The notes under the pieces are model-generated. The model did not search any database, was not told the origin of the DNA, and saw nothing but the letters and a program-made list of their open reading frames with translations. The translations under genes and the position numbers were made by a program. A stretch of 64,000 nucleotides of DNA from Planctomycetota bacterium (GTDB taxonomy: Bacteria > Planctomycetota > Planctomycetia > Planctomycetales > Planctomycetaceae): contig QQVO01000069.1 in assembly GCA_003388505.1 (NCBI GenBank), positions 1-64,000 on the forward strand. Direction: 5' to 3'. This document shows, in pieces, positions 1 through 64,000 of the stretch. Within the stretch, counting starts at the first letter, position 1; each line of letters opens with the position of its first letter.

Positions 1-475
1 TCATTGTCGACCAGGTCGAGAAAACGCCGCCAGTTCTTTCCGAATTCGAAACGCTCAGCCGACACGTTGCACAGAGCTTCCCAAAGGCGCCCGGTCAATC
101 AACAAGCACTTCCCGTGTTCAGGGGCGCCTGGATTGTAGCCTGTCCCGCCGACGGCCGCAGGACGCCGCGGCGTCTCTGAAAGACTGTGCTACGCCGGAT
201 TATTCACCACGGAGGCACGGAGACGTTTCATGGTGAGATCTGCGGGGACAGCAACAAATCACTCGTGAATCTCCTGCGATGATGCATGGATCGAGTCGAC
301 TTGCCTTTCGGCAGCCCTTAAATTACGCCACTCGGCCGTTGAACTTGTTTCAAGGCGAGACACAGGGTTCCAAGGCCGTGGGGCAGAAGCGTCCTGCTGG
401 CAACGCTCGCGCTGGTGTCTCTGTGGTGCCATCCTTGATGGGTAATCCGGGCTGGCGGTCCTGCCCGCGACTGCG
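1..475. other. Non-coding stretch downstream of glnB
   Basis: No convincing gene was seen on either strand. The short open frames here lack a recognisable protein pattern. Around 199-227 there is a purine-rich phrase, caccacggaggcacggaga, that looks like low-complexity intergenic DNA. No strong hairpin with a T-run follows the glnB stop. Confidence 0.5.
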
Positions 476-832
<357 letters not shown>

Positions 833-907
833 TCACTCAGTGGTGCGTCAATTCAGATTATTGGGCTGAGGGGTTCTCACGGGAGCACGAATCCCGCAGG
901 GTTTTGT

Positions 908-957
908 GCGAATCTGCAGTCCAGCCAACCCCCAAAAAGAGCCCTGACAGGGCATTC
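908..957 (+). repeat. Intergenic repeat family 2, copy 1
   Basis: Lies between the two P-II genes. It contains tccagccaacccc followed by the palindromic core GCCCTGACAGGGC at 941-953. Related copies lie at 36180-36229 (same orientation), 50596-50645 and, degraded, 49754-49790 (opposite orientation). The core can form a 6-bp stem around one base. Confidence 0.6.
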
Positions 958-1009
958 AGTCGCCGCAGGTGATGTTTCCGCGCGCCATCCGCCTGCAGGG
1001 AAATGTCGT

Positions 1010-1393
<384 letters not shown>

Positions 1394-1426
1394 TCAGCGC
1401 CAACCCGGCGATCGCGCCGCCGGCGC

Positions 1427-2839
1427 CTACAGGAAGATGTACCCTTCCTCGCCATGCTGGCTCAAGTCGAGGCCCTGAATTTCCTCGTCCTCGGTGACCC
1501 GGAGACCCATCGTGGCATCCAGAACCTTGAGGATAATGAACGTGCCGACAATCGCCAATCCGGCCGACGCCGCGACGCCGATGAGCTGGTTGACGAACTG
1601 CTGAACGTCACCCTCCAGGAGACCTCTCGCGGCCGACGCCGTGCCGTCTTCGCCGATACTGTAGGTGACGGCTTTCGTTGCGAAGACGCCGGTGAGAACG
1701 GCGCCGATGGTCCCGCCGACTCCGTGGACGCCGAAGGCATCGAGTGAATCGTCGTAGCCAAACTTGTTCTTCACGGTCGTGCAGGCGAAGTAACAGCCCA
1801 ATCCGCCCGCCAGTCCGAGGATCATCCCCTGGACGGGAGTCACTGCGCCCGCTGCCGGTGTGATGCAGACCAGCCCGGCCACCGCGCCCGAGCAGGCGCC
1901 GAGAATGCCCGGTTTGCCGATCTTGATCCATTCGGCGACCGACCAGCCGAGAACTCCCGCGGCGGCCGCAAAATGCGTGGCCACGAAAGCGTTCGCCGCC
2001 GAGGCGTTGGCTGCGAGGGCGCTGCCGGCGTTAAACCCGAACCAGCCGACCCACAGGAGCGCCGCTCCGATACAGGTGTACGTGAGGTTATGCGGAGGCA
2101 TCGGCTCCTGTCCGAATCCGACTCGTTTGCCGATCAGCAGAGCGCAGACCAGTGCCGACACGCCCGAACTGATGTGCACCACCGTCCCACCGGCGAAGTC
2201 GAGCGCCGCAAACCGGCCGTCCAACAACCACCCCCCCTCTCCCCACACCCAGTGAGCAATCGGACAGTAGACGAACGTCCCCCACAGGATCATGAAGACG
2301 CACATCGTGCTGAACTTCATTCGCTCGGCGAAGGCCCCGGCGATCAACGCCGGCGTAATGATGAAGAACATCCCCTGAAACACCATGAACACGGAAGTCG
2401 GAACTGTTCCACTGGCGGGAATCACCGGACCGCCGTTGTCGGCGTCCCACGACGGGATCACCCCGTGAAGACAGATGTGGTCCAGATTCCCGAAGTACGG
2501 ACTCTCGCCGCCGAAGGCGAGTGAGTAGCCCCACAGCGCCCAGACGACCGACATCAGACCCATCAGGAAGACGCACTGCATCATCACGCCGAGAATGTTC
2601 TTCTTGCGGACCAGCCCTCCGTAAAAAAGCGCCAACCCGGGTGCTGTCATCATGAGCACCAGTGCGGATGATGTGAGCATCCAGGCGACGTCGCCCTTCT
2701 CGAACTCCGGGAGTCCGACCACGTTCACCTCCGGCATCGGGGCAACATCGCTGCTTCCTTGGGCAACGGCCAGACGCGGTCCGACCGCGAGCAGTATCAC
2801 CCCCCACACCAGACTGCTACGACACCTCACCTTCATCAC
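1427..2839 (-). CDS. amt: Ammonium transporter (Amt family) with signal peptide
   Basis: A 470-residue Amt/Mep/Rh channel. An N-terminal hydrophobic stretch ending LAVAQ looks like a cleavable signal peptide, as in many bacterial Amt proteins. The first core helix carries GLALFYGGLVRKKN. The conserved Asp motif DFAGGTVVHISSG contains the first pore histidine, and DAFGVHGVGGT the second, so the twin-His conduction site is intact. It is the first gene of an operon with two P-II genes, whose products would gate it. A sigma-54 type promoter lies about 160 bp upstream of the start, which predicts induction under nitrogen limitation. Confidence 0.95.
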   Translation of the reverse strand: MMKVRCRSSLVWGVILLAVGPRLAVAQGSSDVAPMPEVNVVGLPEFEKGDVAWMLTSSALVLMMTAPGLALFYGGLVRKKNILGVMMQCVFLMGLMSVVWALWGYSLAFGGESPYFGNLDHICLHGVIPSWDADNGGPVIPASGTVPTSVFMVFQGMFFIITPALIAGAFAERMKFSTMCVFMILWGTFVYCPIAHWVWGEGGWLLDGRFAALDFAGGTVVHISSGVSALVCALLIGKRVGFGQEPMPPHNLTYTCIGAALLWVGWFGFNAGSALAANASAANAFVATHFAAAAGVLGWSVAEWIKIGKPGILGACSGAVAGLVCITPAAGAVTPVQGMILGLAGGLGCYFACTTVKNKFGYDDSLDAFGVHGVGGTIGAVLTGVFATKAVTYSIGEDGTASAARGLLEGDVQQFVNQLIGVAASAGLAIVGTFIILKVLDATMGLRVTEDEEIQGLDLSQHGEEGYIFL

Positions 2840-3000
2840 TAACCCCTTGAGCGCTGGGAGATTGACGCGTCCTCGCCGATCTCAAGCAGGAGGAACTGGC
2901 AGCCCGCAGAGTCCTTGGCCGGTCGGAACAGGGAAGTCCATTGCGTCCCGTCGTCCACGAATTTCCGCAGGCGCACAACTCCTGCGATGAGTCGCTAACA

Positions 3001-3016
3001 GGCAACTCATGTGCCA
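3001..3016 (-). promoter_or_regulatory. Sigma-54 (-24/-12) promoter for the amt operon
   Basis: On the minus strand 3016 to 3001 reads TGGCACATGAGTTGCC. The sigma-54 consensus is TGGCACG-N4-TTGCW, so the GG (-24) and GC (-12) elements and their spacing match. The predicted transcription start is near 2990, giving a leader of about 150 nt before amt. The site also lies just beyond the hairpin that would end transcription from the upstream small gene. Confidence 0.75.
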
Positions 3017-3042
3017 GTCGGGGGTCCGCCCCGAGGGCGCAT

Positions 3043-3078
3043 GCAAGACCCCGCGAACAAGCGTTCGCGGGGTCTTGC
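3043..3078. terminator. Perfect 16-bp hairpin, likely terminator
   Basis: GCAAGACCCCGCGAAC at 3043-3058 is followed, after a 4-nt loop, by its exact reverse complement at 3063-3078. It lies about 150 bp past the stop of the small minus-strand gene at 3225-3434 and immediately upstream of the sigma-54 promoter. There is no T-run on either side, so termination is inferred from position and stem strength. Confidence 0.6.
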
Positions 3079-3224
3079 CGTCTATTCGAATCGCCCTCGC
3101 GTCGACGTCCCGTGTGAGGTTGCTTTTTCCGGGAAGTTGTTGCTCTTGAGCCGAGTGTCGGCGACCAACGGGAGCGGGTTCCGTCAGGCAAGCGGTCGCT
3201 CGCATGGCCCGAGGCCCCGCCTCG

Positions 3225-3434
3225 TCAGAGACTCTGCGAGACCGTTTGTCGTGAGCTGCGTCGCAGCAATTCCAGATCAAACGCAACGGGCGACGGCGTC
3301 GCCGAGTTTGCGGTTCGCTGCTTCGATCCGTTTTGGGGGGAACTGAAGAGCACCTCGATCAGAGCCAGGCTGAACAACGACAGCACGAGGCTGAAGGTTA
3401 CGAACAAGGTGAAGCAGATCGTCATCAGCAACAT
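3225..3434 (-). CDS. Small single-span membrane protein, unknown function
   Basis: A 69-residue open frame. The ATG at 3434 is preceded by AGGAG seven bases upstream, a good ribosome binding site. The first ~30 residues (MLLMTICFTLFVTFSLVLSL and onward) are strongly hydrophobic and form one probable membrane span; the remainder is polar with Ser, Thr, Asn and Arg. No family was recognised. It lies upstream of amt on the same strand but is separated from it by a strong hairpin and a new promoter, so it is probably an independent unit. It could be a small membrane regulator or a spurious frame; the ribosome site and hydrophobic start argue for a real gene. Confidence 0.5.
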   Translation of the reverse strand: MLLMTICFTLFVTFSLVLSLFSLALIEVLFSSPQNGSKQRTANSATPSPVAFDLELLRRSSRQTVSQSL

Positions 3435-3692
3435 GGTCTCGTCTCCTGGTTACGCAGTCGGCTCGGTCAGTCCTGTATGTCGTCCGGAGTCGTTCGGTCC
3501 GGGTTGTTTTCACTGAGGGATTGACGTTTGAAGTTCTGACCGGTCAAGTTTTTCTTGACGATCGGGAAAAGATTGAGAGTTTCCGTGCGAGGCACTCGCC
3601 CGCTCCGCCGTGATTGCAATTCGCCTCCGACGCAAGCAGAATGCGCGGCGGTTGTTACGCCGTCCTGTGCGCACTGCTTCGGAGTGGATGTC

Positions 3693-5147
3693 ATGTCTGT
3701 CGGTTTCAACAAAGCGGCCGAAACCCGCCTCTCACACACGATCCATGGAGTTTTCGCGGCCGTCCTGTGTCTGGTCGCATTCGCGCCGATCCCACGTTCC
3801 GTCATCGCTGACGAACGGCCGAACGTGCTGTTTCTGATCTCCGACGACCAGCGCCCCGATACCATCGCCGCCTTGGGGAATGAGATCATCAACACGCCCC
3901 ATCTCGACCGGCTGGTCCGGGAAGGGACCACGTTCACACGAGCCATCGTGGCCGTGCCGATTTGCGTCGCCAGCCGCGCTGAGATCCTCACCGGCCGCGA
4001 CGGACTGCGCAACGGGAAGGACGACTGGGGGTTTTCACCGGCGGACGGCGTCACGCACTGGGCGGGCGCCTTGTCCGACGCCGGCTATGAAACCTGCTAC
4101 GTCGGGAAGTGGCACACCGTCGGGCGACCAAGTCATCACGGTTACACAACCACAGTGGGTCTCTTCGCGGGCGGGGGAGGCAGGTTTCCGCTCACCCATC
4201 CGCAGGACTGGAAAGGCATGGACGTCACCGGCTACCGGGGCTGGGTCTTCCAGACCGACGACGGTCAAATCTTTCCCGAGCAGGGCGTGGGCCTGACTCC
4301 TGATATCAGCAAGGACTTCGCAGACGCGGCAATCGAATTCCTCTCCCGCGAGCGCGACGAACCGTTCTTCCTGCACGTGAACTTTACCGCCCCCCACGAC
4401 CCGCTGTTCTATCCGACCGGCTACGAGGAGACGTACGACCCTGACGCAATGCCGCTGCCGGAAAACTTCCGCCCGGAGCATCCGTTCGATCACGGCAACG
4501 CCGGAGGACGGGACGAAGTGCTGTTTCAATTCCCGCGCACGCCGGAGGAGACCCGCGCCGGTCTCGCGGTTTACTACGCAGTGATCTCACATCTCGATGA
4601 GCAGGTCGGCCGCATCCTGGCGACGCTGGAGCAGACCGGTCAGCTTGAAAACACCGTCATTGTCTACTCCAGCGACCACGGGCTGGCGATGGGGAGCCAC
4701 GGCCTGCGCGGCAAGCAGAACATGTACGAGCATTCCGTCGGCGTGCCGCTGATCTTTCGAGGACCGGGGATCGAAGCCGATCGACGAACCGACGCCCAGT
4801 GCTACCTGCGCGACCTCTACCCGACGACCTGCGACCTCGCAGGCGTCCCCATTCCGGAGTCGGTCGACGGCCGCAGCCTCGTCCCCGTCCTCTCCGGCGA
4901 TGCGGACGCGATCTATGACCAGGTCTTCGCGCACTTCCGCGACTCACAGCGGATGATCCGCACCGATGAGTGGAAGTACGTCGTCTATCCCCAGGTCGAC
5001 CGCGAGCAACTGTTTCATCTCACCGAAGACCCGGACGAACTGACGAACCTCGCCGAGGATCCAGAGCACACAAAGACGCTCAACCGCCTCCGCGATCAAC
5101 TCACCGCCTGGCGAACCACCCGACAGGACGCGACGCTGGAGGATTGA
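3693..5147 (+). CDS. Exported sulfatase (formylglycine-dependent, S1 type)
   Basis: A 484-residue arylsulfatase-family enzyme. The ATG at 3693 is preceded by GGAG nine bases upstream and begins a protein whose hydrophobic stretch near residues 18-35 ends in a signal-peptide-like site before ADERPNVLFLISDDQ. The DD of that segment is the metal-binding start of the family. The activation motif is CVASR at residues 91-95; Cys91 would be converted to formylglycine, with Ala in place of the commoner Pro. The segment YSSDHGLAMGSHGLRGK and the C-terminal DPDELTNLAEDP are typical of planctomycete sulfatases. The likely role is desulfation of sulfated polysaccharides outside the cytoplasm; the substrate is not evident. 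Confidence 0.9.
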   Translation: MSVGFNKAAETRLSHTIHGVFAAVLCLVAFAPIPRSVIADERPNVLFLISDDQRPDTIAALGNEIINTPHLDRLVREGTTFTRAIVAVPICVASRAEILTGRDGLRNGKDDWGFSPADGVTHWAGALSDAGYETCYVGKWHTVGRPSHHGYTTTVGLFAGGGGRFPLTHPQDWKGMDVTGYRGWVFQTDDGQIFPEQGVGLTPDISKDFADAAIEFLSRERDEPFFLHVNFTAPHDPLFYPTGYEETYDPDAMPLPENFRPEHPFDHGNAGGRDEVLFQFPRTPEETRAGLAVYYAVISHLDEQVGRILATLEQTGQLENTVIVYSSDHGLAMGSHGLRGKQNMYEHSVGVPLIFRGPGIEADRRTDAQCYLRDLYPTTCDLAGVPIPESVDGRSLVPVLSGDADAIYDQVFAHFRDSQRMIRTDEWKYVVYPQVDREQLFHLTEDPDELTNLAEDPEHTKTLNRLRDQLTAWRTTRQDATLED

Positions 5148-5220
5148 TCTGAGCGAAACGCTCGTCCACACTGAATCGCCAGAAGCGACGGAAGTGTTTA
5201 CAGGCGAGGATGTCAGCAGA

Positions 5221-5249
5221 GCCACCAGCCACCAGCCACCAGCCATCGA
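5221..5249. repeat. Three tandem 7-bp repeats between convergent genes
   Basis: The heptamer ccaccag occurs three times in a row from 5222, followed by ccatcgac. The block lies between the convergent sulfatase and DUF1080 genes. A related phrase (tcagccacccgccatcgac) is found at 60543-60561 upstream of an MFS gene. Confidence 0.5.
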
Positions 5250-7730
5250 CTACGGTCCCTCCCCCACCACCAATACCTTCCTGTAAGAAATGCCGCCCGG
5301 GATGCCGTCGAGGGCGATGTAGCCGGATTCCGGAATCTGGTCGTCGATGGCGGTCGTGTCGAGCACCTGACGGTCGTTGATCCAGACGTCGAGTTTTTCA
5401 CCATCAACGACCATGCGGAACGTCTGCCATTCGCCCCCGGCGCCCGCCGCGTTGACCTGGGGGGCTTCAATGCCGAACAGCGCGCCGGTGCAGTATTCGT
5501 CAGCGTTCACGCCCTCGTCGTTCGAGAGCTGGATCTTGAAGCAGTTGCCGTACAGCGGGCCGGAGCCCGGATACCGGAAGAAGACCCCGCCCTGACCATT
5601 CGCCCCGTTCGTCCGGTATTCCATCGTCAGTTCGAATCGGGCGTACTCCTGCGGCGACATCAACACCGCGTTCTCCGCGCGGTCGGACGACGCCGTGAAC
5701 TCGCCCAGCGGTCCGGTTGTCCAATCCCGGTTGCCGCGCCGCTGCCACGCATAGCGAGAGTAGAGTTGCTCACGGATTTCCTCCGCAGCGCCGGCCGCCG
5801 CACTGTCCGGGAACTCCTCCGAAGTGCGGTTGATGAACTCCAAAGCTCTGGGCAGGGCGTCTCGCGCCAGCTCCCACTCCGCCTGCCGGACGAGCCGCCT
5901 GGCCAGCCGTTCCATGAACTCGTCACCGGCCTCACCGGCGTCGTCGATCCGATCCCTGAGAATCGTCGGGGGACCGTCGGGATCGTAGGCGAGAAACGTT
6001 GCTGCCCGCAGGTGGTCTGCCTCGTCAGCGTCGTCGAGCGCCCCGTTCGCGAGATTGACCAGCGTCAGAGTGTCCAGTTCCGAGAGGGGCCGCTCGACTT
6101 CCCGCGTGCCGGTTGTGCCTGTCAGAACTCCGTCTTCAAAACTGACGAACTCCAGCCGCAGACTGCCGATACGAAAGGGATCGCCCGGTTCCAGCATCTC
6201 GAGGGCCCGCATCAGGGCCGATCCGAATTCCGCCAGCCGCCGCGCATCGTCGGCGTCCCATCGCAGGAGTTCGACCGCCTGTTCCAGCTCCTGATCCTTC
6301 TGCGCCGCCTCGACGCGCGGCAGAAGCGCGTCGAATTCCCGCGCGGCGACGAGCGCGCTCAGTTCGTCCCGGAGACGTGTATAAGACAGCGGCAACGTTT
6401 TCGGATCAACGGTCTCCTCCGGCGCCGGTTCGTCAGCCGGCATCCCTTCCCGACGGACCGGCGGGCGCGCTTCTGCGACAACCCGCTCCTCGATCGGTTC
6501 TCCTCGCAGCGCAACTCCCCAGCCTCGTTTCGGCGCAAGCCGGACGACGAACAGGTCGCCCCCCGCTTCCGGGTCGTCACAATAATACAGCCACTGCTCA
6601 TCCTCAGAGACCCAGTACTGCCGCCGCGAGCGAGTGGCCGCGTAGTTGTGAAGTGTGAGTTCCGCGATCGTTTCCGCTGCGGCGAATTCGCTGCGGACCG
6701 ACTCCCGGCGCGAGCGGGTCAGCGTCTTGCCGTCGAACGCGTACTGCCGCAGCCCGTCCGAGGAGAGACAGGGATGCAGGCCCGGCATCGGAAAGACGAG
6801 TTCCTTCGCGAACTCCTCTTCAAGCGATTCGCGGATGATGACCCGCGTTTGATAGTCAATCGGATCGGCGCCAGACTCCCGCGCGAAGTAGGCCCTCAGT
6901 CCCTTGCCCACGACCTGGCAACTGGTCCACCTTGAGTTGGGGACGTTCCGAAAGAAGATCGGAGTTCGTTCAGCAAAGTCCGCCAGCGGGTTCGACCGGC
7001 TGAGCGACCAGATGCGCGTCTTGTCGGGCACCACATAGAAAACCCGCGTGCCGTCGATCGTCACACTCGGACTGGCGGGCAGGTCCGCCCCACGGGTCAT
7101 GTCGAGCAGTCGCGGTTCGCCGAACTGCTGCAGCGGCCCGCTTCGCGTGGCGACGTAGATTCCGCGTCCTGCGACCCGATCGCTCACGAACCACAGCGAC
7201 CTTCCGTCAGCGGAGACGAACGGATCAAGCTCCGCACGAGGCGAGTTGACCGCCGTCAGTGCGACCGGTTCGCCGACCGCCGCATTCAGGAGCGGCGCGT
7301 TCAGCAGTGCACTCGGTTCGCCGTCCGTCGTTCGATCGTCAAAGACCGCCTCGCTGTCGTCGGAGAATGCGACCGTCTTTGTGAGATCGCGCGCTCCCTC
7401 GCGGGCCACGGTGACCGAGTGCGTCCCGGGTGCGGCCGTCACCGCGCAGGGAGTGCGTACGAACTCTCCCGACTCGTCGCGAACCGGCAGCCCGTCAACA
7501 AACACCGCGTATCCCGGTTCATCGGTGTACACGCGGCAAGTCGCTGCCGGAAACTCCGGCAGGGGCGGCGGCTCACCGGGGGGTTGCTTCTCTCCGTTCG
7601 TCTCTGCCTGTTCGCGTACGGAAGTCGTTTCCGGTTCGTCACCCGACGGGCAACCACCGGACAACAGGCAGACCCCGCACAAAAGCGCCGTGGCAAGAAT
7701 CGTTCGCAGGAAGTTCACGCTTCGGTCCAT
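5250..7730 (-). CDS. Lipoprotein with PEGA, beta-propeller-like and DUF1080 domains
   Basis: About 826 residues from the ATG at 7730; the frame is open further upstream, but residues before this Met look non-coding. The N-terminus is a signal peptide with lipobox (CLLSGGC). Residues ~57-115 resemble a PEGA domain (YAVFVDG, APGTHSVTV). Residues ~150-420 contain WD40/PD40-like segments such as ADGRSLWFVSDR and SEDEQWLYYCDD, suggesting a TolB-like propeller. The last ~190 residues form a DUF1080 (3-keto-disaccharide hydrolase-like) jelly roll: GGVFFRYPG, WQTFRMVVDGEKLDVWINDRQV. It is convergent with the sulfatase. A role in binding or sensing extracellular glycans is plausible but not shown. Confidence 0.8.
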   Translation of the reverse strand: MDRSVNFLRTILATALLCGVCLLSGGCPSGDEPETTSVREQAETNGEKQPPGEPPPLPEFPAATCRVYTDEPGYAVFVDGLPVRDESGEFVRTPCAVTAAPGTHSVTVAREGARDLTKTVAFSDDSEAVFDDRTTDGEPSALLNAPLLNAAVGEPVALTAVNSPRAELDPFVSADGRSLWFVSDRVAGRGIYVATRSGPLQQFGEPRLLDMTRGADLPASPSVTIDGTRVFYVVPDKTRIWSLSRSNPLADFAERTPIFFRNVPNSRWTSCQVVGKGLRAYFARESGADPIDYQTRVIIRESLEEEFAKELVFPMPGLHPCLSSDGLRQYAFDGKTLTRSRRESVRSEFAAAETIAELTLHNYAATRSRRQYWVSEDEQWLYYCDDPEAGGDLFVVRLAPKRGWGVALRGEPIEERVVAEARPPVRREGMPADEPAPEETVDPKTLPLSYTRLRDELSALVAAREFDALLPRVEAAQKDQELEQAVELLRWDADDARRLAEFGSALMRALEMLEPGDPFRIGSLRLEFVSFEDGVLTGTTGTREVERPLSELDTLTLVNLANGALDDADEADHLRAATFLAYDPDGPPTILRDRIDDAGEAGDEFMERLARRLVRQAEWELARDALPRALEFINRTSEEFPDSAAAGAAEEIREQLYSRYAWQRRGNRDWTTGPLGEFTASSDRAENAVLMSPQEYARFELTMEYRTNGANGQGGVFFRYPGSGPLYGNCFKIQLSNDEGVNADEYCTGALFGIEAPQVNAAGAGGEWQTFRMVVDGEKLDVWINDRQVLDTTAIDDQIPESGYIALDGIPGGISYRKVLVVGEGP

Positions 7731-7952
7731 GCCCAATTGGAGGTGTTTCCCTTGGTATCCTCGCGTCCGACCAAAGAGTGCCGCGTCGGTCCGCCAAGCC
7801 CACACTATACCAACCGAATCGCTGTCGAATCGACGCGACTTTCCGGACGCGTCGGCACGGTCGAGTGGCCGACAACATACGCAGATATTGCAGTCCTGCC
7901 TTTCCTCAGAGAGAATGCGATTCGTGACGATTTCAAACCGGGAGAGTGTCAA

Positions 7953-8456
7953 ATGAGGGCGATCGCCATCGCATTGCTGTTGCTGCTGTGGTGCGGATGC
8001 GTCGATCCGCGGGCTTTGCAGGTCGAGAGCGAACCCGATGCCGAAGTGGTCGAGAATCCCGCCACCCCTCCCACGCCGACGATAGCGGACGTTCCGGCTG
8101 AGATCGTCGAGAAGTCGCAGGCGCTTGAAGAATATCCCCATCTCGTGCAGGTGGAGAACAACATCCGGGCGACCGATCCCTTGACCGGCTATACCGACGC
8201 GATCTGGGCCACGGCCTCGCGGGCCGAGTTGGCCGGCTTTCAGCACACAATTCAGATCCATTACGCACAGCACGAAAAATATCCGTCGTACGAAGAATTC
8301 ATGGACTACTACAAGCAGGCGGGCGTGGAACTCAAAGGGACCAAACCGTGGCAGGTCTACGCGTACGATCCGGCGGACGGAACAATCGTGATTCTCGAAG
8401 ACCGCATCGAAAAGAAGCGCCGCTTCGACGAGGCCGGAATCGAATACACGGACTGA
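7953..8456 (+). CDS. Small exported, probably lipid-anchored protein
   Basis: A 167-residue protein starting at the ATG at 7953, preceded by GGGAGAG. The frame is open far upstream, but that part runs antisense to the neighbouring lipoprotein gene. The N-terminus has a hydrophobic stretch ending LWCGCVDP, consistent with a lipoprotein signal although the lipobox is not textbook. The body is acidic and Pro/Thr-rich near residues 25-50. It then has an aromatic-rich region (HYAQHEKYPSYEEFMDYYK) that recalls small planctomycete lipoproteins. No enzymatic motif was seen. The next gene, a GH18 protein, starts one base after this stop, so the two are translationally coupled. Confidence 0.7.
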   Translation: MRAIAIALLLLLWCGCVDPRALQVESEPDAEVVENPATPPTPTIADVPAEIVEKSQALEEYPHLVQVENNIRATDPLTGYTDAIWATASRAELAGFQHTIQIHYAQHEKYPSYEEFMDYYKQAGVELKGTKPWQVYAYDPADGTIVILEDRIEKKRRFDEAGIEYTD

Positions 8457-8457
8457 C

Positions 8458-9402
8458 GTGAAACGCCTGCTGATCCTTCTCCTCCTGGTCTCCCCGGCCG
8501 CCGCCAATGATCCGGCGAAAGCAGCCGGCGACGAGTTTCTCGTCGTCGGCTATCTGCCGTGGTATCGCGTTGAGTCGGTCTCCGGCCAAAAGTTGGGGCC
8601 GGTGACCGATCTGATCTATTTCGGGATCAAGCCCCGAGCCGACGGCCGGCTGGAGTCGCCCCCGATTGAGCAGGATGCGCTGACGACGCTGACGGAGATT
8701 CAAAAGCAGACCGGATGTCGATTGCATGTGTGCGTGGGAGGCGGCGGGCGATCGCAGGGATTTGCCGCGCTGACCGCGAGTTCCAGCCGCCGGACAGGCT
8801 TCGTGCGGGAGTTGTGCCGATTCTGCAAAGCGGAAGGCTTGATCGGAGTCGACTACGACTGGGAGCATCCGGAAGGAGATGTCCAACTGGCAAACTACGC
8901 CGCTTTGATCACCGAGACGAAGCGCGAACTCGGCGACGAAGGCGTGGTGACCGTCGCCCAGTCGCCCTGGCGTGACTTCGGACCGGCGATTTACGACGCC
9001 GTCGACCGGGTCCACGTAATGTCGTACAACCACCGTTTTCCACACGCCCGGCTGGAAGATGCGCAAAAGGACGTCGTGCGGATGCTCGAATTCGGCTGCC
9101 CCGCCGAGAAGATCGTTCTGGGAATCCCGTTCTACGGCCGCAATGCGAAAGGCCGCACGCGGATTTACGCCGACCTGGTCGGTAACGCCGACGCCGACGC
9201 CGACCTGATCGACGGCTACGCGCTCAACGGCCGTAACACAGTCATTGGCAAAACGCGCTATGCCATCGAGGCGGAACTGGCGGGCGTGATGATCTGGGAA
9301 GTCGGCCAGGACGCTCCCGACCCGCGCCGATCGCTCCTCCGGGCGATCGAGGGCGTGCTCGAAGCGCCGCGATCGCGTTCCGGCGTGCGTCTCCGTCGCT
9401 GA
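8458..9402 (+). CDS. Glycoside hydrolase family 18 (chitinase-like) protein
   Basis: A 314-residue exported GH18 TIM-barrel protein. The GTG start at 8458 lies one base after the preceding stop, and the first ~17 residues are a signal peptide ending in AAA. The catalytic strand reads GVDYDWEHP, giving Asp132, Asp134 and the acid/base Glu136 of the DxDxE core; the first Asp of the longer DxxDxDxE motif is Ile. HVMSYNHRF, GIPFYGRNAKG and GVMIWEVGQDA are the other conserved barrel strands. The expected role is hydrolysis of beta-1,4-linked N-acetylglucosamine polymers or a related glycan. It forms an operon with the small lipoprotein, which may be its partner. Confidence 0.88.
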   Translation: MKRLLILLLLVSPAAANDPAKAAGDEFLVVGYLPWYRVESVSGQKLGPVTDLIYFGIKPRADGRLESPPIEQDALTTLTEIQKQTGCRLHVCVGGGGRSQGFAALTASSSRRTGFVRELCRFCKAEGLIGVDYDWEHPEGDVQLANYAALITETKRELGDEGVVTVAQSPWRDFGPAIYDAVDRVHVMSYNHRFPHARLEDAQKDVVRMLEFGCPAEKIVLGIPFYGRNAKGRTRIYADLVGNADADADLIDGYALNGRNTVIGKTRYAIEAELAGVMIWEVGQDAPDPRRSLLRAIEGVLEAPRSRSGVRLRR

Positions 9403-9480
9403 CCGCCAATCCGGACCTTTCGCTTCCAGGAATGAGGAACGCGACCCTGGCGGCGGCAGTGCTGCCCGACAGCGCACGCT

Positions 9481-9500
9481 GCCGGCGTGCGTACGCCGGC
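9481..9500 (+). terminator. Hairpin downstream of the GH18 gene
   Basis: GCCGGCGT at 9481-9488 and ACGCCGGC at 9493-9500 form a perfect 8-bp GC-rich stem with a 4-nt loop, followed by TTTG. It lies about 80 bp past the GH18 stop. It is a candidate terminator for the lipoprotein-GH18 operon, although the T-run is short. Confidence 0.4.
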
Positions 9501-9842
9501 TTTGCCATCAGCGGCACGCACGCCAGGCTGCGCGCTAGGTGGTTGGGCTGCGGGCGACGTCCGCGCTGGGTTGTCGCGGTCGTTCGGATTATTCCGGTGA
9601 AAGCGAATGCACAGGCGACGGCCAGGCGCCGCTTCCTGATGGATGTCTCTCAATCAATCCGAACGCGGTGCGATGAGGTAGGGTTAAGGAAGCTGGGGTG
9701 ATTGAGGCGTTTTTTTCGCCCAAGCCAGCGGCGGCTGTCGGCCGGATTGCAGCGAATCGTTCTATTTCCGGGGACGCACTTAACAATCGATTTAAAGTCA
9801 GTGCACGGCAGGGACCGAATTTAGAGATCAGACGGTTCCACT

Positions 9843-9897
9843 CGAAAGGAACGGGACGCTTGGTCCCGGGGGGCTGCTTTTGGCCGGTTCCTTTCGA
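9843..9897. repeat. Nested inverted repeat
   Basis: CGAAAGGAAC at 9843-9852 pairs with GTTCCTTTCG at 9888-9897. Directly inside the left arm, GGGAC-N5-GTCCC forms a second small stem. The two-level fold is in non-coding DNA upstream of the HTH-receiver gene. It could be a structured RNA, a terminator or a repetitive element. Confidence 0.45.
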
Positions 9898-10258
9898 TGA
9901 ACTGTTGACAGGGGGGAAAGGAATCTCTGGTGAGTCGACCGGTTCGGGAAGGGCGCGTCCCTTTTCGGGTGGCGAACCTGGTCCGTTTCTCCCTGGCAGA
10001 CCGCTCCGGTCTGTAGCCACGGTAACCGGCGTGTGCGGATATCTGTGATGGGGGGCGCTCTTGCGTGTCATCACAGGCGATTCGCGACACATGAGACACC
10101 GGATTATTCAACGGAACCTGAGACTACCCCGATCCGTTCACGATGGCAGATGCCAAGGACCCACTGGCCAGGAGAGCCGGCCGTCGTTTTTGGGGTGACG
10201 ATCCGGAGGGCGCCCTGCACCCTCTGACCCAGAACTGTAAGCGATTGGAGAGCCCGCA

Positions 10259-10831
10259 ATGAGGACGATCTTCACTACTGGTCAAGTAGCCAAGATCTGT
10301 AAGGTCGCACCGCGCACCGTCAGTAAATGGTTTGACTCTGGCCGCCTTCGTGGTTACCGGATTCCCGGCTCGCAGGATCGTCGGATCCCGCGTGAGCATC
10401 TCATCCGGTTCCTCAAAGAACACGGCATGCCGCTGGGCGAGCTGGAAGACGAAGCGATGGGCAAGATCCTGCTCGTCGGCGTCGAAGGTCCGGTCCAGGG
10501 CGGATTGAGCGACATTCTGTCGGCCGAGGACTTCAAGATCGATCTGGCTGCCAGCGGCTTCGAGGCCGGCATCCAGGCCGAGTCGCTGCATCCCGATTGC
10601 GTCGTCGTCGACTTCGCGATGGGCCGCAACGAAGCGCTCATGATCGCCCAGAACCTCCGCCGCAATAGCGATTACACCGACACCGTGCTGATCGGACTGC
10701 TGACTGACGACGACACGGCCGCCGGTTTCGACCGCACCGTGTTCAACGAGACCTTCCGTAAGCCGTTCGACGCTGCTCTGCTCGGCGAACGCATCAAGAC
10801 GCTCGTGTCCCGTAAGAAGCAGCTCGTCTAA
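10259..10831 (+). CDS. HTH DNA-binding protein with C-terminal receiver-like domain
   Basis: A 190-residue protein with GGAG eight bases before its ATG. Residues 1-55 are a MerR/excisionase-type helix-turn-helix (TTGQVAKICKVAPRTVSKWF, then GYRIPGSQDRRIPREHL). Residues 68-190 resemble a response-regulator receiver: the phospho-acceptor position is Asp118 in VVVDFA, a Thr149 follows the next strand, and the Lys-Pro pair is FRKP at 167-169. The acidic pair normally near the first strand is reduced to Glu76, so phosphorylation may be weak or absent. HTH before receiver is the reverse of most response regulators. No kinase gene is adjacent. Confidence 0.82.
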   Translation: MRTIFTTGQVAKICKVAPRTVSKWFDSGRLRGYRIPGSQDRRIPREHLIRFLKEHGMPLGELEDEAMGKILLVGVEGPVQGGLSDILSAEDFKIDLAASGFEAGIQAESLHPDCVVVDFAMGRNEALMIAQNLRRNSDYTDTVLIGLLTDDDTAAGFDRTVFNETFRKPFDAALLGERIKTLVSRKKQLV

Positions 10832-10966
10832 TCGCTCTCCTGCACGCATTCGGGGGCCGCGACAGACTTCTGAGCGGCCTTGCATGCGAGTGGGAGACGC
10901 CGCGACGATCCGCCGCAGACGGGGTTGGACGGATCCCCACGGCCTGCGGCTGGCCGTTCACGCGAT

Positions 10967-10995
10967 TTGCCGGTCCATTCGGCTGCCCGTATGAT
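10967..10995 (+). promoter_or_regulatory. Sigma-70-like promoter upstream of the GT39 gene
   Basis: TTGCCG at 10967-10972 and TATGAT at 10990-10995 are separated by 17 bp, a good match to the housekeeping consensus. Predicted transcription would begin near 11002, giving a leader of about 175 nt before the GTG at 11178. Apart from this promoter, 10832-11177 holds nothing clear except an 11-codon open frame at 11146-11181 whose stop overlaps the downstream GTG. Confidence 0.55.
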
Positions 10996-11177
10996 GGCAG
11001 GGACGGACTTGGTGGTCTCCGTGGAATCGGCCGAAGCGGCGAGGTTAATGTGAATCATGTGCAACGGTCAGGTCCGGCGGGTCAACCGGCTCTCCGAATT
11101 GTGGGTCCACCTCCTCCTGACGGACGGGCTCGACCCCTCCAGACCATGACCGAGGTCGTGAACGCAGAGGCTTCGCG

Positions 11178-12953
11178 GTGACGACCGGGACACGGAACGA
11201 CCGAGAGGCGGATGGTTCCTCTGGTCTACCGGAATCGCAGGTGCACGGCTCGATACGACCGGCCGGACAGGCTCGCCCCAGGCGCGCTCGTCCGGCCGTT
11301 TTATTTTGGGCCGGGCCGTTGCTGATTGCTCTCATGGCCGGCGTCGGCGTGCTGGCCTCGCTCGATCCGGCCGGCAGCTATCCCAATCTCGTCGAAGGCC
11401 CGGGCGTGACGCTGGACGAGGTGTTCAATGTGCAGATGGGCGTCTACCAGTACCGCGCATTGAACGATCACGGTTGGAGGCTGTGGACCGCTCCCGTACG
11501 AGACGAGGTCTTCGCCGACAGGTTCTACAATCCGGACCACCCGCCCCTGGGTCGGGTCTGGATCGGCTTCTGCCACGATCTGACGCGCTTTCTTGTTCCG
11601 CCCGTCGAAACCGGCGCCCTCACTGTCACGGCGTGCGCCCGCACCGCCTCGGCAATCGCATTTGCGGCGACTGTGTTCCTGGTTGGTCTGTATGCCGGGC
11701 GATGGTACGGCGTTACGGCCGGATGGACGGCGGCTCTCGCATTGACTCTGATGCCGAGGGTCTTTGCCCATGCGCATCTGGCGTCGCTGGAAACCAGCAC
11801 GAACCTGATCTTCGCAGCAGCAGTTTTCTTCGTTGCGGACCGCCTTGGCCGGGGCCCCGCGCAGGAGACGACGAACCGTAGACTGCTGACGAACGCCTTT
11901 TTGGCCGGATTGCTGTTCGGATTGGCCCTGCTCACCAAAATACAGGCGGTGTTGTTGCCGGTTCCCATCTCCCTGTGGATGCTATGGCGGTTCCGGCTGC
12001 GTGGGCTGCTCCCCATCGGAGTCTTCGGCCTGACCGGGCTGGCCGTCTTTCTTCTCGGCTGGCCTTGGCTGTGGATCGACCCGGCCCCACACCTGCTGGA
12101 ATACTTTCGCAGGGGAGTCGAGCGTGCGACGGTGTACTGTTTCTATCTTGGAACGCGATACCCGGACGTCAACGTCCCCTGGCATTATCCGCTTGTCCTC
12201 TTCGCCGTCACGATTCCAATCGGCCTGCACGTCCTCGCAGTCTGCGGCCTGGTGAAGAACGCAAAACGCGCACCCGACTCGGAAACCGCCGAGCCCGACG
12301 CGACACGAGCCAGAACGATTCTGCTCGCCGGAACCGTCCTCTTCATTCTCGTGTTCTTTTCGCTTCCCGGCATCACGGTGTACGACGGGTCGCGCCTCTT
12401 TCTCGTCGCTGACCCCCTGTGGGCCGTCCTCGTTGGAGCGGGTGCCGAGTGGACGTTCCGTGTGCTTCGGAAGCGTTGGTCAAGTCGCGTCGCGGCCGGC
12501 GTTGTGGCCGGCATCTTCGCCGCTCAGTCGTACGGCGTCATCGCCCTCCATCCCTGCCAACTCAGCTACTACAACGCCGCGATGGGGAGCCTCCGCGGCG
12601 CCGACGGCTGCGGCATGGAACTCAGCTACTGGGCCGACAGCATCACGCGAGATCTGCTGGAGGCCGCCGCCAACAGAATCCCGGCGGGCTCAACAATCGA
12701 CCTCGCCCCCCGGCTGATCCCGGCGCAGGAGACCGAGTTGCTCTTGCAATCGCCGATTCTCACGAAAAAGAACTACCGACTGCGAGCCTACGATGACAAG
12801 GCCGGAAACGACATCCGCTACGTGATCGTCTATCGCCGGAAAGCGGACCCCTGGCCGTCCCTGGACCCGGCTCCCGAGGGCGGAACGCTCATCGCGGAGG
12901 TCCGCCGCGAAGGCGTCCAGCTCGCTGCGGTCTACGAACTTGAGGAACGCTGA
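11178..12953 (+). CDS. GT39/ArnT-like membrane glycosyltransferase
   Basis: A 591-residue multi-span protein of the GT-C fold. The GTG start at 11178 is supported by AGAGG eight bases upstream. After a polar ~40-residue N-tail comes the first membrane span. The first periplasmic loop contains TLDEVFNVQMG, with the Asp-Glu pair typical of PMT/ArnT catalytic loops, and YNPDHPPLGRVW matches the HPPL-type motif of the family. About ten further hydrophobic segments follow. Such enzymes use polyprenyl-phosphate sugars to glycosylate lipids or proteins on the outer face of the membrane. Donor and acceptor are unknown; it stands alone behind its own promoter. Confidence 0.8.
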   Translation: MTTGTRNDREADGSSGLPESQVHGSIRPAGQARPRRARPAVLFWAGPLLIALMAGVGVLASLDPAGSYPNLVEGPGVTLDEVFNVQMGVYQYRALNDHGWRLWTAPVRDEVFADRFYNPDHPPLGRVWIGFCHDLTRFLVPPVETGALTVTACARTASAIAFAATVFLVGLYAGRWYGVTAGWTAALALTLMPRVFAHAHLASLETSTNLIFAAAVFFVADRLGRGPAQETTNRRLLTNAFLAGLLFGLALLTKIQAVLLPVPISLWMLWRFRLRGLLPIGVFGLTGLAVFLLGWPWLWIDPAPHLLEYFRRGVERATVYCFYLGTRYPDVNVPWHYPLVLFAVTIPIGLHVLAVCGLVKNAKRAPDSETAEPDATRARTILLAGTVLFILVFFSLPGITVYDGSRLFLVADPLWAVLVGAGAEWTFRVLRKRWSSRVAAGVVAGIFAAQSYGVIALHPCQLSYYNAAMGSLRGADGCGMELSYWADSITRDLLEAAANRIPAGSTIDLAPRLIPAQETELLLQSPILTKKNYRLRAYDDKAGNDIRYVIVYRRKADPWPSLDPAPEGGTLIAEVRREGVQLAAVYELEER

Positions 12954-12974
12954 AGGCGGCGGTGCAGGCTGGAT

Positions 12975-14441
12975 TTACAATGGGCGCCCGTGACCGTTCG
13001 ATGGTTGGCCGCACTCAGACGTCACAGCCTGCGAATGCGCCGCGACGGGTCGTTTCGCTCTCGCGGGTTGGCTTCTCTCCATGAAGGCCGAGCGATAGAG
13101 CCCCACGGGATAGCGCATCACGCGCAGCGGCGTGACGCCGATCAGCGAGGTCACGACCTGGATTGTGTCATACGTGTGCGGCTCCTGAATCCTCGAAACG
13201 ATGCCCGCCGCCACAAATCGCAGCAGAAGACTGGCGGCGAACAACAGATGGAACCCGACCAGTTCACGGCCGAAGAGCGTCACTGAGCCGTCTCCCAGAG
13301 CCGTCAGGACGCCGCCCGCAACGATCGCCGTGACGCCGCCCACAAGCCCGGCGAGCGCCGTTCCGGCCGCGATGTACATCGTGCGATTCTCGCGCGGCGA
13401 GTTCTTCAGCAGAAACCCGTTGGTCGCGATCGCGAAGCCGGAGTTGAGAGCCGCGTCAACCATGAAGACCGGCGCCAGAATGTAGAACGCAAGCACCGGC
13501 CGGGCCGGCGCCGCCAGCAGCGCAATCATGTTGACCGACTTGAACAGCACGCACAGCACGAGCAATGGTTTGTTTCCGTACCGGTCGGCGATCTTGCCCA
13601 TGGCGCCGGCCGTCGCCGCCCCGCCGATCCAGGAGCAGGTCCACAGCGTCAGCACCTGAAACAGGCTCATCCCGACGTATTCCAGCAGATACAGACTGAT
13701 GAACGCCGCGCCGATCATCGCCGTGAAGTGCCAGAAGCACATAAAGCCGATGAACGAACGAAACCCCGGATGCCGAAAGGGACCGCTCCACGCCGACCGC
13801 AGGTCGACCCCCTGCAGCGGCGTGACGGGAGGTTCTTCCACCTTCAAGAAAAGGAGGACGTCCGCCACGCCGAACACGGCCGCAATGGCTGCCAGAATCG
13901 GATAGCCCAGTCGCACGCCCAGACCGGTCTGATACAGCAGGATCGCTCCGCCGAACAACGACACGGCGGCCACCCACTGCATCCAGCGGTGGCGTACGCC
14001 CCAGAATCGGTTCAAGGTTTCGTGCGGAAGGTAGTCGCCCATCCAGGACAACCACAGCGGCGTGCAAAAGTGCAGCAGTCCCTGGTTGATCGCGATGCAC
14101 ACCAGAAACATCCACACCCAGGTCTGGTCCGAGACGCCCGGCCAGATCCAGGGACCAAAGGCGACCGGGACCACGATCAGCCGCTGCACAAGCGAGAGCG
14201 CCATCCAGGTCGTCCTGCGATAGCGCAAATGGTTCGCCGCCGCCGCCGCCATGAACTGCACGATCAGCAGCATCACCGGGAGTGAATTGAAAATCCCGAC
14301 ATGCAGCCCGCTGCCCCCCAGGGTCCGCACGTAGTCGATCGACGCCGCGGACAGCGTGAGTTGCGTATAGGCCATTCCGAAACAGCCCGCCGCCACAATG
14401 ACTTTTTGCGCCGTCTCCAGCGGCCAGAACGACCGGTTCAT
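12975..14441 (-). CDS. Major facilitator superfamily transporter
   Basis: About 488 residues from the ATG at 14441 (MNRSFWPLETAQK); a start 14 codons earlier gives an unlikely Arg-rich extension. Twelve hydrophobic segments are visible in two halves, joined by the loop around VEEPPVTPLQGVDLRSAW. The loop ADRYGNKPLLV is the MFS A-motif analogue in the second half. The ~50-residue C-tail is polar. It is convergent with the GT39 gene and divergent from the CPBP gene. No substrate motif is evident. Confidence 0.8.
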   Translation of the reverse strand: MNRSFWPLETAQKVIVAAGCFGMAYTQLTLSAASIDYVRTLGGSGLHVGIFNSLPVMLLIVQFMAAAAANHLRYRRTTWMALSLVQRLIVVPVAFGPWIWPGVSDQTWVWMFLVCIAINQGLLHFCTPLWLSWMGDYLPHETLNRFWGVRHRWMQWVAAVSLFGGAILLYQTGLGVRLGYPILAAIAAVFGVADVLLFLKVEEPPVTPLQGVDLRSAWSGPFRHPGFRSFIGFMCFWHFTAMIGAAFISLYLLEYVGMSLFQVLTLWTCSWIGGAATAGAMGKIADRYGNKPLLVLCVLFKSVNMIALLAAPARPVLAFYILAPVFMVDAALNSGFAIATNGFLLKNSPRENRTMYIAAGTALAGLVGGVTAIVAGGVLTALGDGSVTLFGRELVGFHLLFAASLLLRFVAAGIVSRIQEPHTYDTIQVVTSLIGVTPLRVMRYPVGLYRSAFMERSQPARAKRPVAAHSQAVTSECGQPSNGHGRPL

Positions 14442-14628
14442 TGATGTTCTTCGTTGGCTTGCCCCATCGCGGCGGAGTTCCACAATGGAGTCCGTTCTTA
14501 TGTGGCCGCTTCACCGTCGATCAAACCCACGATCGACAGGATCGGTCAAGTGCGAAACGGTAGCACGCAATCCCATTCGCTGACAGACCGCCCGTCCGGG
14601 GATTTCATCGGGCGGCGGAAAACGCTGA

Positions 14629-14658
14629 TTGACGGGCAATCGGCACCCCGAGTACATT
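14629..14658 (+). promoter_or_regulatory. Sigma-70-like promoter upstream of the CPBP gene
   Basis: TTGACG at 14629-14634 and TACATT at 14653-14658 are separated by 18 bp. They lie in the 360-bp divergent region between the MFS and CPBP genes, which otherwise holds only a 7-bp GC hairpin at 14588-14615. Confidence 0.45.
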
Positions 14659-14802
14659 GGGCTTGTGCGAAACGGAGCTGACCGGCCGCATCCCGCCGGT
14701 TCTCTCTCCGACTTGACGGTTTCGACGGGTCTTCACCGGGCGCCGGTTGCCATGCGGCCTGAATGGCCGTGTGCAGGCGCACCCTTGGCGCCTGAAACGA
14801 CC

Positions 14803-15864
14803 ATGACTCGAACACTACGTGCACGATTCGCCTTGTACCGCCGGAAAATTCACGAGAACTGGTCGACCGGACCGGGACTCGCCGAAGCCGGTCTCTGGAC
14901 GTTCGGGTTTCTTCTCGCTCAAGCCGTCGCCGCCTGCCTGTTTGTCGGGCTGTTGCTGCTGATCGCCTTCGACGGCCGCATTCCCGCACGGTCCGAAGCG
15001 ATCGAGATCCTGTTGGCGATCCGCATCGATTCGACCTTCCTGCTGACGGGCGTCACCACGCTCGGCGCCCTCCTGCTCATCGTGCCGGCGGTTCGGTTCC
15101 GAGTCGGACGCCCGCTGCGCCGCCGACTCGGCCTCGAAACGCCGCAACCGAGGCGCCTGCTCCTCGCACTGGGAGCCGTCGCGCCTCTGGCGGTCGTTTC
15201 CAATGCACTCTACAGCGCGGCTGACGGCGTGTGGCAGGCCCTGACGGGGCACTTTCCCCCGCTCGCGCCGGCCGGCAACATGAATGCCCTGGAGACCCTC
15301 ACGCCGGGGATCGCCGCCGAACCGTTCGGCGTTCTCGTCGTTGCGCTCGCCTTGGGCCCGGCCATCAGCGAGGAGCTTGTTTTCCGCGGCGTCATCGGCC
15401 GCGGACTGATTCGCCGCCGCGGAGTCATCGCCGGCGTGATCTGGACGAGCCTGTTCTTCGCCGCCGCCCATCTCTATCCGCCCCACGCGCTCGCCACGAT
15501 CCCGCTGGGAATCTTCTTCCACTTTGTTTATCTGCAGACCCGAACGCTCTGGCTGCCGATCGGCCTGCATTTCCTCAACAACGCCCTCGCCCTGGCGATG
15601 ATGAAATACCCCCTGCTCAACAAGTTCCCGGAGACGCCGTTGCTGGTCGCGCTCTCAACAGTCTATCTGCTGATCATCGCCCTGCTGCTGACCGGACGCC
15701 GATTGAATCTTCAAAGCCTTGAACTTCAAAGGCCGGCGCTGGCAATCGTCATCGGACCCGCAGGCGCACGCCTCGAAAAACTCTCGCACGCCGCCGCCGC
15801 CGCCTGCATCCTCGGTTTCACCACGTCCTTCGTCTGGTCAATGATGTCGGCCCCGCTGCCATGA
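14803..15864 (+). CDS. CPBP family intramembrane metalloprotease
   Basis: About 353 residues from the ATG at 14803; in-frame upstream starts (14752, 14629) would add a polar, non-conserved extension. It is a multi-span protein of the CPBP (Abi/CAAX-type) family. Motif 1 is AISEELVFRGVIGRG, with the Glu-Glu pair and Arg of EExxxR. Motif 2 is FAAAHLYP and motif 3 is PIGLHFLNNALA, providing the metal-binding histidines. The family includes prenyl-protein endopeptidases and enzymes of unknown function. There is no CAAX substrate or bacteriocin gene next to it, so the target is unknown. Confidence 0.85.
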   Translation: MTRTLRARFALYRRKIHENWSTGPGLAEAGLWTFGFLLAQAVAACLFVGLLLLIAFDGRIPARSEAIEILLAIRIDSTFLLTGVTTLGALLLIVPAVRFRVGRPLRRRLGLETPQPRRLLLALGAVAPLAVVSNALYSAADGVWQALTGHFPPLAPAGNMNALETLTPGIAAEPFGVLVVALALGPAISEELVFRGVIGRGLIRRRGVIAGVIWTSLFFAAAHLYPPHALATIPLGIFFHFVYLQTRTLWLPIGLHFLNNALALAMMKYPLLNKFPETPLLVALSTVYLLIIALLLTGRRLNLQSLELQRPALAIVIGPAGARLEKLSHAAAAACILGFTTSFVWSMMSAPLP

Positions 15865-15974
15865 CGGGAGTTTCGCCTTTCGGCGACGCCCGATCCTGCA
15901 GCGTTACGAGTGGTACAGCGGGATCGCAGTTTAATTGCTGTTGAGGCGCACGTGGTGGAGTCGCCCCGCGTTAA

Positions 15975-16388
15975 TCAGTGCTGATGAATGACGAGTGGTA
16001 CGCCGGTCAGTCCCAAATGGAAGTCGGTCGACCAGCACTCGCGGATTCTCCGGGACTTCATCAAGCTCAATCCGAGCGCGTCAGCCAGCGTGAGATCCTG
16101 ATCAGCAAACCGCCGAAGTATCTCTACCGCCCGGCTCTGTTCTTCGACGCCCACTGAAGCGACCGTCAACGGCGCCATCTCTTCGATCATGGTAAGGAAT
16201 CGGAGTGCGCGGGTGCGGTCATATCGTTTCAAAAACCAGGCGTGACCTTCGGCGACGACCAATGTCGTCGTCAGCAGAGGCGGAGGGTCGGAGAAGAGAC
16301 GCCGGAACAGCGGGTGATGCGTGTCGGATCGGTCGGCGAAAGCGATGAACGCCGATGTATCGACGTAGGCTCTACTCCTTGCCGCCAT
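15975..16388 (-). CDS. PIN-domain toxin (VapC-like)
   Basis: A 137-residue PIN-domain ribonuclease. The frame is open further, but the conserved start is MAARSRAYVDTSAFIAF at 16388. The acidic metal-binding residues lie in YVDTSAF, LVVAEGHAW, LTLADAL and STDFH. The gene start overlaps the 3' end of the preceding RHH gene by 17 bp on the same strand, as in vapBC pairs. Free toxin would cleave RNA (often tRNA) and stop growth; the partner antitoxin blocks it. This is the last gene of a minus-strand run of small accessory genes downstream of uvrC. Confidence 0.85.
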   Translation of the reverse strand: MAARSRAYVDTSAFIAFADRSDTHHPLFRRLFSDPPPLLTTTLVVAEGHAWFLKRYDRTRALRFLTMIEEMAPLTVASVGVEEQSRAVEILRRFADQDLTLADALGLSLMKSRRIRECWSTDFHLGLTGVPLVIHQH

Positions 16389-16596
16389 AGATGATCTCGT
16401 CGATCTTCTGGCTGGAGTCCGGGTCGCCGGTTTCGACCATGCCGGCGTGTCGCATCCAGGGGTGGTTCTCGTCCACCGGAAGTACCGTCCGGAGCGACCG
16501 CCTGACGAGTTCCGCAAAGGAAATTCCCAACCGGGCGGCCTCCCGTTTCGCGGCCCTGTACTCGTCGTCGGTTAAACTGATCTGAGTGCGAATCAT
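16372..16596 (-). CDS. Ribbon-helix-helix antitoxin (VapB-like)
   Basis: A 74-residue protein. The N-terminus MIRTQISLTDDEYRAAKREA is a ribbon-helix-helix DNA-binding fold. The tail (HPWMRHAGMVETGDPDSSQKID) is a typical flexible toxin-binding segment. It precedes and overlaps the PIN toxin gene. An 8-bp inverted repeat touches its start codon and is the likely autoregulatory operator. Confidence 0.85.
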   Translation of the reverse strand: MIRTQISLTDDEYRAAKREAARLGISFAELVRRSLRTVLPVDENHPWMRHAGMVETGDPDSSQKIDEIIYGGKE

Positions 16597-16624
16597 GATA
16601 ACAGTCTATCGCCAATTGTTATCA
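16596..16624. promoter_or_regulatory. Inverted-repeat operator of the VapBC-like operon
   Basis: TGATAACA at 16596-16603 and TGTTATCA at 16617-16624 are exact reverse complements with a 13-bp spacer. The left arm touches the start codon of the antitoxin gene. The position fits repression by the RHH antitoxin. Confidence 0.55.
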
Positions 16625-16690
16625 CAGGCAAGATGTCGTCCGAAGAACCAGCCGCGGATCACCCTTATGAACGAAAACCGCTCCGTGTCG

Positions 16691-16797
16691 CTACTCCTCA
16701 AACGTCGACTTCCGCCGCAACGAATGATGACGACTCTGTGCGAACCGGTGCGCCTCGTAGCGGACGTATCGCAGCAGGCGGCGAGTACGAGCATGAT
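16691..16797 (-). pseudogene. uvrC: Duplicated 3' end of uvrC (fragment)
   Basis: Translated on the minus strand it gives RLLRYVRYEAHRFAQSRHH followed by SLRRKSTFEE and a TAG stop. The true UvrC ends RLLQYVRDEAHRFAQSYHH-LLRRKSTFEE. Aligned without gaps, 16693-16780 matches 18053-18140 at 78 of 88 positions (89 percent), and the frame stays open to its own stop. No other part of uvrC is present. The fragment lies right after the stop of the 118-aa gene at 16812 and before the vapB-like gene. Confidence 0.8.
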
Positions 16798-16811
16798 CCA
16801 GTGAGCGTGGT

Positions 16812-17168
16812 TCACGCGAACGTCAGAAAGTCCGCCGGCGCATACAACTTTCGTACGCGCAGCGGCCCAGGCGACTCGCGTTCGCACTGTTCACGCAGAC
16901 GCCGCATTCTTGCAGCCGATGCCAGCAAATAGAACGGTTCCTCAAGTGCACCGACGCGTTCGCACCAAGGCGGCGGATTCTGCTCCCGGCGCAGCGCGAG
17001 CAACTCAGCCAGCGCTGCAGAGGCAGCCTGGACTCGTGTATCGGTGGACTGAGGAACGGGGACGTTCCCGACGTCGGGATAGACCGACAACAATTCGTGT
17101 ACGAGCGCTCGCAACTGGATTGTATCACGCCGCAGCGCGGCCTCAGCCAATTGGTGAATCGCCACCAT
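16812..17168 (-). CDS. Conserved hypothetical protein in a toxin-antitoxin block
   Basis: A 118-residue soluble protein. It begins MVAIHQLAEAALRRD and ends with a distinctive segment: PPWCERVGALEEPFYLL, then MRRLREQCERESPGPLRVRK and LYAPADFLTFA. This ending recalls a family of small bacterial proteins of unknown function found near toxin-antitoxin or nucleotidyltransferase genes; that is memory, not a search. It starts 18 bp after the stop of the PIN toxin at 17187 on the same strand, so it is probably co-transcribed with that pair. No catalytic motif was seen. Confidence 0.6.
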   Translation of the reverse strand: MVAIHQLAEAALRRDTIQLRALVHELLSVYPDVGNVPVPQSTDTRVQAASAALAELLALRREQNPPPWCERVGALEEPFYLLASAARMRRLREQCERESPGPLRVRKLYAPADFLTFA

Positions 17169-17186
17169 CTACACCCTCCGCGAGCT

Positions 17187-17612
17187 TTAACTGCCGTTCT
17201 GCGACGTCAACAAAGTTAACAGTTGTGCTGGTGTCTGGACCGGTAGCGTGGCGTGTTTGAAGTCCTTCAGGTTCCGCGTGACGATGATGTCGACCTTCGC
17301 GCGGGCTGCTGAAGCAGCGACAACCGCGTCTTCAAAGTCGCGGATTCTTGAATCCAACGCTTCGGCCAGAACACTCTCGTTCACCCCGGCGATCTGGAGC
17401 AGCGACAGCAACGCCCGCACGTGTCGCTTCGCCTTTGGCGCACCAACCGCCTTGCGGGTCAGATAAAACACCGTCGTTATTGAATTCGCGCATGCGCATC
17501 CATAAAGCTCACCGCGATCAACGGCTGTGAGCAACTGGGCTGCTGCTTCTGCGAACGGTTCACGGTCAAGGAGAAAATCGACCAGCACATCCGTGTCGAA
17601 GAGCACGTTCAC
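17187..17612 (-). CDS. PIN-domain toxin
   Basis: A 141-residue PIN-domain protein with a GTG start at 17612 that overlaps the stop of the upstream antitoxin (GTGA, 4 bp). The first acidic motif is MNVLFDTDVLVDFLLDREPF. A second acidic cluster is SRIRDFEDAVVAASA, followed by DIIVTRNLKDF, the common C-terminal PIN motif. The glutamate usual in the middle helix is not obvious (CANSITTVFYL), so the active site may deviate. It would act as an RNase toxin neutralised by the overlapping gene product. Confidence 0.82.
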   Translation of the reverse strand: MNVLFDTDVLVDFLLDREPFAEAAAQLLTAVDRGELYGCACANSITTVFYLTRKAVGAPKAKRHVRALLSLLQIAGVNESVLAEALDSRIRDFEDAVVAASAARAKVDIIVTRNLKDFKHATLPVQTPAQLLTLLTSQNGS

Positions 17613-17848
17613 AGGTACTTTTTCTCGAGATATTCACGGTAGTCGTCGGTGTCGACGCCGCTTCCGCGAAGGACACCCCGCAGTTTCGACACTGTAGGCG
17701 TCGGTTCGGACGCCGCGCTTGGGCGACTGTCCAGAAGAGCAAAGTACTCGGCGACAAGTTGCGAGAGCGATTTCCCCGATCTACGGGCGTGAGATTTGGC
17801 CTTTCGGATCAGTTTCTCGTCGAGACGGAGTGTGAGTTTCGACTGCAT
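17609..17848 (-). CDS. Antitoxin of the PIN toxin (DUF6364-like)
   Basis: A 79-residue protein starting at the ATG at 17848; the longer frame contains promoter sequence and is unlikely to be translated. MQSKLTLRLDEKLIRKAKSH is a ribbon-helix-helix type start, and SGKSLSQLVAEYFALL is the second helix seen in DUF6364-type antitoxins. The tail DTDDYREYLEKKYL would contact the toxin. Its stop overlaps the toxin start by 4 bp. Confidence 0.8.
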   Translation of the reverse strand: MQSKLTLRLDEKLIRKAKSHARRSGKSLSQLVAEYFALLDSRPSAASEPTPTVSKLRGVLRGSGVDTDDYREYLEKKYL

Positions 17849-17881
17849 TGAAGCCCTCGCAAGACGTATGCCCCCTGTCGA

Positions 17882-17887
17882 ATTATA
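17882..17887 (-). promoter_or_regulatory. TATAAT -10 box of the second toxin-antitoxin operon
   Basis: A perfect TATAAT on the minus strand (17887 to 17882) lies about 35 bp upstream of the antitoxin ATG. The -35 is less clear (TTTCAA, 16 bp away). It gives a short leader and supports the start at 17848. Confidence 0.5.
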
Positions 17888-17889
17888 CG

Positions 17890-18042
17890 TCACCGGCGAG
17901 CCGTTGAAAACCGCCTGCCTCTGCAACCTGCGAAGTCGCCTCCGCCAGTCCGAGTTTCGCCTTCAAGCTCTGAAAGCCATGCCTCTACGAATGAGGACCA
18001 TTGCGAGTCGTCTACTGCGTCCCAGCGTCCATCAATCGGCAT
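17890..18042 (-). pseudogene. Truncated 5' gene end directly after uvrC
   Basis: The ATG at 18042 lies 8 bp after the uvrC stop, with GAGGAG (the last two uvrC sense codons) as a possible ribosome site. It opens a frame of 50 codons beginning MPIDGRWDAVDDSQWSSFVE, then AWLSELEGET. This looks like the start of a real soluble protein, perhaps of the DUF6869 type, but the frame soon becomes Arg-rich and stops. The rest of the gene is absent, replaced by the promoter and antitoxin gene. Identity rests on memory of the pattern. Confidence 0.35.
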
Positions 18043-18050
18043 GATCCGCT

Positions 18051-19382
18051 TCACTCCTCAAACGTCGACTTCCGCCGCAACAGATGATGATAACTCTGCG
18101 CAAACCGGTGCGCCTCATCGCGGACGTATTGCAGCAGCCGCAGTGCATACGAGTGCCGGCTGAGCTGCCGCGGCTCCGCCTGGCCCGGAACGAATACTTC
18201 CTCCTCCCGCTTGGCCAGTGAGAGTACCAGCGGCGGTTCGATTTCGATGGCTGCGAAGGCCTGCAGGGCCGCATTGAGCTGCCCTTTTCCACCGTCGATC
18301 AGCAACAGGTCGGGAAACGACTCCCCTTCCTGCTGCAGCCTGCGAAACCGGCGACTGACGACCTCCCGCATCGATGCAAAGTCGTCGACGCCTTCCACGG
18401 TTCGAATCTTGTACCTTTTGTAACCGTGCTTGAACGGCAACCCGTCGATGAACTGCACCAGACTCGCCACCGTCTCCCCCCCCTGCAGATGCGCGATGTC
18501 GATGCCCTCGATTCGACGAGGCGGTTCCGCCAAGCCAAAGATTTTCTTCAGGCCATTCATCCCCTTGCGGGGGTCGATGTAGAACACCTCCGGCTGCACG
18601 TGGTCCTCCAGGTTCCCGCGCAGGTTCAGATCCTCCAGCGCCTGAATCTCGTCGCGAATGCGGGCCGCTTTCTCGAATTTCCGCTCTTCGGACGCAGCCA
18701 GCATGTCGGCCCGCAACTCCCTGAGCAGCTTCGCTTTCTTGCCGTCGAGGAACATCCGCAGCCGGCGAATGTCGTCACGGTACTCCTCCTTGCTGATCCT
18801 CAGATTGCACGGCGCTGTGCACTGATTGATGCTGGCCAGCAGGCACGGCCGGAACCAGCGCCACTTCTCGTCGTTCTTATCGATGTCAAGCGAGCACGTG
18901 CGAAACTTGAACACCTTCTGCAGCACGGCGATCGCGCCGCGGAGTTGCTTCGCGCTGGCGAACGGACCGTACAGCTTCGCCCCCTTCGCGCGCGGAGTCC
19001 GCGTAAACTCGATCCGGGGAAAGTCCTCGCCGGTGACGATCTCCAGATACGGAAACGTCTTGTCGTCCTTAAGTTCCTGGTTGAACTTCGGCTGAATGTC
19101 CTTGATCAGCCGGGCTTCGAGGAGCAGCGCGTCGACCTCGCTTTCCGTTTCGAGCACATCGACGTCGGCGATCTCCGGCACCAGGTCGACGGTCCGGCGG
19201 TCGGCCGCCGCCGCCGTGGTGAAATAGCTCGACACCCGGCTCTTCAGATTGACCGCCTTACCGACGTAAATCACCCGCCCGCGCGTATCCTTCATCAGGT
19301 AAACGCCGGAAGTCGTCGGAAGTTCGCGGACCTTCTCCCGCAAGTCCCCGGGAGCTTCGCTGGGCAGTGCATCAGTCGCCAT
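18051..19382 (-). CDS. uvrC: Excinuclease ABC subunit C, short form
   Basis: A 443-residue UvrC, which makes the incisions in nucleotide excision repair. The N-terminal GIY-YIG nuclease is seen as SGVYLMKDTRGRVIYVGKA. A UVR motif lies at ~225-260 (EERKFEKAARIRDEIQALE). The C-terminal RNase H-like nuclease shows GIDIAHLQGG, LLLIDGGKGQLNAAL and RDEAHRFA. The protein ends LRRKSTFEE right after that domain, so the C-terminal helix-hairpin-helix repeats of the ~600-residue proteobacterial protein are missing. The last ~100 bp are present a second time at 16691-16797. Four minus-strand accessory genes and one gene fragment follow it before that second copy. Confidence 0.92.
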   Translation of the reverse strand: MATDALPSEAPGDLREKVRELPTTSGVYLMKDTRGRVIYVGKAVNLKSRVSSYFTTAAAADRRTVDLVPEIADVDVLETESEVDALLLEARLIKDIQPKFNQELKDDKTFPYLEIVTGEDFPRIEFTRTPRAKGAKLYGPFASAKQLRGAIAVLQKVFKFRTCSLDIDKNDEKWRWFRPCLLASINQCTAPCNLRISKEEYRDDIRRLRMFLDGKKAKLLRELRADMLAASEERKFEKAARIRDEIQALEDLNLRGNLEDHVQPEVFYIDPRKGMNGLKKIFGLAEPPRRIEGIDIAHLQGGETVASLVQFIDGLPFKHGYKRYKIRTVEGVDDFASMREVVSRRFRRLQQEGESFPDLLLIDGGKGQLNAALQAFAAIEIEPPLVLSLAKREEEVFVPGQAEPRQLSRHSYALRLLQYVRDEAHRFAQSYHHLLRRKSTFEE

Positions 19383-19403
19383 GCGGGAATTGTAGGCGAT
19401 GCG

Positions 19404-19925
19404 TCAATGCTCGGCCGCTTCCGCGGCGTGCGTCGGCGTAATCTGCAGCGTGTAACCGATGCGGCCGAGCGCGTCGGTCAGCGATTCCATCGACAAATGC
19501 TTGCGCCGGGCGAGAACGTGACTCAGCATGTCTTCGGAGAGACCGGTCCGCCGGCAAAACTCGCGGCGGGATTTGAACTGCCGCTGGATCAGAACTGCCA
19601 GTTCGTCCCGGTAGTCCGGCATGCGAACGTAGCCCGCCTTGATACCGATCCGGCCGCCGAGATCCTGCGCAATTCGGTAGACCGCAGTCTTGAGTGACTC
19701 CGCACGCGCCACACCTCGACCGTCGTACAGCGCAGCAATACGGCCGAATGCATGGTTCTCGAACTCATTCCAACCGGCGCCGGCTTCAAATCGGCGGATC
19801 AGATCGTCGACGAGCGCACGCTCTTCGGCATCGAGGTCGGCCAAAGGGATACTGCGACCTCGGAGATCGACATACAGGTCGGGCTCCGCAAGATACGGGC
19901 CGGGACTAGTCGTTTGACCGCTCAA
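19404..19925 (-). CDS. XRE-type helix-turn-helix protein
   Basis: A 173-residue protein. The last ~70 residues form a Cro/CI-type HTH: FKSRREFCRRTGLSEDMLS, then HVLARRKHLSMESLTDALGR. The N-terminal ~100 residues (YVDLRGRSIPLADLDAEERALVDDLIRR and GRIGIKAGYVRMPDYRDELAV) have no recognised domain. It overlaps the preceding 120-aa gene by 20 bp on the same strand, so the two form an operon. The arrangement resembles a toxin-antitoxin or regulator-target pair in which this gene encodes the DNA-binding partner. Confidence 0.75.
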   Translation of the reverse strand: MSGQTTSPGPYLAEPDLYVDLRGRSIPLADLDAEERALVDDLIRRFEAGAGWNEFENHAFGRIAALYDGRGVARAESLKTAVYRIAQDLGGRIGIKAGYVRMPDYRDELAVLIQRQFKSRREFCRRTGLSEDMLSHVLARRKHLSMESLTDALGRIGYTLQITPTHAAEAAEH

Positions 19926-20268
19926 TGAATTCCACCCTGCCTGCGATACTCAGGTAGATGCACTTCTGGCAGAACATCACGCATGCCTCGCGCATCAAAT
20001 CTCTCAGGTTGTCTACCTCATGTTCCTGAACGGCGACAGTGAATCGTCTCGACTCGTCCGTGACCATCTCCTCAGTGTCGGGATTCTGATAGAAGCCGAC
20101 ATGCAAACCTGGCGATTCCGTCACACCGCCGAATTGGGACCAGATTTCTGCTCTCAGCCACTCCCATTGCTCCGGGGCGTGAACCGATCCGTCAGACAGA
20201 GCCGCGTCGCCTCGAATCGGGACCAGGAAACCGCATTCGACATGATTCGATTTCTTCCGTGGACTCAC
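19906..20268 (-). CDS. Conserved hypothetical partner of an XRE protein
   Basis: A 120-residue protein starting at the GTG at 20268, which has AGGAG seven bases upstream; a TTG two codons earlier is less likely. Recognisable segments are CGFLVPIRGDAALSDG, QWEWLRAEIWSQFGGVTESP and QNPDTEEMVTDESRRFTVAV, ending MFCQKCIYLSIAGRVEFIE. This pattern recalls a small widespread family of unknown function. It overlaps the downstream HTH gene by 20 bp. Its start overlaps the stop of a possible upstream small frame by 4 bp. The pairing suggests a two-gene addiction or regulatory module, but no toxin fold was recognised. Confidence 0.65.
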   Translation of the reverse strand: MSPRKKSNHVECGFLVPIRGDAALSDGSVHAPEQWEWLRAEIWSQFGGVTESPGLHVGFYQNPDTEEMVTDESRRFTVAVQEHEVDNLRDLMREACVMFCQKCIYLSIAGRVEFIERSND

Positions 20269-20432
20269 GACCAAGCTCCTGCGTTCGCTACATCAGGGAC
20301 TTGGTCGCCGGCTTCATGGGGAGTACCGAGTGCGGGCCACCACAGTTGTACGGTCCGCGCATCACGTGCGCCGTGAAGACTGAATAAGACTTCACTGGAC
20401 CGAACAATAAGGTGGCTCGTACGGCGCTTCAT
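20265..20432 (-). CDS. Possible 55-residue upstream protein of the XRE module
   Basis: The frame from the ATG at 20432 begins MKRRTSHLIVRSSEVLFSLH and ends in a TGA that overlaps the next gene's GTG (GTGA). A 4-bp overlap is the commonest coupling geometry and suggests translation. There is no strong ribosome site and no known domain, so it may be chance. Confidence 0.3.
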   Translation of the reverse strand: MKRRTSHLIVRSSEVLFSLHGARDARTVQLWWPALGTPHEAGDQVPDVANAGAWS

Positions 20433-20473
20433 TTCGCCGCCGCGTCTTGTCACGCGCCTCGTCGAATAACTCC

Positions 20474-20505
20474 TGCCGCGATTGCGGTACACCCCAATCG
20501 CGGCA
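20474..20505. terminator. 11-bp hairpin downstream of the TolQ gene
   Basis: TGCCGCGATTG at 20474-20484 and CAATCGCGGCA at 20495-20505 are exact complements around a 10-nt loop. It lies 90 bp past the stop of the TolQ-like gene and upstream of the XRE module. Confidence 0.4.
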
Positions 20506-20560
20506 AGACTCCCTACCATCCTACTGACAGGCCGAAGTCGAGCTGTCCAAACTTTGGCAC

Positions 20561-20583
20561 AAACTTGACCGCCAGTCAAGTTT
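20561..20583. terminator. 9-bp hairpin just past the TolQ stop
   Basis: AAACTTGAC at 20561-20569 and GTCAAGTTT at 20575-20583 form a perfect stem with a 5-nt loop, 13 bp beyond the stop at 20596. The AT-rich foot and position suggest a terminator, though there is no long T-run. Confidence 0.45.
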
Positions 20584-20595
20584 GAGTTATTGCTT

Positions 20596-21468
<873 letters not shown>

Positions 21469-21630
21469 GGACGAATGCGTCCTCAATGACTCAACAGGCC
21501 GGGGAAAGCATCGCGGCGTTCTCAATGAATGCGACATTCCCCAGCGTGGCTGGTTTGCCACAACCAAACAGAGCTAAATCACCATTGTGCAACATGCGCG
21601 CAAATCGCGCTCACGTCACACCGAAAGACT

Positions 21631-24600
21631 CTAAGGCGTCAAGTTCGTCCGAACGACTTCCAGACGGGGTTTGGCTTTCTCAGCGTATTCGCTCTCCGGA
21701 AACTCATCAATGAGAGTCTGGTAGGATTTTGCCGCCCCCTCCCACTGCTTCAGCGTCTCGTCGCATTGCGCCGCCTGGTACAGCGCCGGCGCCTGCCACT
21801 TCGGAAACATGTAGTTCACGTAAACCTTGTAGTATTCCGCCAGCGCCGTCTCGAAATCCTTTTCGATGAGATACGTCTCGGCCAGGGTAAGCTGCGCCCG
21901 GGCGGCCGTCTCGGTCCGGCGGCCAGTCTCCGATTCGATCACCCGCGTAAACGCCGCGCGGGCCTCCTCAAACATCGCGCGATTCTTGAAACTCCGGCCG
22001 AGAACCTCGTCCATGTGATACAGATAGGGTGAATCGGCAAGTTTCGTTCGCATCTCGTTGGCGATCGCGTCGACCGCCGCATAGTCCTGCTCCTGGAGAA
22101 ACGCTTCCGCGAGCAACACCCACACGCTCGGATACCATTTCGCCCCGCTCACGGCTCCATTGTCGCCCGCCTCCTTGACCGGGGTCAGTTCGGCGATGGC
22201 CAGCTTCGGCTGGTTGACCTCCAGGGCCGCTTCTCCAGCGCGATATTTCGCGTACCATCGCTGGTCGCTTTCCGGAAATTGTTCTGTGAAGTCCGACGCG
22301 AAATCGAGCAAAGCGTCCCAGTCTTCCTGCTGAGCCGCGATGTCGAGCAGCAGTACGGAGGAGCGGTGCCGGACGAATTCATCAGCTTCCGCGGATTGCG
22401 ACAATTGCTCAAACCGCTGACGCGCTTCCTCCAGATCCCCGGAGAAGAAACGGCTCTCCGCCAGATACAACTGCGCATCATTGGCAAGGTCGCTGTCAGG
22501 CCGTTCCTCAATCAGCAGCTTGAACAACTCGTCCGATCGGGCGTGGTTTTCGTTCTCATAGCTGAGCAGCGCCCATTCGTTGATCAGCTTGTCCAGTTCG
22601 GACTGCCTCTCCTCGGGCTGGCGTTTCAGTTCCTGGTACGCCGCTTCGTAGGCCGCGTCCGATTTCTCCACCTCGCCTGCCTCCCGATGGAGTCGCGCCG
22701 CTCCCTTCGCGCAGCGATAGGCGTTGTACGCGGCGTCCAGCCGAACGGCGTTTGGTTCAACGTCCCCCGGCAACGAAAACTTCTCGAGACCTGCGTCGTA
22801 CGCCTCGATCGCGGCGGCGGTCTCGCCGGCCAGTTGCAGTGAAATCCCCTGCATGTAGGCGGCATTGGAGGCAAGCCGCAGATCGTCAGGCTGCAACGCG
22901 AGGAGTTGAGCGAATGTTTCGGCCGCTTCAGGATGCAGGCCCGCCTCGTGCTGACTGTAGCCGAGTCCCGAGAGCGCAGCCGCGTGGAATGCACTGGGAG
23001 GATCGAGCGCCACAACACGAGCGTAGAGATCGGCCGCCCAGTCCCACTGACTTTCGCCGTAGACGATCTCGGCACAGTCGTACGTGGCAGACGCCAGACG
23101 AGTCTTGGCGGAGTCCACTTCCGCGAGACGGTCCAGCGCGTTGGCAGCGGCGTCCCGGTTTCCTAAATGGGTTTGAGCCCGCGCCACGCTCGACCAGGCG
23201 TCGCTCGCACTCTCGACGGCCGGTTGCGCCAGATAGAGTTCGCACACAGCGACCGCAGATTCGTACTGGCGGAGCGCCAGCAGATTGTCTGCCTGGAGCA
23301 GCAGCGATTCGGTCAGTTCCGGGTCGCCGCTTCCACTTTGAAACTCCGCGACCAGCGGCGTCAACGTCTCGACCACCTGCTCCGGTTGGTGTAGTCGGTC
23401 ATACGCCCGCGCGAGTTGCACGCGGGCGATCGAACGGGTTCGCGGAATGTTCGAGCCGGAGATCACTTCCGCGAACAGGTCGGCGGCGGCCCGATACCGT
23501 TCCGTCGCGGCGGGATTGTCCGGCTGGTCGCGCGCTTCGCGATCACCTTCCGCAAGCAGAACGCGGCCTGCCAGCACCTGCTGCAGAAGGTACAAACCAC
23601 TCTGGGGGTAGTCTGCCTGGAATCTTGCATGGAACTGACTCGCTTCCGCCAACTGCCCGCTGCGCAAGGCGGCTTCAGTCGCGAGATGCAGACTGTCATC
23701 CGCGCGCTCGCCCTGCGGCCAACGCTGCACGTTCAGCATGAACAGCCGTTTCGCCTCGTCGTAATCCTCGGCGTTCAGCTCGCTGTGCGCCCAGTGGAAC
23801 AGCATGCTGTCGGCCAGAGGCTGGTCCGGATCCTGCTCGTACAACGCCTTCAAAGTGGCGGCTGCCGTCTCGTAATCCCCCGCTTCCTTCTGACTGACGC
23901 CGATCCAGTACCCGGCAGTGGCGGCGAAGTCGGCGTGATTGGCGGCAAGCTGAAAATGCGTGATCGCATCCGCATACCGCTGCAGATAGTAGTTGGCGTA
24001 TCCCGCGTTCAATTCCGCTTTGGGGACGAGCGGATGGTTCGGGAACGCGCTACTCAACGCCGCAAACTCTTCCGCAGCCAGGGCGAACTGCTGAGCCTCA
24101 AAATGCATCGCTCCCAGCCGGAACTGCGCATCGGGCCCGAAGGTCGAATCACGGTTCGCAGCCAGTTGCCGGTAGAGTTCCGCTGCTCCGTCAATTTCGC
24201 CCAGCCCTTCGCGGGCCCGGGCCAATCCGTAGGTCGCTTCATCGTCGAGCGGAGGGCCCGGCTGATCCGCCAGAAGAGCCTCAAACGACTTCGCCGCGGC
24301 CGCCGGATCGTTCAATCGCAATTGCGTTTGACCGCTGTACAGCAGCGCCCGCCCGGCGAGATCGTGATCCGGGTGCAACTCGAGGTAACCAGCCAGTTCC
24401 CGCAGCGCCTGCTCATCGTCCCGCAGAAAATAGCTGCACTCGGCGATGCGGAACCGTGCCAGCGGGAGGTTCTCATTCTCCTTGTACTTCGTTGCGAAAT
24501 TCCGAAAGACGTCGCGGGCCTCGTCGAATTTTCTTTGATTGACCAGCGCCTGCCCGAGATGAATCGTCGCCGACGGTGCGCGGGTGTCTTCCGAATAACG

Positions 24601-24792
24601 CGTCAGGAATTCTCGAAACGCGCGGGCCGCCTGTTCCCAGCGATCCTGCTTGTAAAATTCCAGCGCCACATTGTAGTCCCCGGCGGCGTCCGCGAATGCG
24701 ATTCCCGGAAGACACGCAACGCACGCGGTGACAAGCAGAATCGTAGCGATCCGCCGTCCCCATGTTTGTGATCCGCGATGGATGTCAGTCAT
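21631..24792 (-). CDS. Large exported tetratricopeptide-repeat protein
   Basis: About 1053 residues from the ATG at 24792. A signal peptide (ATILLVTACVACLPGIAFA) precedes an almost continuous array of TPR units. Examples are ALEFYKQDRWEQAARAFREFL, NQRKFDEARDVFRNFATKY and IEKDFETALAEYYKVYVNYM. No catalytic domain is seen. The protein should be a periplasmic or envelope scaffold. It sits 162 bp upstream of the TolQ-like gene on the same strand, a pairing that suggests the TPR protein is driven by or assembled with the proton channel. The array is rich in Glu, Asp and Ala. Confidence 0.82.
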   Translation of the reverse strand: MTDIHRGSQTWGRRIATILLVTACVACLPGIAFADAAGDYNVALEFYKQDRWEQAARAFREFLTRYSEDTRAPSATIHLGQALVNQRKFDEARDVFRNFATKYKENENLPLARFRIAECSYFLRDDEQALRELAGYLELHPDHDLAGRALLYSGQTQLRLNDPAAAAKSFEALLADQPGPPLDDEATYGLARAREGLGEIDGAAELYRQLAANRDSTFGPDAQFRLGAMHFEAQQFALAAEEFAALSSAFPNHPLVPKAELNAGYANYYLQRYADAITHFQLAANHADFAATAGYWIGVSQKEAGDYETAAATLKALYEQDPDQPLADSMLFHWAHSELNAEDYDEAKRLFMLNVQRWPQGERADDSLHLATEAALRSGQLAEASQFHARFQADYPQSGLYLLQQVLAGRVLLAEGDREARDQPDNPAATERYRAAADLFAEVISGSNIPRTRSIARVQLARAYDRLHQPEQVVETLTPLVAEFQSGSGDPELTESLLLQADNLLALRQYESAVAVCELYLAQPAVESASDAWSSVARAQTHLGNRDAAANALDRLAEVDSAKTRLASATYDCAEIVYGESQWDWAADLYARVVALDPPSAFHAAALSGLGYSQHEAGLHPEAAETFAQLLALQPDDLRLASNAAYMQGISLQLAGETAAAIEAYDAGLEKFSLPGDVEPNAVRLDAAYNAYRCAKGAARLHREAGEVEKSDAAYEAAYQELKRQPEERQSELDKLINEWALLSYENENHARSDELFKLLIEERPDSDLANDAQLYLAESRFFSGDLEEARQRFEQLSQSAEADEFVRHRSSVLLLDIAAQQEDWDALLDFASDFTEQFPESDQRWYAKYRAGEAALEVNQPKLAIAELTPVKEAGDNGAVSGAKWYPSVWVLLAEAFLQEQDYAAVDAIANEMRTKLADSPYLYHMDEVLGRSFKNRAMFEEARAAFTRVIESETGRRTETAARAQLTLAETYLIEKDFETALAEYYKVYVNYMFPKWQAPALYQAAQCDETLKQWEGAAKSYQTLIDEFPESEYAEKAKPRLEVVRTNLTP

Positions 24793-24894
24793 ACTTCCCG
24801 CTTCGCACGATGTGATGGCCCGTCGGCAATATTCCAACCTCACATGGTAACGGCGGCCGCATCACACCGGCAAGTTGCGCGCAGCCCCGCCGAT

Positions 24895-26283
24895 TCAGCC
24901 GCTCAGCGCTGAGGCGACGTCAGTGCGGTAGGCGGTCATGCCCGGCAGGAATCCAACCAGGCCGGCGAGCAGGATCGTCACCGGGATGACGATCAATTCG
25001 GCGGCTTCGAAGGCGAGCGGATTGATCAGCAGATCGCTGCGGGCTTCGATGATCTTCGCCGCGGCAAAGACAACGCCGTGTCCAAGCAGGATGCCGGCCA
25101 GACCCCCTCCGACGCAGAGGAGCAGCGACTCGGCCAGGATGAGGGAAAAGACCGTTTGCCGGCGCGCCCCGAGCGCCCGCATGACGGCGATCTCGCGCCG
25201 ACGGTCGGACATTGAGTTATAGATGCTGACGAAGATGCTCACACCCGCGACGGCAATAATCAGACCGGTGAGATAGAGCAGCGCCAGTCGGATGTTGCCC
25301 ACCAGGTTCTCAAGCAGTTGCGCCATCGGCTGAACGGGATTGACGGCCTGCGCCCGAAATCCCTGATTGATTTCCTCCGCGATCTTTCTGGCAACCAGTG
25401 TGCGAGAAAGATCCGGTGGCAAAGAACTATTGGGCTCGGGACGCGCTCGAAGCAGAATCGATGTGAATTCCTTCTGAAGGTCTGAAACAAAGTGAGACGG
25501 ATGCTCATGATCGCCGTGATCGTGATTGACCTCCTCTGCAATCCTCTTGAGATCATCGGCATACCACTCGCGAATCAACTCCGGATCCTCCTTGTAGAAG
25601 GCGGCCATGCGGTCGACCGCCTCACTCACCGGCTTCTCATGGCCGTCCAGTAGAAAGAAACCGTCCAGATTGACAAAGACGGACCGATCGTTCGGAGTCC
25701 CGGTCGGTGCGAGAATCCCGCGAACGGTGAACTTGTCATCGTGGACATCGGATTCGTTCGGATCTTTGCCGCCGTGAATCATCCGGAATTCGCTGCGCAG
25801 GTCCCAGTCGTTTCGACGTGCGACCTCCGACCCGATGATGGCGTCCCACTTGTCACGCAGATAGTTCCCCTTCTCCCCCTTGATCTCGAATTCCTGCTCG
25901 TTCGTCGCTCCGAGAGCAAAGTATTCCGGTGTCGTACCGACAATGGGGAACCCGCCTTCTTCCGTGAAGTCCCCAAACGCGACGGGAACGGCCAGTTCAA
26001 CGCGTTCATCGGAGGCGATTTCTTCGTAGTATCGCCAGGGAAGATTCTCGATCGGCCTCTCGATGCGGTACACCGTGCTCAGCACGAGTTGCAATGCGCT
26101 CCCTTTAGGACCGACGATCAGGTTGTACCCCGTGCCGGACTGGGTGAACATCTCAGTGATGACGCCGTTGATCACCAGCACGGCCACCATCAGCGCCACG
26201 CCGAGGGCCACGCTGAGCGCCGTCAGAAACGAAGCCAGCCGTCGCTGGCGAATGCTCTTCCAGGCGATCGTCAGCAGATTCAT
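24895..26283 (-). CDS. ABC transporter permease (FtsX/MacB type)
   Basis: A 462-residue permease. One N-terminal span (MNLLTIAWKSIRQRRLASFL start) is followed by a ~240-residue periplasmic domain and three C-terminal spans. The conserved MacB/LolC cytoplasmic motif is SDRRREIAVMRALGARRQTV. The periplasmic domain contains a histidine cluster, HDHGDHEHPSH (residues 254-264), suggesting metal binding. Its start overlaps the stop of the ATPase gene by 4 bp (ATGA), so they form one exporter. The family exports lipoproteins, peptides or drugs, or transmits mechanical force; the substrate is unknown. Confidence 0.87.
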   Translation of the reverse strand: MNLLTIAWKSIRQRRLASFLTALSVALGVALMVAVLVINGVITEMFTQSGTGYNLIVGPKGSALQLVLSTVYRIERPIENLPWRYYEEIASDERVELAVPVAFGDFTEEGGFPIVGTTPEYFALGATNEQEFEIKGEKGNYLRDKWDAIIGSEVARRNDWDLRSEFRMIHGGKDPNESDVHDDKFTVRGILAPTGTPNDRSVFVNLDGFFLLDGHEKPVSEAVDRMAAFYKEDPELIREWYADDLKRIAEEVNHDHGDHEHPSHFVSDLQKEFTSILLRARPEPNSSLPPDLSRTLVARKIAEEINQGFRAQAVNPVQPMAQLLENLVGNIRLALLYLTGLIIAVAGVSIFVSIYNSMSDRRREIAVMRALGARRQTVFSLILAESLLLCVGGGLAGILLGHGVVFAAAKIIEARSDLLINPLAFEAAELIVIPVTILLAGLVGFLPGMTAYRTDVASALSG

Positions 26284-26951
26284 GCAGCGACCTCCGGCCG
26301 GTTGAAGTCGGACAGGGTGTCAACGCGGTCGAACTGGTCGGCCACTTCGCGGGCGTGCGTGACCAGGAGCAGCGAAACGCCGTGTTCGGTGCAGGCTTCG
26401 CGGATCAGTTTGAGTACGTTTTCCTGATTCGCGACGTCGACGTTCGCCGTCGGTTCGTCGGCCAGCATCAGGCGGGGACGATTGGCGAGAGCCCGGGCGA
26501 CGGCCACCCGCTGTTGTTCTCCGACTGAGAGGGCGCCCGGCTTGTGGTCGAGGCGATGCTCCAGGCCGACACGGCCGAGCAACTCGCGGGCGAACTGCGG
26601 ATCGGAGCGGCCGGAGAAACTCATGCCGAGCAGCACGTTCTCGAGCGCCGTGAAGGCGGGCAGCAAATTGAACGTCTGAAAGACGATCCCGATTTTTTCG
26701 GCCCGGAACCGGTCCCGGATGACTTCGTTCATGCCGGCGACTTCGGTGCCGTCGATGACAATCGAGCCGGAATCGACCTGCGTGATGCCGGAGATCACGT
26801 TGAGCAGCGTCGATTTTCCCTCGCCGCTCTGTCCCACGAGTGCGGCCTGCTCACCCGACTTGAGGCGATATTCGTCAATGCTGAGCACCGGCAGACGGGA
26901 TCCGTCCGGATTACGGTAGCTCTTCTGGACGCTCTTGAGGACCAATGACAT
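26280..26951 (-). CDS. ABC transporter ATP-binding protein (LolD/MacB type)
   Basis: A 223-residue ATPase from the ATG at 26951; the frame is open upstream but that part is not protein-like. Walker A is GQSGEGKST, the Q-loop is FQTFNLLP, the signature is LSVGEQQRV and Walker B is RLMLADEPT, followed by the H-loop LLVTHAREVADQF. It powers the FtsX-like permease encoded downstream, overlapping by 4 bp. No ribosome site is obvious upstream. Confidence 0.9.
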   Translation of the reverse strand: MSLVLKSVQKSYRNPDGSRLPVLSIDEYRLKSGEQAALVGQSGEGKSTLLNVISGITQVDSGSIVIDGTEVAGMNEVIRDRFRAEKIGIVFQTFNLLPAFTALENVLLGMSFSGRSDPQFARELLGRVGLEHRLDHKPGALSVGEQQRVAVARALANRPRLMLADEPTANVDVANQENVLKLIREACTEHGVSLLLVTHAREVADQFDRVDTLSDFNRPEVAA

Positions 26952-27313
26952 CGTCGGCGTGGATAACGAAGAACAATTCGCGATGGACGGTAGTGCATAC
27001 GCCGCCAGGCCGCAAGATGTTGGATCACGGATGAATCGGCAGGACGCCCGCGCGGATTTCGGCAGTTGTTGAACAAGCAGCAGTCTCTGCGCTTCCGGCT
27101 CCTGCGCTGACTCGGCTGTTTTACGATTTGGCTGGACCGTGAATCCGCACGAAGCCCCGCCGGATTCTTCACAAACTCCCCATCCGCGTAAACCCGCCGA
27201 ATCTGCGTCATCCGCGGCCCATTCGATCTTCTGGACGGGATGAACCTCGCGCGAAACTTCTCGAAAAGACTTTGATCCCGCGCCCGAAATGGTACGTTGT
27301 GCTTCGCAGATTG
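26952..27313. other. Non-coding divergent region
   Basis: About 360 bp between the ABC ATPase and the rhomboid frame. Minus-strand frames here continue the ATPase frame upstream but look random (Arg/Ser-rich). No repeat or clear promoter was seen. Confidence 0.5.
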
Positions 27314-27413
27314 AACTTCGGCCGGGTTCGTTATCTTCTTTCCCATCGGGACCGACGCACCGCTCTATTACCGTCCTTACGCGACGATCGGGCTGATCCT
27401 GGCCAACATCGTT

Positions 27414-28511
27414 GTGTTCTTCACGAATTTCACGAGCGCAAGTGACGCCTGGCTGCTGCATTATGGCGACGGGCTGCATCCGGTGGAGTGGATCACATCC
27501 GTCTTCTACCACTTCGGCCCGCTGCACCTGGCCGGGAACATGGTGTTCCTGTGGACGTTCGGGCTGATCGTCGAAGGCAAGATCGGCTGGTGGCGGTTCT
27601 TGTTGCTCTATCTCGGTCTCGGGGCGGCGGAATGCGCGATCGAGCGGACTCTGATGCTGGGTTACGACGGCCCACCCGGCAGCGGTGTGAGTGCGGGCGC
27701 TTCGTCGGCGATCTATTCGCTGATGGCGATCGCCTTGATCTGGGCGCCGCGGAATGAGATCACTATCTGCTACTGCTACGTCTTCGGAGTCTTCTGGCGC
27801 GCGGGGACGTTTGAAGTCTCAGTCTGGTTCTTTTCGCTGTTCTTCATCGGGCTCGACCTGCTGATCGCGTCGCTGGTCGGATTCCAGATTGGCACCGAGG
27901 TGCTGCACCTGCTGGGGGCGCTGGTGGGGATTCCTGCCGGCGTTGCGATGGTGAAAGCCGGTCTGGTCGACTGTGAAGGGTGGGACATCTTCTCTCTGCT
28001 CAACAAGCGGACGTTGATCGACGAGACGGTCGGGCCTGCGGCGCTCCGGCTCAAACCCGAACAGCCCGATCCGGATCAGGTCACTGTCCGCCGGCCCTCC
28101 GCCAAACGTCGCGCCCGGCAGATGCGAGAAGCCCTGGAGGCGGGAAACGTGTTGGGAGCGGCCTCCTTCTATCAGGAATTGCATTCCAGCGGGCGGCAGT
28201 CGGTTGTCGATGAACCGCTGCTGAGGAAGCTGATCGAGGGAACACGCCGGGAACAGGACTGGCCGGCGCTGATTCTGATGCTGGAGGACTACCTGGATCG
28301 CTTTCCCGAGCGAGATACCAACGCCCGGTTGATGCTGGCGGGACTGATGGTCCGGGAGCAGCAGCGTCCCCGTTCCACGTTGCGGGTTCTGGACGCCGTG
28401 CCGGAGGACGAATTGTCGCCCGAACAGCGAAAGTACGTGGCGTCGGTCCGCACGGCGGCCGAGTCGATGATCGAAAGCGGCGTGATGGAACTGGCGGTCG
28501 AGCGGGCGTGA
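27414..28511 (+). CDS. Rhomboid family intramembrane protease with long C-terminal tail
   Basis: At least 365 residues. The first canonical start is GTG at 27414, but the frame is open from 27315 and upstream codons read VIFFPIGTDAPLYYRPYAT then IGLILANIVV. That is the usual rhomboid beginning and first helix, so the true start is probably near 27333 with a non-standard codon. Loop 1 has FYHFGPLHLAGNM. The catalytic serine lies in SAGASSAIYS, and the histidine partner in EVLHLLGALVGIP. After the last span the ~160-residue tail is helical, with TPR-like features (AALEAGN, LEDYLDRFPERDTNARLML). It cleaves membrane proteins within the bilayer; the target is unknown. Confidence 0.85.
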   Translation: MFFTNFTSASDAWLLHYGDGLHPVEWITSVFYHFGPLHLAGNMVFLWTFGLIVEGKIGWWRFLLLYLGLGAAECAIERTLMLGYDGPPGSGVSAGASSAIYSLMAIALIWAPRNEITICYCYVFGVFWRAGTFEVSVWFFSLFFIGLDLLIASLVGFQIGTEVLHLLGALVGIPAGVAMVKAGLVDCEGWDIFSLLNKRTLIDETVGPAALRLKPEQPDPDQVTVRRPSAKRRARQMREALEAGNVLGAASFYQELHSSGRQSVVDEPLLRKLIEGTRREQDWPALILMLEDYLDRFPERDTNARLMLAGLMVREQQRPRSTLRVLDAVPEDELSPEQRKYVASVRTAAESMIESGVMELAVERA

Positions 28512-28558
28512 AGTCCCGGTTTCGAGACTCTCAGCCAACGGATCGCCTTGGTCGCGGC

Positions 28559-28662
28559 TATAGCGCTTTGCAAGTCAGTGTTGGCGATCTGTCTCGCGGA
28601 TTCTCGTCCTCGACAATACAAACACCGCTCGACGCGGACACATGGTAGAGCAATTTGCTCTA
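28559..28662 (+). repeat. 104-bp intergenic repeat family 1, copy 1
   Basis: One of three same-length, ungapped copies (others 45749-45852 and 50897-51000). The central part (gtgttggcgatctgtctcgc and onward) is nearly identical in all three. The right end, 28646-28662, is the palindrome TAGAGCAATTTGCTCTA. It lies between the rhomboid and SGNH genes. Confidence 0.8.
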
Positions 28663-28726
28663 ATCGCGGTTTCTGACAGAATGATTCGCGTTCCAGGGAC
28701 TTTCATGGCTCTGTCGAGACTGAACA

Positions 28727-29911
28727 ATGCTGCGAATGGGACTGTACGGTCTGATCATGCTGGGAACGTGTGCCCAACTCGCGGCGGATGACGTACCGCA
28801 CTTCAATCGCCGAAACGATTTCCGGAATTCGCGGCTGGAGTTCGAACGCGAGGGCCACGGACACGTGGCCTTTATCGGTGGATCGATCACCGAGATGGAC
28901 GGCTACCGCCAGATGGTCTGCGCCGACCTGCAGGAACGATTTCCCGAATGCGAGTTCGACTTCACGGATGCGGGCATTGCGTCCACCTGTTCCACAACCG
29001 GAGCGTTCCGGTTGCAGCGCGACGTGCTGGCTCACGGTCCGGTCGATCTGTTTTTCATTGAGTTCGCCGTGAACGACGACCAGGATGCCGCTCATACGCG
29101 GCAGGAGTGCATTCGCGGAATGGAAGGGATGCTGCGGCACGCCCTCGCGCACAATCCGCAGATGGACATCGTGATTACGTACTTCGTGAATCCGGAAATG
29201 CTGGAGACGCTGCATGCGGGCGGCACGCCCCTGACGATCGAGGCTCACGAGACGGTCGCTCAACACTACGGCGTGACCACAGTCAACCTGGCTGCGGAGG
29301 TGGCGAAGCAGATTTCCGCGGGAGAACTTACCTGGGACCAGTACGGCGGGACGCATCCCGCACCGCGCGGCAATCGGATCTGTGCGGACATGATCCGGAC
29401 CCTGCTCAATGAAGCATGGGGCGAACCGGGTTCCGACGAGGAAAAACCCGCCCCGCATGACGTCCCGGCGAAGCCGATCGATCCGCACAGTTATGTGAAC
29501 GGACGTTTCATCTCGGCAGAGAGCATTCACCCCGGCGCTGGTTGGCGGCATGAAATTCCGGACTGGGCGATGCTGCCGGGACAGTGCCGCGGTCGATTCC
29601 TTGATCTCGAACTGTATGTCGCCGACGAGCCGGGAGCGGAATTGTCCATCGACTTTACGGGAACGGCGATCGGCGCTTATGTGCTGGCGGGACCGGACGC
29701 GGGGCGTATCGACGTGAGTGTGGACGGGGAGCCCTTTGAGGAAGTTGAGTTATACCACCGCTTCAGCAAGGGGCTGCATTATCCGCGGACGGTGATGTTC
29801 GACGCCGAACTGAAGCCGGGCGAGCATTCTGTTCGAGTGCGAGTCGCCGGGACGCGGCACGAACTGAGCAGCGGTCAAGCCGTGCGGGTTCTGGAGTTCG
29901 TCGGCAACTGA
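28727..29911 (+). CDS. SGNH/GDSL-family hydrolase with C-terminal beta domain
   Basis: A 394-residue exported protein with a signal peptide ending before DDVPHF. Block I is FIGGSITEMDGYR with the nucleophile Ser53. The Asn of block III is in EFAVNDDQD. Block V is GGTHPAPRGN with the catalytic His210. The N-terminal ~225 residues form the esterase. A linker rich in Asp/Glu/Pro follows, then a ~140-residue beta-rich domain (ELSIDFTGTAIGAYVLAGP, HSVRVRVAG) that resembles a carbohydrate-associated module. It probably removes acyl groups from an extracellular glycan. No other glycan gene is in its operon. Confidence 0.82.
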   Translation: MLRMGLYGLIMLGTCAQLAADDVPHFNRRNDFRNSRLEFEREGHGHVAFIGGSITEMDGYRQMVCADLQERFPECEFDFTDAGIASTCSTTGAFRLQRDVLAHGPVDLFFIEFAVNDDQDAAHTRQECIRGMEGMLRHALAHNPQMDIVITYFVNPEMLETLHAGGTPLTIEAHETVAQHYGVTTVNLAAEVAKQISAGELTWDQYGGTHPAPRGNRICADMIRTLLNEAWGEPGSDEEKPAPHDVPAKPIDPHSYVNGRFISAESIHPGAGWRHEIPDWAMLPGQCRGRFLDLELYVADEPGAELSIDFTGTAIGAYVLAGPDAGRIDVSVDGEPFEEVELYHRFSKGLHYPRTVMFDAELKPGEHSVRVRVAGTRHELSSGQAVRVLEFVGN

Positions 29912-29947
29912 CGTTATTCTCCCTCCGGCCACTGACGCGGAGTCGAG

Positions 29948-30607
29948 ATGATTGTCACAATCGACGGACCAGCCGGGACAGGGAAGAGCACAGCCGCGCG
30001 CGGTCTGGCCGAGCGGTTGGGGTTTGAATTTCTCGACACCGGGGCGATGTATCGTGCGTTGGGATGGGCCTGCCTGGAAGCGGGGGTCGATCCGGCGGAT
30101 GCCGACGCGGCGGCCCGCATCGCGGAAACGACGGCCATCGAATTCCGGGACGACCGCACCTGGGTGGGCGATCTGGACGTCACGGAGGCGATTCGGACCT
30201 CGCCGGTCTCGCAGGCCGCATCGCTGGTCGCTCAGATCCCGGCTGTCCGGCGTGAACTCGTCCGGCAGCAACGGCGGCTGGCGGATGGTCGCAGGATCGT
30301 CTGCGAAGGGCGCGATCAGGGAACGGTCGCCTTTCCGGAGGCGGAGTGCAAGTTCTTCATTACGGCCGATCCCGAAGAGCGCGCTCGTCGGCGGCAGGGT
30401 GAGTTGCTGGCAAAGGGGGTCTCTGTCGATCTGAAGAAATTGTTGGCTGAGCAGAAGGCCCGCGATCGGCGCGACGAGACACGGGCCGAAGCGCCGCTCG
30501 TTCCCGCTGACGATGCGATCGGCATCGACACGACGAGCATGACGGGCGGCGAAGTGCTCGACATGCTCGAGCGTCACGTCCGGTCGCGGATGACCGGCGA
30601 GAACTGA
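29948..30607 (+). CDS. cmk: Cytidylate kinase
   Basis: A 219-residue (d)CMP kinase, the family's normal length. The P-loop is GPAGTGKST at residues 8-16, and FLDTGAMYRALGW is the NMP-binding segment typical of Cmk. VCEGRDQGTVAFPEAECKFFITA and ARRRQGEL form the core and lid, and the C-terminus has IDTTSMTGGEVL. It transfers phosphate from ATP to CMP/dCMP in pyrimidine nucleotide synthesis. It starts 36 bp after the SGNH gene and may share its transcript. The more usual GRDIGT-type motif has Gln here (GRDQGT), as in a subset of bacterial enzymes. Confidence 0.93.
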   Translation: MIVTIDGPAGTGKSTAARGLAERLGFEFLDTGAMYRALGWACLEAGVDPADADAAARIAETTAIEFRDDRTWVGDLDVTEAIRTSPVSQAASLVAQIPAVRRELVRQQRRLADGRRIVCEGRDQGTVAFPEAECKFFITADPEERARRRQGELLAKGVSVDLKKLLAEQKARDRRDETRAEAPLVPADDAIGIDTTSMTGGEVLDMLERHVRSRMTGEN

Positions 30608-30749
30608 CGGCGGCGTTTTCCATCCGGTCCACGCGCGAGGACCGACGCCACCTCAGGTGCGATCGCAAGTGACGAGTTGGTGAGACGACGGCGGTTTCTG
30701 TACGCTGAATGTTCTGGACAGCACCGACCGGACACTCAAAAGGCCCGCC

Positions 30750-33734
30750 ATGTGTTGCGTTTCTTTGCTCCTGGCTGCTGGGATCACCGTTGCTCTGTTG
30801 GAACCGGCGGTCGCGCTGGCCGATCCGGGTGGCGACGAACCGCAAGCCGGCAGCGGACTGGAACGGCGCACGCCGTGGACAACGTCGCGAATCGCCGGAA
30901 CCCCCGAGCCTCCTCCTCCCTACAAAGTCGAGCCGGTATTCGAGGCACTGACCTTCACCAAACCGGTCGTCATCACCAACGCGCCGGGGACCGATCGTCT
31001 GTTCGTAGCGGAACTCGCCGGGAAGATATTTTCCTTTTCCCCGGAGAACGGGGAGACGACCGATCTCGTCATCGACCTCAAGAAGGCGCGGCCGGAACTG
31101 TCGTCGATCTACGGACTCACCTTCCATCCCGACTTCGAGCAGAATCGTTACGTCTACATCTGCTACGTGACTGGGCACAATCAGGAAGAGGGGACGCGTG
31201 TTTCGCGTTTTCGGATGCGAGCAGAGGATCCGCCGCAGATCGATCCGGACAGCGAGACTATCGTGATTACCTGGTGGTCGGGCGGCCACAACGGCGGCTG
31301 CATCAAGTTCGGTCCGGACGGCTATCTCTACATCACCAGCGGGGACGGGACGGGGCCTTCCCCGCCGGATGTAAAACGCGCCGGCCAAGACGTGAGCAAT
31401 CTGCTCTCAGCAATCCTGCGGATCGACGTCGACCAGACGGAAGAAGGGAGGAACTACCGGATTCCGGACGACAACCCGTTCGTAAATCTTCAAGGGGCCC
31501 GGCCGGAGATCTGGTCCTACGGATTCCGGAATCCGTGGAAGATGAGCTTCGATCGAGAGACGGGCGATCTGTGGGTCGGCGACGTGGGGTGGCAGTTGTG
31601 GGAGATGGTCTACCGGGTCGAAAAAGGGGGCAACTACGGCTGGAGCATCATGGAGGGCCGCCAGCCGGCCGTGCCCGAACAGGAACCGGGACCGACGCCG
31701 ATTCTCCCGCCGACGATCGATCATCCGCATTCGGAAGCGGCCTCAATCACCGGCGGGTTCGTTTATCGCGGACGCCGGTTGGAGGAACTCATCGGGGCCT
31801 ACGTGTACGGCGACTTTCAGACCGGCATCGTCTGGGCGGCCCGCACGGATGAAGAGGGCGGCATCGAAGTCGAGGAGATCGCGCACACGCCGTTGCAGCT
31901 TGTCGGCTTCGGCGAAGACAACGCCGGCGAACTCTATCTGCTCGATCATCTGGGGGGCGTTTTTCAGCTTGTCGAGAACCCGGAACCGGACCGGAGCGGC
32001 GAATTCCCGCGGCGGTTGAGCAATACGGGGCTGTTCACGTCGCTGGAACGTCTGGCGCCGTCGCCCGGAGTGCACGAATACTCGATCAACGCACATCATT
32101 GGGCCGACGGGACGTCGTCCCAAAGGTGGCTCGCCGTGCCGGGGACGGACGCCGTCACGATCGACGAAAAGGGCAACTGGCGATTTCCGGACGGTTCCGT
32201 CATCGCCAAGACCATCAGCATCGACACCATCGTCGACGCGGAACAACCAGTTCGGCTGGAGACGCAGGTGCTGCATCGCGAAGACGGAAGCTGGCGGCCT
32301 TACACATACGTCTGGAACGCGGAACAGACTGATGCGGAACTTGCCAGTGCGGACGGGTTCACCCGCACGTTGCAGGTGGCCGATCCGGAGTCGCCGAACG
32401 ACGTGCGGCAGCAGACTTATCGCTTCGCCGGACGCAAGGAATGCGCGCTCTGCCACAATGCCTGGGTGGAAGCGCGGACGACAATTTTTGGAGTGCAGAC
32501 CGCCTCGCTGCTGGGCGTGCACGTGAACCAGTTGAACCGTGAACACCAGTACGCGACGGGGCCGGCGAATCAATTACGCACGTTCGAGCAGATCGGGTTG
32601 CTTGAGGCCGACATCGAGACCTTGACGGCGGCGAGTCCGCCGCTGGCCGATCCCTATCGAGAATCAGCAGGCCTGAATGATCGCGCACGAGCTTACCTGC
32701 ACGTGAACTGCGCACATTGCCATCAGGAGCATGCGGGCGGCGCGGCCAACATTGTGCTCACGCGCAGCACGCCGCTGGAAGACACGTTGACGTTGGGTGT
32801 GCGGCCGACGCAGGGGACGTTTGGAATCTCGGATGCACGCGTGATTTCATCAGGCGACCCGTCCGGTTCGGTGCTGCTGTACCGGATCGCCAAGCTGGGA
32901 GCCGGCCGGATGCCGCGGGTGGGATCCTTTGAAGTCGACTCGCAGGGGGTCACGCTGATTGCTGACTGGATCGCACAGTTGCCGCCGGGACAAACGGAAG
33001 GCGACTCGGAGTCGCCGGCGGAGCCACTGGAGTGGATCGCATCCGATCTGGCGAGAATCGAGAGCAGTAAGTCGGCCGAGGAATGCTTGCAAGCGATCGA
33101 ACGGTTGACATCTTCCACGCGCGGCGCCTTGGCGCTGTACCGATTGAACGAGCGAGCGGAACTGGCTGCCCCGGTGCAGCAGGCGATCATCTCACGGACG
33201 GCGAAGCACGAGTCGGCGGAAGTCCGCGATCTGTTCGAGCGATTCTTGCCTCCGTCGGAACGGGTTCAACGGGTGGGTGAAGCCGTGAACCAGGCTGAGA
33301 TCCTGAGCCTTGAAGCGGACGCCGAGCGGGGCCGCAGCCTGTTCTTCAGCGATTCCGCGACGTCGTGCAAGAAGTGTCACCGCGTGCAGGGGAGGGGAGA
33401 ACCGCTCGGCCCCGACCTGAGTGAGATCGGCAAGAAGTACCGCCGCGGCCAGATTCTGCAGCAGATTCTTGAACCGTCGCGTTCGATGGACCCGAAGTAC
33501 GTTCCCTATCTGCTGGAGACGGTGCAGGGCCGGGTTTACTCCGGCCTGTTGGAACGCCGGGACGACACGGAGGTGGTGCTCAGGGACGCCGCGAACAAGA
33601 CGCATCGTTTCGCCGTCGATGAGGTCGAAACGCTCGTCCGGCAGCAGAAGTCTCTGATGCCCGATCTCCTGCTGCGCGACATGACGGCCCAGCAGGTTGC
33701 CGATCTGCTCGCGTATCTGGAGGGCTTGCGATAG
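30750..33734 (+). CDS. Sugar dehydrogenase (PQQ type) fused to multi-haem cytochrome domains
   Basis: A 994-residue exported protein. After a signal peptide, residues ~60-410 form a six-bladed glucose/sorbosone dehydrogenase propeller: GLTFHPDFEQNRYVYI, SGGHNGGCIKFGPDGYLYI, EIWSYGFRNPWKMSFD and GGNYGW. Three c-type haem sites follow: CALCH near residue 564, CAHCH near 654 and CKKCH near 873. The last ~140 residues match the planctomycete/verrucomicrobial haem-binding domain (LGPDLSEIGKKY, ILEPSRSMDPKYV). The likely function is periplasmic sugar oxidation with electrons passed through the attached cytochromes. It appears to stand as its own unit. Confidence 0.87.
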   Translation: MCCVSLLLAAGITVALLEPAVALADPGGDEPQAGSGLERRTPWTTSRIAGTPEPPPPYKVEPVFEALTFTKPVVITNAPGTDRLFVAELAGKIFSFSPENGETTDLVIDLKKARPELSSIYGLTFHPDFEQNRYVYICYVTGHNQEEGTRVSRFRMRAEDPPQIDPDSETIVITWWSGGHNGGCIKFGPDGYLYITSGDGTGPSPPDVKRAGQDVSNLLSAILRIDVDQTEEGRNYRIPDDNPFVNLQGARPEIWSYGFRNPWKMSFDRETGDLWVGDVGWQLWEMVYRVEKGGNYGWSIMEGRQPAVPEQEPGPTPILPPTIDHPHSEAASITGGFVYRGRRLEELIGAYVYGDFQTGIVWAARTDEEGGIEVEEIAHTPLQLVGFGEDNAGELYLLDHLGGVFQLVENPEPDRSGEFPRRLSNTGLFTSLERLAPSPGVHEYSINAHHWADGTSSQRWLAVPGTDAVTIDEKGNWRFPDGSVIAKTISIDTIVDAEQPVRLETQVLHREDGSWRPYTYVWNAEQTDAELASADGFTRTLQVADPESPNDVRQQTYRFAGRKECALCHNAWVEARTTIFGVQTASLLGVHVNQLNREHQYATGPANQLRTFEQIGLLEADIETLTAASPPLADPYRESAGLNDRARAYLHVNCAHCHQEHAGGAANIVLTRSTPLEDTLTLGVRPTQGTFGISDARVISSGDPSGSVLLYRIAKLGAGRMPRVGSFEVDSQGVTLIADWIAQLPPGQTEGDSESPAEPLEWIASDLARIESSKSAEECLQAIERLTSSTRGALALYRLNERAELAAPVQQAIISRTAKHESAEVRDLFERFLPPSERVQRVGEAVNQAEILSLEADAERGRSLFFSDSATSCKKCHRVQGRGEPLGPDLSEIGKKYRRGQILQQILEPSRSMDPKYVPYLLETVQGRVYSGLLERRDDTEVVLRDAANKTHRFAVDEVETLVRQQKSLMPDLLLRDMTAQQVADLLAYLEGLR

Positions 33735-33764
33735 TTCTCTTTGAATAATCATCCCGATGGGTGG

Positions 33765-33800
33765 CCGGGGCTGGACTGAACGAAGTGAAGGAAGCCCCGG
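33765..33800. terminator. Bidirectional hairpin between convergent genes
   Basis: CCGGGGCT at 33765-33772 pairs exactly with AGCCCCGG at 33793-33800 around a 20-nt loop. It sits between the ends of the cytochrome fusion gene (+) and the App1-like gene (-), where a shared terminator is expected. No T-run follows. Confidence 0.4.
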
Positions 33801-33903
33801 TGTTCCGCCATCAGCGAGTCGAGGTTTCACATCGCCGACGCTGGTTCCAACCCCTTGCCGTGATACGTGAGGCGAGGATTGGCATTCTGTTGCGGCGGCT
33901 GGC

Positions 33904-35013
33904 TCAGACGCAGTCCGCGACATCGTCCAGAGAGTCTTCGCGGATGAATCCCTGTTTTGCGGCGTGTTCCGCCGCCGTGAGGGCGCTTTCGAAGAGCAGC
34001 ATTGGGACGCCCTCGGCTTCGATCTCCCGGCCGATTTTCTCGACGTCTTCGCGGCGGGACGCTTTGACGTCATGGACGTAAACGGCGGCCACGCGGCCGG
34101 GGAACTCCCGGCAGGCGTCGCGGTAGAGCCAGGCGTCCTGCTGGCCGGAGTCGCCGATCAACAGAAACGGCAACGAGGGGTAACAGCCCATGATCTCTCG
34201 GATTCTTTCCAGCTTGTGGTCGTGTCCCGACTTGAGCAGTTTCATGCTGTCGATCCCGAGATCGCGTAACAGGATCGGCCCCTTCGGAAAGTGATGAAAG
34301 TCCATGAACTCTTCCAGCAGGTCGTAGACGTTCCAGGCGCTGGAGGAGACGTAGAAGAAGGGGTTGGCCGCTTCGGAGGAAGCATCGCCCCGCTCGAGGG
34401 CGCGGTAGAACGCGGCTGCGCCGGGCACGGCGGGGCGCGTGCGAGCGTTGTTCATCATCGAGATTCTGACCAGTTGGAACAGGTTTGACGCGGAGGACTT
34501 GAGGATCGTGTCGTCGATGTCGCTGACGACCCCGAGTTGTGCGTCCCCCGGAGGGATGAGCACGTCCCCGCGGGCGGTCACGTCGTCTTCGCCCGTGATG
34601 GTGTCGCACACTTCGAACGTGACTTCGTGCCAGGAATTGTCCGGCTGTTCCGGGGGGGCGGACTCGAACCGGATATCGAAATAACCCTCACTGTCGGTCT
34701 CGGCCTGCTGCGTTTCGCCGAACATGGTCGCCTTCAATTTGCAGAACGCGATTTCGTCGGTGCGAAAGCGACGAATCATGGCGGCGGCGTTCTGCCACCA
34801 GGGATCGTCGTCGGTCGGAGAACGCGTGATTCGATTTTCGAGGACGCGACCCAGAATGCGCTGTTCGCGTCGGTTGCCGTAGCCCCGGTAAGGCTGAATT
34901 TCGATCGGTTGATAGAGGTTGAAGCGCCGCTTGATTCGGCGCTTGGTCGCGTCGAACGGCCTTTCGATCGTGTGCAGGCTCTTGCGAAGGGCTTCTTTCC
35001 AGAGTGCTGGCAT
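33904..35013 (-). CDS. App1-like phosphatase (DUF2183 family)
   Basis: A 369-residue protein. The first ~150 residues are an accessory, partly beta domain (GYFDIRFESAPPEQPDN, WHEVTFEVCD). The catalytic part begins with LGVVSDIDDTILKSS near residue 165, the HAD-type DxDxT motif of the App1 (phosphatidate phosphatase-like) family. Then come PFFYVSSSAWNVYD, FHHFPKGPILLRDLG and PFLLIGDSGQQDAWLYRDA, matching the remaining family motifs. In yeast App1 acts on phosphatidic acid; bacterial substrates are unproven. The gene is convergent with the cytochrome fusion gene. Confidence 0.85.
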   Translation of the reverse strand: MPALWKEALRKSLHTIERPFDATKRRIKRRFNLYQPIEIQPYRGYGNRREQRILGRVLENRITRSPTDDDPWWQNAAAMIRRFRTDEIAFCKLKATMFGETQQAETDSEGYFDIRFESAPPEQPDNSWHEVTFEVCDTITGEDDVTARGDVLIPPGDAQLGVVSDIDDTILKSSASNLFQLVRISMMNNARTRPAVPGAAAFYRALERGDASSEAANPFFYVSSSAWNVYDLLEEFMDFHHFPKGPILLRDLGIDSMKLLKSGHDHKLERIREIMGCYPSLPFLLIGDSGQQDAWLYRDACREFPGRVAAVYVHDVKASRREDVEKIGREIEAEGVPMLLFESALTAAEHAAKQGFIREDSLDDVADCV

Positions 35014-35148
35014 TGGTTCGCAGTGGCGTTGCGCCCGTTGAGGGCTTTGTGGCGTCGGGGTCTTCGGGGCGTCCGTCTGAATGTCTCATGCGAGGGCGCC
35101 GCGACGACGACGAAGTCGTGAGGCTTCCGACGCTACGACTTCCGTTTC

Positions 35149-35170
35149 GCCGCGACCCGCAGGGGAGCGC
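35149..35170 (+). repeat. 22-bp repeat, copy 1
   Basis: This 22-bp stretch begins gccgcgacccgcagggga and ends gcgc. Its exact reverse complement occurs at 42617-42638. Both copies are intergenic. The rest of 35014-35232 shows no gene. Confidence 0.6.
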
Positions 35171-35232
35171 TCTTTTTCCAATTGCAGCCAACCGCCGAAA
35201 ACAACCCCCGCGTCACTTCCGAAACCGACCAC

Positions 35233-36081
35233 TCACACGTCGCAGTCGAGGGCTCGGCGGGAGGGTTTGGGGAACCGGTGCTGGCTCACTTCGCAGAATC
35301 GTTGGATGTGATCGAAGTAGAGCCAGTGTGAAATCCGGACCTCGGTGGCTTCCAGGTCGATGACGTTGAAGGAGTTCTTTTCGCGCTCGCGCGCGCGGCC
35401 GCGACGGGAGGTCGTGGTTCCGCTCTGGACGACGATGATGCCGCGTTCGAGTTCGGGACTGCCGGCGTAGACATCCAGCGAGTTGCCGACATACGCTCGA
35501 TGCAGATGCCCGCCGAGAATCATGTCGACCTGCTGCCGGTTGAACTCGTCCATGGCCCGTTTGGCCTTCGGCATGAAATCGCTGCCCTCGTAGTCCGGGG
35601 CCGGGGCGAAATGGTGATGGGCAACGATGATTCTCCAATCAGTTTCTGATGCATCGGCAAAGGCTTCGGCGGAAAACTCGAGCTGCCAGCGCGAGATGCG
35701 TCCGTTCTTGATCGCGCGGAGCGGTTTCGTGGAATTCAGCCCGACGAGTTTCACGCCCGGCAGATTCAAGACGACGTCGAGTTCCTCGTTAATGTACTTT
35801 CGATAGAACGCGTAAGGACTCCGGACGCGGTCGAGCACGCGGTAGAACAGCGGCACATCGTGATTGCCCGGTATGGTCAGCACGGGGACGTCGGGGAGCC
35901 GCTTGAGAAAGTTGGCTGCGGCGCGGAATTCCGCTTCCCGGCAGCGCTGGGTGAAATCTCCGCTGACCACAATGGCCTGTGGGTCCAGCTCAGCGGCGAG
36001 ACCGGGGATGGTGTCACCGACCCTGGGGAGATAGGGGCGGCCGAAATGCAGATCGGAGAGGTGCAGCAGGCGGGTGGTCAT
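35233..36081 (-). CDS. Calcineurin-like metallophosphoesterase
   Basis: A 282-residue phosphoesterase. The five metal-binding blocks are visible in order: HLSDLHFG (7-14), VVSGDFTQR, TIPGNHDVPLF, IIVAHHHFAP and ILGGHLHRAY. The arrangement resembles the 3',5'-cAMP phosphodiesterase (CpdA)/class III type, but the substrate cannot be told. No signal peptide is seen, so it is probably cytoplasmic. It lies upstream of the App1-like gene on the same strand, with a ~220-bp gap that holds a short repeat. Confidence 0.87.
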   Translation of the reverse strand: MTTRLLHLSDLHFGRPYLPRVGDTIPGLAAELDPQAIVVSGDFTQRCREAEFRAAANFLKRLPDVPVLTIPGNHDVPLFYRVLDRVRSPYAFYRKYINEELDVVLNLPGVKLVGLNSTKPLRAIKNGRISRWQLEFSAEAFADASETDWRIIVAHHHFAPAPDYEGSDFMPKAKRAMDEFNRQQVDMILGGHLHRAYVGNSLDVYAGSPELERGIIVVQSGTTTSRRGRAREREKNSFNVIDLEATEVRISHWLYFDHIQRFCEVSQHRFPKPSRRALDCDV

Positions 36082-36179
36082 GAGTCTCTGGAGCGCATCT
36101 GAGTATAGCGAACCGGATCGCGTTTCTCGGTCTGTTGTTCGACGTTCGATGAATCGGCGGCGCTACGACGCGGGTCACA

Positions 36180-36229
36180 CCGATTCGCGGTCCAGCCGAC
36201 CCGAAAACAAAGCCCTGGCAGGGCACTCG
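36180..36229 (+). repeat. Intergenic repeat family 2, copy 2
   Basis: Contains tccagccgacccgaaaac followed by the hairpin core GCCCTGGCAGGGC at 36212-36224. It resembles 908-957, and 50596-50645 in inverse orientation. It lies between the metallophosphoesterase start and the trpD stop. Confidence 0.6.
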
Positions 36230-36240
36230 CGCCTCCGGCG

Positions 36241-37329
36241 CTATTCGGCTTCCGTCGCTTCCTGGGTCCACGCGGCCAGGTCATCCAGCAAACGTTCGGC
36301 GGCGCCGGACGCGATGACCTCCTCCGCGACCTGCGCAGCCGCGCTTGTCGTTTCCGATCGGCCGGCCGCAATGAGCGCGGCGGCGGCGTTCACCTTCACG
36401 ATGTCGGCGGCCGGCCCTTTCCCTCCCGACAGCACGTCCCGTATGACCTGGGCGCTCTCCCCCGGCCCTTCCACCTGGATCGCATCGACCGTACTCTCCG
36501 CGCACCCGAAGTCGGCCGGCGTCCATGTGAATCGTCGCACGTCTCCACCGCTGACGTCGAATACGGTCGTCTCTCCCCACAGCGAGACCTCGTCCAGTTC
36601 ATCCGCGCCGCACACGACGAGTGTTCTCCCCGTTCCCAGTTGCGCGATCGCCTTCGCCAGTTTCTCGGCGGTGGCAACCCGGTTTGCGCCAATCAACTGA
36701 AATTCCGCTCCGGCCGGATTCGTCAACGGACCGAGCAGATTGAAGATCGTCCGAAAACCGAGCGTGCTCCGCACCGGGGCGACATGCTTCATCGCCGTGT
36801 GCATCACCCTGGCAAAACAGAAACCGATCCCGATGGCGTCGATGCAGCGTCCGACCTGCCGCGGAGAGAGCCCGATGTCGACTCCCAGCGCTTCGAGGAC
36901 GTCGGCCGAGCCGCTGGAACTGGAGACCCCGCGGTTGCCGTGCTTCGCAACCGGCACGCCGGCCGCCGCCACAACCAGCGCCGCCGCCGTGCTGATGTTG
37001 AAAGTGTGCAGTCGATCCCCTCCCGTGCCGCAGGTGTCGATCAGCCCCCGCCTCGACGTCGGAATCACGGCCGCGTGTTCCCGCATCGCCATCGCCGCGC
37101 CCGCGACGTCGTCCGCCGACTCACCGGCGACCGCCAGCGCAGTCAGCAGAGCCGCCACCTCCGCTTCACCGCATTCACCGTCCATCACGGCAGTCACGGC
37201 GGCATGCATCATTTCCGGAGTTCGCGGTCTCCCGGAAAGGACGGCGTCGAGCACTCGTGCAATCGGCGCATTCACCAGTTGTTCCTCCACCTGCAAGAAG
37301 TCGAATCGTTCCCCATCTTCATCGATCAC
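36241..37329 (-). CDS. trpD: Anthranilate phosphoribosyltransferase
   Basis: A 362-residue TrpD, which joins anthranilate and PRPP in tryptophan synthesis. The PRPP-binding loop is DTCGTGGDRLHTFNIST and the anthranilate-site signature is KHGNRGVSSSSGSADVLEALG. NLLGPLTNPAGAEFQLIG and GADELDEVSLWG complete the family pattern. The start is a GTG at 37329; the N-terminal ~25 residues are longer than in E. coli-type enzymes. No other trp gene is in the window, so the pathway genes are dispersed. The DE pair of GADELDEV supplies the metal-binding acids. Confidence 0.93.
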   Translation of the reverse strand: MIDEDGERFDFLQVEEQLVNAPIARVLDAVLSGRPRTPEMMHAAVTAVMDGECGEAEVAALLTALAVAGESADDVAGAAMAMREHAAVIPTSRRGLIDTCGTGGDRLHTFNISTAAALVVAAAGVPVAKHGNRGVSSSSGSADVLEALGVDIGLSPRQVGRCIDAIGIGFCFARVMHTAMKHVAPVRSTLGFRTIFNLLGPLTNPAGAEFQLIGANRVATAEKLAKAIAQLGTGRTLVVCGADELDEVSLWGETTVFDVSGGDVRRFTWTPADFGCAESTVDAIQVEGPGESAQVIRDVLSGGKGPAADIVKVNAAAALIAAGRSETTSAAAQVAEEVIASGAAERLLDDLAAWTQEATEAE

Positions 37330-37538
37330 CCCTCAGCTTTCCACCTGCGGAACGAGCGTCGACCTGCGGTCCGTCTCCAAACCGCAAACGCCGAACCGTC
37401 CACGCGACGCCGGCACGCGATTCACAATCCCCTCCGTCTTCCCCCAAGCGCGGTCCTTGAAACCGGCTCGATTCCGGCCGTACAATCGCCGGCGCTGACG
37501 AATGGTCTCCCCCTCGAGGTTCCCGCATCACAAGGGCC

Positions 37539-38894
37539 ATGGCGCACAAAAAAAGCGACATTCGGATCGTCGACGTTGTTTTCGAATCGGAGGAGTGTCC
37601 CTTCCGGTCGCCGTTGAAGTTCGGCGGTCGCGTCATGAGCACGTCCCGGCTGATGAACGCCCGCGTCACGGTCGAAACGCGCGGCGGCCAGCACGCGACC
37701 GGCATGGGAAGTATGCCGGTCGGAAATATCTGGGCCTGGCCCACCGACGCCGTCGATCCCGCCGACACCGAACGGGCCATGCTCGAGTTCGGCCAGAGAG
37801 TGGCCAGATTGACCGACGGGTTTGACGAATTCGGGCATCCCGTCGGAGTGCTGTGGCATATCTCGGCGGAGTACGATCACCTCGCACGCGCCATCGCATC
37901 ACAACTGAACATTGCCGAACCGTTGCCCCTCCTCGCCCAGTTGGTCGCCGCCAGCCCGCTCGACGCCGCCATTCACGACGCCTACGGACGCGTGAACGGG
38001 ATCAACAGCTACAACGCGCTGTCGGCCGACTTCATGAATCACGACCTGTCCCACTTCCTCGACGAGCAGTTCGAGGGGGAGTTTCTCGACCAGTACACGC
38101 TCCGCGAGCCCAAGCCGCGGATGCCGCTGTACCATCTCGTCGGCGCCCTCGACCCGCTCACCGAAAGCGACGTCGACTCCCCGATCGGCGACGGACTGCC
38201 CGAAACGCTCGGGGAGTGGATCGCCTATAACGGGCTCACGCACCTGAAGATCAAGCTCAACGGGGACGACCTCGACTGGGACGTCGATCGCGTCCTGTCG
38301 GTTGACCGCGTCGCCGAGGAAGCGCAGTCCGCCCGCGGCTGCGAAGAGTGGTTCTACTCCACCGACTTCAACGAAAAATGCGAAAACGTCGAATACATTC
38401 TGAGCTTTCTGAATCGCATCCAGGAACAATCGCCGGCCGCCTTCGAGCGGATTCAATACATCGAACAGCCGACCAACCGCGATCTGAAGTCGCATCCGGA
38501 AAACAAAATGCACGAGGCGGCCGAACTGAAGCCGATCGTGATTGACGAATCGCTCGTCGACTACGAAGCGCTGCTGCTGGCGCGGGAGCAGGGTTACACG
38601 GGCGTGGCCCTCAAAGCCTGCAAAGGCCACACCGAGGCCCTCTTCGCCGCCGCCGCCGCGCAGAAATTCGGCATGTTCCTCTGCGTCCAGGACCTCACCT
38701 GTCCGGGATATTCCTTCCTCCACTCCGCCAGCCTCGCCGCCAGAGTCCCCGGCGTCGCCGCCATCGAAGGCAACGGGCGGCAGTATTGCCCCGCAGCCAA
38801 TACGTCATGGGCCCGCCAGGTGCCCGACATGTTCGAGATCACTGACGGAACCGTCGGCACCGGATGCCTCGACGGCATCGGCCTCGGATTCTGA
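37539..38894 (+). CDS. Enolase-superfamily protein (mandelate racemase/muconate lactonizing type)
   Basis: A 451-residue protein starting at the ATG at 37539. The N-terminal capping region contains FGGRVMSTSRLMNARVTVET. The barrel has THLKIKLNG (Lys base position), FYSTDFNEKC, IQYIEQPTNRD (metal-binding Glu), PIVIDESLVDYEALL (Asp-Glu) and GVALKACKGHTEALF (second Lys). This fits enolase-superfamily dehydratases, racemases or epimerases acting on sugar acids or dipeptides. The residues after the second Lys differ from well-known subgroups, so the reaction is not assigned. It is divergent from trpD with ~210 bp between. Confidence 0.8.
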   Translation: MAHKKSDIRIVDVVFESEECPFRSPLKFGGRVMSTSRLMNARVTVETRGGQHATGMGSMPVGNIWAWPTDAVDPADTERAMLEFGQRVARLTDGFDEFGHPVGVLWHISAEYDHLARAIASQLNIAEPLPLLAQLVAASPLDAAIHDAYGRVNGINSYNALSADFMNHDLSHFLDEQFEGEFLDQYTLREPKPRMPLYHLVGALDPLTESDVDSPIGDGLPETLGEWIAYNGLTHLKIKLNGDDLDWDVDRVLSVDRVAEEAQSARGCEEWFYSTDFNEKCENVEYILSFLNRIQEQSPAAFERIQYIEQPTNRDLKSHPENKMHEAAELKPIVIDESLVDYEALLLAREQGYTGVALKACKGHTEALFAAAAAQKFGMFLCVQDLTCPGYSFLHSASLAARVPGVAAIEGNGRQYCPAANTSWARQVPDMFEITDGTVGTGCLDGIGLGF

Positions 38895-38914
38895 ATCGCC
38901 GCCGGGCAGTTCCA

Positions 38915-39922
38915 TCAATCGGACGGAATCTCCACCCAGCAACGATCGCGGGCCGCCGTCAACAAGGCCCGGTTGACTCGCAGCGTCTGGCGGGCCTCGT
39001 CCAGCGTGCAGGCCGCTTTCATCTTGCCCTCGATCGCATCCAGAGTCTGGTTGGCCTGGATCACGAACAGATCGTCTCGCTCGAATTCAAAGCGGCTCTG
39101 TTCCCGCCACTCCTCTCCCGGCTCAGTCGCGATCGCCCAGCGATGGCGATGCCCTTCGTACAGCAACGTGCCGTTTTCACAAACAACCGAGATTCTCGTC
39201 TCGTTCGCCGCCTGATGCTGGTTCATGCTGTACGACGTCATGACGTCCCCATTGCGGGCCAACGCGTTCACCGTGTCTTCGACGTCGACCCCGTCCAGCA
39301 GAAGATGCGCCGCGTCGGCCGCAACCGCCGTCGTCCGGCCGACGATCCATTCCACGGCGTTCACCAAGTGCGTCAGCGCGTCCTGAATCGCCCCGCCGCC
39401 CGTCTCGTGCCGCGTGTAATACGTCTCCCGGTATGCTGGTCGATAGTGCGGGAAATGCTGCCCCGACTGCACACTCACCTGCAGCGGTCGGCCGAAACGG
39501 TTAGACCGCACGGTTTCCCGAATCTCACCCAGCACCGGATGGGCCCGGTACACGTACGCCACGCCGGCGTACAGTTCGCGGTCCGCAATGAGCGAGATCA
39601 ACTCCGCGACGCCCTCTTCACTCACGCTCAGCGGCTTCTCCAACAGCAGATGAGCCCCCGCCTCCGCAACCTGCCGCCCCTGCGAAATATGCAGATGCGC
39701 CGGCGTGCAGACCACCACAAGGTCCGGCCGCTCCGCCAGAGCCGCCGTCAGATCATCGGACGTGAACGACAGGCCATATGTCTCCCCCACCCGCCCACGC
39801 GTTGCGGCGTCGATTTCGCACAACATCAACTCGGCGCGGCCGGTCTTCTGAAAGCAACGAACATGCCGCTCGCCGATCGAACCTCCGCCCACAACCAGAA
39901 CGCGATGGTTAGACTCGGACAT
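38915..39922 (-). CDS. Gfo/Idh/MocA family oxidoreductase
   Basis: A 335-residue NAD(P)-dependent oxidoreductase. The Rossmann start is RVLVVGGGSIGERHVRCF. The family motif EKPLSVSEEG follows LVVVCTPAHLHISQG. The C-terminal domain contains GGGAIQDALTHLVNAVEW, in which the Asp-His pair corresponds to the catalytic region. Such enzymes oxidise or reduce sugars, inositols and sugar nucleotides. It is convergent with the enolase-superfamily gene and may act on related sugar acids, which is inference from adjacency only. Confidence 0.87.
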   Translation of the reverse strand: MSESNHRVLVVGGGSIGERHVRCFQKTGRAELMLCEIDAATRGRVGETYGLSFTSDDLTAALAERPDLVVVCTPAHLHISQGRQVAEAGAHLLLEKPLSVSEEGVAELISLIADRELYAGVAYVYRAHPVLGEIRETVRSNRFGRPLQVSVQSGQHFPHYRPAYRETYYTRHETGGGAIQDALTHLVNAVEWIVGRTTAVAADAAHLLLDGVDVEDTVNALARNGDVMTSYSMNQHQAANETRISVVCENGTLLYEGHRHRWAIATEPGEEWREQSRFEFERDDLFVIQANQTLDAIEGKMKAACTLDEARQTLRVNRALLTAARDRCWVEIPSD

Positions 39923-39967
39923 TTCACCCTTCCATCATCATTCCGGTTGCCGGCAGCATACGCCAAC

Positions 39968-41698
39968 TCACAGTGCTCGCCCCTGCGTGAGTGATTCGAT
40001 CAATGATCGCAGAGTCTCCTCGGGATAGAGCGCATAGGAGTACTCCCGATCCTGCAAGACTCGATTGGCGGCCAGCTTGTCTTCGACCTCGCGAAGTTGC
40101 GCCGCAAGTCTGGCGCGGTAGTCCTCTCCGTGGGCCGCCAGTTGCTCGTTGATCTCGCGGAATTCGAGGTAGCGGGCGCGGTTTTTCGTGCGCCGCAAGC
40201 GGCGCTGTCGGAAGGAAAGGTCGTCCACCCGCGCGGACTCCTGCCGTTCAATCAACGCGTGCTTCCGGCGGACGAGGTCTGTGACATCCCCGTCGACGAC
40301 GTGTCGCTCCGGGTTGAACCGCGCGTCTCGCAGCTTGCGGCGAAGCTCCCGCGCATCGTGCTGTGCGACGGGGTAGGTTTTCCCTACCGGAAGGTGCAGC
40401 GTCGCGGTCGCCATCAGGAATCGCGGCGGTTCGATTCCGAAGAACCGATGGATGATCCGGTCGGTCATCTCGTCGTACTTCGCTCCTCCGATGCCGTGCA
40501 CGAACAGGTCGCTGAGACAGAGTCGGGCGAAGAGCGTGGTCGTCAGGGCGCGGGTCCGGAAACGGACGCCCTGCGCGGGCAACTGTTCCAGTCCTTCGAC
40601 CGCGCAACAGGCATCCATCTCAGGCGTCAGCCGCAAGGTGGCGAAGACGTCGGCGCCGTCGGAGAGCTGGAGTTCGTTGCCGGTCTGCCGGGCGAAGACG
40701 CGGCTGCGGTGCTGTTGGCCTTCGCGCCACATCCAGAACGGCGCTTCCAGCCAGCCGTCGAGTTCGGCCAATTCGGGAACGGGGTGCGACCGGCTCCTGA
40801 TCCTGTTTACTTTACGGTATTGCCACAGCACTTCGTTATGGATCTCGCGAAACCGCGGCAGATGCGCCAGCAGATGGCTGGCAAACCACAGGAAGGCCGG
40901 CTGCCGGCACATGCGGCTTAGCGGCAACTCCAGGTTTTCGAGCCCAAAGCGGCGTTCCGCCGACTGACGAGCGGCAGTCAGACAGTCGCTGAGGGATCCA
41001 CTTTCTTCGCTGTATCTCACGGCCACAGGCCACATCTCGGCCACCACGGGGCGAACTTGCCAGTTCGACATGTGTGCGACGGCCCGCTCTCCGAAGGAGC
41101 GGAAGAGCTTCAGGTCGGCGATCGTCGCGTCCTCCCAGGGCTGCGACGGACAGGGAACATCGTAGGGGAGCCACGCGGCCGCAGGGCGTCCCGGCGCGCC
41201 GCCGGGAATCTTGACCGCCCGCGAGGAGACGGTGTCGTTATCGACGATGAGATTGAGGCCGGTCCCGCTCGCCCGGTCTGCCATTCGCCCGAGCACGAAG
41301 TTCTTGACCCAGACGCCGGGGTGAAACAGCGCCGGCTGATGTCCTCCGGCGAACACAAGCTGTGAGCCGTCGGGAACTTCTCGCCGTTCGCCGGTGATCT
41401 GAGACGTGTAATCGGCCGCTGCACGAAGGCAGCCCTCGCGAGCCCAAGCGCGAAGATGTTCCAAAGTTCGTCCCTGGAGATCGAGGCGTTCCGCTGCGAG
41501 CCGGTCATGAGTCTCGCGGGCGCTGCGGCACGCCGCGGCCAGCGGGACGCTCATCAGAATGCGTCCGTTCTCCGAGGGCGCCCGGAATCGTTGGGGCGTC
41601 CAGGCATCTTCGGCCGTATCGGTCCCGCGATCACGTTCCGTCGCCGCTTGCGGCTTCAGCCCTGCTGAGGTGGGATCAGGCGGAACGGCGGCCGGCAT
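39968..41698 (-). CDS. Uncharacterised protein, distantly BshC-like pattern
   Basis: About 576 residues from the ATG at 41698; a start at 41776 would overlap the upstream glycosyltransferase by 40 bp, and one at 41554 (MSVPLAAACRSARET) is also possible. No domain was firmly recognised. Notable segments are LVFAGGHQPALFHPGVW, NLIVDNDTVSSRAVKIPGG, GIGGAKYDEMTDRIIHRFFG and a C-terminal charged region (~470-576) predicted to be coiled coil (EDYRARLAAQLREVEDKLAA). The HQP motif near a GxxxxxK region followed by an acidic turn faintly recalls bacillithiol synthase BshC; this is weak. It lies in a row with a GT2 (upstream) and a Gfo/Idh/MocA gene (downstream), all on the minus strand. Confidence 0.6.
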   Translation of the reverse strand: MPAAVPPDPTSAGLKPQAATERDRGTDTAEDAWTPQRFRAPSENGRILMSVPLAAACRSARETHDRLAAERLDLQGRTLEHLRAWAREGCLRAAADYTSQITGERREVPDGSQLVFAGGHQPALFHPGVWVKNFVLGRMADRASGTGLNLIVDNDTVSSRAVKIPGGAPGRPAAAWLPYDVPCPSQPWEDATIADLKLFRSFGERAVAHMSNWQVRPVVAEMWPVAVRYSEESGSLSDCLTAARQSAERRFGLENLELPLSRMCRQPAFLWFASHLLAHLPRFREIHNEVLWQYRKVNRIRSRSHPVPELAELDGWLEAPFWMWREGQQHRSRVFARQTGNELQLSDGADVFATLRLTPEMDACCAVEGLEQLPAQGVRFRTRALTTTLFARLCLSDLFVHGIGGAKYDEMTDRIIHRFFGIEPPRFLMATATLHLPVGKTYPVAQHDARELRRKLRDARFNPERHVVDGDVTDLVRRKHALIERQESARVDDLSFRQRRLRRTKNRARYLEFREINEQLAAHGEDYRARLAAQLREVEDKLAANRVLQDREYSYALYPEETLRSLIESLTQGRAL

Positions 41699-41736
41699 CG
41701 CGCGGAATCCAGACGTCTGAGAGGATTGAACGGCGG

Positions 41737-42492
41737 TCACGGGGCGGCGGCGCCTGCTGCGGCGGGCTTCCCGCACTCCATGGAAAACTCATCCATCTCG
41801 CGCTTGAGCACCTCGCGGTAGTACCTCAGCCGACGTTCGGAATCGTCGAGAGACCCGCCGAAGGAGCGCTCTTCATCGAGATAGATCAGAGGCACCGGAA
41901 ATTCGACGATTCGCAGTCCGTGCCGGACCGCCTGGACCCAGAGTTGCAGCGGCATGGCATAGCCGGGTTCCGTCACGTCGAACCGCGTGAGGGCCAGCGG
42001 GCTGTAAGCCTTGAAGCCGCAGAAGGCGTCGGTCAGCTCAAGCTGAAAGCACTCGTTGAGCTGCCGGGTGATCTCCATGTTGATCCGCCGCCGCGCTTCC
42101 GGTGGCCGGCTGTCGCCGGGGAACGGCTTGAGATAACGGCTGCCCGAGACGATGTCCGCGCTTTCACCGTCCGCCGGTTGCAACGCTGCGACCAGTTGCG
42201 GGATCAGTTGCGGCTCATGCTGTCCGTCGCAGTCGATCGTCACCAGCGCGTCATACTCCTGGGCCAGCGTGAATTCGAACGCCGTCCGCAAGGCGGCGCC
42301 GTACCCCTGATTTCCCTCGTGATGAACGACCTGGAGATCGGGGAGGGAATCGAGCAGCTCCGAAGTCCCGTCGGTCGAACCATCATCGACGACGAGGATG
42401 TCGCGACAATGCTTGCGCACCTCTCGCAGCACGTTTTCCACGTGGGAGACTTCATTGAAGACCGGCAGGGCCGTCAGATAATTCCGCATCAT
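41737..42492 (-). CDS. Family 2 glycosyltransferase (DPM1/DPG synthase-like)
   Basis: A 251-residue GT-A enzyme. LTALPVFNEVSHVENVL is the nucleotide-binding start, ILVVDDGSTDGTSELLD the first Asp motif and VTIDCDGQHEPQLIPQL the DxD-like metal site. GSRYLKPFPGDSR and TDAFCGFKAYSP match polyprenyl-phosphate mannose/glucose synthases. No C-terminal membrane span is seen. The product may be a polyprenyl-phosphate sugar usable by GT-C enzymes such as the GT39-like protein in this window, which is inference. It is divergent from sodA. Confidence 0.88.
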   Translation of the reverse strand: MMRNYLTALPVFNEVSHVENVLREVRKHCRDILVVDDGSTDGTSELLDSLPDLQVVHHEGNQGYGAALRTAFEFTLAQEYDALVTIDCDGQHEPQLIPQLVAALQPADGESADIVSGSRYLKPFPGDSRPPEARRRINMEITRQLNECFQLELTDAFCGFKAYSPLALTRFDVTEPGYAMPLQLWVQAVRHGLRIVEFPVPLIYLDEERSFGGSLDDSERRLRYYREVLKREMDEFSMECGKPAAAGAAAP

Positions 42493-42616
42493 GCAATAGT
42501 CTCATCGTGAAGCCGCAGGAGTCGCCGTGGTTCCGCGCTGACACCCGAACCGTTCATTCTAGACGTCGGCGGTGGTGCGTCAAATCGCTGAGCGATTCCC
42601 TGGAGCGCCGAGCGAC

Positions 42617-42638
42617 GCGCTCCCCTGCGGGTCGCGGC
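42617..42638 (-). repeat. 22-bp repeat, copy 2 (inverted)
   Basis: Exact reverse complement of 35149-35170, located in the divergent region between the GT2 gene and sodA. Confidence 0.6.
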
Positions 42639-42663
42639 TGAACGGAATTACCCGCCGCGACGG

Positions 42664-42691
42664 TTGTGACTGAGGTTCAGGCTTCTAGAAT
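42664..42691 (+). promoter_or_regulatory. Sigma-70-like promoter for sodA
   Basis: TTGTGA at 42664-42669 and TAGAAT at 42686-42691 are separated by 16 bp, about 75 bp upstream of the sodA ATG. Confidence 0.45.
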
Positions 42692-42764
42692 GAGGTGGCT
42701 GCCCATGGTTTTAACGCGCAGACCCTGTGTGCGCGACACCGAACATCAACTGAGGATCAGCACG

Positions 42765-43373
42765 ATGGCTTACACTCTTCCCGACCTGCCGTATGCGTAT
42801 GACGCTCTTGAACCGCACATCGACGCGCGGACGATGGAGATTCATCACACGAAACATCACCAGGCCTACATCAACAAGGTCAACGACGCTCTGGAAGGCC
42901 ACCCGGATCTCGCTTCGAAATCGATCGACGATCTCGTCGCCGGACTGTCGAGCGTGCCGGAGGACATTCGGACGGCTGTGCGGAACAACGGCGGCGGACA
43001 TGCGAATCACTCGCTGTTCTGGACCGTGATGGGCCCGAACGCCGGCGGCAGCCCTTCGGGGGATCTCGCTGCTGCGATCGATTCGACCTTCGGCAGCTTC
43101 GACAATTTCAAGGAGCAGTTCGCAAACGCGGCCGCCACAAGGTTCGGCAGCGGATGGGCCTGGTTGTCGCACGGCGACGGAAAGATCCTTGTCGAAAGCA
43201 CTCCCAACCAGGATTCTCCGCTTTCGGAAGGCCGCACGCCGCTGCTGGGCCTGGATGTGTGGGAGCACGCCTACTACCTGAACTACCAGAACAAGCGGCC
43301 TGACTACATCGCCGCGTTCTGGAACGTCGTCAATTGGGATGCTGTCGCGAGTCGGTTTTCGGCTGCGAAGTAA
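42765..43373 (+). CDS. sodA: Superoxide dismutase (Mn type)
   Basis: A 202-residue Fe/Mn superoxide dismutase from the ATG at 42765, with GAGGA upstream; the longer frame contains the promoter. Metal ligands lie in [10 protein letters not shown] (first His), [13 protein letters not shown] (second His) and [13 protein letters not shown] (Asp and His). The pattern GPNAGG together with NQDSPLSEG fits the Mn-specific group; metal choice is inferred. No signal peptide is seen, so it acts in the cytoplasm. It removes superoxide to peroxide and oxygen. It precedes hemL by 94 bp on the same strand. Confidence 0.95.
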
Positions 43374-43467
43374 ATCCCGACGGGGACCACCGACGTCACC
43401 GAAGCCAGCCGCGGAAGTGCGCGGCTGGCTTCATTTTGAGACCGGACAAGGGGCAGGAAACCGCCAG

Positions 43468-44751
43468 ATGAATCGCGAGAAGAGCCGCGCCGAATTCGCC
43501 CGCGCGTCGCGCATCATTCCGGGAGGAGTGAACAGTCCGGCCCGCGCGTTCGGCGCGGTGGGCGGCGATCCCCTCATCATTGAACGCGGCGACGCGGCGC
43601 TTCTGACCGATCTCGATGGAAACGAGTTGATCGACTACGTCGGTTCGTGGGGGCCGCATATTCTCGGTCACCGCCGGCCCGAAGTCATCGCCGCGATCCA
43701 AGACGTGCTGGCCGGCGGGACAAGTTTCGGCGCGCCCACGCAACTCGAGACGCAGCTTGCCGAATTGATCGTCGACGCCGTCCCGTCGGTGGAGAAGGTG
43801 CGGATGGTCAATTCAGGGACCGAGGCGACGATGAGCGCGGTTCGGCTCGCACGAGGGTTTACCGGCCGGGACGCGGTCGTCAAATTCGCAGGCTGCTACC
43901 ACGGACACGTCGACAGTTTGCTGGTGCAGGCCGGCAGTGGGGCGCTGACTCACGGCGTGCCGTCGAGTCCGGGCATTCCGGCCGGATGCACAAGCGATAC
44001 GCTCTCGGCCGAATTCAACGACGCCGAAGGGCTCGCCGCACTGTTCGAGGAACGCGGAGACGACATTGCGGCGGTGATTCTTGAGCCGGTCGTCGGCAAT
44101 ATGGGGGTGGTTCTTCCGCAGGATGGATTTCTGAAGGCGTGCCGCGAACTCTGCACGCGGCACGGCGCGGTCCTCATTTTCGATGAAGTGATGACCGGCT
44201 TTCGTCTGTCGTACGGAGGAGCGCAGGAACTGTTCGGCGTGACTCCCGATCTGACAACGCTCGGCAAGATCGTCGGGGGTGGTTTGCCGGTCGGCGCTTA
44301 CGGCGGCCGGGCCGACATCATGGACAAGGTTTCGCCCGTGGGGCCGGTCTACCAGGCGGGGACGCTGTCGGGAAATCCGCTGGCGATGGCTTCCGGGATC
44401 GCGACTCTGACCGTGCTGAAGAACGAGTCACCCTATACGCGGCTGGATGAGATGACCGGCGGCCTCGTCGCCGGCATTGAGGCCGCCGCCGACCACGCGG
44501 GTCTGCCGCATCAGACGGCGCGATGCGGGAGCATGTTCACGTTGTTCTTCAACCCGGAGCCGGTGACGAACTACGGCGTTGCGTCGCAGAGCGATACCGA
44601 ACGGTTTGCGAAGTATTTTCAGGGAATGCTGGAACGTGGCGTCTATCTGCCGTGCAGCCAGTTTGAAGCGAACTTCGTCTCCGCAGCGCATACCGAGGAG
44701 CAGATTTCGCAGACGGTCGCCGCGGCGCGAGAGGTCTTGTCGTCGTTGTGA
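43468..44751 (+). CDS. hemL: Glutamate-1-semialdehyde 2,1-aminomutase
   Basis: A 427-residue PLP enzyme of the C5 haem pathway, started at the ATG at 43468 with AGGA upstream. [15 protein letters not shown] is the family N-terminal signature. [22 protein letters not shown] and [17 protein letters not shown] bind PLP phosphate. [11 protein letters not shown] carries the PLP-pyridine Asp, and the Schiff-base lysine is in [18 protein letters not shown]. It makes 5-aminolevulinate from glutamate-1-semialdehyde, the product of HemA encoded at 54380. The two C5 genes are about 10 kb apart. Confidence 0.96.
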
Positions 44752-44843
44752 TGTTTGACGGACGTTAATCGCCGTCGTTTCTCGGTCGTGCGCGCGGCCG
44801 GTGCGTTCGCGGCTTTGGAATTCGCGTGGGTCGGGGAGGAAAC

Positions 44844-45653
44844 TTACCAGCCATCGGCCCGGACGGGATCGACCTGTTGCATCCCGGTGACGCGGATGAT
44901 GAGGACGCGTTCTGATCCCCCGCCGCCCTCTTCGTCGAAGAAGAACAGGCTGCCGATGGAATCAGGTTGGCCCCGCCCTGCCCCGAGCACGAGAATCTCG
45001 CCGAGGTTCATCTGCAGGTCGATGCGCTGCTCGTAGAGTTCGTCGATCTGTTGCGCCTTCTTGAACGTCCATTGCTGGTCGGAGGCGACCCGCCGCACTT
45101 GAGATTCGCCGTGGTGAATCTCGGGCAGCACCTGAAGCCTCACCCAGCCCTCCTGGTCTCGTTGGGCAGAGACTCGCAACACACATCGGGCCGAGTCGTA
45201 GCGCCGGGTGCTTTCGCCCTGGAGGGCGGGCGTCTGGAATTCGACCGGCGCGTCGTAGACGGCGGCTTCGAGTTCCGCCGAGTCGCCGGAGAGGAGCGTG
45301 AACTCCTGGTATCTGGTTTTCTGTGCGGCGCTGCCGGTCTCTTTGTCACTGACGATGGCGCGAATCTGGCGTGGTGGATTGGAGGGCGTGAGTCCGCAGC
45401 GGAATCCCGCCTTGCGAAGCCGCACCGAGGTCTGCGCGTCGATGCCGCCGCCTTCAGCGATGCCGCTCCATAAGGCCTCTCCGACGAGGATGTCACCGCG
45501 CGGGCGCTCGACGAAGTAAACCTGCAGTTCGATCCCGTCTTTAGGGGCCACGAGGGGCGAGAGGACGGAGCGCTCCGTCTGCTGGGTCTTCCGAACGTTG
45601 AGTGGTTCACAGCCCGAGGCGATCACTGCAAGGATGAGAAGCAGGGGCGCCAT
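44844..45653 (-). CDS. Lipoprotein of unknown function
   Basis: About 269 residues from the ATG at 45653, giving a signal peptide with lipobox IASGC; an upstream start at 45737 would add an Arg-rich stretch. The mature protein begins EPLNVRKTQQTERSVLSPLV. Segments include IELQVYFVERPRGD and RVSAQRDQEGWVRLQVLPEIHHG, then DELYEQRIDLQMNLGEILVLG. It ends with a predicted beta strand after a Gly-rich acidic patch (FFDEEGGGGSERVLIIRV). The late beta-rich part faintly resembles secretin-type segments, but no family is assigned. It is convergent with hemL. Confidence 0.65.
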   Translation of the reverse strand: MAPLLLILAVIASGCEPLNVRKTQQTERSVLSPLVAPKDGIELQVYFVERPRGDILVGEALWSGIAEGGGIDAQTSVRLRKAGFRCGLTPSNPPRQIRAIVSDKETGSAAQKTRYQEFTLLSGDSAELEAAVYDAPVEFQTPALQGESTRRYDSARCVLRVSAQRDQEGWVRLQVLPEIHHGESQVRRVASDQQWTFKKAQQIDELYEQRIDLQMNLGEILVLGAGRGQPDSIGSLFFFDEEGGGGSERVLIIRVTGMQQVDPVRADGW

Positions 45654-45748
45654 TCTCCGCGCGCGAGGACTTCCATGCGCCGTGCGAGACCGGCGCAAAG
45701 CTCTGTGGGGAGGGAAAAGACCGTCAGACCGCGTCATGCGATGTGGCT

Positions 45749-45852
45749 TATTGCGTTTTGCGAATCAGTGTTGGCGATCTGTCTCGCGGATTCTCGTCCT
45801 CGACAGTGCAAACACCGCTCGACGCGGACACATGGTAGAGCGATTCGCTCTA
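45749..45852 (+). repeat. 104-bp intergenic repeat family 1, copy 2
   Basis: Same length and register as 28559-28662 and 50897-51000. The right-end palindrome is TAGAGCGATTCGCTCTA (45836-45852), where both arms differ from copy 1 in a way that keeps pairing. It lies in the divergent region between the lipoprotein gene and the FkbM gene (45654-46104), which holds nothing else recognised. Confidence 0.8.
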
Positions 45853-46104
45853 GCGCCGCAGGGCGACTTGCGTCGCCTCACTTCAGCGGCTGTTTCCTGC
45901 GTGAGATGAGAAGTGGAGGGGCGTGGGGGTATATCGCGAAATCGGCCGCGCTGTCAATTGCCGCCGCTTGAGTGAAGGCCTGCTTGAGGCCCAAACGGGA
46001 AACTGAGATTGCCGAAAACGGCCGAAAATACTACGAGTGTCGTGTCTCCCTCTCGCCGGGGGAAAGCACAACCCGATTCCGGGCAGGGACTTGGGGGAAG
46101 CGAC

Positions 46105-46986
46105 ATGTCACCGCCGCCGACATCGGATCAAACCTCACATCTCGGCGCGAGTCGTACGGCTTCGCCGACCACGGATTCCGAGGCTCTTCCCTTCGGCACT
46201 TTTCGCCCGTCGCGGTCGATGGCGCGAGTCCTCGCCGTCACGAGACGGTTGCCGGATCGCACCTGGAGCCGAGCGGTGAGTTCGGTCTGCCGGCGCCTGT
46301 TGGGAGACGTCGGAGACGGTCCGATCGACACCGAGGTCTACTCATTTCGGATGCGGCTGCATCCTGAGGACAATCTCTGCGAGAAGCGGGTGCTGTTTGC
46401 TCCCCAATCGTTCGATCCTGCCGAGCGGAAGTTTCTCGCTGAAACGCTCGATTGCGGATCGACGTTTATCGACGTGGGAGCGAACGCGGGGGTCTACAGC
46501 CTGTTTGTCGCGCAGACGTGCAGCGATCGGGCGCGAGTCGTCGCTGTTGAGCCCGATCCTCGTGTCCGCAGCCGACTCGAATTCAATATTCGCGCCAGCG
46601 ACATCTGCTGCATTGAGGTCGACGGGACGGCGGTCAGCGATCGCTGCGGGACCATCGAGCTTTTCCTGAATCCCGTGAACCGCGGGTGCAACAGCATCGT
46701 TCGTCAATCGGGCGAGTCGATCGTGGTTCAAGCGGTGACACTGCGGCGTTTGCTCGACGCCCACGAGATTGAGCGCCCGGACTGCATCAAGCTCGACATC
46801 GAGGACGCCGAAGAGATCGTACTCCGCCGGTTCTTTGACGAAATCGAGCGGAAGCGATGTCCGGGCGCGTTCATCCTGGAGCAGCATCGAAAGCAGCCGC
46901 TGAGCCCCGCCGTGAATCTTCTGCTCGATCAGGGGTACCGGCTCGTGCGGCAGACCCGCATGAACTTAATTCTGACACTGCGGTAG
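46105..46986 (+). CDS. FkbM family methyltransferase
   Basis: About 293 residues from the ATG at 46105, with GGGGGAAG upstream; a TTG at 46009 would add 32 residues. The N-terminal ~70 residues are Ser/Thr-rich and variable. The SAM-binding core begins CGSTFIDVGANAGVYSLFVAQ, with VVAVEPDPRVRSRLEFNI as motif II. Later VTLRRLLDAHEIERPDCIKLDIEDAEEIVLR matches the FkbM signature. Such enzymes O-methylate sugars and polyketides. Next to sulfotransferases and a transferase, a role in modifying a surface polysaccharide is likely. Confidence 0.87.
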   Translation: MSPPPTSDQTSHLGASRTASPTTDSEALPFGTFRPSRSMARVLAVTRRLPDRTWSRAVSSVCRRLLGDVGDGPIDTEVYSFRMRLHPEDNLCEKRVLFAPQSFDPAERKFLAETLDCGSTFIDVGANAGVYSLFVAQTCSDRARVVAVEPDPRVRSRLEFNIRASDICCIEVDGTAVSDRCGTIELFLNPVNRGCNSIVRQSGESIVVQAVTLRRLLDAHEIERPDCIKLDIEDAEEIVLRRFFDEIERKRCPGAFILEQHRKQPLSPAVNLLLDQGYRLVRQTRMNLILTLR

Positions 46987-46995
46987 ATCGACGCC

Positions 46996-48030
46996 CTACG
47001 CAGCAGCCGGCAGCACGTCCTGAAGTTGCTCGGCGATTTGCGCGAGACTTTCGTTCGCACTGGGGACGGCGCAGGCAGTGAGGGTTCCGGCGTCGAGTCG
47101 GATCATGTCCTCGATCGGGACGCGCTGCATCTGAGAGCGGCTGACGTAATAGTCGAGTAGCTGGTCGAGAGCGAGCGTGGCTCTTGCCCTCTTCGGGCGG
47201 AGTGCGATGACCGGCTTTCCGGTCGCAGCCGCTTCGGTGAGCATCGTTCCACTGTCTTCGGTGCAAAAGATGACCCGGCCGCGTCCGAGGAGTGCGTTGT
47301 AGATTCGACGCGGATCGGTGCGGACGATCTGCAGTTCGTCGACGCATGCTTTCACTTCGGGGCACGACAGGAGTTGTTCGCATGTCCGATCGGTGCGGCG
47401 GGATGTGGTGATCAGCCAGCGGATGTTGAACCGCGCTGCGAGGATCGGCAGGGACTCGGCGAGGGCGGTCCAGTCGCGGCGTGAATACCGGTATCCGCCG
47501 GACCGGCCGCCGACGAGGAGCGTCCAATGCGACGTACCGGTGAACCCGGCGGGTTTTCCGGTCAAATAGTCGGTCTCCGCCTGGTTGAGAATCGCGGGTG
47601 TGATCTCGGTCGGAATCGGAGCATCGATGAAGCGTGGGTCACCCGCGTGTTCACTGTTGTGGACGATGAGCCGGGAGAAGTATGCGTCGCTGATGCCCCG
47701 CGAAAACCCGATGAAGACGTTGGCACACCGGTAGTGCTGCGCCAGCCAGGCGTTGATGAATGCGGTCTTTCCCCCGGAGGAGATAATCAGGTCGGGCCGA
47801 TGCGGCAGTTCCGCCGGCAGCCGGTAGACCATTCTCAGCCAATTCAGGCCGGGGAGTGTGCGATGCTGCTTGAGATAGAACCTGAGCGCGTCGTGGTAGG
47901 CGGCAAATCTCATGCGGACGTCGAGCCGCGAGATTGTCGCCGGCCGCTGTGCTGTCATCGCCTGGGCGACCGCCTCGGACTTCTTGTAGTGGCCGGGCTT
48001 TCCGTCCTTGAGGATCAGCAGGTGGAGCAT
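46996..48030 (-). CDS. ELM1/GtrOC1-family putative glycosyltransferase
   Basis: A 344-residue protein of the family annotated as mitochondrial fission ELM1 in plants and as nucleoside-diphosphate-sugar epimerase-like or GtrOC1 in bacteria. It begins LHLLILKDGKPGHYKKSEAV. PDLIISSGGKTAFINAWLA and WTLLVGGRSGGYRYS are typical. VIFCTEDSGTMLTEAAATGKPV is the donor-binding style motif of GT-B enzymes. A sugar-transfer role in lipopolysaccharide-like surface glycans is inferred. It is convergent with the FkbM gene (9 bp between stops). Confidence 0.75.
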   Translation of the reverse strand: MLHLLILKDGKPGHYKKSEAVAQAMTAQRPATISRLDVRMRFAAYHDALRFYLKQHRTLPGLNWLRMVYRLPAELPHRPDLIISSGGKTAFINAWLAQHYRCANVFIGFSRGISDAYFSRLIVHNSEHAGDPRFIDAPIPTEITPAILNQAETDYLTGKPAGFTGTSHWTLLVGGRSGGYRYSRRDWTALAESLPILAARFNIRWLITTSRRTDRTCEQLLSCPEVKACVDELQIVRTDPRRIYNALLGRGRVIFCTEDSGTMLTEAAATGKPVIALRPKRARATLALDQLLDYYVSRSQMQRVPIEDMIRLDAGTLTACAVPSANESLAQIAEQLQDVLPAAA

Positions 48031-48144
48031 ATCAACGGCTCAGCGGGGAGAGTCGATCGATGATGTGGACCGCGGAGACCGTTCGCGGAGGAGGCCCGCG
48101 GGCTGCAACCAGTGGGCGTTGTGGACCGTCTGACGTTCCGACAA

Positions 48145-48858
48145 TCAGGCGGCGGCCCGGCGGTCCTCGTATTCGTAGCCGAGAAGTTCGATTTCGCTGC
48201 GAAAGTGATCCGCGATGATCTGCTGCTGCCGCTCGTCGAACAGTTCGCTGTAGTGACGTTTGTCTTTGCGGGTGTGGCTCTTGGCTTTGGGGAGCCAGCC
48301 GTCGAATTCGATGCCGACTTGCGCGAGGGCGTGCGCCATGCCGTCGGTCAGTTCCTCGAAGCGTCCGACGTAATCGACGGCGACTTTCCCATCGATGCTG
48401 TAGTACTGGAAGTTGTACTGGGGAAACCGGCCCTGGTATCGCTCGAAGTACTGTTCGAGCGTCATCGGCTTGCGGTCGCGTGTGCAGCGCCAGAAGTAGT
48501 TGGAGACGGTCTTGTCCCAGGGATTGCGGTCGAACGTGAACTTGAAATAGGAGTTCCAGACGTGGGGTTCGATTCGCTCTCTCGCATCAGCGGCCGTCAT
48601 GTGGCCCCAGAACCGCTGCTTTTCGCGACCGCGGACGACGAGCTTGTAGACGTCGTACCAGCCGTAGTTGCGACGATCCTCCAGGTAGTTCTTCGGCTCG
48701 ACGCCGAGCGGCCTGCGAATCGCTTCCTCGTCGGGGCCCATCGGCGTCACGACGTCCTCGGGTCCGTCGCAGTAGCGGGAGAGCGAGATTTCGGTGCTGG
48801 ACGACGCCGTCTTGCGTGTCTTGAGGTAGATGAACTTGTGTTTGTGCGACAGCAGCAT
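48145..48858 (-). CDS. Sulfotransferase family protein 1
   Basis: A 237-residue protein from the ATG at 48858. MLLSHKHKFIYLKTRKTASS is the PAPS 5'-phosphosulfate loop region (Lys-Thr and Ser cluster). FDRNPWDKTVSNYFWRC is the 3'-phosphate-binding motif. It resembles the Sulfotransfer_2 (carbohydrate sulfotransferase) group. It would transfer sulfate from PAPS to a sugar hydroxyl. It starts 24 bp after the stop of the second sulfotransferase gene, in the same operon. Confidence 0.8.
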   Translation of the reverse strand: MLLSHKHKFIYLKTRKTASSSTEISLSRYCDGPEDVVTPMGPDEEAIRRPLGVEPKNYLEDRRNYGWYDVYKLVVRGREKQRFWGHMTAADARERIEPHVWNSYFKFTFDRNPWDKTVSNYFWRCTRDRKPMTLEQYFERYQGRFPQYNFQYYSIDGKVAVDYVGRFEELTDGMAHALAQVGIEFDGWLPKAKSHTRKDKRHYSELFDERQQQIIADHFRSEIELLGYEYEDRRAAA

Positions 48859-48881
48859 GGCAAGTCTCCCCCGCGGGCGAA

Positions 48882-49739
48882 TCAGGCGGCCCGCTTCTGG
48901 ATGTTCTGGAACCTCTCCGGCGCGTGTTTGGCGGAACTCCAGTCGTCGTAGTCGTAGCCGAGCGGATGCTTGAGCCACGCGCGGCAGCGGCGCGAGAAGT
49001 ATTCGCGGTCTTCCGCGCTGAACCACTCAACGGGATCCCGATTGTCCTTGCGGACGAGATCGAGTCGTCGTCCGGGCTCTTCCCGCCGGGACATTTTGTC
49101 TTTCGTGGAGGCCTCTGCGGCGCAGCGGAAGATGTCCGGATCGCTCACCGGCAAGCCGAGGAATTTCCAGGCGCGCTGCAGTTCCCCGGCGGCGTCTCGC
49201 GAGAGTGATTCGTAATGCACAACATGGACGTTGCCGGGCAGAACCTGCGAAACGCGTCCCCAGGCGTTGAAAAAACTGATGCGGCGGATGAGATCCCATT
49301 TGTTGGGATTCGCGAAGAACCGTTGCTCCCGGAGATACTCTGAGAAGGTCATCTGGAAGTCGTGTTTGCGCTTCTCGTAGCGGGAGACCATAGCGGCCCG
49401 CATGTCGCGGACGAGGACCAGGTATCTGGGATAGCGGAGCAGATTGCGGAACGGCGCTGCGTGCACAATCGGTGAGGGCGCGTGGTGCGTCCAGACAAGC
49501 TGGGGGATGTCGGGCCGGGGTTTGATGTCCCGCGGATGCCCGATGAGCACGCGGTCGTCGATGTGCTGCGGACGTTCCACGCCGTATTGCAGGCAGATCG
49601 CCTCGGCCAGCAGATGGTTCAGCCAGTGGCTGCCGGACTGCTGCCCGGTGACCACGTGGCAATCGACGTCGCGGTGCCGGAACAACGTCCAGCGAAACAG
49701 ATCGTCCCGCAAGAAGCGGGCGGCGTAGCGGAATTCCAT
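48882..49739 (-). CDS. Sulfotransferase family protein 2
   Basis: A 285-residue protein. DCHVVTGQQSGSHWLNHLLA is the PAPS phosphosulfate-binding region. YLVLVRDMRAAMVSRYEKRKH is the 3'-phosphate-binding strand. VVHYESLSRDAAGELQRAWKF and FLGLPVSD are the common C-terminal sulfotransferase motifs. It does not look like a recent duplicate of the neighbouring sulfotransferase, so two acceptor positions or substrates are likely. It lies between the 2OG-oxygenase-like gene and sulfotransferase 1 on the same strand. Confidence 0.82.
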   Translation of the reverse strand: MEFRYAARFLRDDLFRWTLFRHRDVDCHVVTGQQSGSHWLNHLLAEAICLQYGVERPQHIDDRVLIGHPRDIKPRPDIPQLVWTHHAPSPIVHAAPFRNLLRYPRYLVLVRDMRAAMVSRYEKRKHDFQMTFSEYLREQRFFANPNKWDLIRRISFFNAWGRVSQVLPGNVHVVHYESLSRDAAGELQRAWKFLGLPVSDPDIFRCAAEASTKDKMSRREEPGRRLDLVRKDNRDPVEWFSAEDREYFSRRCRAWLKHPLGYDYDDWSSAKHAPERFQNIQKRAA

Positions 49740-49753
49740 TTCCGTCTTTCCGG

Positions 49754-49790
49754 CTCGTGTCCTGTCAAGGCTTGGGGTTCATCTCGGCGG
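49754..49790 (-). repeat. Degraded copy of repeat family 2
   Basis: The reverse complement reads aagccttgacaggacacgag, close to aagccctgacagggcacgag in copy 3. It sits in the 59-bp gap between two operon genes. Confidence 0.35.
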
Positions 49791-49798
49791 GGATGACG

Positions 49799-50584
49799 CT
49801 AATAAGCCGCGTCAGTGGCGTTGGCCATGTAGCGATTCAGCAGGGTGTTCCTGACGCCGATCCCCGAGGGGACGAGTTCCACGCCGTGCCAGCTCCGTTT
49901 GCCGGGGCGATTGTTCACGACGAAGGCGTAGGCGCTGTTCGGACGGTAGGGGAACCGTTTGACCTCTTGGAATTTGCCGCGTCCGAGCATCCGCTCCCAC
50001 GTGGCCCGCTGACGGTACAGGGAGGTGCCGAGTTGCTCCTGCCCGTCGTTCTCCGGGAAGTAGAACTGCATGGTGACGATCGTTTCCAGACCGTCGGGGT
50101 GCGGTTTGATGCGGTATTGGTCGGTATCTCGGAGCAGGACGAGCCTGGGGTGGGACTCGATGCCGTCGACTTCGCTTTCGGCGATGTCGAACCGGAATGC
50201 AAGATCCTTCGCGACGCGTCGGAAGACCGCCTTCTTGAGCGCTTCGGAGGTCAACAGCGAGGAGACCGTACGCCACAAGCCGCGTCGCTCTTCATCGATT
50301 CTTGAGACGGCCTCGTCCGTGACAAACAAACGGTCACGAGTGCTCGTTCCGTCGGGACGTTTCCAGACCTTGATGTTTTGCGGGCTGTAAAGCCCGACGT
50401 CCGGAAACGAGGAGCGAATCTGGTCGTAGAAGTCCTGCGGAAAGACGTTTTCGATGTAGACGTGCGAATAGGGTTCGTCACACGCCTGAGCGGCGTTGAC
50501 GGCGCTGACCATGTGCGTCAGCACGAGATTCTCCAGTCCCGGAGTTTCTCCTGCGGCGTATCGCCGCGCGGCAGAAGCAGTCAT
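49799..50584 (-). CDS. 2-oxoglutarate/Fe(II) oxygenase-like protein
   Basis: A 261-residue protein with a jelly-roll oxygenase pattern. The putative iron ligands are His162 and Asp164 in RIKPHPDG, and His233 in KRSWHGVE. Arg245 (GIGVRNTLL) is placed to bind 2-oxoglutarate. MQFYFPEND and SAYAFVVNNRP are the surrounding strands. It may hydroxylate a sugar, lipid or protein in the surface-glycan pathway encoded by the adjacent sulfotransferase genes. It is the first gene of that minus-strand run. The call rests on motif spacing. Confidence 0.72.
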   Translation of the reverse strand: MTASAARRYAAGETPGLENLVLTHMVSAVNAAQACDEPYSHVYIENVFPQDFYDQIRSSFPDVGLYSPQNIKVWKRPDGTSTRDRLFVTDEAVSRIDEERRGLWRTVSSLLTSEALKKAVFRRVAKDLAFRFDIAESEVDGIESHPRLVLLRDTDQYRIKPHPDGLETIVTMQFYFPENDGQEQLGTSLYRQRATWERMLGRGKFQEVKRFPYRPNSAYAFVVNNRPGKRSWHGVELVPSGIGVRNTLLNRYMANATDAAY

Positions 50585-50595
50585 CCTTGATGCTC

Positions 50596-50645
50596 CTCGT
50601 GCCCTGTCAGGGCTTCGTTTTCAGGTTGGCAGGACTGAAATTCCG
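50596..50645 (-). repeat. Intergenic repeat family 2, copy 3
   Basis: Minus-strand copy with the core GCCCTGACAGGGC (50613 to 50601), preceded by cctgccaacctgaaaacgaa. The 50585-51032 interval holds this copy and a family 1 copy, and no gene was recognised in it. Confidence 0.6.
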
Positions 50646-50896
50646 AACGAAATACTGCGGGATTTGTGCTTCCGAGCGAACTGCTCAACCCGAAGATTTC
50701 CGATTGCCAAACCACTCGTAGCGATCAGAGGCCGATTGGCGAATGGCAGGTGGCTGTTGCAATAAGTTCTGTTGCTCCCGGCTGTTCCGGAAACGGCGGG
50801 GTTATACGGCAATGCGGGGGAACGGGTCAATTCGACTTCATTTTCGTGGGACTTCACCCTGTGGGGGCCTGAAGTGCGATTTGGAGATTCGGCCCG

Positions 50897-51000
50897 TATA
50901 GCGATTCGCAAATCAGTGTTGGCGATCTGTCTCGCGGATTGTCGTCCTCGACCGTCCAAACACCGCTCGACACGGACAGATGGTAGAGCAACTTGATCTA
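50897..51000 (+). repeat. 104-bp intergenic repeat family 1, copy 3
   Basis: Aligned without gaps to 28559-28662 and 45749-45852. The right end is TAGAGCAACTTGATCTA (50984-51000), the same palindrome with one mismatched pair. Confidence 0.8.
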
Positions 51001-51032
51001 CCGCAGCGCGCGTCGCGCCCTCGGCACCGCGT

Positions 51033-51794
51033 CTAACGCGACAACCAGCCGCCGTCGATGGGGATGATGCTGCCGTGCATGTAGCGGGAGGCGTCGCTGG
51101 CGAGAAACACACACAAGCCCGCCAGTTCATCCGGCTGCGCCCACCGCCCGCACGGGATGCGATCCATGATTTGCGGTCCCCGCACAGGATCGTCTTTCAG
51201 CACGCCCGACAACTCCGTTTCGAAATAACCCGGACAGATACAGTTCACATTTACCCCTTTGGGCGACCAGGCGACCGCGAGAGACTTGGTGAGTCCGGCG
51301 ATTCCATGTTTCGCAGCGGCATACGCCGGGATGTTCATCCCGCCTTCGAACGACATCAGGGAGCCGATGTTGATGATCTTCCCGTACTGCCGGGGGAACA
51401 TGTGCCGGACCGCCTGTCGGGCGAGATCGAAGGCGGCGTTCAGGTGGATTTCGAGCAGCCGCATGTAATCGTCGAGCGGATACTCTTCCGGCGGAAACCG
51501 GCCGGTGTTCCCGGCGTTGTTAACCAGTATGTCGATCGACGGCGTCTCTTCCGCGATTCGGTCGATGAGCCCGGCCCGCTGTTCCGGTTCCGCCAAATCG
51601 CACTGAACGTCCCAGAAGTCTCGGCCGCATGACTCGACGAGCCGCCGCGTCTCATCCGACTTCGCTGACCGGGTGACCGAAACGACGTCGGCCCCCGCTT
51701 GTGCGAGTCCATACGCCATCGCCTGTCCCAAGCCGCGTCCGCCACCAGTGACGATGGCGACTCGTCCGTCGAGTTTGAACAGGTCCAGTATCAC
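51033..51794 (-). CDS. SDR-family oxidoreductase, KduD-like
   Basis: A 253-residue short-chain dehydrogenase with a GTG start (GGGAG upstream). FKLDGRVAIVTGGGRGLGQA is the cofactor-binding start, DILVNNAGNTG the structural NNAG motif, GKIINIGSLMSFEGG carries the catalytic Ser, and YAAAK the Tyr-Lys pair. NVNCICPGYFETEL is typical of sugar-acid dehydrogenases. The overall pattern resembles 2-deoxy-D-gluconate 3-dehydrogenase/KduD, which acts on unsaturated uronate breakdown products. No uronate-pathway gene is next to it, so the substrate is uncertain. Confidence 0.82.
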   Translation of the reverse strand: MILDLFKLDGRVAIVTGGGRGLGQAMAYGLAQAGADVVSVTRSAKSDETRRLVESCGRDFWDVQCDLAEPEQRAGLIDRIAEETPSIDILVNNAGNTGRFPPEEYPLDDYMRLLEIHLNAAFDLARQAVRHMFPRQYGKIINIGSLMSFEGGMNIPAYAAAKHGIAGLTKSLAVAWSPKGVNVNCICPGYFETELSGVLKDDPVRGPQIMDRIPCGRWAQPDELAGLCVFLASDASRYMHGSIIPIDGGWLSR

Positions 51795-52125
51795 GTGCTT
51801 CTCCCGTTGAGGAATTCAGAGTGACAGTGTACCGCTCAAGCCGCCGGCCGCGAGCGTGGGGCGTTTGGACAAGTCGGCGCTGATCGGGTCTTGATCGGAA
51901 TTCGCCACTACTCATGTGCGCGCAAAATGAGCACAAAGATGAACTGTGCGTGACATCTATGCACTCGGCCGGAACGTTGGCCTCGGTTTACGGCGAGATT
52001 GACGGTCAGTCGGTGGGATTCGCGTTCAATTCTGCCTGATTTGTTCCATTTCAAGTGCCAGCAGCCTATACTCGCTGCAATCCGGGGCGGTGTCTTTTTG
52101 TTGAGCGTAAGATTTGTCTGACACG
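51795..52125. other. Divergent intergenic region
   Basis: About 330 bp between the SDR and the sigma-54 activator. A TATACT at 52067-52072 could be a -10 box for the activator gene. No repeat or gene was seen. Confidence 0.4.
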
Positions 52126-53178
52126 ATGGTTACGGATTTCTCGGCGACAGACGCTCCGGCGCTGAACGGCATGATCGGCGCCTCGTCCGCGATGCGCGAA
52201 GTCTTCGACATGACTTGCCGCGTCGCCAACAGCACGGCGACAGTGCTGTTGCAGGGGGAAACCGGTACGGGCAAAGAGCTGGTGGCCCGGGCGGTCCACG
52301 AGTTGAGCCCCCGCCGGACGGGCCCGTTCATTCGCGTCAATTGCGGTGCGCTCAGCGAAACGCTGCTGGAAAGCGAGTTGTTCGGTCATGTCAAAGGGGC
52401 GTTCACGAGCGCCGTTGAGAACCGGACCGGACGTTTTGAGGCGGCCCACGGGGGGTCGATCTTCCTCGATGAGATCAACTCGCTGAGCTACACCCTGCAA
52501 GTCAAGCTGCTGCGGGTGCTGCAAGAGCATGAGTTTGAGCGGGTCGGCGATACGCGGACGATCAACGTCGACTGTCGGGTGATCGCGGCGACGAATCGCG
52601 ATCTGGCCGAACTGGCGGATGAAGGGAAATTCCGGGAGGATCTCTACTACCGGCTGAATGTGGTGCCGATCTATCTGCCGCCCCTGCGGAGTCACCCGGA
52701 GGACATCCCGGCGCTGGTCGAGCATTTCCTGAGGAAGTATGCGGAGGAAAACGGCAGAACCGTGACCGGTGCATCGCAGGAGGCGATCGGGTTCCTCAAG
52801 GCGTACTCCTGGCCGGGGAACGTCCGCGAGCTTGAGAATTACGTGGAGCGGGCGGTTGTCCTGGCGACGGGCGATTCGATCGGAGCCGACCTGCTGCCGC
52901 CGCACGTCCGCGGCGAGGCTCCGATTCGCGTGGGGCGCGCCGGCAAGGACGATCTGGAATCACTCTGCAGCGACCTCGTCGGCCGGGAACTGCGCGAGTC
53001 GGCCTCGGACGGCAACGCTTACGCCCGCGTGATGGGACTTGTCGAGCGGGAGTTGATCCTGCAAGTGCTGCGGATGTGCCAGGGGACGCAGACGAAAACG
53101 GCGTCGCGTCTCGGAATCAACCGCAACACGCTGCACAAGAAGATCGAAGAGCACGGCCTGCAGAAGGACGCGCGGTAG
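52126..53178 (+). CDS. Sigma-54 interacting transcriptional activator without sensor domain
   Basis: A 350-residue AAA+ enhancer-binding protein; a TTG four codons earlier is an alternative start. Walker A is GETGTGKE (44-51), and the sigma-54 contact loop reads GAFTSA (91-96) instead of GAFTGA. Walker B is GGSIFLDEI, and the sensor and arginine-finger region is ATNRDL/FREDLYYRL. PGNVRELENYVERAVVL closes the AAA+ domain. The C-terminus has a Fis-type HTH (TKTASRLGINRNTLHKK). There is no N-terminal receiver, GAF or PAS domain, so regulation must be by level or by a partner protein. It could act on the amt operon promoter, which is speculation. Confidence 0.9.
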   Translation: MVTDFSATDAPALNGMIGASSAMREVFDMTCRVANSTATVLLQGETGTGKELVARAVHELSPRRTGPFIRVNCGALSETLLESELFGHVKGAFTSAVENRTGRFEAAHGGSIFLDEINSLSYTLQVKLLRVLQEHEFERVGDTRTINVDCRVIAATNRDLAELADEGKFREDLYYRLNVVPIYLPPLRSHPEDIPALVEHFLRKYAEENGRTVTGASQEAIGFLKAYSWPGNVRELENYVERAVVLATGDSIGADLLPPHVRGEAPIRVGRAGKDDLESLCSDLVGRELRESASDGNAYARVMGLVERELILQVLRMCQGTQTKTASRLGINRNTLHKKIEEHGLQKDAR

Positions 53179-53505
53179 TCGCTGGGACAATTCGATCGTA
53201 GCCAACTCGTTCCGCGAGTCGGATCTCCATGACGAGGAACTTGCTGCACGCGAAATTCGCGCACCGCGCGAAGATTCTTACCGTGGGTAGCACGGAGAGA
53301 ACGGACCCGTGAACCGGGTTTGCGGCCGACAAACGACGGTTCTCCGCCGGGTCTGCGGGTCACTTTCCTTTGGGCCGACGATATAATGCAGTTGGAGCGG
53401 TAGGTTCGCCACCCGGGCGCGCCTCGGGGCGGCGAAAGCCGGTCAGGCTGCGGAAAGCGGCGGCGCCGCTGCACAGCCACTCGCCCGTGTCGACTGAAAC
53501 CCGCC
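53179..53505. other. Intergenic region before the ccsA-like gene
   Basis: About 330 bp. The minus-strand and plus-strand frames here lack protein character. No clear hairpin or repeat was seen. Confidence 0.4.
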
Positions 53506-54342
53506 GTGAGACTGGAAAACGTCACACTCTTCTGTTTCTTCGCGAGCTACCTCGTGGCGCTGGGCTTCGAGGCGGTTCCGCTATTGAAGAAGCTGAAGTG
53601 GAGTCATTGGGCGGCGTTGTTCTCGGCGGCCGCCGGCCTGGTCGCGCAAACGGCCTATCTGATGGCTCGCAGCCGCGACACGGCGTTGCCCCCCCTGCTC
53701 AATTCCACGCACGACTGGTTGCTGGTGCTGGCATGGCTGATTGTGCTGTTGTACCTGGTGGTCGAACTGGCTGATCGGCGGATTGCCCTGGGGTTGTTCG
53801 TCCTGCCGCTGGTTCTGGCGCTGGTCGGCGCCTCGCGACTGGTGAGCGACGTTCACAATCCGAGTTTGGGGGAATCTCGCAACCTGGGAATGTTTCACGC
53901 CGCCATGCTGGTCCTGGGAATGGCGGGCGTATTCATCGGGTTCGTGATGAGCCTGATGTACCTCGTGCAACACCGCCGGCTGAAAAGCAAACGGGGCGAA
54001 CTCCCCGGCTTGCACATGCTGAGCCTGGAGACGCTGGGGCGGGTGAACTGGTGGGCCGTCGTGTTGTCGGTGCCGCTCCTGACAGCCGGGATGGCGACCG
54101 GCGTCTGGCTCACCTTTCTGCCGCACGAATCGACCGGAGCGATCGAACTCAGGCGATTCGAGTTCCTCATCAGCGGCCTGTTGTGGCTGACGATGGTGGC
54201 GCTGTTTTTCTGGCTGCTGACGTCCCGGCGGCCGGGGGGACGAGTTGTTGCGTGGCGGACGATGTGGGCCTGCGGATTTATGCTGGTCACGCTCGTCTTG
54301 TTGCAGGTGTTGAGCGGAGGGGGAATCCACGGAACCGGCTGA
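53506..54342 (+). CDS. CcsA/HemX-like cytochrome c assembly membrane protein
   Basis: A 278-residue protein with about eight membrane spans. The order and spacing resemble HemX/CcsA-type proteins: FCFFASYLVALGFEAVPLLKK at the start, then STHDWLLVLAWLIVLLYLVVE and MFHAAMLVLGMAGVFIGFVM. LSLETLGRVNWWAVVLSVPLL and TGVWLTFLPHE follow. The WWD haem-handling motif of full CcsA is not obvious. It lies 37 bp upstream of hemA on the same strand, the hemX-hemA order known in several bacteria. The probable role is in haem delivery or in control of HemA level. Confidence 0.78.
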   Translation: MRLENVTLFCFFASYLVALGFEAVPLLKKLKWSHWAALFSAAAGLVAQTAYLMARSRDTALPPLLNSTHDWLLVLAWLIVLLYLVVELADRRIALGLFVLPLVLALVGASRLVSDVHNPSLGESRNLGMFHAAMLVLGMAGVFIGFVMSLMYLVQHRRLKSKRGELPGLHMLSLETLGRVNWWAVVLSVPLLTAGMATGVWLTFLPHESTGAIELRRFEFLISGLLWLTMVALFFWLLTSRRPGGRVVAWRTMWACGFMLVTLVLLQVLSGGGIHGTG

Positions 54343-54379
54343 GTGCGGCCGCGGGGCCGCCGGCCGTGCCGGAACATCC

Positions 54380-55660
54380 ATGAACGTTCAGGTCGTTTAC
54401 TGTAATCATCAGACAGCGGATCTTGCGGTGCGCGAGCGCCTCGCGTTCAGCTCCGAAGACATCGTGCTGCGCGCTTACGATGAGTTGCGGAATCGATTTC
54501 CGGATTCGGAGCACGTCCTGGTCTCGACCTGCAATCGGGTGGAACTGTACAGCGCCCAGCAGCAGGCGGAGCGGTCGCCCAGCCACATCGAACTCGCGCG
54601 GTTCTTTTCGGAGTTTCACAGCCTTCCGCTCGACGACATTTTCAGCGATCTGCTGGAGGAGACCGGCGCTCAGGCGGTGCGGCATCTGTTCGAAGTGGCC
54701 GCCAGCATCGACAGCATGGTGCTGGGGGAAAACCAGATTGTCAGCCAGGTGAAGGAAGCTTACGAACTGGCCCGGCGGGGAAATGCCAACGGACCATTGA
54801 CGAACGCGCTATTCCAGCGGGCCCTGGCCGTTTCGGCCCGCGTGCGGACCGAGACGAAGCTCTCCGAAGGCCGTGTCTCGATTGCGAGTGTCGCGGTGGG
54901 AGACTTCGGCCGCAGCATCTTCGAGCGGTTTGACGACAAGACGGTGCTGGTCATCGGCGCCGGCGACATGGCGGACGAAACGCTCCGCTATCTGCAGAAC
55001 GAGGGAGTGGGGAAAATCGTCGTCTGCAACCGGACCGCGGAGCGGGCGGAGCGACTGGCCGGTGAATTCGGCGGGACGGTCAGGCCGTGGGAGCAACTCG
55101 ACATCTGCCTGGCGGACGCCGATCTGATCGTCAGCGCCACGGGGGCGTCCGAGCCGGTCGTTTCCATAGAACGATTCCAGCGCGCGCGGGCCAAGAGCGG
55201 CGCCAAGCCGGTCTTTATTCTCGATCTTGGCGCGCCTCGCGATTTTCAACCGGGAGTGGGCCACATCGACGACGGCGTTTTCCTGTACGACATCGATGAC
55301 CTCGAAGCGACCTGCCGGAAGAACCGCGAGGCCCGGGCCACGGAGATCGAACGGGCGCACGCAATCATTGAACAGGAAACCGCACGGTTCGTCCACGAGT
55401 TGCACCACAAGGCGACCGGCCCGATCATCGGCCGGCTGCGCGATCACTGGCACGAGATCAGCGCTGCGGAACTCGAAATTTTGTTCCGGAAAATGTCGCA
55501 CCTTCCGGACGAGGATCGCCGGGCCATCGAACGGACGATCGAGCGAATCGTCAACAAGCTGCTGCACCCGCCGCTGGAAACGCTCCGCGAGGAATCTCGG
55601 GAGGGGACTCCGCACGGCCTGCTGGATGCGATCCGGCGGCTGTTTCACCTCGGTGAATAG
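54380..55660 (+). CDS. hemA: Glutamyl-tRNA reductase
   Basis: A 426-residue GluTR, the first enzyme of the C5 route to tetrapyrroles. The catalytic Cys51 is in VLVSTCNRVELYS. VAASIDSMVLGENQIVSQVKEAYELAR is the family signature. VLVIGAGDMADETLRYL starts the NADPH domain. The C-terminal dimerisation helices include LPDEDRRAIERTIERIVNKLLHPP. It reduces Glu-tRNA to glutamate-1-semialdehyde for HemL at 43468. It follows the CcsA/HemX-like gene, and the two are probably co-transcribed. Confidence 0.96.
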   Translation: MNVQVVYCNHQTADLAVRERLAFSSEDIVLRAYDELRNRFPDSEHVLVSTCNRVELYSAQQQAERSPSHIELARFFSEFHSLPLDDIFSDLLEETGAQAVRHLFEVAASIDSMVLGENQIVSQVKEAYELARRGNANGPLTNALFQRALAVSARVRTETKLSEGRVSIASVAVGDFGRSIFERFDDKTVLVIGAGDMADETLRYLQNEGVGKIVVCNRTAERAERLAGEFGGTVRPWEQLDICLADADLIVSATGASEPVVSIERFQRARAKSGAKPVFILDLGAPRDFQPGVGHIDDGVFLYDIDDLEATCRKNREARATEIERAHAIIEQETARFVHELHHKATGPIIGRLRDHWHEISAAELEILFRKMSHLPDEDRRAIERTIERIVNKLLHPPLETLREESREGTPHGLLDAIRRLFHLGE

Positions 55661-55702
55661 CAGTCGGGTTCGCTGCGCGGATCCTGCTTGCCTGACCTGG
55701 CA

Positions 55703-56578
55703 CTATGCCGACGATTCGGATTGAAGCGTCGCGGCGGTCAGTGTGTTGCGGAGCAGCATGGCGCGGGTCATGGGGCCGACCCCGCCGGGAACCGGTGTGA
55801 TTGCAGAGGCCACTTCACGCACTGCCTCGAAGTCGACGTCCCCGACGAGTCGCCCGTCATCGAGCCGGTTGATCCCGACGTCGATCACGACCGCGCCCGG
55901 CTTGACCATGTCGCCAGTGACGAATTCCGGTTTGCCGATCGCCGCGATCAGGAGATCGGCCTGCCGCGTGACCGCAGGCAGGTCTTTCGTCCGGCTGTGG
56001 CAAATCGTGACGGTCGCATTGGCAGCCTGGCCCTTTTGAATCAGCAGCAGCGCCATCGGTTTGCCGACGATTTCGCTGCGGCCGAGGATGACGGCGTGTG
56101 CGCCGGCGGTTTCCACGCCCGATTCAATCAGCAGCCTTTGGCAGCCATGCGGCGTGCAGGGAAGAAACCGGGGACGCCCCTGGACGATCAGACCGACGTT
56201 CTCGGGATGGAACGCATCGACGTCCTTAATCGGGGAGACACTGTCGAGAATCGTCGTCTCGTCGATCTGAGAGGGCAGCGGCAACTGCACAAGGATCCCA
56301 TGTGTTTCGCGATCGGCGTTGAGTGCGGCGACCAATTCGAGCAGTTCGGCCTGCGGCGTCGATTCGCTCAACCGATGGAGCGTGCTGCGGATCCCGGCCG
56401 CTTCGCAGTCGCGCTGCTTGTTCCGCACGTAGACGGAGCTGGCGGGATCGTCGCCGACCAATACGGCCGCGAGATGGGGCGTCGTCCCGGTGTCTTCGAG
56501 AAAGGCGGACACGTCGCGGCCGATCTCTTCCCGGATTGTGCGGGCGATTCCCTTACCGTCGATAATCTGCGCTGACAC
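55703..56578 (-). CDS. folD: Bifunctional methylenetetrahydrofolate dehydrogenase/cyclohydrolase
   Basis: A 291-residue FolD with a GTG start. ASSVYVRNKQRDCEAAGI carries the catalytic Lys region. ILVQLPLPSQIDE and the NADP-site segment HAVILGRSEIVGKPMALLLIQ are diagnostic. GAVVIDVGINRLDDGRLVGDVDF and PVPGGVGPMTRAMLLRNTL are the C-terminal signatures. It interconverts methylene-, methenyl- and formyl-tetrahydrofolate in cytoplasmic one-carbon metabolism. It is convergent with hemA (42 bp). Confidence 0.96.
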   Translation of the reverse strand: MSAQIIDGKGIARTIREEIGRDVSAFLEDTGTTPHLAAVLVGDDPASSVYVRNKQRDCEAAGIRSTLHRLSESTPQAELLELVAALNADRETHGILVQLPLPSQIDETTILDSVSPIKDVDAFHPENVGLIVQGRPRFLPCTPHGCQRLLIESGVETAGAHAVILGRSEIVGKPMALLLIQKGQAANATVTICHSRTKDLPAVTRQADLLIAAIGKPEFVTGDMVKPGAVVIDVGINRLDDGRLVGDVDFEAVREVASAITPVPGGVGPMTRAMLLRNTLTAATLQSESSA

Positions 56579-56864
56579 TCGTTCGCCTCTGGTGTTCGAC
56601 TCCTGCTTCGCTGTTCGAACGCAGTGTGGCGAACGCGCGCGGACAATGCACGCGTGGAGAACGCTTTTGAGAACTGTGTTTGTGCTGAGGGGGTCGGTTG
56701 GCTGGAATTCGTCATTTCCGGCGCAGTCGCGGGTCGAGAGCCGAGAGTCAAGAGCTCGCTAACGGCTATTGGCTAATAGCGATTGGCGATCTTGCCTCCG
56801 CGAATCAACAACGGATAGCTGGCAGAGGCCTTATACCGATCTGCCATGCGCTCGAGACGCAACT

Positions 56865-57983
56865 TTACTGTGCGACCGGTTCCGCGGCCGGGGGGGCCGG
56901 TGGCAGAGAGTCTTCCTTCCGCGTCTTGTCGACATTGCCGGTCGCGACCCACTCGGGGGCCGGATGCGTGCCGGCTTTCAACTCCGGCAGGAGAGACAGC
57001 ACGAACTGAGCCGGGAGGGCGTAGGACTCGGTCCGGCCGGCGCGGGCGATGTTGATCCCCACGACCTGCCCGTCCAGATTAACGACCGGGCCTCCGCAGT
57101 CTTCGGGACAGAGCACGGTGTCGTGCTGGAATGCTGTGGGGAATCCGGTGCGTCGGCCGCTGAGTTCACCCCCCATGTGGTTCTGAGCGGCGATCCTCGA
57201 AAGGAACTGTCCGAACGGGTGGGTGAGGGTCGCCGAGATGAGCATTTCCTCGTCGCCGCGGATCACTTTCAGTTCGAGCCTGGTTCCCGGTTCGAAGCTG
57301 CGGATCATTCGCACCAACGATTCGCGGCTGTCGATGGGATCCTCCTGAACCTGGACGATCCGGTCCCCGGGCTGAAGCCTGGCGATCGCGGCCGCGCTGT
57401 CCTGGATGACTTCCTCAATTCTTGCGGCGCCGTCTTCATCGGCGAGCCTGACTCCGAGGACGCCGCTCAAACGGCGGAGCGGAATCTCCCGTTGCGGAAC
57501 GCTCACGATCCCGACGCCGACCGGTGCGGCGTCCAGACCGGGGGTGGCCAGCCATTGACCGACTTCCGGCGACGTCTCACTGAGCCACTCGACGGGCGTC
57601 AGGTCAGCGGCCTCCACCTTCAGCAACGCGAGATCCGATTCTTCGTGATAGGAAAAATAGGTCGCCTCCACTTCCCGGCCGTCTGCCAGCCGGCAGGTGA
57701 ACTCGCCGGTGAGTTGGCTCCCCTTGGTAATGATCCATCCGTCGGTCTCGACAACCGTTCCCAGGGCCGCCGGCTCGCCATCAATCAGAATCCGCACCGT
57801 TCCGACGTGGGCGTTGTGTACGACGTCGACAAACGCCCCCCGCACGCTTTCTCCACTGGTGAGCTGGCTGCCATTCAGCGCCGCCTCCTGGGCCGACGCG
57901 CCTGCCGACAACAGCAGCCCGCACGCGAGTGAAGCGGCGATATTTCGGAAGAACGAAAACCGATTCCTTGTCGATCGCAGCAT
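56865..57983 (-). CDS. Exported trypsin-like protein with inserted PDZ, probably inactive
   Basis: A 372-residue protein with a signal peptide ending ASA-Q. The trypsin-like order is unusual. The first barrel has DGWIITKGSQL (82-91), where the family's His (NHV) should be but is Lys-Gly-Ser. The Asp motif is SDLALLKV (Asp117). A PDZ domain (~173-255, VLGVRLADEDGAARIEEV and LQPGDRIVQV) follows. Only afterwards comes the nucleophile region, LCPEDCGGPVVN, with Cys296 in place of Ser. So both His and Ser of the triad are replaced and PDZ lies within the protease fold. It may bind rather than cut peptides. It lies in the same orientation as a second, intact protease gene upstream. Confidence 0.82.
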   Translation of the reverse strand: MLRSTRNRFSFFRNIAASLACGLLLSAGASAQEAALNGSQLTSGESVRGAFVDVVHNAHVGTVRILIDGEPAALGTVVETDGWIITKGSQLTGEFTCRLADGREVEATYFSYHEESDLALLKVEAADLTPVEWLSETSPEVGQWLATPGLDAAPVGVGIVSVPQREIPLRRLSGVLGVRLADEDGAARIEEVIQDSAAAIARLQPGDRIVQVQEDPIDSRESLVRMIRSFEPGTRLELKVIRGDEEMLISATLTHPFGQFLSRIAAQNHMGGELSGRRTGFPTAFQHDTVLCPEDCGGPVVNLDGQVVGINIARAGRTESYALPAQFVLSLLPELKAGTHPAPEWVATGNVDKTRKEDSLPPAPPAAEPVAQ

Positions 57984-58142
57984 GCCGAATTCCCTGATTT
58001 GACGGCGACCTCGAGCGGCGACGGTCGCCTGATTGCTCAGACCAGTCCTGAAACGACGCCCGAGACCGGCCTCCAGGCCTGCGTCTTCGCGGCGATTACC
58101 GAATGTTTTCCCTGTTCAGGTTTGCTGGGACGGATCGCCGGA

Positions 58143-59204
58143 TCAATCCCAGCGAATCCCCAGTTTGACGGTGATCTCAACGACTTCGCCGTCGCGAATC
58201 AGTTCGAGTTGCACTTCTTTGCCCGGCGGTTGCCGTCCCACGAGTTCTCGCAACTGGTCGATGCCGGCGACCTTCCGGGCGTCGAAGGTGACGAGGATGT
58301 CCCCCACCTGAACGCCCGCCTCGGCGGCCGGTTCGTCCTCGTAGACTCTTGTGATCTCGAACCCCTTCTCGTGCGGTTGCCCGGTGACTCCGAGCAGCGC
58401 CCCGCTGTGTGACCGGAACGACTCCGACGCGGCCAGCCGGTCCCAACTCCCGCGGAACGCCGCGATCGGGACGTGGAAATTCATCTCGGTCTCTTCGCCG
58501 ATCCGACTGTTGATCCCGATCACGCGGCCCGCCATGTCAAAGACCGGTCCCCCTGAGTCTCCGCCGACGAGTTCGCAATCGGTCTGCAGCACGCGGGCGC
58601 TGGCGAAAATGACACGGCCCATGCGAAACACAGGCGCGCGACCCTCCTGATAACCTCCGGGATGACCGGTCGTAAGACACCAGTCGCCGTTGTCGATCGT
58701 ATCCTGTTCGGCCATTTCGACGTGCGGCCAGTCGCTGCGGTCGCCGTCGATCTTCATCAGCCCGGCGTCGAGTGTCCGGTCCCTGCCGAGCGTGGTGGCG
58801 GAAACCCGCGTGCCGTCATGCAGGATGACCTCAGCCGGCCGGCCCGGTCGGCCGCTGACATGCGCCGCCGTCAGGATGTACCCGTCCTCGCTGATGATGA
58901 CTCCGCTTCCCTGGGCGGCGCCGATCTGCACGCCGACCGTGCACTCCGTGAGCGACTTCACCAGCGAGCGGACATGCCGCTCCATTTCGCGAAGATCCGC
59001 GAGCCCTTCAGGCGCCGCCTTGAAGAAAACCTCCGGCAAGTCGGCGTCTGAGTCTGCCTCAGGCCGCTCCGCCGGTTTTTCGGCGACGTCGGGAGAATCG
59101 TCTTGCGCAACGGCTGCCGATGCGAACAGGAAGCAGAGCAAGACCGCAGGGAAAACGAGCGCGATCGCCCGGCGGGCAGCCTTCATTCGTACGGTCAGCG
59201 CCAT
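58143..59204 (-). CDS. Exported trypsin-like serine protease with PDZ (HtrA/DegP type)
   Basis: A 353-residue protein from the ATG at 59204, which has GGAG six bases upstream. After a signal peptide (AVLLCFLFASAAVAQ) there is an acidic linker and a helix. The catalytic residues are His115 (LTAAHV), Asp146 (TLDAGLMKI) and Ser217 (GGDSGGPVF). A PDZ domain fills ~270-353 (GVTGQPHEKGFEITRVY, AGVQVGDILVTFDARKVAG). It is expected to degrade or check misfolded proteins in the periplasm. It is upstream of the degenerate trypsin/PDZ gene on the same strand, suggesting duplication and divergence of the pair. Confidence 0.87.
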   Translation of the reverse strand: MALTVRMKAARRAIALVFPAVLLCFLFASAAVAQDDSPDVAEKPAERPEADSDADLPEVFFKAAPEGLADLREMERHVRSLVKSLTECTVGVQIGAAQGSGVIISEDGYILTAAHVSGRPGRPAEVILHDGTRVSATTLGRDRTLDAGLMKIDGDRSDWPHVEMAEQDTIDNGDWCLTTGHPGGYQEGRAPVFRMGRVIFASARVLQTDCELVGGDSGGPVFDMAGRVIGINSRIGEETEMNFHVPIAAFRGSWDRLAASESFRSHSGALLGVTGQPHEKGFEITRVYEDEPAAEAGVQVGDILVTFDARKVAGIDQLRELVGRQPPGKEVQLELIRDGEVVEITVKLGIRWD

Positions 59205-59471
59205 CAATCGCTCCGCTTTGACCACGAATCGGGAAGTCTCAGATCGCACGTCGCAAATTCGAGATTCACGACAAGCGACCGCGCCGTTGAAGCGCAGGAC
59301 GAGCGTCTTGATACTCTAAAAATACCGACGTCGCGTGTCGATCCGCAAGTGTGATCCTCTCTTCCACGCGCTTCGCCGCTCGGTGATTGTGCGCCACTTG
59401 CGAACCGCTGTTGAATCGCTGCCGCATCGCCGCGATACTGAAGTCTCCCCTCCCCGTCTCGAGGTGCTGTG

Positions 59472-60509
59472 ATGCGCAAACTTCCGCTGTGTGCGATTCT
59501 CTTCGCAATCGTCTTCTGGAGTGCGGCCTCGCCGGTCGTGGCGCAGAAGAATCGCGATCCGAAAGTCGATCAGGCGGTCGACAAGGCGCTCGACTATCTT
59601 TCCCGCGAGCAGAAGCGGCAGGGATACTGGGAGGCGAACGGCGGCCAGTACCGGGTGGCCATGACCGCCCTGGCGACCACCGCCATGCTGGCCGAAGGCA
59701 GCACGACGATGCGCGGCCGGTATGCGGACAACATCAGCAATTCGGTCGACTTTCTGCTCGACTGCGCGCAGCCGAACGGTCTGATCGGTTACGCCGACGA
59801 CTACCGTTACACCTACGGCCACGGATTCTCAATGCTCTGCCTCTCACAGGTGTTCGGCGAGGAAGAAGATGCCGACCGACGGGAACGGATTCGCGAAGTA
59901 CTGACGAAGGCGGTTGAGTTCTGCGCCAACGCGCAGACATCGCAGGGCGGCTGGGGATACGTCTCCGCGAAGGACGGCAACGACTTCGATGAAGGCTCGA
60001 CCTGCGTCACTCAGGTGCAGGGACTGCGGGCCTGCCGCAACGCCGGGATTCCGGTCGACAAACAGATCATCGAGCGGGCGCACAAGTACATCGAGAACTG
60101 CATGACGCCCGAAGGGGGCATCCAGTACAGCATCAAGCGGGCCGGCGGAGCGCGGCCGCCGATTACCGCCGCAGCCATCGCGTCGCTCTTCAGCGCTGGA
60201 GAATACGAGGGGGAGATGGTCAAGGCCATGCTGGAATACTGCTCGAAGAACGTATGGCCCGGCGGCGGAGGGCTGAACACGAACTTCGGACACTGGCATT
60301 ACGCCCACTACTATTATGCGCAAGTGATGTACCGTCAGGGCGACGAAGAGTGGGAAAAGTACATCAAGGCGATCGGCGGACAGATCCTGCGCACCCAGGC
60401 AGCCGACGGCTCCTGGAAAGAAGGCCACGTCGGCCCCGTCTACACCACCGCCATCAACGCCACGATCCTGCAGCTCGACAAAGGCTACCTGCCGATCTAC
60501 CAACGGTGA
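59472..60509 (+). CDS. Exported prenyltransferase/squalene-oxidase repeat protein
   Basis: A 345-residue protein; ATG at 59472 (the GTG immediately before is an alternative). The signal peptide ends PVVAQ. The mature part is an alpha/alpha toroid of repeats: AVDKALDYLSREQKRQGYWE, VDFLLDCAQPNGLIG, AVEFCANAQTSQGGWGYV and GGQILRTQAADGSWK. The terpene cyclase acidic motif (DxDD) is not visible, so cyclase activity is unlikely. Such secreted toroid proteins are common in planctomycetes and have no established function. It precedes the MFS gene on the same strand. Confidence 0.8.
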   Translation: MRKLPLCAILFAIVFWSAASPVVAQKNRDPKVDQAVDKALDYLSREQKRQGYWEANGGQYRVAMTALATTAMLAEGSTTMRGRYADNISNSVDFLLDCAQPNGLIGYADDYRYTYGHGFSMLCLSQVFGEEEDADRRERIREVLTKAVEFCANAQTSQGGWGYVSAKDGNDFDEGSTCVTQVQGLRACRNAGIPVDKQIIERAHKYIENCMTPEGGIQYSIKRAGGARPPITAAAIASLFSAGEYEGEMVKAMLEYCSKNVWPGGGGLNTNFGHWHYAHYYYAQVMYRQGDEEWEKYIKAIGGQILRTQAADGSWKEGHVGPVYTTAINATILQLDKGYLPIYQR

Positions 60510-60531
60510 GGGGCTTTCGCCTCGCGTCCCC

Positions 60532-60564
60532 GCCACCCGCCATCAGCCACCCGCCATCGACCAT
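60532..60564. repeat. Degenerate ccacc/gcc-rich phrase upstream of the MFS gene
   Basis: tcagccacccgccatcgac (60543-60561) matches ccagccaccagccatcgac at 5231-5249 in 17 of 19 positions. Here it lies where the start codon of the following MFS gene would be expected. Confidence 0.4.
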
Positions 60565-60612
60565 CCCACCAAACCCACGCGTGTCCGCGTCTCTGTCCTG
60601 CTCTGGCTGGCC

Positions 60613-61941
60613 GTGCTGGCGGCGATCGCGTATCTCTCGCGGACCAGCATCACGGTCGCTGAAGAGACGATTCGGGACGACCTGGGTCTGACGGACGACC
60701 AGATGGGCTATGCGATGGGGGCGTTCTTCTGGACCTACGCCCTCACACAGATCCCGACCGCCTGGCTGGGGCAGCGGTTCGGGTCGCGGTGGATGTTGAG
60801 TCTCTTCGCGGCCGCCTCCGCGTTGGCGACGCTGCAGTTCAGCCTGGCCGGGTCGCTGGCGATCCTCATCACGGCCCGCATGCTGATGGGCGTCGCCCAG
60901 GCCGGCACGTTTCCCTGCGCCACCCAGTCAATCTCTCACTGGTTCCCCATTGCCGAACGCGCGCGGGCCAGCGGAACAGTCTCCGCGGCAATGTCGGTCG
61001 GTCAAGGGATCGGCGTCGCGATCACGGGACTGCTGATCGCCGGCGGCGTCGTGTTGGGGCTCAAGCTGGCCGGCGTCGGCTGGCGGACGACGTTCGCGCT
61101 GTTCGCGCTGCCGGGCTTCGTCTGGGCGATCGGTTTCGGCTGGTGGTTCCGCAACCGCCCGCACGAGCATCCCACGACGAACGCGGAGGAAGTGGAACTG
61201 ATTCGTGGTTCTGATCTCGAGGAACAGAACAAGGGCGAGCCCGGCGAGCGCGAGCCGACGCCCTGGGGCAGGCTTCTCGCCAGTCCGGCGATGTGGCTGA
61301 TCTGCGGGCAACAGTTCTTTCGGGCGGCCGGGACGGCGTTTTTTTCAACATGGTTCGCCACGTATCTCCGCGAGACGCGCGACGTGAGCCTGTCACTATC
61401 GGGCCTGATGACCGCCCTGCCGGTGTTCGCCATGATGCTTGCGGCGTTTCTGGGGGGAGTCGCCTCCGACGCCGTCTACCGGAAGACGGGGAGCCTCAAC
61501 CTGGCCCGCAAGGGGGTGGCGAGCGTGAGTCTGCTGCTCTGTTCGGTCATCGTGGGCGGAGCATATTTCGTGTCCGATCCGTTGTGGGCGGTGCTGATGA
61601 TCAGCCTGGGCGTCTTCGCCGCGACGTTCGCCGGTCCGTGCGCATATTCGATCACAATCGACATGGGAGGTCGCCACGTCCCGGCGGTCTTCAGCACGAT
61701 GAACATGGTGGGCAATATCGGGGCCGCCGTGTTCGCGATGCTCGTTCCCCGATTCCGCACAGGAGTGGAGTCGCTCGCAGGGCGGTTCTCCCTCGGCGGC
61801 GACGATCCCGCGCATTTCAGTTGGTCGGCGGTGCTGCTGCTCTTCGCCGCGATGTTCCTCGCCGCCTCGCTCTGCTGGATGCGATTGAAGGTCGAGGGCA
61901 CAGTATTCTCCCGTGTCCAGGACGATCAGCCGCAGCGGTGA
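60613..61941 (+). CDS. MFS transporter, anion:cation symporter-like
   Basis: At least 442 residues. The first canonical start is GTG at 60613, but the frame is open to ~60508 and reads TKPTRVRVSVLLWLAV just before it, which looks like the conserved cytoplasmic start and first helix. The true start may be a non-standard codon upstream. The early motif is IAYLSRTSITVAEE. The A-motif region is AWLGQRFGSRWMLS. About twelve hydrophobic segments are present with a charged central loop (DLEEQNKGEPGEREPTPWGR). The pattern resembles sugar-acid/anion:proton symporters (ACS). Substrate unknown. Confidence 0.82.
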   Translation: MLAAIAYLSRTSITVAEETIRDDLGLTDDQMGYAMGAFFWTYALTQIPTAWLGQRFGSRWMLSLFAAASALATLQFSLAGSLAILITARMLMGVAQAGTFPCATQSISHWFPIAERARASGTVSAAMSVGQGIGVAITGLLIAGGVVLGLKLAGVGWRTTFALFALPGFVWAIGFGWWFRNRPHEHPTTNAEEVELIRGSDLEEQNKGEPGEREPTPWGRLLASPAMWLICGQQFFRAAGTAFFSTWFATYLRETRDVSLSLSGLMTALPVFAMMLAAFLGGVASDAVYRKTGSLNLARKGVASVSLLLCSVIVGGAYFVSDPLWAVLMISLGVFAATFAGPCAYSITIDMGGRHVPAVFSTMNMVGNIGAAVFAMLVPRFRTGVESLAGRFSLGGDDPAHFSWSAVLLLFAAMFLAASLCWMRLKVEGTVFSRVQDDQPQR

Positions 61942-62058
61942 GTCGGGCAGCGCTTGTGGTTCGCGACAGGCCGCGGACTGGTGGAAAACCACGGGTGAGA
62001 AGGCAAGCCGGGGCCCCGGACGATTGTCGACACACCGCAGGTGGGGTCGGCGCGAAGG

Positions 62059-63144
62059 TCAAAATGAACTGTCGTCGAGCGCCTCCTGACCGTATTTCTC
62101 GCCGCCGGAAGTGACGAGTTTGGCGAAGACGAGCGGGTCGATCGATTCGCTGAGCGACCGGCCGTGGCCGTCCAGGAAGAAGACATTCACCACGCTGGGG
62201 TGGACGGAACTGGGACGGGGGCGGTAGCGGCGTTTTCGGTTGAGATCTGAGTTGATCGCGCTCGGGCCGAGGTCGAACGCATCGTGTGCGGGGAGTTGCA
62301 GAGCTGTTTGCTGTGTGTCGCTTCCTATGCCGCCGTCCTCGGCGGTTGGGATCGCGGCGGTCGTCCCGTCGATCCGGACGGCGAAGCCGATGTCGTGCGG
62401 GACACCGCTGATCCAGCTTCCTGCGTCGAGGTTTTCAGTGAGCAGAATGGTCGAAGAGACACCGTCGGGAATGCGATTGAGTGAGGTAGGAACGCCCTCG
62501 TGGTCAAACAGGACAGCACCGGAGGCGCGCGAGAGCTGTTCGTCTTCGAAGGAGTCGGCTGCGAAGTCGCCGTTGTTCCAGTCGTAGGTGCCGGAGACCT
62601 GGTGCCGGTAGGTCTGGCCGGGATCGTCCCAGATGTCGGCCGTCATGTAGCCCATGTTGACAACGAAGCTGAGCGCTCCGCCCTGTTCGTCCTTGTCTGA
62701 ATCAGGGCAGGTATACACTCTGAGGTTGATGTTTGATGTGAGCGAGTGAAACGTGTCGGCATTATTGGGATCGCTGTTCGTGGCGGCGTCGACCGTTGTC
62801 AGCCGATCGTAGAGACCCTGTTCCTCGAGATACGGCAGCAACTCGAAGGGCCACCCGGCGCGGTGCGGCGTGTTGCCGGGGTCGGCGTCGTTCTCCAGAT
62901 CCGCCTGATGGAGCATCGGCAGATCGCCGTTGTTGGCGGTGGCGTAGGTCTGGAATGCGATCGCAACCCACCTCATGTTGTTGAGGCACTCCGCGCGCCG
63001 CGAGTTGACTCGGGTTCCATTCAGCCCGGGGAGGATCAGTGCCATCAGGAGAATCAGGACGACGATGGTGACGAGCACTTCCAAGAGCGTGAGGCCTGAT
63101 CGTTCGGTTGTGCGGTGGGAGCCGGCGGTCCGGTTGTGCAGCAT
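62059..63144 (-). CDS. DUF1559 prepilin-like protein
   Basis: About 361 residues from the ATG at 63144, with GAGGTG eight bases upstream; the ATG at 63171 lacks a site. The N-terminus has a type IV prepilin-like cleavage/methylation motif and helix: SGLTLLEVLVTIVVLILLMA. Then come RRAECLNNMRWVAIAFQTYA and HRAGWPFELLPYLEEQGLYD, typical of planctomycete DUF1559 proteins. The C-terminal SSVHPSVVNVFFLDGHGRSLSE is the H-x-G DUF1559 ending. These are thought to be pseudopilin-like surface or secretion components; planctomycetes carry many copies. Confidence 0.92.
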   Translation of the reverse strand: MLHNRTAGSHRTTERSGLTLLEVLVTIVVLILLMALILPGLNGTRVNSRRAECLNNMRWVAIAFQTYATANNGDLPMLHQADLENDADPGNTPHRAGWPFELLPYLEEQGLYDRLTTVDAATNSDPNNADTFHSLTSNINLRVYTCPDSDKDEQGGALSFVVNMGYMTADIWDDPGQTYRHQVSGTYDWNNGDFAADSFEDEQLSRASGAVLFDHEGVPTSLNRIPDGVSSTILLTENLDAGSWISGVPHDIGFAVRIDGTTAAIPTAEDGGIGSDTQQTALQLPAHDAFDLGPSAINSDLNRKRRYRPRPSSVHPSVVNVFFLDGHGRSLSESIDPLVFAKLVTSGGEKYGQEALDDSSF

Positions 63145-63285
63145 GGGCACACCTCGGTCTTTAGGGGACATGGAGTTTTTTCCCCTCTGTGAAACGGCAA
63201 GTCGGGGCGGTTGTTCACAGAGTTTTCGCCGCTACCATCAGGCGTTTCCGGCTACGGGCCTGCCACAGCGGATAGCGGTGACTCG

Positions 63286-64000
63286 ATGAGCAAGGCGGAC
63301 GAAACTCAATTGCGATCCAGCGACGACGAAGCTCACTTTCGGTTCGGAAAGAACTGGGCGAGATTTCTGGCGAGCCTGAATGACGAACGGATTCAGGGGG
63401 CCGAGGATTCGCTCCGGCGACTGCTCCGCCGGGACTTAAGCGGATGCCGCTTCCTGGACGCCGGCAGCGGGAGCGGCCTGTTCAGCCTGGCCGCACATCG
63501 GCTCGGGGCCGAGGTGATGTCATTCGACGTCGATGCCGATTCAGTCGCCTGCTCGCGCGAACTCAAGCAGCGGTACGCAAGCGACGCGGAGAACTGGAGC
63601 GTTCTGGACGGTTCGCTGCTCGACCGGATTTTCCTAGAATCGCTGGGGAAATTCGATGTGGTTTACTGTTGGGGCGTGGCGCATCACACCGGCAGCATGT
63701 GGACGGCGATCGAAAACCTTTCGTCGCTGGTGAATCCGGGCGGCTCGATCGTGCTCGCGATTTACAACGATCAATTCTATGTGTCGCGGGTGTGGCGAGC
63801 GGTGAAACGCATCTACCAGCGACTGCCTCAGTTCCTGCGCCCGCTGTACGTCGCTGCAATCGGATGCATTTCGTTCGCCAGGCGACTCACGACGACCCTG
63901 CTGGCAAGCCTGCTGCGTCTGCTGACGCTGCGCAACCCGCTCATTCCGTTTCTCAACTGGGCCGGCGAATCAAAGACGCGCGGAATGCACGCCTGGTACG
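63286..64000 (+). CDS. Class I SAM-dependent methyltransferase (partial, runs off the window)
   Basis: From the ATG at 63286 the frame stays open to the last base, so at least 238 residues are present and the C-terminus is missing. It begins MSKADETQLRSSDDEAHFRF then GKNWARFLASLND. The SAM-binding motif is CRFLDAGSGSGLFSLAAHRL, with VMSFDVDADSVACSRELKQR as motif II. FDVVYCWGVAHHTGSMWTAI and VNPGGSIVLAIYND follow, the latter as in UbiE/Coq5-like enzymes. The acceptor is unknown. It is divergent from the DUF1559 gene. Confidence 0.85.
   Translation, partial: MSKADETQLRSSDDEAHFRFGKNWARFLASLNDERIQGAEDSLRRLLRRDLSGCRFLDAGSGSGLFSLAAHRLGAEVMSFDVDADSVACSRELKQRYASDAENWSVLDGSLLDRIFLESLGKFDVVYCWGVAHHTGSMWTAIENLSSLVNPGGSIVLAIYNDQFYVSRVWRAVKRIYQRLPQFLRPLYVAAIGCISFARRLTTTLLASLLRLLTLRNPLIPFLNWAGESKTRGMHAWY

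Follow-up and report, generated by a model that had tools for sequence, protein, structure and literature searches.

The window analysed here, a 64,000 nucleotide stretch of a planctomycete contig (QQVO01000069.1), contains on its minus strand four co-directional genes that run from position 50584 down to 46996. Their order is OX (49799-50584; Fe(II)/2-oxoglutarate (2OG) oxygenase-like, type A), sulfotransferase 1 (48882-49739; Sulfotransfer_1/3 type), sulfotransferase 2 (48145-48858, 237 aa; Sulfotransfer_2 type) and the gene for an ELM1/KdoT-family protein of GT-B fold (46996-48030). With gaps of 59, 23 and 114 nt, they are what we infer to be a four-gene operon. Scans for promoters (one site against 1.3 expected) and terminators (nine against 6.4 expected, sd 2.5) are uninformative for the locus. 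At 448 nt upstream of OX, on the same strand, is an SDR oxidoreductase gene (51033-51794; PF13561, 9e-56), while at the other end, convergent with the operon and with 9 nt between it and ELM1, there is a plus strand gene (46009-46986) for an FkbM-family methyltransferase (PF05050, 3e-14, 53.9 bits against a cut-off of 22.7; TIGR01444, 2.3e-26). The latter also matches a methyltransferase family in PHROGs (5.8e-17), and comparison with PDB sequences gave nothing useful (best E 0.21). Does it belong with the other four? An earlier note on this DNA took all five as one set, and the identities it gave them hold, by Pfam matches or, for OX, by motif and model. As for the set itself, the four co-directional genes stand, but nothing speaks for the membership of the FkbM gene: as it is on the opposite strand, and as a one-sequence profile matched no other member in 111 stretches, it was rejected as an operon member and is probably not part of the operon. 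The left edge that had been given to the set, 45654, needs correction also, being inside a minus strand gene (44844-45737), with the FkbM frame opening at 46009.

OX has no Pfam match at E 0.1, and its identity comes from fold and motif. Its H162, D164, H233 and R245 are invariant in alignments of both 18 rows (A1) and 33 rows (A3); in Fe(II)/2OG oxygenases HxD...H is the metal triad and the arginine binds 2OG. The AlphaFold2 model (pLDDT 93.1, pTM 0.89) has the double-stranded beta-helix fold, and the solved structures closest to it are PolD (9blq; Z 20.1, 2.5 A over 199 residues) and PasI (9ei6; Z 19.8), which are also matched by profile (4.5e-5 and 4.6e-5) and whose HxD and H line up with those of OX. 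The assignment to the Fe(II)/2OG oxygenase fold holds on this confident model, with enzymatic activity predicted, and the HxD...H residues foreseen in the earlier note are conserved. A PHROGs search with OX yielded just a minor coat protein family (0.022), which is taken as chance. Though PolD and PasI (9ei6, 9ei7) are the best solved relatives by both profile and fold, their identity to OX is only 14-16%, and PolD has other gene neighbours. Another candidate was KdoO, the Fe(II)/2OG Kdo 3-hydroxylase of family PF11004, which from the available text of two reports (PMC8533242, PMC5462993) would be a functional analogue as an oxygenase acting after a Kdo transferase. However, OX is not KdoO, because it has no match to PF11004 (E 0.1), a family also absent from G000, the genome of the window.

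PolD belongs to a nucleoside antibiotic pathway, according to the available part of its report (PMC12614342), and the title of the PasI structure, a complex with an eight-carbon octanosyl acid phosphate, suggests a pathway of the same type. Might the operon then make a non-LPS glycolipid or a small glycoside for secretion, the substrate of the oxygenase being the aglycone or another small molecule? It is also in keeping with this that the fetched flanks of type A oxygenase genes from Bradyrhizobium, Aquibium and others lack ELM1, but the scanned neighbours of the window operon include no aglycone-making genes, and ELM1 genes have oxygenase genes of type A, OXb and OXc, three subtypes, as neighbours; we consider such a product unlikely.

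Of the two sulfotransferases, the first matches PF00685 (3.1e-10, 40.3 bits against a cut-off of 22) and PF13469 (9.1e-8), and, weakly, sulfotransferases among PDB sequences (0.005). The lysine of the 5′ motif PKSGT is catalytic in Sulfotransfer_1 enzymes; in all eight family members aligned a glutamine is in its place, and that of sulfotransferase 1 aligns with the PKSGT lysine of 7d1x. The open reading frame of the second extends over 48145-49026 (PF03567, 8e-10), and the start is most likely the ATG at 48858, judging from the sequence: it is preceded by gggggaga and is 23 nt past the sulfotransferase 1 stop, the shorter form scores 3.9e-10 (40.7 bits against a cut-off of 22), and in seven aligned relatives the corresponding column is Met in four and a GTG start in two. 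Its stretches FIYLKTRKTASSS and RNPWDKTVSNYF, which align with relatives, we take to be the 5′ and 3′ phosphosulfate-binding motifs. PDB sequences gave nothing useful for it (best E 0.74); in PHROGs it matches a galactose-3-O-sulfotransferase family (9.8e-5). Is there a supply of sulfate donor? The genome has an APS kinase gene for PAPS provision (C14:63692-64144, 2.7e-71), which answers the search for PAPS synthesis genes that had been proposed. The likeness to rhizobial LpsS-type systems for sulfated LPS or capsule is that of a PAPS sulfotransferase decorating a surface glycan, the window operon differing from them in its two sulfotransferase types, ELM1 protein and oxygenase.

The ELM1 protein matches PF06258 (1.6e-27, 96.9 bits against a cut-off of 27) and is divergent, with 94.7 bits for that family against 104-315 for other host-family places. 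Comparison with PDB sequences gave nothing useful (best E 0.05). Its model (pLDDT 84.1, pTM 0.83) resembles proteins of GT-B fold, MurG (Z 18.2) among them, with Z of 16-21 over some 280-306 residues; the nearest are UDP-GlcNAc 2-epimerases, themselves of GT-B fold, and so the fold alone is no proof of transferase activity. There is, in addition, an SRRT motif at 210-213. The second arginine is invariant in 51 of 51 ELM1 rows and the first is variable (SRRT 38, SNRT 6, SERT 4, SRRS, SLRT and SKRT 1 each). For the bacterial proteins named 'mitochondrial fission ELM1' it was, as the available text of one report has it (PMC12856342), not until 2025 that an enzymatic activity was assigned: the Acinetobacter baumannii 'ELM1-like' protein KdoT, the sole member of the family with a reported activity, is a GT-B Kdo transferase acting on Kdo2-lipid IVA, and of its SRRT arginines R180 is important, with R179A being without effect. 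The window protein, which shares with KdoT the annotated family PF06258, the predicted GT-B fold and SRRT with the invariant second arginine, is best taken as a glycosyltransferase of the KdoT type, GT-B in fold, its activity being a prediction from sequence and model. Like some planctomycete ELM1 loci, the KdoT core cluster has genes for glycosyltransferases and a polysaccharide deacetylase, but linked sulfotransferases or 2OG oxygenases are absent from the portions of the KdoT accounts available (PMC12856342, PMC10936431), and the likeness is one of family, fold and motif. Among the matches listed in open-licence PMC, no paper ties a bacterial ELM1 to either enzyme type.

How often do such genes keep company elsewhere? 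The exact set turned up in none of the 169 other host-family genomes, several of them fragmented and many in hundreds of contigs, so that a split cluster could be missed. While conservation of the five genes together was thus not found, neither are the genes unlinked in all relatives, the outcome that the earlier note named as adverse, since the same gene types are linked there. The host-family scan has 58 PF06258 places, eight of them outside the fetched loci (G012, G116, G117, G120, G122, G123, G129 and G130). The tree and neighbour counts use 51 of 54 hits, without L066 and L068, which duplicate L198 and L203, and without a fragment below 250 aa. The tree is midpoint-rooted, and a program warning that long branches come together at the group of the window protein means that its deeper joins could be false; the labels ST3, OXc, GT4, MT23 and ABC stand for profiles of one to eight seeds, Pfam-checked on examples. 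The short oxygenase type, OXb, is present at 11 places in the 170 host-family genomes; ELM1 is directly upstream at ten and a contig ends at the other, giving the pair at 10 of 10 assessable places, and two uncultured Alphaproteobacteria carry the same pair. The 12 ELM1-oxygenase junctions read are ATGA in ten cases, TTGA in one and a 29-nt overlap in one. Phylum-wide OXb is rare (two of the 392 genomes drawn, G000 and G088). On one strand of its locus L055, G088 has ELM1b-OXb-OXc-ST1-methyltransferase-GT4-ELM1a-ST3, with ELM1a the sister of the window ELM1 in the tree (100/97). Genus g50 has the order ABC-ELM1-ST3-ST2 (six fetched loci complete, one ending at a contig edge); of the 12 g50 genomes whose ST2 match is below 1e-30, 11 have ELM1 at a distance of about 1 kb from it, and five more g50 genomes have ELM1 with no strong sulfotransferase 2 (G117, G119, G121, G130 and G133). 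In the ELM1-oxygenase group of the tree 5 of 18 rows lack an oxygenase within 6 kb, and for the closest sulfotransferase 2 matches, in G161 and G156 (the latter holding stops), ELM1 is on another contig.

The window's own oxygenase subtype, type A, is linked to ELM1 at 2 of 25 places (G000 and G021), seven of the 25 being in genomes that carry ELM1 at all. That it is unlinked at the other 23, that the exact set was seen in this genome alone, and that FkbM is convergent, would suit a region of mixed content in which genes for unrelated surface modifications are together by chance. But by a rough estimate random placement would link type A OX and ELM1 within 6 kb in about 0.02 of the seven genomes and two were observed; links of ELM1 with sulfotransferases and with oxygenases come up again in separate ELM1 groups, and the window genes share one direction with the short gaps given above. 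Chance is very unlikely as the explanation.

On what, then, might the four products act? To our knowledge, the structure of planctomycete LPS is poorly known. An ABC gene is within 6 kb in 24 of the 27 rows of one ELM1 group, and for both such genes tested the best NCBIfam model is MsbA, with scores under its cut-off of 602 (389 and 433 bits). In G005, sulfotransferase type ST1 adjoins GT4 and a GT4-WaaP/Kdo-kinase fusion. WaaA is present in 161 of the 170 host-family genomes and kdsB in 165 (153 over cut-off), G000 included in both counts, and being near universal they give no specific support. Because relatives show the MsbA-like ABC exporter, GT4 and WaaP-type kinase, a lipid-linked, LPS-core-like acceptor is preferred to a polymer; we put forward, tentatively and as somewhat short of probable, that the operon encodes a KdoT-like transferase with tailoring enzymes for such an oligosaccharide. 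At the cytoplasmic face of the inner membrane they would extend it and decorate one sugar of it. The ELM1 protein would take one sugar from CMP-Kdo, or from the nucleotide form of another acidic sugar, and transfer it by means of the SRRT arginine, OX would hydroxylate that sugar or a neighbouring one, and sulfotransferase 2, perhaps with sulfotransferase 1, would add sulfate from PAPS, while genes at other loci would provide for the flipping and export of the product. Acceptor, donor, order of steps and the action of the oxygenase on a sugar are here what we infer. Counted for the LPS-core reading, besides the KdoT likeness and the recurring gene links, is the nearness in fold of OX to PolD and PasI, PasI with its eight-carbon ligand; counted against it are the failure to find the exact set in the other 169 host-family genomes, the relatives given above whose ELM1 has no oxygenase or sulfotransferase 2 partner nearby, the mostly ELM1-free surroundings of type A OX, the sulfotransferase 1 glutamine, the divergence of the window ELM1 and the lack of ABC exporter, GT4 or kinase beside the operon (46996-50584), the sole match to the ABC profile in the whole window being an ABC ATPase at 26280-27527.

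That lack of exporter and core genes would also suit enzymes that tailor a polymer from another locus, be it capsule, exopolysaccharide or of O-antigen type, ELM1 adding a branch sugar and the others sulfate and hydroxyl groups. This was close to the proposal of the earlier note, which was right that the set has no polymerase or flippase of its own, and of which sulfation and Fe/2OG oxygenase chemistry are supported; its polymer is the part that the relatives do not favour. In the tree group of the window ELM1, two genes adjoin one for a polysaccharide deacetylase, one with PgaB/IcaB/HfsH-like matches below cut-off, and sulfated exopolymers are reported, in the parts of those accounts available, for Pontiella and microbial mats. 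But the core locus of A. baumannii includes a polysaccharide deacetylase gene too, without being a locus for a polymer (PMC10936431, available text), and the MsbA-like ABC genes and GT4 near ELM1 relatives, the ST1 neighbours in G005 and the Kdo2-lipid IVA substrate of KdoT (PMC12856342, likewise) point away from it; a polymer substrate is possible though doubtful.

If the lipid-linked, LPS-core-like reading is true, a misleadingly named family, ELM1, becomes tied to sulfated and hydroxylated surface glycolipids, there is a concrete substrate guess for an oxygenase group with no Pfam match, and what planctomycetes sulfate becomes directly testable with four genes. Going further, a module that hydroxylates and sulfates the inner core may have ELM1 enzymes as its transferases: an eight-carbon acid sugar would be transferred in a KdoT-like manner, converted by a coupled 2OG oxygenase (to Ko or a similar hydroxylated octulosonate, with no KdoO) and sulfated, to give a sulfated, hydroxylated planctomycete LPS core, the two-gene ELM1-oxygenase cassette having moved between Planctomycetota and Alphaproteobacteria; this we regard as quite improbable.

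Two minor observations may be added. PF11004 itself was found in one of the 170 host-family genomes, G047, in a gene with one TAG beside which there is no match to any of 12 profiles; G047 is the one g15 genome of six that has no ELM1-OXb pair, a single case from which we conclude nothing. And the sulfatase placed near 3693 in the earlier note is there, as gene 3555-5147 of the window (PF00884, 6.8e-52).

The five genes that an earlier note had grouped as a possible sulfated-glycan decoration cluster are genuine, with Pfam matches for all but the oxygenase, OX (50584-49799), for which no Pfam match was found. The genome carrying them is 6.8 Mb and 98.8% complete, the window being the first 64 kb of its contig C12. 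OX is the first of four co-directional genes on the minus strand and is followed, with gaps of 59, 23 and 114 nt in that order, by sulfotransferase 1 (Sulfotransfer_1/3 type; 49739-48882), sulfotransferase 2 (Sulfotransfer_2 type; 48858-48145) and ELM1, a PF06258-family protein (48030-46996); we infer that the four form one transcript. The FkbM gene is on the plus strand, its end 9 nt from ELM1. The start used for sulfotransferase 2 is a corrected one: its ORF was first listed from a mechanical start at 49026, the ATG at 48858 stands behind gggggaga, the majority of relatives have Met, or open their frame, at the aligned position, and the shortened protein keeps its Pfam score.

Does the arrangement recur? 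In a search of 170 genomes of the family, that of the window among them, the exact gene set was found in no other genome, PF06258 being present in 51, OX in 35 (search with the oxygenase alignment A2), sulfotransferase 2 in 33 and sulfotransferase 1 in 10, strongly so in 5 (8 places). By reading of the result table, the 40 OX places comprise 25 of type A, which is the window's type, 11 of a shorter type, OXb, and 4 fragments. Scored with 2OG-FeII_Oxy_3, OXb is under the cut-off and OXc, also shorter, is over it. ELM1 is directly upstream of OXb in all 10 assessable places, the eleventh being at a contig end, and the pair is also found in two uncultured Alphaproteobacteria; when the start nearest the junction is taken, the frames overlap at each of the 12 junctions, and 11 of the overlaps are 4 nt long. 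In those two bacteria (loci L201, 8569-10612, and L202, 8440-10456) the pair is preceded by a carA-carB-greA-like run and followed by a trxB-like gene, as named from reading the sequences, and ELM1, from its mechanical start, overlaps the preceding gene by 4 nt.

In genus g50, ELM1 is about 1 kb from sulfotransferase 2 in 11 of the 12 genomes whose sulfotransferase 2 match has an E-value below 1e-30, the two being on separate contigs in the twelfth (G124). A second sulfotransferase, of profile type ST3, fills the gap in the fetched loci, and an MsbA-like ABC gene precedes ELM1 (six loci, with a seventh cut). Five further g50 genomes have ELM1 and lack a strong sulfotransferase 2. Nearest to the window in gene content is the operon of genome G088, ELM1b-OXb-OXc-ST1-methyltransferase-GT4-ELM1a-ST3, all on one strand, and contig C9 of the genome that holds the window carries a further run, ELM1b-OXb-OXc-GT4 (L054, G000:C9:61000-80000, 6919-10900), with a TTGA overlap at its ELM1b/OXb junction. 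With our own profiles, a sulfotransferase lies within 6 kb and on the same strand as ELM1 in 10 of 51 rows, an oxygenase in 16 and a GT4 in 9. The tree of these 51 rows has three groups, of 27 (an ABC gene with 24), 18 (an oxygenase with 13) and six; in the last, the window's, where the tree program warned of long branches, the window ELM1 and G088 ELM1a are sisters (100/97). As each of the three groups has members adjoined by oxygenases, and two of them, or three if both G088 ELM1 genes are counted, have members adjoined by sulfotransferases, such partners have probably been recruited by ELM1 loci more than once, which we regard as the strongest sign that these functions go together.

Other results speak against the linkage. 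Type A OX is linked to ELM1 in 2 of its 25 places, 7 of the 25 being in genomes having ELM1, and the fetched flanks of type A relatives in Bradyrhizobium, Aquibium, Pseudaminobacter, Oricola and kin (L164, L168-L171, L173-L183, L185-L189, L191, L192, L194, L195) gave no ELM1 match. In genomes G161 and G156, one contig holds the close match to sulfotransferase 2 and another an ELM1 belonging to the window's group. Where 7d1x has the catalytic Lys of the PKSGT motif, sulfotransferase 1 and its seven relatives have Gln, which makes it a putative sulfotransferase. Elsewhere in the window's genome, two tandem paralogues of it have an acyltransferase gene and a phosphomannose-isomerase-like one in their vicinity (L053, G000:C19, 8093-10075), and in G005 (L059, 8629-12721) its counterpart adjoins a GT4 and a GT4-Kdo/WaaP-type kinase fusion protein.

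Residues H162, D164, H233 and R245 of OX are invariant in alignment with 32 relatives. Its predicted model (pLDDT 93.1, pTM 0.89) is nearest, among solved structures, to PolD, at Z 20.1 (199 residues superposed at 2.5 A), and to PasI, at Z 19.8, and a profile search again matched both (4.5e-5 and 4.6e-5). PolD is described as having a role in a nucleoside pathway (PMC12614342), and the PasI structure, by its title, contains 5-amino-6-hydroxy-octanosyl acid 2-phosphate, an eight-carbon sugar acid, a ligand which hints at sugar chemistry, short of proof. That OX might be KdoO, reported as a 2OG oxygenase turning Kdo into Ko (PMC8533242, PMC5462993), was ruled out via PF11004. The sole PF11004 match among the 170 genomes (G047:C279:25824-26639; L232, L233) contains one TAG, and G047 is the single genome of g15 that lacks the ELM1-OXb pair.

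The ELM1 model has a GT-B fold (pLDDT 84.1), with UDP-GlcNAc 2-epimerases as top matches, then MGD1 and MurG. In an earlier paper (PMC10936431) the function of bacterial ELM1 was left open; Acinetobacter baumannii KdoT, annotated ELM1-like, is reported to be an inverting GT-B Kdo transferase in whose SRRT motif R180 is important and R179A is without effect (PMC12856342). In the SRRT-type motif the second Arg is the same in all 51 ELM1 sequences and the first varies, a pattern that fits the KdoT mechanism throughout the family. Since the window's genome has matches to WaaA, kdsB and APS kinase, the last bearing out a suggested search for PAPS synthesis genes, both PAPS and the machinery for Kdo-lipid A are expected to be available. 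WaaA (161/170) and kdsB (165/170) are near universal in the family and therefore unspecific. In the scheme that we propose as probable, ELM1 would add one sugar to a lipid-linked core, the first candidate for this sugar, from the example of KdoT, being Kdo; OX would hydroxylate that sugar or a neighbouring one, one or both sulfotransferases would sulfate the modified sugar, and export by a flippase encoded elsewhere would come afterwards. Tailoring of a capsule or exopolysaccharide, instead of a lipid-linked core, is a serious rival. KdoT is already known, as is the sulfation of bacterial glycans by sulfotransferases; among the open-licence papers listed in our searches, none joined ELM1 to 2OG oxygenases and to sulfotransferases of two types.

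Elsewhere in the window, a 602-aa protein (39968-41776) without a Pfam (0.001) or NCBIfam (0.1) match overlaps a GT2 gene (41737-42492). The top NCBIfam model for the GT2 gene, scoring under its cut-off, is a polyprenyl-phospho-GalNAc synthase. The sulfatase that the earlier note had also named is a real one (3555-5147; PF00884, 6.8e-52) and has an SGSH-type domain at its C terminus.
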